A DNA stretch of 22,114 bases from a virus: IMG/VR virus record IMGVR_UViG_3300045925_000166, positions 1-22,114 of that record. One strand, given 5' to 3'. The notes under the pieces are model-generated. The model did not search any database. It worked only from the letters and a program-made list of their open reading frames with translations, and was not told where the DNA came from. Numbering within the stretch: the first letter of the stretch is position 1; each line of letters starts with the position of its first letter. The position numbers were made by a program, and so were the translations under genes. Below are positions 1 through 22,114 of this stretch, one piece after another.

Positions 1-1
1 G

Positions 2-445
2 ACGCAGACGCCGGAAGGTCGCAAGCGCATGTCGAAGATCGCGACGCTGGGCCGCGCGATCCTCAAGAAGAAGATCGCTTCCGGCGAAGGCGCGCTCAAG
101 CGAGCGCAGAACGGCGCGCGCGGCACGGTGCCATGGGGGGCCCACCGCGTGGACGTTCCGGAGACGACGCGCGTGCTGATCGCGCGGCGGTACCGGGCGG
201 GCGTCAAGGGGAGCGACCTCGGGCGCGAGTACGGCGTCAGCACCACCACGGTGCGCGACTGGGCGAAGCGGTATGGCGCGGGGGCGCAGCGCAATGGCGT
301 CCATCCCTCCAACCGCGCGCAGACTCTGACCACGCACGCCTGTGGGGCGTGTCGCGTCTGCCTGGTCTTTGAGATGTTTGGGGCCGAGCCACAATGGATC
401 ATGTGCCTCGTCGCGAGGCCGGTCAAAGATGGAGGTGTCGTGTGA
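2..445 (+). CDS. HTH DNA-binding protein, 5' partial
   Basis: The frame is already open at the window edge, and the codons before the first ATG (base 29) have the G/C-rich third positions of real coding sequence, so the gene probably begins outside the window. Counting from that ATG, residues 47-83 form a homeodomain-like helix-turn-helix (key stretch GREYGVSTTTVRDW), as in resolvase or transposase HTH domains and small phage regulators. The preceding part is basic (ILKKK, a Lys/Arg-rich region). The tail has three closely spaced cysteines (CGACRVC, residues 105-111) and another at about 126, which could bind metal. It is probably DNA-binding; the target is unknown. Its stop codon overlaps the GTG of the next gene (GTGA). 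The HTH is clear by pattern; the regulatory role is inferred. Confidence 0.6.
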   Translation, partial: TQTPEGRKRMSKIATLGRAILKKKIASGEGALKRAQNGARGTVPWGAHRVDVPETTRVLIARRYRAGVKGSDLGREYGVSTTTVRDWAKRYGAGAQRNGVHPSNRAQTLTTHACGACRVCLVFEMFGAEPQWIMCLVARPVKDGGVV

Positions 446-705
446 GTGGAGCTCGGATCTGCCCGAGGTGTGGCCTGCCGTACTACCGGATCAACGTGAC
501 GCGCGTCTGGGATGAGTTGTCAGGGCACCGAGAAGGCAACCGCCGGACGGAAGAGAAGGCCTGCACGAACTGTCGCCCCCCGGAGATGGCGCAGCGGCTG
601 CTCGCCACCATGGGCATGTACACGCTGAAGAAGAAGGTCGTCCGCATCGCCGCCGCCGCCGCCAAGAAGAAGCGCAAGAAGAAGTCCGGCGAAGCCGCCG
701 CCTAA
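442..705 (+). CDS. Small zinc-ribbon-like basic protein
   Basis: I chose GTG 442 as the start because GGAGG lies six bases upstream (431-435) and it gives a GTGA overlap with the previous stop. The upstream ATG at 394 would add a tail lying inside the preceding gene. The 87-residue product has two Cys pairs, CPRC (7-10) and CTNC (41-44), spaced as in a zinc ribbon. The C-terminal third is a highly basic Lys/Ala tail (KKKRKKKSGEAAA), which suggests nucleic-acid binding. No named family is recognised. Confidence 0.6.
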   Translation: MSGARICPRCGLPYYRINVTRVWDELSGHREGNRRTEEKACTNCRPPEMAQRLLATMGMYTLKKKVVRIAAAAAKKKRKKKSGEAAA

Positions 706-708
706 GAT

Positions 709-951
709 ATGGAGTGGGTCTCGGCCGTCGCGTGGACAGTCATCGGCATCACCTTCGCCTTGCTCTGGGGGCAGTGGCAACTGGCGCGCTTGACCCGAGG
801 GCTGATTGAGCGGCACCAAAGCCTCTTGGCCGACGCCACGGTGATGCAGGCCGCGCTCGCGAGTATCGCGGCGAACACGTGCTGCGACCAGTGTCAGGAG
901 GCGGCGCGCGTCGCGCAGCGAGCGCTGCGCGTGGTGGCGAAGGCCGAGTAA
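709..951 (+). CDS. Small single-span membrane protein
   Basis: An 80-residue protein starting three bases after the preceding stop. Residues 3-21 (WVSAVAWTVIGITFALLWG) form one hydrophobic segment, so it is probably a membrane anchor with a cytoplasmic tail. The tail has a CCDQC cluster around residue 59 and a helical, Arg/Ala-rich end. No clear Shine-Dalgarno sequence is visible, so translation may be coupled to the upstream gene. Function unknown; a phage membrane accessory or holin-like role is possible but not supported by any specific motif. Confidence 0.5.
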   Translation: MEWVSAVAWTVIGITFALLWGQWQLARLTRGLIERHQSLLADATVMQAALASIAANTCCDQCQEAARVAQRALRVVAKAE

Positions 952-1218
952 TTGTCCGACGACGAGGCCGCGCTGGTCTGCAGCCGGACCCGCGGCCGCA
1001 CGTCCGCCCCGGTGCCGGGCTCCGCACGACGTCTCTGCGCCTTGTGCGACGCCGAGGTCTTCGTGTCGCCCTCGAGCCTGTCGATCCTGAACCGGTCGCC
1101 CGGCATGACGATCGTGTGCGTGCCCTGCGCGGTGCAGTTGCCGCCGCCCGACCGCGTGGCCCCATTGACGCCTGCGCAGCTGCGGGAGATTATCGACAGG
1201 CTCAAGGAGGAGCCATGA
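952..1218 (+). CDS. Small CxxC zinc-finger-like protein
   Basis: An 88-residue product from TTG 952, directly abutting the previous TAA, with a GAAGG about nine bases upstream. It carries two Cys pairs, CALC (29-32) and CVPC (56-59), around a VSPSSL segment. This arrangement recurs in short uncharacterised phage proteins and fits one treble-clef or zinc-ribbon site. The end (PLTPAQLREIIDRLKEE) is a predicted helix. The start is not certain because TTG is a weak codon and no in-frame ATG precedes the Cys pairs. Its stop overlaps the next start as ATGA. Confidence 0.55.
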   Translation: MSDDEAALVCSRTRGRTSAPVPGSARRLCALCDAEVFVSPSSLSILNRSPGMTIVCVPCAVQLPPPDRVAPLTPAQLREIIDRLKEEP

Positions 1219-1445
1219 AGCTCGACGACTGGCATCGGGTTGCGGAGTTTATCCGGCGCGGGATCGCAGGGCAGAAAGCGGTGGACGCTGAGCTCGCGAA
1301 GGTCGTGGCCTGCGAGTGGTGCAGGACGCGCCCGGGCGAGACGCACTTCGATCCGCAGGGCCTCCCGCTCTTCGACGCCCAGCACCACGCCGGGCGCTAC
1401 ATCACGGCCGCCGAGGGAGAGCGCATCAGTCGAGACGGGCCGTGA
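1215..1445 (+). CDS. Hypothetical protein, 76 aa
   Basis: ATG 1215 has a strong AAGGAGG (1204-1210) at good spacing and forms an ATGA overlap with the preceding gene, so this start is well supported even though the frame is open further upstream. The N-terminus is helical (DDWHRVAEFIRRGIAGQ). The centre has one Cys pair (CEWC, 33-36) and a His pair (57-58), which could bind one metal ion. I recognise no family. Confidence 0.55.
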   Translation: MKLDDWHRVAEFIRRGIAGQKAVDAELAKVVACEWCRTRPGETHFDPQGLPLFDAQHHAGRYITAAEGERISRDGP

Positions 1446-1579
1446 GAATCATCGAGGTGCCGCCTAAGACGAAGCGCGGCTACGAGTCGCCCTATCGAGA
1501 GCAGAAGATCGCGGCGCACACCACGGTGGGCGGGCGCGGCAAGGTGGCGCGGGCGCTGAAGCGGAAGCCGAAGCGGTGA
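1442..1579 (+). CDS. Hypothetical basic micro-protein, 45 aa
   Basis: GTG 1442 overlaps the preceding stop (GTGA), and its own stop overlaps the next GTG in the same way, so this 45-residue frame exactly fills the gap in a translationally coupled chain. The product is strongly basic (VPPKTKRGYE near the start, KVARALKRKPKR at the end). The composition suggests nucleic-acid binding. The exact fit in the chain is the main support. Confidence 0.45.
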   Translation: MRIIEVPPKTKRGYESPYREQKIAAHTTVGGRGKVARALKRKPKR

Positions 1580-1917
1580 GCCCCACCCAACGCTCGTTGA
1601 AGTTTCTGCGCGAGCTCGGCGCCATGGCCGAGGTGGTCGAGAAGCGCATCCCCAGGGTCCACATCACCAAAGACCTGTACGGCTTCATCGACATTCTCGC
1701 GGTGGACGATCTGCCTGGGACACTGGGCGTGCAAACGACGACGGGCGAGCATCAGGCCGCGCGCATCGCGAAGATCCAGAGCAAGGAGCTCGAGAAGAAC
1801 GTGCGGAAGTGGCTGGCCGCGGGCAACCGGATCTCGGTCCACGGCTGGTCGAAGCAGGGGCCGCGCGGCCAGCGCAAGCGGTGGCACGTCAACATCACGC
1901 CGATCACCGAGGCATGA
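1576..1917 (+). CDS. Predicted PD-(D/E)XK nuclease-fold / resolvase-like protein
   Basis: A 113-residue protein starting at GTG 1576 in a GTGA overlap. The motif order (D33, then GFIDI with D39, then LGVQTT with Q53) matches a small family of phage proteins that look like compact PD-(D/E)XK or Holliday-junction-resolvase-fold nucleases; the usual E-x-K is replaced by Q-T-T. The C-terminal half (KNVRKWLAAG, RISVHGW, QRKRWHVNI) fits the closing strands of that fold. Either it is an active nuclease with a variant site or it is a DNA-binding derivative. The family resemblance is from memory of similar phage sequences; activity is inferred. Confidence 0.5.
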   Translation: MSPTQRSLKFLRELGAMAEVVEKRIPRVHITKDLYGFIDILAVDDLPGTLGVQTTTGEHQAARIAKIQSKELEKNVRKWLAAGNRISVHGWSKQGPRGQRKRWHVNITPITEA

Positions 1918-2033
1918 AAGAGCTACTCCCGACGCTGCTGCCGACGCGCCGCGAGCTCGCGTGGATGCTCGGAACGATCCTGGTGCTCGTGCTCGCGGCC
2001 TGCGTCGGCCTGGTGCTGCTCGACGGCGACTAG
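1914..2033 (+). CDS. Single-span membrane peptide, 39 aa
   Basis: ATG 1914 overlaps the preceding TGA (ATGA). The 39-residue product has a basic N-terminus (MKELLPTLLPTRREL) followed by a hydrophobic span, about residues 17-35, and a short acidic end (DGD). It is the last gene of the rightward chain. Its TAG stop shares the CTAG at 2030-2033 with the stop of the opposing gene. A small phage membrane peptide; no function can be assigned. Confidence 0.45.
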   Translation: MKELLPTLLPTRRELAWMLGTILVLVLAACVGLVLLDGD

Positions 2034-2248
2034 AGCGACACGCCCAGCATCCCGAAGAGCAGGAAGATCGCCCAGATCACCAAGGCGGCGATCAGCACGA
2101 CTTTCACGACTTTCTTGACCGTCGCATCGATCTGCTCGAACTGATTGAGCGCCCAGATCGCCACGCCGACGACGAGAGCCACCAGCACGAATTTCAGGAT
2201 GGGGCGCGCGAACGAGTTTTCGACGGCGGCGAGAATGGTCGCGATCAT
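2030..2248 (-). CDS. Two-span membrane protein, holin-like
   Basis: A 72-residue protein with two predicted transmembrane segments, about residues 17-35 and 48-68, joined by a short charged loop (QFEQIDATVKKVVK). This size and topology fit a class II holin. The start is ATG 2248 with GGAGG seven bases upstream; it overlaps the preceding gene's stop as ATGA. It is the last gene of the leftward virion operon, a common place for lysis genes, but no endolysin is visible in the window. The topology is clear; the holin role is an inference. Confidence 0.55.
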   Translation of the reverse strand: MIATILAAVENSFARPILKFVLVALVVGVAIWALNQFEQIDATVKKVVKVVLIAALVIWAIFLLFGMLGVSL

Positions 2249-2436
2249 GGTTTGTCCTCCTTCGGATCGTCCGGCTTCTCGGCGGGCTTCTCGGCGGGCT
2301 TCTCGGGCGGGGCCCGCTGGTCATCGATCTCCAGCTCGATCTCGTACTTGAGCTTGCCGCGAAACACCGTCTTGCTGACGCAGCCCACCAGCAGCGCGGT
2401 CAGGATCAGGCCGACGATGCTATAGGGCCACCACAA
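2245..2436 (-). CDS. Small membrane or lipoprotein with Pro/Lys-rich tail
   Basis: A 63-residue protein with an N-terminal hydrophobic segment (about residues 5-19) ending in LLVGC, which fits a lipobox with the acceptor Cys at 19. The tail is Pro-rich (PPEKPAEKPAEKPDD), encoded by a 12-bp tandem repeat. Small Pro-rich lipoproteins of this kind occur as outer-membrane spanins (Rz1 type), and the neighbour is holin-like, so a lysis role is possible. There is no obvious inner-membrane spanin partner. The start is TTG immediately after the preceding TAG, so the exact N-terminus is uncertain. An alternative is a plain signal-anchored protein. Confidence 0.5.
   Translation of the reverse strand: MWWPYSIVGLILTALLVGCVSKTVFRGKLKYEIELEIDDQRAPPEKPAEKPAEKPDDPKEDKP
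2273..2308. repeat. 12-bp tandem repeat
   Basis: Two exact copies and one near copy of GGCTTCTCGGCG (+ strand), in frame, encoding a repeated P-A-E-K unit in the small lipoprotein-like gene. Confidence 0.8.
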
Positions 2437-4113
2437 CTAGGGCGTCTCGTCGCGATCGCCCATCGTCTGGCTGCGCGTGAACTGCGCCAGCACGCGGATC
2501 GAGCGCTCATCGAGAAAGCCACCGTTGGCGTCGAGGATGGTGCGGAGCGCGCGCCGTCCGCCGGGCGTCGCGAGCGCGTTCGACACGGCCGTGTGCGCGA
2601 ATTGCGTGAGCGCGATGCCCGCGACGCCGCCGACGCTGGCGCCGATTTCGCCCTGGCCCACCAGACCGCCCAGCCCGCGCCCGACCGCGCGACCGACTTC
2701 TTGCCCGCCCAGCACGCGCCCAAGCACGCGCCCGGAGCCGATCGCCGCCTCGCCGCCGACGGGGGGCATGCTGCGCAGCCCGCGGTACTTCAGAAGCGTC
2801 CGCTGCATGTCCTCAAGCTCGGTGTCGGTGAACGACTCGCGGAGGAACTGGTACTTGCGCCCGACGTCGGACTCTTTCAGCGCCTGCGTCGGCGCGATGC
2901 GCGCCTCGTCCAGGGCGTTCAGCGGCTTGGCAGGATTGAACGAAAACTCGAGGTCGGAGCGGCCCTTGCCGACGCCGCTCTCGATGACTTCCGCGAGCTC
3001 GGGGATGGCCTTCTCCCGGCGGTACGCGGCGCGCGCCTGACGCAGCAGCGTGATGCCCTTCGTGGCCGAGCTGAAGTATTGAGAGACTGGCACCTGCTTC
3101 GCCGCGGCGGCGTCGTAGTCCTGGGCGATCGCATCCGCGAGCGCGCGATAGCCGCCTGGTACTTCCGTGGGCGCCTGGCCCCCCATGATCCCGGTGCGCG
3201 CGCGGATGCGTTCCTCGAGCGCGCGCAGTTCGCGGAACGGCACTTGCCCCTGATGCTGCTGCGCCTTCTCGATGACCTGGCGCGCGATGCCGAGCAACTC
3301 GCCCTGCAGCGGGCCCTCCCCGACCTCGAGCTCGCGGCGCAGCAGGCGATGGGCGACGCTGATCATGTTCGGCGTGTTGATGCGCGGGTTGATCTGCTCG
3401 ACCTGGCTGTAGAGCGTGTCCGACGGCACCTTCGGACGCAGCCGCGGATTCGCGGCAATGCCGCGCGCCGTCTCGACGGCTTCCTGATTCATGGCCGCCG
3501 CGCCGCCCGGAAGACGTCCCGCAAGCTGGGGAAGGTTGCGCGAGGCGGCTCCGACCACGGTCGCCGCCGGGCCCGCCGCACCGGCCGTCCCGACCTTCAT
3601 GGGCGAGATCTCTTCGCCCGCGAGGAGCTCTCGGCCCGTCTCGGCGCCCATGCCGGTCAGGGCCGCGCCCGCGGCGCCGCGCACGGTGCCCGCACCGGCC
3701 TGGCGCAGGAAGCGCGGCAGCGCCGCCGCGTACGCCAGCGCGCTCGGATCGGTGAGCTCGCCGGACTTGATCAATTGCCGCCCCGCTTCACCGGCCGCGC
3801 CGATGGCGGGATAGAGGATCGGCGCCAGCGGCGTCGCCGCCGCCGGGAGCTGGATGAACGACGAACCGTGCGCCACCGCTTCGCTGGCGAGATCGCGCAT
3901 CTGCTGCGTGATCGGCTCGCCCTCGGGCGTGAGTCCGCGCTTCGCCAGGCGATTGGCCTCGACCCATGGGTGCCCAACGGGCCCGGGCTGCTCCTGCTGG
4001 AGCTGCGACTCCTCGGCGCGGCGCTCGCCCATGTACTGCTGAGCGCCAGGCGTCTTCACCTCGCCACCCGCGCCCGTTCCCGGTGGCAGCCCCAGCGCTT
4101 GATTCGGCGTCAT
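2437..4113 (-). CDS. Large Ala/Gly-rich internal virion (ejection) protein, putative
   Basis: About 558 residues. I prefer ATG 4113 to the GTG three bases earlier because GGAG then lies five bases upstream; both starts overlap the previous stop. The N-terminal quarter is low in complexity and rich in Pro and Gln. Residues about 90-200 are Ala/Gly-rich and weakly hydrophobic (PLAPILYPAIGAAGEAG, TVRGAAGAALTGMG), suited to membrane interaction. The middle is a long charged helical region, and another Gly-rich stretch (GRVLGRVLGGQEVGRAVGRG) lies near the end. This resembles internal or pilot proteins that leave the capsid ahead of the DNA, and the position at the end of the tail genes fits. No catalytic motif was found. 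The family is not recognised; the role is inferred. Confidence 0.55.
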   Translation of the reverse strand: MTPNQALGLPPGTGAGGEVKTPGAQQYMGERRAEESQLQQEQPGPVGHPWVEANRLAKRGLTPEGEPITQQMRDLASEAVAHGSSFIQLPAAATPLAPILYPAIGAAGEAGRQLIKSGELTDPSALAYAAALPRFLRQAGAGTVRGAAGAALTGMGAETGRELLAGEEISPMKVGTAGAAGPAATVVGAASRNLPQLAGRLPGGAAAMNQEAVETARGIAANPRLRPKVPSDTLYSQVEQINPRINTPNMISVAHRLLRRELEVGEGPLQGELLGIARQVIEKAQQHQGQVPFRELRALEERIRARTGIMGGQAPTEVPGGYRALADAIAQDYDAAAAKQVPVSQYFSSATKGITLLRQARAAYRREKAIPELAEVIESGVGKGRSDLEFSFNPAKPLNALDEARIAPTQALKESDVGRKYQFLRESFTDTELEDMQRTLLKYRGLRSMPPVGGEAAIGSGRVLGRVLGGQEVGRAVGRGLGGLVGQGEIGASVGGVAGIALTQFAHTAVSNALATPGGRRALRTILDANGGFLDERSIRVLAQFTRSQTMGDRDETP

Positions 4114-5702
4114 CACTTCTCCTCGATCATGTCGAGGTCGGGATCCAGGCCCCGCTGCCTGAGCAGCTGATTGGTTTTCATCGGATCGCCTCGCGCATCG
4201 CGCCGGGCCTTGGCGTATTCGTCCTTCGTCGCGGGCTGCAGCGGCGCTGGACCCTTGAGACGGCCGCGCAGCTCGCCCAGCAGATCGGGCACGATCTCGT
4301 CAGCATTGAAGCCCTGCGATTGCGCGAGCCGTCGATATTCGGCTTCGATCTGCTCGTGCCCCTGCAGCCGCGCCGCCGCGATATTCCGGGCTTGGCCGAG
4401 GACGTCCCGCCGCCGCACGGCGGTGAGGCGCTGCCCAGCCCAGGCGCGGTTGTAGAGCGTGCGCACCGCCTCCGGAATGCTCTTCGCCTGGTCCGCGGTC
4501 GCGAACTCGCCTTCGCGCACGGCCGAATTCGGATCGAGGAGCTTGATGTACGAGTAGAGCAGGGACATGTCGCCGAAGGCGGTCGGCGGGCGCTGCGCGA
4601 TGCGTTCGATCGAGAGATACGCGTCGCGCACCGGGCCCATCGTCACCGACTGCTGCAGGAATTGATGGCGCATGGCGTTGATGTCCGTCGGCTTCGTGCC
4701 CGTCGGCTTGGGGCCGTACTCCTCGCGGCGCGTTCCCGTCACCGGATCGATCAGGACTTGCTTGCCGTCCTCCTCGATCACGACACCGTTCTTGGGCGAT
4801 TCGGGAAGCTGGAAGATCTTCTGGCCCGTGGTCGGATCTACGATCGCGCCACCAGGCGCAAGCGCCACCGGCCGATCCTTTGCGGTGAAGAGCACCCGGC
4901 CCGTCGTCGGATCAACGACGCTGGAGCCCGGCGCGACGACGATCGGCCGATCGGCCACACCACCAACACGCCTCCCCGTCTCAGGCTCAAGGAGCTGCTG
5001 GCCCGGCGACACCGGGATCGCCCTCTCGGGTGTTTTGGTAATCACCCTTCCCTGGAGATCGACCAGGCTCTGGCCTGGCGATAGAGGAATGGGCTTGTCC
5101 GGCACCGTGTAGCTCGGCTGCGTCTGCCCGGGCTGGAACACGCTCGCGCCGGGCCCGGCCACGGTCGGCGGATGATACTTCTGCGGTCCTGAGGCGACGA
5201 CGCGCCCGGTGTGCGGCTCGATGAGCTGCTGACCTTCGCCGACAACCTGGAAGGACTGCTTCGGCGCGAGCTGGTTGCCGAGGACGGTCGCGGCGTCGCG
5301 CGCCATGCCCGGCGTCTTGAGCAGGGCCTGGATGTACGCGGTCTGCGGCTTGCCGAGCAAGTCGGAGTACCGCTGCGGCCGCATCTCGGGCTTCGTCGGC
5401 GTGCGAAGGATGTCGGCCCGGCCCTCGGGCGCCGCGAAGTCCGGCACCTCGCGGCCGGTCGGAATCTCCGTGCCCGTGTCCTGGCCGAGCATTTCCGAGA
5501 GCCGCATTCCGAGCTCGCGGTCAGCCTGCTCGCGGCGCCCGAATTCGCGCACGGCGAGCTGGTTCTGGACCGCAGACGTGAGTCCAGCTAACCCTCGAGC
5601 GCCTGCGGGATGAATAGCTGCGGCAGCACCAGCAGCCAACGGTAAAGCGAAGCTGGCCACCTGCTCAGGAATACTCGCTCCAGGAGGAGCAAGGCCGCTC
5701 AA
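4113..5702 (-). CDS. Internal virion protein with PG-x-DP-TG repeats
   Basis: A 529-residue protein. Residues 19-30 are a hydrophobic Ala-rich segment. Residues about 151-330 hold roughly six degenerate 24-25-residue repeats with core PG-x3-V/L-D/E-P-x-T-G-R (for example SPGQQLLEPETGRRV and APGSSVVDPTTGRVL), probably a beta-repeat spacer. Residues 357-405 (GPVRDAYLSIERIAQ, then SYIKLLDPNSAVREGEF) match a conserved segment I know from large phage internal proteins, often those carrying a lytic domain; no lytic domain is seen here. Two copies of the RLS[D/E]L-type peptide lie at 66-72 and 110-116. The start is TTG 5702, overlapping the HNH stop, with GGAG upstream. A virion ejection protein is the best guess. 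Confidence 0.6.
   Translation of the reverse strand: MSGLAPPGASIPEQVASFALPLAAGAAAAIHPAGARGLAGLTSAVQNQLAVREFGRREQADRELGMRLSEMLGQDTGTEIPTGREVPDFAAPEGRADILRTPTKPEMRPQRYSDLLGKPQTAYIQALLKTPGMARDAATVLGNQLAPKQSFQVVGEGQQLIEPHTGRVVASGPQKYHPPTVAGPGASVFQPGQTQPSYTVPDKPIPLSPGQSLVDLQGRVITKTPERAIPVSPGQQLLEPETGRRVGGVADRPIVVAPGSSVVDPTTGRVLFTAKDRPVALAPGGAIVDPTTGQKIFQLPESPKNGVVIEEDGKQVLIDPVTGTRREEYGPKPTGTKPTDINAMRHQFLQQSVTMGPVRDAYLSIERIAQRPPTAFGDMSLLYSYIKLLDPNSAVREGEFATADQAKSIPEAVRTLYNRAWAGQRLTAVRRRDVLGQARNIAAARLQGHEQIEAEYRRLAQSQGFNADEIVPDLLGELRGRLKGPAPLQPATKDEYAKARRDARGDPMKTNQLLRQRGLDPDLDMIEEK
4713..5252 (-). repeat. Degenerate 24-25-residue protein repeats
   Basis: About six in-frame repeats within the 529-aa virion protein, each with a P-x-V/P-x-S/A-P-G core followed by D/E-P-x-T-G-R. 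They are clear at protein level and diverged at DNA level, so they look old rather than recently duplicated. Confidence 0.75.
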
Positions 5703-6223
5703 GCGACCTTCTCCGCGCGTTTTCGCTTTGCGATTTCTCGATCACGAGCTAGATGGTCGGCGCATTGACCACGGCCCGGCACGACAGCGGCGCTGCAATG
5801 TCGACATAGTCCGGCCGCGCGTCGATTCTGCTTCCATAGCCTGGAACATTCTAGGCAGAGCCGCTGGGGGCCGCGCCGACGCAGGTATGCTGTATACGCG
5901 TGCCCGTTGGGGCAATGTTCGCGACGGGCGTTGTGAGCCGCCAACCCTTCACCGCGAAGAACGTTGACGCGCATCGACACCGGCTCAAGATGGCCGGGAT
6001 TGATGCAGGCCCGTAGTCGACACAGATGATCGAGCGGAAGCCCGTCAGGAATCTCACCGCGGTAGATTGCATAAGCCAGCCGATGTGCTCTGAATCGTCG
6101 ACGACTGTCGACGCCAAAAGTCCCGTATCCATCACGGTCTCGCGCGCCAATCCAGATCCAGCAGCCGCTCATGGGTTCGGTCTCGACGTACCGCCACAAG
6201 CGCTGCTCGATATTCCCGCTCAT
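5699..6223 (-). CDS. HNH homing endonuclease (HNH_3 type)
   Basis: A 174-residue free-standing HNH nuclease. The core is H47 (RAHRLAYAIYRGEIP), D65-H66 with C68 (LDHLCRLRAC), N75 and H78 (NPGHLE), the standard metal-dependent DNA-nicking arrangement. The N-terminus has EPMSGCWIWIG, typical of this family. Extra Cys/His groups at 104-126 and 140-157 probably form structural zinc sites. It sits between virion genes and overlaps both neighbours (ATGA at the start, TTGA at the end). It is paralogous to the HNH gene at 12321-12773, sharing 25 identical bases over the MSGCWIWI codons. Likely a mobile intergenic nuclease. The family call is strong; its target is unknown. Confidence 0.9.
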   Translation of the reverse strand: MSGNIEQRLWRYVETEPMSGCWIWIGARDRDGYGTFGVDSRRRFRAHRLAYAIYRGEIPDGLPLDHLCRLRACINPGHLEPVSMRVNVLRGEGLAAHNARREHCPNGHAYTAYLRRRGPQRLCLECSRLWKQNRRAAGLCRHCSAAVVPGRGQCADHLARDREIAKRKRAEKVA

Positions 6224-6630
6224 CGAGGTCTCCCATACAGGCTCGGACGATTGCGCTTCGGCGGCGCCTCACGGTCGGGATAGACCGTGGGCGAGCCCTT
6301 CGTGTTGCCGGGAAGGATGCGCATGCCAGGCGACGCCGTCGGTAACGTCGGGGCGACTAACGAACCCGTGTACACATCGGTGGGAGGCAGTCGACGCGCG
6401 AGCGCCTCGAGCTCCTCGGGGCTCAGGACTAGTTCGCTCAAGCGCATCTCGTCGTGGGGCACATGCATCTGCGAGCGGATCTTGGCCGCCTCGACGGCCG
6501 ACGCTGTGTCAGGGTAGGTCACACCCGGCTCAAGCGGCAGCGTCAGGCCCTGCGCGGGCTCTTTACCGTAGACGTTGAACCAGCGTCGGGTCGTCGGGTC
6601 TTGAATCGTCTCGCTCTGCTCGTGCGACAT
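6220..6630 (-). CDS. Hypothetical virion-operon protein with RLSEL peptide
   Basis: A 136-residue protein in a chain of overlapping genes. The N-terminus (TTRRWFNVYGKEP) may form a small strand-rich segment. MRLSELVL at 62-69 matches the peptide shared by several proteins of this operon. It is followed by a helix (PEELEALARRLPP) and a disordered Pro/Arg-rich end. I know no family. The operon position and the shared peptide suggest a minor virion or assembly protein. Confidence 0.55.
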   Translation of the reverse strand: MSHEQSETIQDPTTRRWFNVYGKEPAQGLTLPLEPGVTYPDTASAVEAAKIRSQMHVPHDEMRLSELVLSPEELEALARRLPPTDVYTGSLVAPTLPTASPGMRILPGNTKGSPTVYPDREAPPKRNRPSLYGRPR

Positions 6631-6914
6631 CAGTACCCCCCGCCCATGCCGCCGCCCATCATCATCCCCAGCGTCATCTCGTCCTCGGGCCGCTTCCGCT
6701 GCTGGCCCACCAGGTCGGAGAGGCGCAAATCGGCCGCAGGCGGGGCGCCAGAGGCCTTAGAACCGAAGCTCTGGGCCGTTGGGGTAAACCCCCCTGCGCC
6801 AGGCGCCGAGGGGTCTGAAATGGGCGACGGCGGCCCCCCGTGGGCCGCGCTAGCGACACCTGCGCCGATGCTGCCAGCGGCGGCCAGGGCTGCGGCGACG
6901 ATTGAGGCGGCCAT
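6630..6914 (-). CDS. Small Ala/Gly/Met-rich protein with FTPTA and RLSDL elements
   Basis: A 94-residue protein. The N-terminus (residues 2-24) is a weakly hydrophobic Ala/Gly segment like those of phage pilot or internal proteins. Residues 41-49 (GGFTPTAQS) and 63-69 (LRLSDLV) form a module also found in the 61-aa and 143-aa neighbours. The tail is MMMGGGMGGGY. It overlaps the GNAT gene upstream as TGATG. Probably a small virion-associated protein that may touch the membrane; the function is unknown. Confidence 0.55.
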   Translation of the reverse strand: MAASIVAAALAAAGSIGAGVASAAHGGPPSPISDPSAPGAGGFTPTAQSFGSKASGAPPAADLRLSDLVGQQRKRPEDEMTLGMMMGGGMGGGY

Positions 6915-7375
6915 CAGGCGATCTCCCCGCCGATCAGAATGGCGTCCGTTCCATGGGGAAACACGTTCGGCACTCGCAGCGGAAGCTGGGTGAACCCCTG
7001 GCGCTCGAGGATGGTCAGCATGGGCAGGTTGTCGGGCTGCGTCGCCCCCAGGAACCTGGTGCAGCCCACGTCGCGGCCGTAGCGCAGCCGCTCGTCGGCG
7101 AGCTGGCGCCCGTAGCCCTGGTGCTGGAAGCGCGGCAGCACCGCGACGTCGACGCCGAAGATCACCAGCCCGCGATCGTCGTGACCGATCGAGTACGAGG
7201 TGAAGCCCAGCAGCGCGCCGTCCGACTGCATGACCAGCGTCGGGTGGGCGAAGTACCAGAGGGGCGAGCGCTCGGGCCAGCCCGGGTGCGCCTCGCGGTA
7301 GATCGCGCGCACCTTCGGCTCTTCGTCCGGCCGCATCGGTCTGATGGCGCCGTTATCCTCGGGCAAGGAGGTCAC
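6914..7375 (-). CDS. GNAT-family N-acetyltransferase
   Basis: A 153-residue GNAT protein. Motif A is clear at about 76-95 (VDVAVLPRFQHQGYGRQLA), with the acetyl-CoA pyrophosphate loop Q84-H-Q-G-Y-G-R90. Motif B follows around NLPMLTILERQGF. Length is normal for a single-domain GNAT. It starts at GTG 7375 inside the end of the preceding gene (23-base overlap). An acetyltransferase among minor virion genes could modify virion or host proteins; the substrate cannot be read from the sequence. The family is certain, the role open. Confidence 0.85.
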   Translation of the reverse strand: MTSLPEDNGAIRPMRPDEEPKVRAIYREAHPGWPERSPLWYFAHPTLVMQSDGALLGFTSYSIGHDDRGLVIFGVDVAVLPRFQHQGYGRQLADERLRYGRDVGCTRFLGATQPDNLPMLTILERQGFTQLPLRVPNVFPHGTDAILIGGEIA

Positions 7376-7784
7376 TCAATCGCAGCCCGCCCACGCCGCC
7401 TGAGCCGCGCGCGCCGTACGCGCCGTACGCGCCGTACGCGGTGGGCTGAAAGGCGGCCGCCTGCGGGATCCGAGGCGCCGCGATCGGCGACGCGGTCGGC
7501 CCTTTCGAGAGGTCGCCGTACATGCCGCGACCGAGCTGCGCGATGCTGGTGGCCATCTGCAGTTGGTTCGCCAGGCTCTTCCAGCGATCGGTCGAGGCCG
7601 CCGTCTTCTTGTCCGAGCTCGAGGTCGCGGGATCCGTCCGGATGTAGGGATGCTCCGCCGAGGGCATGCCGGTGTTCGGATCGGTGCCGAGCGGCGCGGG
7701 CATCCCGGTGAATTCGTCGGAGATGGTCGCCGCCGGTTGCGAGCTCCCGCCGCCAGACAAGCCAAAGAGGTCGGAGAGGTTCAT
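7353..7784 (-). CDS. Small virion-operon protein with RLSDL at both ends
   Basis: A 143-residue protein starting MNLSDLFGLS and ending LRLSDLLARG, so the shared operon peptide occurs at both termini. The middle is polar and mostly disordered, apart from a helix at about 67-90 (RWKSLANQLQMATSIAQL). AFQPTAYG (111-118) precedes the second peptide, as FTPTA does in two neighbours. A 9-bp DNA repeat encodes AYG triplets at 118-125. The function is unknown; it may be a flexible linker or cargo protein of the virion. Confidence 0.55.
   Translation of the reverse strand: MNLSDLFGLSGGGSSQPAATISDEFTGMPAPLGTDPNTGMPSAEHPYIRTDPATSSSDKKTAASTDRWKSLANQLQMATSIAQLGRGMYGDLSKGPTASPIAAPRIPQAAAFQPTAYGAYGAYGARGSGGVGGLRLSDLLARG
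7412..7438. repeat. 9-bp tandem repeat, three copies
   Basis: Three perfect copies of CGCCGTACG (+ strand), in frame, encoding repeated A-Y-G in the 143-aa protein. Likely slippage-prone and variable between strains. Confidence 0.85.
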
Positions 7785-7966
7785 TGCGCCCTCAACAGGA
7801 GATCGCTCAGCCGCGGCTCACTCCCGACCGGCGGCGTCCCCCCGCCCGCCTGACTCAGCGCCGTGGGCGTGAAGCCGCCCGCGCGCCTGCCAAGCTGCAA
7901 CGGCGCGGGCTGCGGCACATCGGGGCCGTCCATCATGTTCTTGTACTGGCCGATCTGATCACCCAC
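7781..7966 (-). CDS. 61-aa protein with FTPTA and RLSDL elements
   Basis: A 61-residue protein starting at GTG 7966, three bases after the preceding stop. It consists of a short helical head (GDQIGQYKNMMDG), then GGFTPTALS (30-38) and a terminal PRLSDLLLRAQ (51-61). The second half is closely related to residues 41-70 of the 94-aa protein at 6630-6914, so the two share a duplicated module. Such a minimal protein is little more than the module itself, which suggests that the peptide is the functional part. Confidence 0.5.
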   Translation of the reverse strand: MGDQIGQYKNMMDGPDVPQPAPLQLGRRAGGFTPTALSQAGGGTPPVGSEPRLSDLLLRAQ

Positions 7967-7969
7967 GGC

Positions 7970-8626
7970 TTAGCCTCCGGTGAAGATGCCCTGCTTGCCG
8001 CGCGTCGTGGACTGCTGGCCGATGGTCGACGGCACCAGCGTGCCCATCGGCGTGCCGAGCGCCGTCTCGGCCAGCGCCTGGCGGCGGAGCTCGTCCTGCC
8101 GCTCCGCTTCATAGCCCGCCTGCTCGATCCCGCGTTCGACGCCGCCGGTCTGCGAGTAGGCCTGCATCGCTTGCAGCACGGCGTCGCGCTCGGTGCCCAG
8201 CGCGCGCTCTTCGCGGCCGAAGACGTTCTCGATCGTCGGCTGCAGGTACGCGGCGCGCGCCGCGGCATCCGCGTTCGTCAGCGCCGTCGAGCGCCCGAGC
8301 CCGCTGACCGCCGCGCGGTTCTCGATGCCCGGCATGATGGCGGTGTTGTAGGCCTCCTGCGCGGCCGCGAACGAGGGATCGGTTCTCAGCGTCTCACCGC
8401 TCACGCGCCGCTGGGCCTGCTGCTGAATCTGCGGGACCATCCCGGCGGCTTTCCGTTCGCCCTCGGAGAGCCCCGCGACCTTCATCGGCTTGGCCTCGAG
8501 GAACGGATCGATCGGCGCCTTGGTTTGAAACTGCCGGTACTTCTCCCCCGTCTGCTGCGCGAGGGCCGACGTATAGTCCGGCATCTGGGGCTCTTGCTTC
8601 GTGGTCGTGCGCGTCCCGCCGCCCAT
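7970..8626 (-). CDS. Helical internal-virion-type protein, 218 aa
   Basis: 218 residues with a strong GAGGAGG five bases before ATG 8626. The protein is Ala/Gln/Glu-rich and mainly helical, with stretches such as SFAAAQEAYNTAIMPG and AALTNADAA-type helices through the middle and a Gly/Thr-rich end. No transmembrane segment or catalytic motif is seen. The composition and the position after the tail genes resemble small internal or pilot proteins of podoviruses. Unlike its downstream neighbours it has no RLSDL peptide. The function is inferred from context only. Confidence 0.5.
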   Translation of the reverse strand: MGGGTRTTTKQEPQMPDYTSALAQQTGEKYRQFQTKAPIDPFLEAKPMKVAGLSEGERKAAGMVPQIQQQAQRRVSGETLRTDPSFAAAQEAYNTAIMPGIENRAAVSGLGRSTALTNADAAARAAYLQPTIENVFGREERALGTERDAVLQAMQAYSQTGGVERGIEQAGYEAERQDELRRQALAETALGTPMGTLVPSTIGQQSTTRGKQGIFTGG

Positions 8627-8635
8627 AGCGCCTCC

Positions 8636-9103
8636 TCAGAGCTCCCGGTCGCAGACCATGTGCGTCGGCTTGAAGCCGTACAGCCGCTGAAACAGCCGCG
8701 CGCGCGCCAGGCCGCGCTCGTCCTTGTGCAAGGTCAGGATCCGCAGCGTCGTCGCCCCCTTGCCGCGAGACCATTCGGCGATCTCATCGAAGGCGCGCCG
8801 CACCTGCGCGCGCTCGAGCGGCTCGTCGCTCTCGTACTGCACGATCGTGCCGATGACCTTGTCGCACCAGGTGTCGATGGTGACCAGGCAGTGGCCGATC
8901 AGCGAGCCGTCGTGGACCGCGATCCACACGCGCAGCGTCTGCCGCTTCTCGGGCACCACGAAGTGCTCGACCACGCGCTGCGCGATCGACTCCGGATCGG
9001 TGTCGGTCTCGTGCTTGCGACAGAACATCGCCACGCGATTCACGACGCCCGGCATCAGCGCCCAGCTGCCGGGATCCATCCGGTCGAGGGGATAGATGAT
9101 CAT
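8636..9103 (-). CDS. GNAT-fold-like protein, 155 aa
   Basis: The start is ATG 9103, which overlaps the preceding stop (ATGA); the longer frame upstream lies over other genes. Of the 155 residues, 57-80 (TLRVWIAVHDGSLIGHCLVTID) match GNAT strands 2-4, and the later part (ARARLFQRLYGFKPTHMVCDREL) matches the closing GNAT helix and strand. The acetyl-CoA loop Q/R-x-x-G-x-G/A is not obvious; RGKGA at about 113-117 may be a remnant. It could be a diverged acetyltransferase or an inactive structural derivative. It is the second GNAT-type protein in this operon. Confidence 0.5.
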   Translation of the reverse strand: MIIYPLDRMDPGSWALMPGVVNRVAMFCRKHETDTDPESIAQRVVEHFVVPEKRQTLRVWIAVHDGSLIGHCLVTIDTWCDKVIGTIVQYESDEPLERAQVRRAFDEIAEWSRGKGATTLRILTLHKDERGLARARLFQRLYGFKPTHMVCDREL

Positions 9104-9390
9104 CCCAGCGGCACCCACGCGGTGCCGTCCGAGCCCTGAAACTTCTGATTGGGGACGGCATCGCTCACGAGAATGACGCTCCCGATCCAATCCGCCGCCG
9201 CCGGGCGCGTCGCCGTCGTGTAGACCGCCAGGGGCAGCGGATTCGTGAGCCGCTCGCTGCCGTCCTTCGGCATGGTCCGGTTGAGCCGATACCCGATGTC
9301 GCGGAAGAGCGGCGTCATGTAGGCCACCAGCGCCTGCAGCGCGGCGAGGCCTGAGCTCGGCAGCGTGGGGCTCTCGAGTACCTGCTTCAT
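9100..9390 (-). CDS. Small fibre- or tail-associated protein, 96 aa
   Basis: ATG 9390 overlaps the nozzle gene's stop (ATGA). The end (GSVILVSDAVPNQKFQGSDG then TAWVPLG) is a motif familiar from C-termini of phage tail-fibre and receptor-binding proteins, where it forms a small beta fold. The first half is helical. It lies directly after the nozzle-like gene, so a tail accessory or fibre-tip role is likely, though unproven. Confidence 0.5.
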   Translation of the reverse strand: MKQVLESPTLPSSGLAALQALVAYMTPLFRDIGYRLNRTMPKDGSERLTNPLPLAVYTTATRPAAADWIGSVILVSDAVPNQKFQGSDGTAWVPLG

Positions 9391-10916
9391 CGCCGCCCCC
9401 GCGGCGCGATCGTGACATCCGAGCCGTCCCACTCCACGAATTGCGTGGCGTCGGCCTCGACGCGGATCGCCGCCGCCTGCGTCGAGAGCCGATGGCCGGT
9501 GTAGTAGGGGCCGCCGTCGACCAGGTCGAGCTCGTTCTCGGTGCCCGTCGGATCGTCCTCGAGGCGCCGGTCCTCGCCGTAGTCGCTCGCGGCCAGGCGC
9601 ACGCGCACCTTCTGAGAGCCTCCGCTCGTCTTGAAGAAGTGCTGCACGTCGGTGATCGTGCCCCAGCGCTCGCCCATGCGCTGCAGCCCCGTCTCGAAAT
9701 AGGACGGGATCGCGGCGCCCGCGTCGGTGAGCCCCGAGTCTTGGTAGGCCTGGCCGGTCAGGTCGCCGATCACGAAGCGCGGTACGGTCGTGTCCATCTC
9801 GCCCAGCGTCGTGCCGATGTCACCGATGGGCACGCCCAGATCGCCGATGGTCAAGCCGCTGGGGATCAGCAGGCGCGAGCCCGCCGTCGGCGACAGCCCG
9901 TTCCAGCGCACGGGATAGCACTGCCCGCTCGGGAACGTGATCACCACGCCGCGCGTCGGCTCGGTGCCGCCGATGGCCGGGTAGATGACCCAGAGCATCT
10001 GCTGATCGGAGTCGAACGCCACCCACGAGCGCGGCAGGCGATCGGTGGTGATCGTCTTCGCGATCTGCCGCTGCACCGCGAGGCCCATCGAGCGCGGCAC
10101 CGTGCCGTCGAACGTGTACACCGCGGAGTCGTTGCCGAGGTACGCGTGCAAGCCTTCAGTGATCGACACCACCGCCTGCGTCGACACGGGCCCTTTGACG
10201 TCGCGGCGAAAATCGAACCGGAACGGCACCGTCCCGTCCTGCGCGATCGCGAGGCCGATGGCGTGATCGGTGTAGATCGCGCCTTGTAGGTAGCCGAGCT
10301 CCTGCATCGCGATGATCTCGCCGGGCACTTCGCCCATGATTTTCACCAGCACGGAGCCCCAGCCGCTGTCGAAGTCGGAGAGCGCGGAGACGTCGAGCGC
10401 GACGGGGGACAGCGTGCCGCCCGAGCTCAGGTTGCCGAGGATCACGCGATCCGCGACCACCATCATGCAGCGCGCGATCGGGGGCGAGCCGCCGATGTTC
10501 ACGTACGCGGCGGCGGTGCCGTCCCACTTCTTCGGCGCGTCCTTGTTGTTCACGCCCAGGAGCCACGTCTGGCCCGCCTTGGAGAACGGCCGGAAGACTT
10601 GCTGCTGCGTCGGCGACGCGGTGAGCGGCACGCCGCCCGCCAGGCTCACCCACGCATTGGTCCCGACGTCGTAGCGCCACCATGAGGCCACCGTGCCCAT
10701 CACGCCGCGATAGCTCAGGTCATGATGCAGGTACTGGATGAACGCGGTCGGGCGCTGCGCGGTGCTGGTCGCGAACGCGGTTTCTCCGGGGCGTACGCGG
10801 AACGTGCCGCTGCGACGCAGCCAGTTCTCGGCCTCGCGCAGCGCGTTTGCGGGCACCTCGAAATGATCGAGGTCGGCTCGCACGCCATCGGTCGGCACGG
10901 CGAGGAAGGGAGCCAT
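9387..10916 (-). CDS. Tail nozzle / stabilisation-like beta-rich protein
   Basis: 509 residues, all-beta in appearance, with recurring short Trp/Asp/Gly blocks (WWRYDVGTNAW, TWLLGVNN, PKKWDG, AVYTFDGTVP) as in beta-propeller tail proteins of podoviruses. The opening (about residues 20-45, ending in FRVRPG) is typical of phage nozzle or packaged-DNA stabilisation proteins. A compact run of TIGDLG / PIGDIG / TLGEM units lies at about 351-372. It directly follows the collar fibre and adaptor genes, which fits a tail-tube or nozzle component. The beta-rich tail assignment is good; the precise name is tentative. Confidence 0.6.
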   Translation of the reverse strand: MAPFLAVPTDGVRADLDHFEVPANALREAENWLRRSGTFRVRPGETAFATSTAQRPTAFIQYLHHDLSYRGVMGTVASWWRYDVGTNAWVSLAGGVPLTASPTQQQVFRPFSKAGQTWLLGVNNKDAPKKWDGTAAAYVNIGGSPPIARCMMVVADRVILGNLSSGGTLSPVALDVSALSDFDSGWGSVLVKIMGEVPGEIIAMQELGYLQGAIYTDHAIGLAIAQDGTVPFRFDFRRDVKGPVSTQAVVSITEGLHAYLGNDSAVYTFDGTVPRSMGLAVQRQIAKTITTDRLPRSWVAFDSDQQMLWVIYPAIGGTEPTRGVVITFPSGQCYPVRWNGLSPTAGSRLLIPSGLTIGDLGVPIGDIGTTLGEMDTTVPRFVIGDLTGQAYQDSGLTDAGAAIPSYFETGLQRMGERWGTITDVQHFFKTSGGSQKVRVRLAASDYGEDRRLEDDPTGTENELDLVDGGPYYTGHRLSTQAAAIRVEADATQFVEWDGSDVTIAPRGRR

Positions 10917-11698
10917 CAGGTGGAGATGTACGGCGCCGCCACCACGTAGGGCTGCACGACGCTGGCGGTGGGCGACGAGGTGGGCGCACCCGTGACGTTC
11001 ACACTCGGCCCCGCAGTCGGCCCGCTGATCGTCGTGTCGTGCGCGTGGCTGACCGTCGCGTTCGTCCCGGCGCCCGTGTTGAACTGGACCGTCGCCGGGA
11101 AGGTCGTGGAGGTGAACGTCCCCTGCTGCGTGTGCGTATGCGATTGGAGATCATGCTGGTGCGACGGCATCGCGACAGTCTTCGCCCCGCCCGCATCCCC
11201 GACTACATCGAAGTCCGGATCGGCGGCGTCCTGGCCGACCACCACCTTGCCCTTGAGGTTGGGCACGTTGAACGTGGTCGAGCCGTCGCCCGCGCCGAAG
11301 AGAATGCCGATGGTCGCGAAGAGCCTCGCGTACGTCGTGCGCGAGACCGCCGCGCCGTCGCAGGGGAGCCAGCCCGCCGGGCTCGAGGTGCCGCAAAACC
11401 ACTTGAGCTCGCCTGCGGGTTGCAGTTCTACCGCGCGCTCCGTGTTGTGCCAGAGGATGCGCGTGTTGTTGCGCTGGAGCTCGCCCGCGGCGGTCGGATT
11501 CGCGGAGGCATTCTGCAGCGTGATCTTGGTCAGGCCCGCCGCCGTCGCCGCAAAGAGCGCCACGGCGATGTCGGTGTCGATCGGGATCCCGAGCAGATCG
11601 CAGAGCGCTTTCTCGAGATTGCCAACCTCGTCATCGATGGACGAGCCGAGCGTCGCATTCGTCATGCGCGCCGAGCGGAGGCGATTCGGCAGCGCCAT
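10916..11698 (-). CDS. Tail fibre protein with phage tail collar domain
   Basis: 260 residues. Residues 106-154 are a phage Tail Collar domain (SPAGWLPCDGAAVSR, then LFATIGILFGAGDG, then FNVPNLKGKVVVG). The C-terminal third is Thr/Ser/Gly-rich with three H-x-H pairs (H180/182, H187/189, H218/220). In known short and long tail fibres such pairs bind metal along a trimer axis. The final VVQPYVVAAPYI matches the usual Q-P-Y ending of collar proteins. It overlaps the adaptor gene as TAATG. Probably a receptor-binding or collar fibre. Confidence 0.85.
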   Translation of the reverse strand: MALPNRLRSARMTNATLGSSIDDEVGNLEKALCDLLGIPIDTDIAVALFAATAAGLTKITLQNASANPTAAGELQRNNTRILWHNTERAVELQPAGELKWFCGTSSPAGWLPCDGAAVSRTTYARLFATIGILFGAGDGSTTFNVPNLKGKVVVGQDAADPDFDVVGDAGGAKTVAMPSHQHDLQSHTHTQQGTFTSTTFPATVQFNTGAGTNATVSHAHDTTISGPTAGPSVNVTGAPTSSPTASVVQPYVVAAPYIST

Positions 11699-12324
11699 TA
11701 GGGCTCTCTCCCCACCGGCCGACGCCCGGCCGACTTCGCGCGCGCGTGCTCGCGCACCATCTGCAGCTCGAGCTCGGTGCCGCGCGCCTGCCAGACCGGG
11801 ATGCGCTCGTCTTCCAAGCCGTAGCGCGTCATGTCACCCAGCGCCTTGAAGAGCAGCACCTCCCACGCCTTGTCGGTGAGCGCGGTGTGATCACCGTCTG
11901 CGCTCAGGTCGGGCAGGTAGCGGTAGTACGCGCGGTGGATCGTGAGCACCTGGTCCGGCGTCTTGCCGAGGTAGAGCTGGCCGCTCCACGTCGTGTAATG
12001 CCCCGGCTTGGCGGTCTTCGTCGGATCGGGATAGAGGTTGTCGAATTCATCGAGCAGCAGGAACGACAGCGTATGGACGCCCTGCGAGTCGGGATCGAGG
12101 TACTGCATCTCGTAGGGGCGGCTGAAGTCGCTCGGCAGATCGTACGCGTTCTGGCCCGCGACGGTGTCGAACGTGTCGAGCTGCTCGTTGAAGCTGAGAT
12201 CCCACTGACGACAGAGCTCCTTCTGCGCGATGTTCAGGATGTCGGTCCTGACCGCCTGGGAGATCCGCTTGCTATTGGCCCCTATCCAGTCACCTAAGCG
12301 ATCTCGGAGCTCTACGTGCGTCAC
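11698..12324 (-). CDS. Head-tail adaptor (connector) protein
   Basis: 208 residues from GTG 12324, which overlaps the HNH stop as GTGA; the ATG further upstream lies inside the HNH gene. The pattern is that of podovirus or SU10-type adaptors: N-terminal helices (LRDRLGDWI, DILNIAQKELCRQW), a strand-rich centre (AYDLPSDFSRPYEM, then SGQLYLGKTPDQVLTIHRAYYRYLP), and a C-terminal helix (WEVLLFKALGDMTRYG) followed by a charged tail. Such proteins form a ring beneath the portal that joins head to tail. It lies immediately before the fibre and nozzle genes, as expected. Confidence 0.7.
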   Translation of the reverse strand: MTHVELRDRLGDWIGANSKRISQAVRTDILNIAQKELCRQWDLSFNEQLDTFDTVAGQNAYDLPSDFSRPYEMQYLDPDSQGVHTLSFLLLDEFDNLYPDPTKTAKPGHYTTWSGQLYLGKTPDQVLTIHRAYYRYLPDLSADGDHTALTDKAWEVLLFKALGDMTRYGLEDERIPVWQARGTELELQMVREHARAKSAGRRPVGREP

Positions 12325-12773
12325 GCCACCGCTCTCCGATCTCTCAGCCTCTTGGAATGAGCAATCTGACAGGGGCGGCACTGACGATTCCCGCGGTAGT
12401 TGGTGTATGCGTCATGCAGAGAATGGCCGTGCCTGCAATGGGTCGCGCGCGACGCCTGAGCGCTCGGGCTTTCGCCGCGCAGAATATTCTCGCGGACCGT
12501 GGCGACTTCCAGATGCGCAGGATTCACGCAAGCCCGCACGCGACACAAATGATCCAGCGTCATCTCTTCCGGGATTTGGCCGCGCGCGTGCTCATACATC
12601 AGCCGATGCACGCGAACCTTGCGCACGGAGCCATCGGTCTTTGAGCCGATGTGCGTCTGGCCGTAGCCGTCCCAAAAGCGATTGGCAATCCAGATCCAGC
12701 AGCCGCTCATCGGCTCGGGCTCGATGTGCCGCCACAGGCGGGCGAGGATCGGCGCCGACTGACGCGGTTTCAC
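12321..12773 (-). CDS. HNH homing endonuclease (HNH_3 type), second copy
   Basis: 150 residues with the same core as the HNH gene at 5699-6223: EPMSGCWIWI (20-29), H56, LDHLCRVRAC with D74-H75, N84 and H87 (NPAHLE), then a Cys cluster at 113, 132 and 135. It lacks the last zinc group of the other copy. It starts at GTG 12773 in a GTGA overlap and ends in a GTGA overlap with the adaptor gene, so it is fitted without a gap between a small MPPK gene and the adaptor. The two copies are clear paralogues. The nuclease assignment is strong. Confidence 0.9.
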   Translation of the reverse strand: MKPRQSAPILARLWRHIEPEPMSGCWIWIANRFWDGYGQTHIGSKTDGSVRKVRVHRLMYEHARGQIPEEMTLDHLCRVRACVNPAHLEVATVRENILRGESPSAQASRATHCRHGHSLHDAYTNYRGNRQCRPCQIAHSKRLRDRRAVA

Positions 12774-12964
12774 TTACCCTCTTCCGCTTTCGAGAACGCG
12801 ATCGCTCTCAGCATGGCCTCCTTGCCGCCCGGCCCGAAGTGCTTCGCCCGGGTCACCGTCGAGGGCTCGTTCGTATGCACCTCGCGCATGGCCGCCTCGA
12901 CCTTCTTGCGCGAGGCATCGCCGTCGCCGTGCTGCGCGCGCCTGCCGGACAACTTGGGCGGCAT
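12770..12964 (-). CDS. MPPK-type small basic protein, 64 aa
   Basis: 64 residues from ATG 12964 in a TGATG overlap. It begins MPPKLSGRR, matching the starts of three other short proteins in the module. The rest is helical and charged (SRKKVEAAMREVHTNEP, GGKEAMLRAIAFSKAEEGK), somewhat like small phage proteins that end in a conserved K-rich helix. The function is unknown; virion-associated or DNA-binding is plausible. Confidence 0.5.
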   Translation of the reverse strand: MPPKLSGRRAQHGDGDASRKKVEAAMREVHTNEPSTVTRAKHFGPGGKEAMLRAIAFSKAEEGK

Positions 12965-13200
12965 CACTCGTCCCGATCCGGATCGTTCAGATCGCTGATG
13001 GTGGCCCGCAGCGGGTTGGCGTTCGGGTTCGCCTGATTGCGCAGCGTCTCCGCCATCTGCTTCGGCGGGCCCGCCTTGGCTGGGCGCACTGGATTCGTCG
13101 TCGGCCCGGTGGAGGCGTCCGGCGACTTCGGCCGCGGCGGCGACGTCGGAGTGTTCGGCAGGCTCTCCTTCGTGGCGCGCTGCCCGACCTTTGGAGGCAT
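12964..13200 (-). CDS. MPPK-type small disordered protein, 78 aa
   Basis: 78 residues from ATG 13200 in a TAATG overlap. It begins MPPKVGQRATKES and continues as a Pro/Lys/Asn-rich, probably disordered chain (TPTSPPRPKSP, PNANPLRATISDL), with an acidic end. It belongs by its start to the MPPK set. No known family. Confidence 0.45.
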   Translation of the reverse strand: MPPKVGQRATKESLPNTPTSPPRPKSPDASTGPTTNPVRPAKAGPPKQMAETLRNQANPNANPLRATISDLNDPDRDE

Positions 13201-13340
13201 TAGCCTTGCCCCGGGCGACGCAGATCCTTTGGGTCGCCGGTGGTCTTACCCTTGATCGGCGCCGCGTGGTGCGGATCCTTCGCGCTCGGCACTTTCGGCG
13301 TACTCGCAAGGTGGCGGATCGAACTCAACTTGGGCGGCAT
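13200..13340 (-). CDS. MPPK-type micro-protein, 46 aa
   Basis: 46 residues starting MPPKLSSIRHLAS. The start ATG 13340 has AAGGAAGGAG upstream at six-base spacing, one of the strongest ribosome sites in the window. The first 95 bases lie within the end of the 205-aa gene, in another frame. The rest is basic and Pro-rich (APIKGKTTGDPKDLRRPG). The ribosome site and the MPPK start support it as a real gene. Confidence 0.5.
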   Translation of the reverse strand: MPPKLSSIRHLASTPKVPSAKDPHHAAPIKGKTTGDPKDLRRPGQG

Positions 13341-13863
13341 CGGGGACTCCTTCCTTGATGTGCTCAGGATTGATGTGCAGCGCCGGGGGCCCGTGGCGAT
13401 GCGGGCGCATCGGCGCCAGCTGACCGTGCAGCCACGCATCGAGGCTCCGCCAATCGAAGATGTCATTGCGCGGATACGTGGCCCACAGATTCGGGTGACG
13501 CTCGATAAACTTCGCGGAGAATTTCACGCACCCCAGATTTTTCTCGTTCACCGCGCCATGCACGATCAGCGGCAGTGCGCACCAGGACTCCGGGCAGAGC
13601 CAGAGCTGGGTCAGGGCCCCGGGCCAGGGCGCGACGTCGGCCTCGAGGTTGATGAACGGCCGCTTCCACTTCCAGAGCTCGACCAGCGAATCGCCGTACG
13701 CGTGCTTGTGCGTCGGCGGGCAGTAGACCAGCGTGGTCGACATCTCGATCGGCGCCGGGCGAAACTGCGGATCGTTGGTGCGCAGATGCAGCCGCTCTTG
13801 CGCGATCGCGGCCATCGTCGCCTTCTCGATCGTGCCTGCGTAGTGGACGACGACGCGGATCAT
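13246..13863 (-). CDS. Glycosyltransferase-like protein, 205 aa
   Basis: 205 residues from ATG 13863 (ATGA overlap). The core has the features of a small GT-A-like glycosyltransferase: INLEADVAPWPGAL (possible metal-binding E-x-D), CPESWCALPL, a Gly/Asn segment ending in NLGCVKFSAKFIERHP, FDWRSLDAWL, and a His-rich end (PHRHGPPALHINPEH). Similar proteins appear in phage virion modules. The last 32 residues overlap a separate small gene and may be less constrained. I am fairly unsure of the enzyme class; an inactive or structural relative is possible. Confidence 0.45.
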   Translation of the reverse strand: MIRVVVHYAGTIEKATMAAIAQERLHLRTNDPQFRPAPIEMSTTLVYCPPTHKHAYGDSLVELWKWKRPFINLEADVAPWPGALTQLWLCPESWCALPLIVHGAVNEKNLGCVKFSAKFIERHPNLWATYPRNDIFDWRSLDAWLHGQLAPMRPHRHGPPALHINPEHIKEGVPDAAQVEFDPPPCEYAESAEREGSAPRGADQG

Positions 13864-15512
13864 TGCGGGGCCCCCGCCTCGGTGCCGGGCGGCCCCATGG
13901 TCGCCTTGCCGAGCATGTACAGGGCCATCGGCGCCGTCAGCCCAAGCGTCGCCGCCCAGTCGGAGATGTTCTCGATCCCACTATGTTTTTCGGCGAGGCG
14001 AGCCCGGATCTGCGGTTCCAGCGCCTGGGCCCCGGGGTAGTCCTTGCCGTACCGCTTGACCACCCAGCCGCGCCACAGGGTCTCGGCGAATTCCTGCGGC
14101 GTGGTGCCCACGCGCCGCGCGTCCTCGCGCATGCGAGCGGCCCCGACCTGGACATGCTTTTCCGTGAGCTCCTTCTCGCCAAGCTTGCGGAAGTAGAAGG
14201 CAGCATTGTGGCGATCGAACGCGACCGCTTCAGGGTCGCCTCGCGCCAAGGCCTCGCGCAGACTCGGGATGGCGCGGTTGAATTCGAACACCTTGGGCCC
14301 GGTCATCTCGAGCTCGCCGCTGGCGGCGCGCGCGAGATTGCCCGCGTGGCCCCGCATGAAGAAGGGATCCCCGGTGGCGGGGTTGATGGCCATGAAGTCC
14401 TCGAGCTTCGTGGCGCCCGTCTTCCACATCCCAAATGCCTTCAACGCTGCGTCGAGATTCCCCGCTGCACTCTGCTGCTGCGGACTGGTCGCGGCGTAGA
14501 ACCGCCAGAACATGTCCCAGTCCTGGGGCGTTCGGAAGAGATCCATGGTGTTCCCCGCGCCCAGGTACCACGTCGGCTCGCCCACCTTCTCTCCGAGGGA
14601 CTTCTTGAACTGGACGCCCCGCTCGTACATCTCTTTCGCTTGGCCGAAGGGGCGCATCTCGCCCTGGAGCTGCGCAACCGTGTCTTCCAGGTCGCGAATG
14701 CTGGACAGCCGCACCTGAGTGGGGTGGGGATTCGGCTCTACCGGACGCTCTTGGCCTCGCGTGATGTCGTAGAGCGCCTTCTGGCCACCCTTCTGGCCCA
14801 GGTTCGCCGCCGTCGCTTCCTGACTGGGCGTCGCGGTGATGTCGAGGTACGTCTTGCCCTCGTTCGTCCACGTCCCGGCGGAGAGCGCTTTGTTCTCCAG
14901 AATTTTTTGACGCCTGATGTCGGCGAGGAAGTTGGACACCTGCGCGAGCGTCGGCTGCCCCTCCACCACCTCGGAGGGGGTATAGCGCCCCGCCTTCAGG
15001 GCGTCCTCTTTGTTGGGGAAGACCGCGACCGAGTAGCCGCTCGTCACCGGCTTGCCCGTCGCGACGTTGAACGTGCTCCCGCCGCCGCCGGTTTCGTGAA
15101 GCTTAAGAATCGTCGCCGCGTCCTTGAGGGCCTTCGCACCGATGTCGCCGACGAGTTTCTGCCCGGGCCTGGCCGTGCCAGTCAGGACAACTTCGTTCGG
15201 ATCGGGCTGGGGATACTCGTAGCCCAGGGCCCCACCGATCCCGCGAACGAGCGGCGAAGGATTCTCCGGGTTGTAGAACTGCTCCACCAGGATGGGGTAC
15301 AGCGCTTCATGCACCGGGGGGTACGCGGTGCCGATCGCCTGGTTGACGGCGCGCGACCACGGTGGCGTGGGCATCGACGTCGGCGCCGTTCCCTCCAGAT
15401 CGCCCGGCAACGGCTGGCGCAGATCGGACAGACGCATGAACTGCGTGAGCGTCGGGCTCTCCGCGAGCTCGGGGTCGAGCTGTCTCAACTCAGACAAGCG
15501 GAACTCAGCCAC
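13860..15512 (-). CDS. 550-aa virion-type protein with twin RLS[D/E]L peptides and HhH-GPD-like region
   Basis: 550 residues from GTG 15512. The N-terminus carries the shared peptide twice (FRLSEL at 4-9, MRLSDL at 26-31). Residues about 142-252 (GGGGSTFNVATGKPVTSG, then TYLDIT, then ALYDITRG) match a small domain known from large polyvalent phage proteins. Residues about 315-445 (FYAATSPQQQSAAGNLDAALKAF, read in two parts, then TGPKVFEFNRAI, then AVAFDRHNAAFYFRKLG) resemble a phage domain whose G-x-K-V and V-x-x-D-R-H order parallels the helix-hairpin-helix and catalytic Asp region of HhH-GPD DNA glycosylases (D433 here). A short hydrophobic segment lies near the end. Probably an ejected or internal protein acting on DNA; inference only. 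Confidence 0.5.
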   Translation of the reverse strand: MAEFRLSELRQLDPELAESPTLTQFMRLSDLRQPLPGDLEGTAPTSMPTPPWSRAVNQAIGTAYPPVHEALYPILVEQFYNPENPSPLVRGIGGALGYEYPQPDPNEVVLTGTARPGQKLVGDIGAKALKDAATILKLHETGGGGSTFNVATGKPVTSGYSVAVFPNKEDALKAGRYTPSEVVEGQPTLAQVSNFLADIRRQKILENKALSAGTWTNEGKTYLDITATPSQEATAANLGQKGGQKALYDITRGQERPVEPNPHPTQVRLSSIRDLEDTVAQLQGEMRPFGQAKEMYERGVQFKKSLGEKVGEPTWYLGAGNTMDLFRTPQDWDMFWRFYAATSPQQQSAAGNLDAALKAFGMWKTGATKLEDFMAINPATGDPFFMRGHAGNLARAASGELEMTGPKVFEFNRAIPSLREALARGDPEAVAFDRHNAAFYFRKLGEKELTEKHVQVGAARMREDARRVGTTPQEFAETLWRGWVVKRYGKDYPGAQALEPQIRARLAEKHSGIENISDWAATLGLTAPMALYMLGKATMGPPGTEAGAPQ

Positions 15513-15684
15513 CCTTGAGCCGCTCGCCCGCCGCGTCCTGCGAGATCTTCTGCCGCTTCGCCATCGACGCGGCGGTGCTCTTGAAATTCGGGTGGCGCAT
15601 CGACGTCGGCGTCATAGCCTTCGGCTTAGCGCCTCGTCCGGCGCCGACGTCGGTGACCCGGCTTCCGCTGACGCGCGGAGGCAC
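15505..15684 (-). CDS. MPPR-type small basic protein, 59 aa
   Basis: 59 residues from GTG 15684 in a TAGTG overlap. It begins MPPRVSGSRVTDV, related to the MPPK starts at 12770-13340, and ends in a basic helix (ASMAKRQKISQDAAGERLKGG, read as two parts). It overlaps the next gene by eight bases. No family is recognised; its composition suggests nucleic-acid or capsid contact. Confidence 0.45.
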   Translation of the reverse strand: MPPRVSGSRVTDVGAGRGAKPKAMTPTSMRHPNFKSTAASMAKRQKISQDAAGERLKGG

Positions 15685-15950
15685 TAGCCCCTCGTGCCGC
15701 GCTGCCCGTGCCGGGCGCGAAACCCGCTCTCTTCGCTGCCCTCCGTGCTCGCGGGCTCGGCGGCTGGCGCCGTCTCCGCGGGCGGCGTCTCGCCGTCGCG
15801 CGGATGGATGTGAATCCCGTACCACTCGTGGCCCTCGATGATGGCTTGAGCCTCGGCGTTCTCCGTTTCGCAGCTGCCGTCTTGGAATTCGACCTTGTCC
15901 TGAATCTTCAGGTTGGGGAACCGGTTGCTCACGTATGCTTTCTTGGCCAC
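15684..15950 (-). CDS. Small head-associated protein, 88 aa
   Basis: 88 residues from GTG 15950, three bases after the decoration-like gene. The first 50 residues look like a compact beta domain (LKIQDKVEFQDGSCETEN, then EWYGIHIHP), a pattern common in the small genes after phage capsid genes. The rest is disordered, Pro/Ala/Glu-rich. A head-completion or decoration accessory is possible. Confidence 0.5.
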   Translation of the reverse strand: MAKKAYVSNRFPNLKIQDKVEFQDGSCETENAEAQAIIEGHEWYGIHIHPRDGETPPAETAPAAEPASTEGSEESGFRARHGQRGTRG

Positions 15951-15953
15951 GGG

Positions 15954-16274
15954 TCAGCCTCCAGTCACGCGAAACCGTGCGCTACGCGTGCTCAAGTCCG
16001 AGGCGGCGATCTCGGCCATCAGTGACGTGCCGTTACTTTTCCAGGCCAGGAGCTTGCTATTGAGGGGGTCGTAGCCGTACGCGACGCCCGCCGCCGCGAC
16101 TTGCGAGCCCATCGGCTGCAGTCCATAGAGCGCGGTCATCTTGAAATCGGCGGCCGCGATCGCCCAGCCCCCGGTGACGTAACTCGCGTCAAAGGTGATG
16201 TCGTAGATGGCTTCGCGGATGCCGCCCGCGTTCTTCATGTTGATCCGCTTCACTTCAGTGAAGGTCAGCGCCAT
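15954..16274 (-). CDS. Head decoration / stabilisation-like protein
   Basis: 106 residues starting MALTFTEVKRINMKNAG, with the pattern (DITFDASYVTGGWAIAAADF, then GYDPLNSKLLAW) of short beta-rich proteins found directly after SU10-type capsid genes and thought to be decoration or stabilisation proteins. Position supports this: it is the first gene after the major capsid protein. AGGAG lies six bases upstream and directly abuts the paired hairpins at 16286-16321, which may tune its expression. Confidence 0.6.
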   Translation of the reverse strand: MALTFTEVKRINMKNAGGIREAIYDITFDASYVTGGWAIAAADFKMTALYGLQPMGSQVAAAGVAYGYDPLNSKLLAWKSNGTSLMAEIAASDLSTRSARFRVTGG

Positions 16275-16285
16275 CGCACACTCCT

Positions 16286-16321
16286 CGCCCCCGAAGGGGC
16301 GGGGGCGGAGAAGCCGCCCCC
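16286..16321 (-). promoter_or_regulatory. Paired GC hairpins between capsid and decoration genes
   Basis: Read on the minus strand, an 8-bp perfect stem GGGGGCGG / CCGCCCCC with a five-base loop (16301-16321) is followed at once by CGCCCC-TTCG-GGGGCG (16286-16301), a UUCG-tetraloop stem. The second abuts the AGGAG of the decoration-like gene. There is no T-run, so this is not a complete intrinsic terminator. It may slow or partly stop transcription, protect the capsid message from 3' decay, or limit translation of the next gene. Confidence 0.65.
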
Positions 16322-16332
16322 GAGGGTTGGGA

Positions 16333-17502
16333 TCAGGGCGCGAATGCGGTCATCGACTTGGCGATCGCGTGCGCGTTTTCATGCTGCAACTCGTAGCCCG
16401 CTTCGGTGAGCCACTCGTCCTTGCGCGCGTCGTCGCCAGGGTTCTGCCGGTTTTCCTTGTAGTCGGTGTCGCGGCCCCGCAAGTACCGATAAACGACGAA
16501 CTTCGGATCGATCGCGATGCCCCACGAGTGGAACGTCGCGTTTTCAGAGAACAACGGGTGCTGGATCACCTGCAGCGTCCCGTACGGCGTGATCCACTCC
16601 GACATCTTCTGGCCGTAGCTGGTGGTCGTCGGCGTCGCGTTGATCGTGTAGTGTGCGCGCGCGATCTTGTTCAGCGTGTTGAGCGCACGCGAGCCGCAGA
16701 GAAACGCTTTCTCCGACGAGCCTCGCTTGAAGAGACTCTCGAGGAAGGTCTCCCAGGTGTCGATCGTCACCGAGCCCGCGAAGTCGGTGACGTTGGTGGT
16801 GACGAAGCTGATGTGCCCCTTGGTGGTGCGCTGGGGCTGCGAGCCCGACGTGTCCTCGACGCCGGTCCCGAAGATGAACGCCTTCTCGAGTTCCATGGCG
16901 TGCAACTCGAGCGATTCCCGCTGGAATTCCTTGAGCGGGCCCGCATCGTCCCACCGCATGCGGGTCTGCCGCGCGGTCTCGGTGAGGTCCAGCACGTTGC
17001 GGAAAATTTGCGTGTAGTTGTTGACGACGGTCGGGTCATAGGTGATCGCCGTCGGCAGCGCCGCCCCTTCCTGGTGCGAGGTGCCCACGATCAGGAGCCC
17101 GTCGCCGTCGTTCATCGCGGCGGCCGTCGAGCCCTTGCCACGCACCGCGGCGAACTGGTTGTAGGGCGAGCTCGGATTGGACGAGACCCAGATCACCTCG
17201 AGCGTGCGCTCGTTGAGCAGCGCATGCCCGGCGCGAAGAATGTTCGACGCGCCTGAGCCCTGCGTCTCGATGGTGGTGTCGGTCGAGGTCTGCGAGCCTG
17301 ACACCAGCACGCGCTGGGTCGGCAAGCCTTTCAAGAACACTTTGAATTCGGGATCGTCCGTTTGCTCCTCTTTGAGCCGCGACATCAGCGCCGTCAGCGG
17401 CGCTTTCGTGTTTGGCTCCAGGAGAATGATGGCTTGCCTATAGTTTTTCGGACGGTCGTCCGTCGAAAAGTTTCCGGTGCCACGCATGCCGAGTACGGCC
17501 AT
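16333..17502 (-). CDS. Major capsid protein (SU10/DUF5309 type)
   Basis: 389 residues, starting with a GAGG site six bases before ATG 17502. The opening (MAVLGMRGTGNFSTDDRP, then PNTKAPLTALMSRLKEEQ and TDDPEFK) is the signature of the SU10-type major capsid protein family (DUF5309), which adopts an HK97-type fold. The usual conserved segments follow: a long helix region (LDLTETARQTRMRW, then ESLELHAMELEKAFIFG), a central strand region (TFLESLFKRGSSEKAFLCG) and a C-terminal Y/D-rich part. The length is normal and no cleavable prohead domain is evident; the scaffold is a separate gene upstream. Confidence 0.85.
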   Translation of the reverse strand: MAVLGMRGTGNFSTDDRPKNYRQAIILLEPNTKAPLTALMSRLKEEQTDDPEFKVFLKGLPTQRVLVSGSQTSTDTTIETQGSGASNILRAGHALLNERTLEVIWVSSNPSSPYNQFAAVRGKGSTAAAMNDGDGLLIVGTSHQEGAALPTAITYDPTVVNNYTQIFRNVLDLTETARQTRMRWDDAGPLKEFQRESLELHAMELEKAFIFGTGVEDTSGSQPQRTTKGHISFVTTNVTDFAGSVTIDTWETFLESLFKRGSSEKAFLCGSRALNTLNKIARAHYTINATPTTTSYGQKMSEWITPYGTLQVIQHPLFSENATFHSWGIAIDPKFVVYRYLRGRDTDYKENRQNPGDDARKDEWLTEAGYELQHENAHAIAKSMTAFAP

Positions 17503-17511
17503 GGATGTCCT

Positions 17512-18495
17512 CTATCGCCTCGGCAGGAACGGCTCGGTGAGTGAGTCGAGCATGCTCGGCGCTTGCACGGGCGCGGGCGTCGGGCGGGAGCCCTTGCCGT
17601 CGCCTGCGGCGCGTCGCCGATCGGTCTCACGCTGAATCCGGTCGCGCTCTGTCGCCGTCTGCGCCGCCGTCAGAATCGTGTCGTGCTTGAACGCGATCCA
17701 CATCCGAGCGAGGTAGTCCGGAGTCAGTCGGCTGACTGGCGGATCTCCCATCTCGATCATGAAATCCAGAAACCCGGCCCGCTCGCGGGCGTCCTTGAGC
17801 GGCGCGAACACCGCGCCCTGGCCCGCGAGCCCATCGAGGTTCGCCATGAGCTGGTTCTGATGCCCGGTCTGCTCGGCCTTGCGGGTCTGCCCCTGATTCG
17901 CCGTCCGAAACTCTTGGAAGGCAGTCCCGAGCTGGTAGAGCTGGTCGCGGTGCCAGAGCATCTGCGCGACCGCGTTCGGGTAGAGCTGGGCGAAGTCCTC
18001 TTCGATGCGCCCCTCGCGCACGACTTGCGCGATCTGCGGGGCGTAGTGGGCGACAAGCTGGGCCTGCTCGACGCGCGGATCCATCTGCGGCTGGGGCGGC
18101 TGCTGCGCGGGCTGCTGGCGCTCCCGCTCGAGCATCTCGGTGTACTTCCGCTGCAGCGCGGGAAACTGCTCGTAGGTCTGCAGCAGCGCTTGCTGGAGAA
18201 AGTCGTTCTCGAGGATCTCCGCGAACGTGTAGTCCTTGCCGCGGATCTTGATGCGCTGCTCGGGCCGAGGCGATGGTTCCGGACTCGGCGCAGGCTCGGG
18301 CGTCGGCGAGGGTTCTGGAATCGGCTTTTCAGCCGGGAGAAAGTCGCTCGTGAGGTTGGTCAGACGTTCAGACGACGCGGGTGCTGCTGCGGGCGCAGGC
18401 GCGGCGGCAGGCGCGCTCGGAGCCGAGCTCGCTGCCGGGGCCGGTGACGATGGTGCGCTGCTGGGGGCTGCTGCTGCTGGTTGTTCGTCCGCCAT
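17512..18495 (-). CDS. Scaffolding protein
   Basis: 327 residues. The first 80 are low-complexity (Ala/Pro/Ser, then Glu-Pro and Ser-Pro repeats). Then RIKIRGKDYTFAEILEND starts a long helical, coiled-coil-prone region rich in Gln, Arg and Glu (about 95-165). The end is basic with SMLDSLTEPFLPRR, which may be the capsid-contact tail. Position directly before the capsid gene and the elongated helical character are those of a phage scaffold. SSERLTNL near residue 42 is only a weak echo of the RLS[D/E]L peptide. ATG 18495 has GAAGG eight bases upstream. Confidence 0.75.
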   Translation of the reverse strand: MADEQPAAAAPSSAPSSPAPAASSAPSAPAAAPAPAAAPASSERLTNLTSDFLPAEKPIPEPSPTPEPAPSPEPSPRPEQRIKIRGKDYTFAEILENDFLQQALLQTYEQFPALQRKYTEMLERERQQPAQQPPQPQMDPRVEQAQLVAHYAPQIAQVVREGRIEEDFAQLYPNAVAQMLWHRDQLYQLGTAFQEFRTANQGQTRKAEQTGHQNQLMANLDGLAGQGAVFAPLKDARERAGFLDFMIEMGDPPVSRLTPDYLARMWIAFKHDTILTAAQTATERDRIQRETDRRRAAGDGKGSRPTPAPVQAPSMLDSLTEPFLPRR

Positions 18496-18632
18496 AAGTC
18501 CCGCCTTCAGCCGCTCCCGTCACCAGGTCGGCGGCATGCGCTGCTTTGGCTCCCGGCCCCCGGCCCAGGTCAGCCACTCGCCACGCGCCGCGAGGTCGCC
18601 GGTTGCCCGGTCCCGGCGGCGCGCCGGGGGAG
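18496..18632 (-). other. Non-coding leader before the scaffold gene
   Basis: This stretch contains no supportable gene. It has a 7-bp hairpin (CCCGGCG-GCG-CGCCGGG, 18612-18628) just beyond the terminator and several G-runs. No canonical -35/-10 pair is visible. Because a terminator precedes it, a promoter for the scaffold-capsid genes is expected here, perhaps phage-specific. Confidence 0.5.
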
Positions 18633-18675
18633 AAAAAAAAGAGCCGCGGCAGGGCGTGGGCCCCACCGCGGCTCT
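18633..18675 (-). terminator. Rho-independent terminator
   Basis: A perfect 10-bp stem, AGAGCCGCGG with CCGCGGCTCT (18640-18649 and 18666-18675), a 16-base loop, and a run of eight T on the minus strand (A8 at 18633-18640). It lies about 45 bases after the 67-aa gene's stop and separates the portal group from the scaffold-capsid group. This is the clearest intrinsic terminator in the window. Confidence 0.9.
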
Positions 18676-18720
18676 GGATGTCAGATGACCGCGTTACGTT
18701 CGGCGCTGCTTAAACGGGCG

Positions 18721-18924
18721 CTATCCTAACACGATCTCGTCGCACTTCTCCCGATCGCTCAGCGTGACCTTGCTTTCGAAGGTCAGCCCGAGCGGCTCGC
18801 CTGCGCGGATGTGGATCACGAAGTTGCCGGTGCGACGCGCGCGCACCGCCGCCGCGTACTCATCGAGGACGCGACGCGGAATCGTCACCGTGATGGCGCA
18901 GGGGATCGCGACGGTGTCGCTCAT
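18721..18924 (-). CDS. Hypothetical protein, 67 aa
   Basis: 67 residues from ATG 18924 (ATGA overlap), the last gene before the terminator. The sequence alternates strands (VAIPCAITVTIPRRVLDEY, then NFVIHIRAGEPLGLTFESKV) with one short helix, suggesting a small beta-rich fold. No motif or known family. Confidence 0.5.
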   Translation of the reverse strand: MSDTVAIPCAITVTIPRRVLDEYAAAVRARRTGNFVIHIRAGEPLGLTFESKVTLSDREKCDEIVLG

Positions 18925-19235
18925 CGCGCGCTGCTCTCCAGGCGATGCCGCGATTGCCGACGCGCCTCATAGGTGTCGAGGATCTTCTGATCCTGCCGGA
19001 AGCGGTCCACGATCTCCGCGATGCGCCCGATCATGACCAGCGCCTGGAGGTCAGCCCGGTCGCCCATCTTCACGTCCAGCATGTCCGCGATGCGCGCGAG
19101 CGCCTCGAGCATCTGCAGCGCGTACTCCTTCGACTCGACGCGGGCCATCGTCCGCTCGTACTCCGGACGCGCCTCCGCGAGCTCGCGATCCATGTCCGCC
19201 ACGCGATACTTCAGCGCCGTCGGGAGCTCGCTCAT
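18921..19235 (-). CDS. Coiled-coil protein, 104 aa
   Basis: 104 residues, almost entirely helical and charged (ELAEARPEYERTMARVES, then ALQMLEALARIADMLDV), ATG 19235 overlapping the HNH stop. Probably a small capsid-assembly or portal-associated helical protein. The role is inferred from the position between portal and scaffold genes. Confidence 0.5.
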   Translation of the reverse strand: MSELPTALKYRVADMDRELAEARPEYERTMARVESKEYALQMLEALARIADMLDVKMGDRADLQALVMIGRIAEIVDRFRQDQKILDTYEARRQSRHRLESSAR

Positions 19236-19639
19236 GCTTGCCGCTCCGCGCGGAGTACCTCATGCGGACAGGAGCCCCAATACGTGCGGGCGAGATGGCA
19301 GTTGAAGCACAGGAGACGGAAACCATCACGAGGGAAGTTGTGCTTCTTCAGCCAGCGGTAGACGGCGGTCGTATCGTGTTGGCCCGCGCCGATCGCGCGC
19401 CGATGCGCCCCGCCGTCTCCGTTCACATGATCGACCGTCAAGAATTCCGGCGTGGTTTCACCGCAGCACACGCACATGCCACCGTATGCGGCCAGCACCG
19501 CGCGACGCAGCGCTCGCCGCCGTTCGATGGCTGCGGCCTTGGCTGGCTCTCTGTGCCGCCAATACCACGCGAGCGCGCGGGCGCGATTGCAGAACCTGCA
19601 GGCGTCCTCGTTCTGCCAGCCATGCACCCGACAGGTCAT
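19232..19639 (-). CDS. HNH endonuclease, CxxC-zinc type
   Basis: 135 residues of an HNH type different from the other two in the window. The core is GGMCVCCGE (Cys 56-59), LTVDHVNGDGGAHRR with D70-H71, and LLCFNCHLA (Cys 111, N113, Cys 114, H115), followed by YWGSCPHE. N-terminal Cys/His pairs (about 3-6 and 14-17) likely bind another zinc. The family is common as free-standing mobile nucleases in phage. It follows the portal gene in an ATGA overlap and ends in one with the coiled-coil gene. Strong assignment. Confidence 0.9.
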   Translation of the reverse strand: MTCRVHGWQNEDACRFCNRARALAWYWRHREPAKAAAIERRRALRRAVLAAYGGMCVCCGETTPEFLTVDHVNGDGGAHRRAIGAGQHDTTAVYRWLKKHNFPRDGFRLLCFNCHLARTYWGSCPHEVLRAERQA

Positions 19640-21774
19640 TGCAGGTCAGCTCCTGGAGTGAGTCGCGTCTGGAGCCCAGCCCCGCGGACAGCACCGTTCG
19701 GTGCCATCTCCGCTTGGTTCGCCGGGATCATATTGCCCGCCTGTACCGCCGCCATCACAGAAGGGTCAGGCATCACGGATATATAGAATTGATTAACATT
19801 CTTGACCCCCATCGCCTTCGCGGCTTCGTTGAAGACCTGGCGCAGATCGAGCACCTTGCCGTCGGGCCCGGGCTGCTGCAGTTGCGGGATCTTCGCGCCC
19901 GCCTCGAGCATCTTGGCCCAGACGCCCGCCAGGCGCGCCGGATCGGCCGGGGCCGTGCCCGAGTGCGGGATGTAGTCGAACGAGCCGCCGAGGTCGGCCG
20001 GGCGGATCAAGAGCCGCTCGGCGCCGCCCATCTCTTGGGCCATCTCGCCGACGATCCGCACGTACTGACTGAGCTCGGTGAACTGCTGACGATTGGAGAT
20101 CGCGCGACTGGCCAGCGGCTGCAGCGCTTGCGCGTCCAGCATGCGCGCCGTCATCGCCAGGCGCGCCGAGGAGCCCGCGATGACTTGCTGGACTTCTCCG
20201 AGCGTGCGCTCGTCGTCGGTGGTCTGCGACATCTGCGGATCCGACGTCGCGGCCAGGCGCTGCGCCATGTCGAAGAGCGCATTGGTGGTCTGCAGGTGCC
20301 CCTTGGTCACGTCGACCCACGGCAGTTGCATGAGCATCTGCGTGATCGCAAGCTGGCCCTGTTGCAACATCTTCTCGCCGAGCGCGGTCAGGCGGACGTG
20401 ACGGGACGGGCCAGGATTGAGTAGATCCGCCTCCTCGACCAGCGACGGCGAGAAGATGATCGCGTCGTTCAGGTGCTTGCGCACGTTGTCGACGTGCGAG
20501 TTGACCAGCCAGTTGATCGTTCGCTGGATGCCCTCGAGGTTCTCGATGTTCCCGGGGTTGGTCGACGCGTGCTCGTCGGGCACGCTCTCGCCGACGGCGT
20601 AGCTGAATTGCCCGTGCGCGTAGCCGGTCGGACTGGCGCGCACGATCACGCCCTCGTCGGCCCACGCGAAGCGCCAGATCTCCGGGCGCGTGCCGGTGCC
20701 GAGCTTCCAGTCGGCCGGGATCAATTTCACCTGCATCGTATCGAGCCCATAGAACCCGCGATCATCGCCCTCGGGCGCCTCGCGCAACTGGAAATCGCCG
20801 ATGTCGAAGCGATTGCGGCCCGTGCGCGTCGCGCCGCGACTGCCCGCTTTCTGGAGAAACTCCAGATTGAAGTAGTCGCCGCCGTTGTCGATCGCGCGCT
20901 CTTTGAAGTGCATCATGCCGCGATAGATGCGGTGGCCGACGAACTCGCCCTGCTGCACCTGCGACACGGGTGCGCGCGGATCCGGCCAGTAGTGGAACGG
21001 ATCGACGGCTTCCCAGCGGTTGTACTCGCGGGTGATGCCCCACTGCGGTTGCGGCCGCAGCAGCCCGCCCAGGCCCATGTAGTCGAGCATCGCCTTCATC
21101 GGGTCGGGCACCTGCGGCGACTTCATCGACCAGCCCTGCTCGACCTCCCAGCAGTCGTGGATGACGCCGAGGCCGTACTTTTCCGCGTCCTGGCAGAACG
21201 CGTACCACGTCGTGTAGGCCGACATCTGCTGGAGGTCGTAGCCGAGCATCGCTTCCATGAGCTTCGCGGGCTTGACGTCCTCGGGCCCGCGGCCCTCGAG
21301 CTGGATCATCGGCACGCGCGAGCCGAAGATGCCCAAGAGCTGCGTCAGCCGCACCGTCAGGATCGCCAGCGACATCGGCATCACGATCGCGCGATCGAAT
21401 GGCATCTCGGCCTTCGTGGAGTCGGTGGAGCCGTCGCCTTTCTTCGCGCGGCGCGTGAGATCGAAGTACATGCGGCAGTGCTCATCGACCTCGTCCCACG
21501 AGTCGTAGCGCTTGCCGATGTGCCGCGAGGAGAGCTCGCGCCGCGAATTCAGACGGCCGAGGATCTGCTGATGCAGCGGCGAGCCGTAGCGCAGGAGCTG
21601 CTCGATCGGCGCGCCCTCGGCGGCGAGCGCGCTGGCGCCCGGCTGACCCTGGCCCGGGCGATAGACAATCGGCGGCCCGGAGCCGCCTTGCCCGCCTTGA
21701 TCGGCGCCGGACGGCGCGACCGGCGTGACGACGGCGTCATCGATCGGGGGCCCGGGGAGAATGGGAAGCGGCAT
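19636..21774 (-). CDS. Portal protein
   Basis: 712 residues, of normal portal size. The first 60 residues are disordered (Pro/Gly-rich). The core follows the portal pattern: DRAIVMPMSLAILTVRLTQLL, the strand region with WEAVDPFHYWPDPRAP, the FKERAIDNGG and YGLDTMQVKLIP segments, then the long helix region (LEGIQRTINWLVNSHVDN). The C-terminal part has helices rich in Gln, Ala and Met (MSQTTDDERTLGEVQQV). It forms the dodecameric ring for DNA packaging and exit. Position before the scaffold and capsid genes fits. TAATG overlap with the upstream gene. Confidence 0.85.
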   Translation of the reverse strand: MPLPILPGPPIDDAVVTPVAPSGADQGGQGGSGPPIVYRPGQGQPGASALAAEGAPIEQLLRYGSPLHQQILGRLNSRRELSSRHIGKRYDSWDEVDEHCRMYFDLTRRAKKGDGSTDSTKAEMPFDRAIVMPMSLAILTVRLTQLLGIFGSRVPMIQLEGRGPEDVKPAKLMEAMLGYDLQQMSAYTTWYAFCQDAEKYGLGVIHDCWEVEQGWSMKSPQVPDPMKAMLDYMGLGGLLRPQPQWGITREYNRWEAVDPFHYWPDPRAPVSQVQQGEFVGHRIYRGMMHFKERAIDNGGDYFNLEFLQKAGSRGATRTGRNRFDIGDFQLREAPEGDDRGFYGLDTMQVKLIPADWKLGTGTRPEIWRFAWADEGVIVRASPTGYAHGQFSYAVGESVPDEHASTNPGNIENLEGIQRTINWLVNSHVDNVRKHLNDAIIFSPSLVEEADLLNPGPSRHVRLTALGEKMLQQGQLAITQMLMQLPWVDVTKGHLQTTNALFDMAQRLAATSDPQMSQTTDDERTLGEVQQVIAGSSARLAMTARMLDAQALQPLASRAISNRQQFTELSQYVRIVGEMAQEMGGAERLLIRPADLGGSFDYIPHSGTAPADPARLAGVWAKMLEAGAKIPQLQQPGPDGKVLDLRQVFNEAAKAMGVKNVNQFYISVMPDPSVMAAVQAGNMIPANQAEMAPNGAVRGAGLQTRLTPGADLQ

Positions 21775-22114
21775 TAGTCCTTACGCTCCGTCTTGACCCA
21801 TTCGCGGCGCTCCGGGGCCGGTTGCCAGCCCGCCTTGAGATCGTCGTCGGTCAAGCCCGCCTCGCGCGCGGCCGCCACGATCACGGTCTGCAGCGCGCGA
21901 TTGGTGTCGTCGTACTCTCGCCGCGTCACCTGCGTCTGCGCGCGCAGCGACTCCTGCTGCGCCTGGAGCTTCAGCAGGGCTTGCTCGAGCATCGAGCGCT
22001 CCGCGTGCAGCTTGCCGATCTTCAGCGCGTCGAGCTCGCTCATCGCCTTCGGCGTGTTGGGCCCGGGATCCGGCTTCTGCGCATGCGCCTCATACAGGAC
22101 GATCGTCCCGACCA
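21774..22114 (-). CDS. Coiled-coil protein, 5' partial
   Basis: The frame is open to the window edge. Before the ATG at 22043 it keeps G/C-rich third codon positions (reading VGTIVLYEAHAQKPDPGPN), so the gene probably starts outside the window; otherwise it begins at ATG 22043 (89 aa). The visible part is a charged coiled coil (KLHAERSMLEQALLKLQAQQ), then a region with ALTDDDLKAG-like features and a basic end. It lies directly upstream of the portal in the operon. The function is unknown, possibly packaging- or portal-associated. Confidence 0.5.
   Translation of the reverse strand, partial: VGTIVLYEAHAQKPDPGPNTPKAMSELDALKIGKLHAERSMLEQALLKLQAQQESLRAQTQVTRREYDDTNRALQTVIVAAAREAGLTDDDLKAGWQPAPERREWVKTERKD

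Follow-up and report, generated by a model that had tools for sequence, protein, structure and literature searches.

A recurrent RLS[DE]L peptide as a candidate docking tag for ejected proteins in one clade of SU10-like podoviruses

How podoviruses choose which ejection proteins to package is largely an open question. A 22,114-nucleotide stretch from an uncultured phage (IMG/VR record IMGVR_UViG_3300045925_000166, hereafter the window) bears on this question, as a peptide of five to seven residues recurs in six proteins of its virion operon. What does this peptide do? A first-pass annotation proposed that it docks ejected cargo. Here, we follow the motif through the window, three relatives, and 119 other SU10-like phage regions.

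Results

Translation at every position assigned by the first-pass annotation confirmed nine RLS[D/E]L-type sites in six proteins. A six-frame scan of the window with [RKNQ][LYMI]S[DE][LMIV] returned these nine and no others, each within a virion-operon ORF on the minus strand, as are all features located below. A 550-aa protein (13860..15512) carries RLSEL at residues 5-9 (FRLSEL, 15486..15500; PSSM 17.4 bits) and RLSDL at residues 27-31 (MRLSDL, 15420..15434; 22.6 bits), with a weak third copy, RLSSI, at residues 268-272 (VRLSSI, 14697..14711; 11.3 bits). RLSDL lies five residues before the C-terminus of a 61-aa protein (7781..7966; PRLSDLL, 7799..7813; also scored by PSSM), while a 143-aa protein (7353..7784) has NLSDL at residues 2-6 (MNLSDL, 7767..7781) and RLSDL four residues before its C-terminus (LRLSDLL, 7368..7382). 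A 94-aa protein with a hydrophobic N-terminus (6630..6914) contains RLSDL (LRLSDL, 6711..6725) and, by PSSM, a weak second copy near its C-terminus, TLGMM (EMTLGMMMG, 6660..6674). RLSEL occurs in a 136-aa protein (6220..6630; MRLSEL, 6430..6444), and a 529-aa protein (4113..5702) holds RLSEM at residues 67-71 (MRLSEML, 5490..5504) and RYSDL at residues 111-115 (QRYSDLL, 5358..5372). Five sites had been placed within about six residues of a terminus; we count four, namely the first 550-aa site, the 61-aa site, and both 143-aa sites.

The phage is SU10-like, as its MCP matches PF17236 at 135 bits (cut-off 24) and its portal matches PF23899 at 55 bits (cut-off 30). SU10 itself has five ejection proteins, gp20-24 (PMC9509320), and their genes form one block following the tail genes. 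SU10 (Kuravirus) resembles the window phage in both protein families and in gene order, but differs in that its scanned region contains no strict RLS[DE][LIVM] match. In the window, the motif stays within the presumed ejection block except for one additional carrier, the 550-aa protein. Inside the block, it occurs in the non-enzymatic proteins whose genes lie between those of a 218-aa and a 559-aa protein, and nearly all small proteins of the block have it. GNAT and HNH genes are interspersed among the carrier genes, and the motif is absent from their products as well as from the MCP, portal, and tail proteins. Neither the 218-aa nor the 559-aa protein, which also belong to this presumed block, has a clear copy. 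The virion location of the carriers is drawn from gene order, by which the block products are probably carried inside the virion and then ejected.

The 550-aa protein is a recent acquisition in the window phage. Its gene lies outside the ejection block, between head genes, and no homologue was found in the three relatives. Searches of Pfam and NCBIfam returned nothing and PDB gave no significant match, while residues 143-259 match phrog_17808 (function unknown). Residues 370-499 of the 529-aa protein match phrog_13634 (function unknown), and its predicted structure has a mean pLDDT of 48. In a low-confidence AlphaFold2 model of the 143-aa protein, both sites form short helices (3-6 and 136-142) and the chain is otherwise mostly disordered.

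The first-pass annotation had judged chance recurrence unlikely and had called for shuffled-sequence controls; the motif proved enriched over shuffles and over the 119 other SU10-like regions that served as background. The pattern [RN][LY]S[DE][LM] gave nine matches in six window proteins versus 0.048 expected from residue shuffles (maximum of 2 in 5000), and the narrower pattern of the annotation, [LMFPE]RLS[DE]L[LV], gave four versus 0.001. When the letters of the pattern were rearranged in the 59 other possible orders, none matched more than twice, compared with six matches for RLS[DE]L itself. The background contained 10 matches in 578,670 aa, equivalent to 0.11 expected for the window (P ~7e-15). 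A broader pattern, R[LYMIF]S[DE][LMIVF], occurred 22 times in the clade (36,135 aa) versus 17 times in the background (the 578,670 aa above). By PSSM, the ejection-block and 550-aa sites scored 17-28 bits, all other clade proteins at most 12.5 bits, and the best of 570,478 background positions 17.4 bits; the background scores are the informative part, since the matrix was trained on the very sites. In a de novo survey of 8-mer recurrence over the protein ends of the window, RLSDL ranked first, though only slightly above shuffles; in G003 and G005, this survey covered just the genes listed ahead of the ejection block.

The nine underlying 15-mers all differ and use both TCN and AGY serine codons, so the repetition is at the peptide rather than the DNA level. 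Their mean nucleotide identity is 0.596, versus 0.653 under random synonymous recoding, and this divergence of codons excludes a DNA repeat or regulatory element. A sliding-clamp motif, which is of the QxxLF type, was also ruled out, as the invariant Arg and Ser-[DE] do not fit.

Conservation in related phages, another expectation of the annotation, held in three relatives (G001, G003, and G005; MCP 86-91% identical), where the corresponding genes retain the motif and further copies have appeared. The C-terminal RLSDL of the 143-aa protein and its QPTA are conserved in four of four genomes, while the N-terminal NLSDL is not found in the orthologues. Within this family, QPTA and RLSD[IL]L.R are retained across a linker of variable length, with an identity of 0.90 in this core versus 0.47 elsewhere. 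RLS is invariant in the 94-aa protein across the four genomes, and the RYSDL site of the 529-aa protein reads RLSDV in the relatives. Copies have also been gained repeatedly at non-homologous positions of orthologues: homologues of the 136-aa protein have an extra copy at residue 7 in G003 and a second copy at residue 69 in G001, and the 94-aa homologue of G005 has RLSQM near its C-terminus, where the window has the weak TLGMM.

The motif is restricted to one genus-level clade, represented by four independent genomes. It is absent from the sequenced part of relatives with MCPs 55-61% identical, indicating that loading in general is independent of the RLS[DE]L sequence. Scans of the 218- and 529-aa families for more members recovered the known clade only, and GTDB genome contigs held no relative above 29% MCP identity. 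We also looked more widely among other SU10-like phages for tags particular to a lineage; this gave isolated pairs and no comparable family, but carries no weight, as orthologues inflated its cross-genome null.

Three carriers share a second motif, [FY][TQ]PT[AS], upstream of RLSDL: FTPTA in the 61-aa protein (7859..7873), FQPTA in the 143-aa protein (7437..7451), and FTPTA in the 94-aa protein (6774..6788). These three are thus not wholly unrelated. In addition, the relatives encode a protein of 129-133 aa whose C-terminal half aligns with the 143-aa protein (z 14-16) and whose N-terminal half matches the 61-aa protein more weakly. The 136-, 529-, and 550-aa carriers have nothing else in common with these proteins in the window. 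The description of all six as unrelated, with no other similarity, goes too far.

The scaffold has peptides at both ends that invite comparison with the motif. Its N-terminal peptide reads RLTNLTSDFLP in the window (18334..18366) and RLSELTSDFLP or RLSDLTSDYLP in relatives, so that RLS[DE]L is literal in G003 and G005 and RLTNL in the window. The C-terminal peptide is MLDSLTEPFLPRR (17515..17553). Among the three genomes with a sequenced scaffold, the C-terminus resembles that of the cargo in two: in G003 and G005, no other C-terminus comes near the scaffold end [EA]DFLPRR in similarity to cargo SDILGRR (scores 18 and 19; runners-up 8 and 11), and the 1913 background C-termini include no equally similar one. 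In the window, EPFLPRR resembles cargo SDLLARG weakly (score 5).

Discussion

Our computations establish, for RLS[DE][LIVM][LVM], recurrence at the peptide level, conservation, repeated gain, clade restriction, and restriction to the products of the presumed block and the 550-aa protein. We give roughly even chances to the proposal, which comes from sequence analysis, that it is a docking tag loading ejected proteins into the procapsid. We infer that the carriers reside in the virion and that the motif would be their recruiter. On this view, a single clade of SU10-like podoviruses has a short linear motif for docking, which would probably form a short amphipathic helix, placed terminally or in a disordered linker, with Ser-Asp/Glu as the helix cap and Leu plus two hydrophobic residues as the binding face. 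Most chains bound for the head interior would bear a copy or two, and these may dock, as the procapsid assembles, at one common site, most likely the capsid interior or the portal, where the scaffold docks too; the tagged proteins would then be sealed in the head and ejected upon infection. The docking peptide of the first-pass annotation, with portal, scaffold, or capsid as candidate partner, is partly supported: it fits the carriers, the position of sites at ends and linkers, and the absence of the motif from shell, tail, and enzyme genes, although three of the six carriers share a second motif.

Comparable address sequences are known elsewhere. In T4, the capsid targeting sequence (CTS) is an N-terminal propeptide, longer than RLS[DE]L, that the head protease removes. 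This one conserved sequence brings diverse internal proteins into the precursor scaffolding core and packages foreign proteins (PMC3012670). RLS[DE]L is likewise common to otherwise diverse proteins, but spans five to seven residues, sits at either end or internally, and sometimes occurs twice per chain; with C-terminal and internal copies, and no Peptidase_S78 found in the four genomes, it is not a protease-cut N-terminal propeptide of the T4 type. It does resemble capsid targeting and cargo-loading peptides in that one short sequence occurs on several different proteins of a genome beyond chance. Encapsulins lack a portal, scaffold, and genome and usually serve one cargo family. A short peptide at one end of their cargo is enough to bring it inside an HK97-fold shell (PMC7355545). 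The two systems share a short peptide at the cargo end and differ in sequence, and MCP is only a candidate partner of the phage tag. The encapsulation peptides of bacterial microcompartments, joined via disordered linkers, also recruit cargo to a shell (PMC13185644), although the shells and sequences are unrelated. For P22, the scaffold bundle has been proposed to offer ejection proteins a docking site at its inner end (PMC12005531). We found no described tag of RLS[DE]L sequence. The P22 scaffold is involved in packaging ejection proteins, yet we know of no short address sequence in that system.

A sharper form of the docking proposal is that the tag copies the capsid-docking end of the scaffold, so that cargo takes some of the scaffold sites on the shell. 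We consider this possible and rather unlikely. The proximity of scaffold and cargo C-termini in G003 and G005 suggests that the tag may mimic a scaffold docking end, and the literal RLS[DE]L of the scaffold N-terminal peptide in these genomes and the matching end peptides of SU10-type scaffolds point the same way. P22 packages proteins fused to scaffold (PMC9962691); there the fusion was engineered, whereas in the window clade a similar short end would be natural on cargo. However, the resemblance in the window is weak at both ends, and the cargo-site PSSM finds the scaffold core unremarkable (7.4 bits in G003; outside the top 18 in G005). Moreover, the scaffold-cargo pair was spotted first and tested afterwards, and family-wide the ejection-block termini are no closer to their own scaffold than other termini (p = 0.08). 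A fuller version strikes us as doubtful, in which a bipartite tag of [FY][TQ]PT[AS], variable linker, and RLS[DE]L mimics the scaffold docking end and loads the ejected proteins, including the 550-aa protein, and SU10-like scaffolds have lineage-specific matched end peptides.

We regard as equally possible, and no likelier than scaffold mimicry, that the motif links ejection proteins to each other or to a hub ejection protein, serving the ejected channel rather than loading. Nearly all carriers sit in the ejection block, and multiple per-chain and tandem copies suit a multivalent assembly. Yet the 550-aa carrier, outside the block and found only in the window, would be dispensable for a conserved channel, and the block has no apparent conserved receptor domain. 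Shared ancestry, with the small carriers as diverged duplicates and the motif as their remnant, is improbable. It would explain the second motif of the 61-, 143-, and 94-aa proteins and the matches of two of them to opposite halves of a single protein in the relatives, but not the carriers that share only the motif or the copies at non-homologous positions; retention of the motif only would imply selection anyway. A head-protease processing site is very unlikely: LSE/LSD loosely recalls [IL]xE, where T4-type proteases cut, but the third position has Asp no less often than Glu, residues past the putative cut are conserved (ILGRR), cutting at the C-terminal sites would free just 4-5 residues, and the four genomes lack a detectable Peptidase_S78. 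Chance or a low-complexity artefact is negligible, as the pattern, although picked after inspecting the window, is present in three relatives and in copies outside its definition, and neither shuffles nor the 119 related regions reproduce it.

If the docking-tag reading is true, a motif of five to seven residues on many cargo proteins would allow virion cargo to be predicted from sequence by a rule open to testing, and could serve as a small tag to load phage capsids with proteins. The scaffolds offer a second, family-wide prediction on how scaffolds staple the shell. In SU10-type scaffolds, the N- and C-terminal peptides of the same protein match with a mean score of 17.5, versus 14.8 after shuffling of the C-terminus (SD of the mean 0.44) and 14.4 when paired across genomes, the pattern that docking of both ends to a single partner would produce.

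Motif enrichment and conservation

The window, with a GC content of ~67% across 22,114 bases, belongs to the SU10-like short-tailed phages, as its MCP matches PF17236 (SU10_MCP) and its portal matches PF23899 (SU10_portal). On the minus strand, genes for the portal (19636–21774), a scaffold assigned from position and composition (17512–18495), the MCP (16333–17502), an adaptor-like protein (11698–12381), a collar/fibre protein (10916–11698), and a 509-aa structural protein (9387–10916) are followed, in order, by those for proteins of 218, 61, 143, 153 (GNAT-like), 94, 136, 174 (HNH-like), 529, and 559 aa. SU10 gp20–24 are encoded after the tail genes and were identified as ejection proteins by comparing full virions with emptied ones (PMC9509320). 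From its position, we infer that the last gene block of the window is an ejection block. By sequence inspection, the virion operon holds two GNAT-type acetyltransferase genes (6914–7375 and about 8636–9100) and three HNH-type genes (5699–6223, 12321–12773, and 19232–19639); the HNH family is repeated at other places in the relatives' genomes.

The first-pass annotation had located an RLS[DE]L-type peptide at nine sites in proteins of 61, 143, 94, 136, 529, and 550 aa (the carriers), proposing a packaging tag that should be enriched over shuffled sequence and conserved in related phages. All nine sites were correctly placed, and a six-frame scan of the window returned no others. The enrichment held as well: [RN][LY]S[DE][LM] has nine occurrences, spread over six of the 29 minus-strand proteins (6,461 aa), versus 0.048 in residue shuffles, and RLS[DE]L has six versus an average of 0.08 when its letters are permuted into the 59 alternative orders. 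The genes called in 119 further SU10-like regions (the background; 578,670 aa) contain the pattern ten times, giving 0.11 expected in the window and a P of about 7e-15, which is optimistic because the window itself was used to choose the pattern; relatives provide the better test. A DNA repeat was rejected, as the nine motif 15-mers all differ, Ser codons are mixed (six TCN, three AGY), and the sites are less alike at the nucleotide level (identity 0.596) than randomly recoded synonymous sequences would be (0.653).

Searching IMG/VR with four proteins as queries yielded one close clade, comprising the window, G001, G003 (with near copies G002 and G004), and G005. MCP identity within the clade is 86–91%, and carrier identity is far lower (49–56% in the 94-aa family, 35–41% in the 143-aa family, and 51–68% in the 529-aa family over its first 150 residues). 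The motif is retained in all three families, mostly as RLS[DE][LIVM][LVM]G, bearing out the expected conservation. Core columns of the 143-aa family are 0.90 identical versus 0.47 elsewhere; the gap narrows to 0.73 versus 0.55 for the 94-aa family and to just 0.63 versus 0.58 for the 529-aa family. The 143-aa family ends in RLSDILGRR, RLSDILARR, or RLSDLLARG, preceded by [FY]QPTA at a variable linker length.

A PSSM built from 23 motif sites scored its ejection-block and 550-aa training sites at 17–28 bits, with the next best in the clade at 12.5; given training on those very sites, the informative figure is the background, where the best of 570,478 positions reached 17.4. The motif is missing from the portal, MCP, adaptor, collar, 509-aa, GNAT, and HNH proteins, and the 218- and 559-aa proteins show no clear copy. 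A single non-virion protein of G005 contains RLSDL (8.0 bits in context), consistent with the background rate. That the motif is real, clade-specific, and peptide-level is nearly certain.

Repeated gain of the motif

Several copies lie away from the shared sites. The 136-aa homologue of G003 carries the motif at residue 7, where the window has none, and that of G001 carries it at residue 69, a copy absent from the window, besides the shared site. The 94-aa homologue of G005 has RLSQM close to its C-terminus with no window counterpart. The 550-aa protein (13860–15512), possibly an acquired, injected protein, has two copies close to its N-terminus; searches of the relatives, IMG/VR, and PLSDB found no homologue, the sole hits being weak ones to a domain of 110 residues in phages of actinobacteria. 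Residues 143–259 match phrog_17808 as well as small actinobacterial phage proteins. From sequence comparison, the 61- and 143-aa genes (7353–7966, ATGA overlap) appear to correspond to the two halves of one 129–133-aa gene in relatives: the 143-aa protein matches the C-half (z 14–16) and the 61-aa protein the N-half (z 2.7–5.1, falling to 1.2–2.1 with shared motifs masked). Both products contain the tag. Repeated motif gain is a prediction of a functional tag that shared ancestry alone does not make.

A second motif, [FY][TQ]PT[ASH], is ~33-fold enriched (12 in the clade, 6 in the background). In the 61-, 143-, and 94-aa proteins (as [FY][TQ]PT[AS] at 7859–7873, 7437–7451, and 6774–6788) and in the G003 529-aa homologue, it precedes RLSDL. 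Three relatives at 57–61% (L159, L160, and L167) have it in the corresponding ejection block and lack RLSDL across their sequenced portion; their 529-aa homologue reads LQLSQVYRG at the matching place. The second motif thus appears to predate RLSDL.

Candidate function

We give about even odds to the motif being a docking tag that loads cargo into the head, and consider a cargo–cargo assembly motif unlikely. In an AlphaFold2 model of the 143-aa protein built from four sequences (mean pLDDT 52), both sites form short helices (3–6 and 136–142), the remainder being one long helix (59–93) and disorder. Of the two sites in the 529-aa model (pLDDT 48), one lies at the end of a long helix, and the other forms a helix of five residues. 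Both low-confidence models agree with, and do not prove, a short helix L-S-[DE]-Phi-Phi. In its mode of working, the putative tag resembles the T4 capsid targeting sequence (PMC3012670) and encapsulin cargo-loading peptides (PMC7355545). It is assigned to neither class, as the N-terminal, cleaved features of the T4 type are not shared and shell binding is a candidate property. Literature searches of incomplete coverage turned up no description of a short tag common to podovirus ejection proteins.

As a special case of head loading, the tag could copy a docking end of the scaffold. Among 66 SU10-like scaffolds, N–C similarity within one protein is 17.5, a value attained in 0 of 10,000 permutations, versus 14.4 between proteins (C-terminus-shuffled control 14.8, SD 0.44), with 13/66 passing individually at 0.05. 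No C-terminus in G003 and G005 resembles the cargo C-terminus, SDILGRR, more than that of the scaffold, [EA]DFLPRR (0/1913 background C-termini are as close), and the scaffold N-peptides of these two genomes contain RLS[DE]L, which suggests that cargo and scaffold share a docking site on the shell or portal. However, the window's own scaffold/cargo resemblance is weak, the scaffold does not stand out by PSSM, and the family-wide effect is non-significant (p = 0.08). Scaffold mimicry is considered unlikely.

Across the 66 loci, scaffold N- and C-peptides (18334–18366 and 17515–17553 in the window) are alike within a genome and differ among lineages, for example GSIDDLM/GSIEDLL (L035), LASEFTAED/LAEELLAED (G019), and LQNELDEF/LQQELDEL (G018). 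The scaffold C-terminus of Kuura (OQ067476, L032), SEFASFMNNGFG, resembles the C-terminus AAFASLFGNGS of a 356-aa downstream virion-module protein. Adjacent 268- and 71-aa ejection-block proteins of G006 (L038 19394–20419, L127) have similar C-terminal peptides, DRLAWMRAFNVQG and DRTAFLQAFGIQ, perhaps a tag of another lineage. Neighboring 369- and 473-aa proteins of G026 (L137) end in GWSSLF and GWQSLF.

In G005 (22724–24573; L013, L028), ~670 bases, probably an intron or insertion, interrupt the MCP coding sequence after about 19 codons. G008 (30887–32705; L040) gives a two-piece MCP match, the first short frame of which contains a TAG stop.
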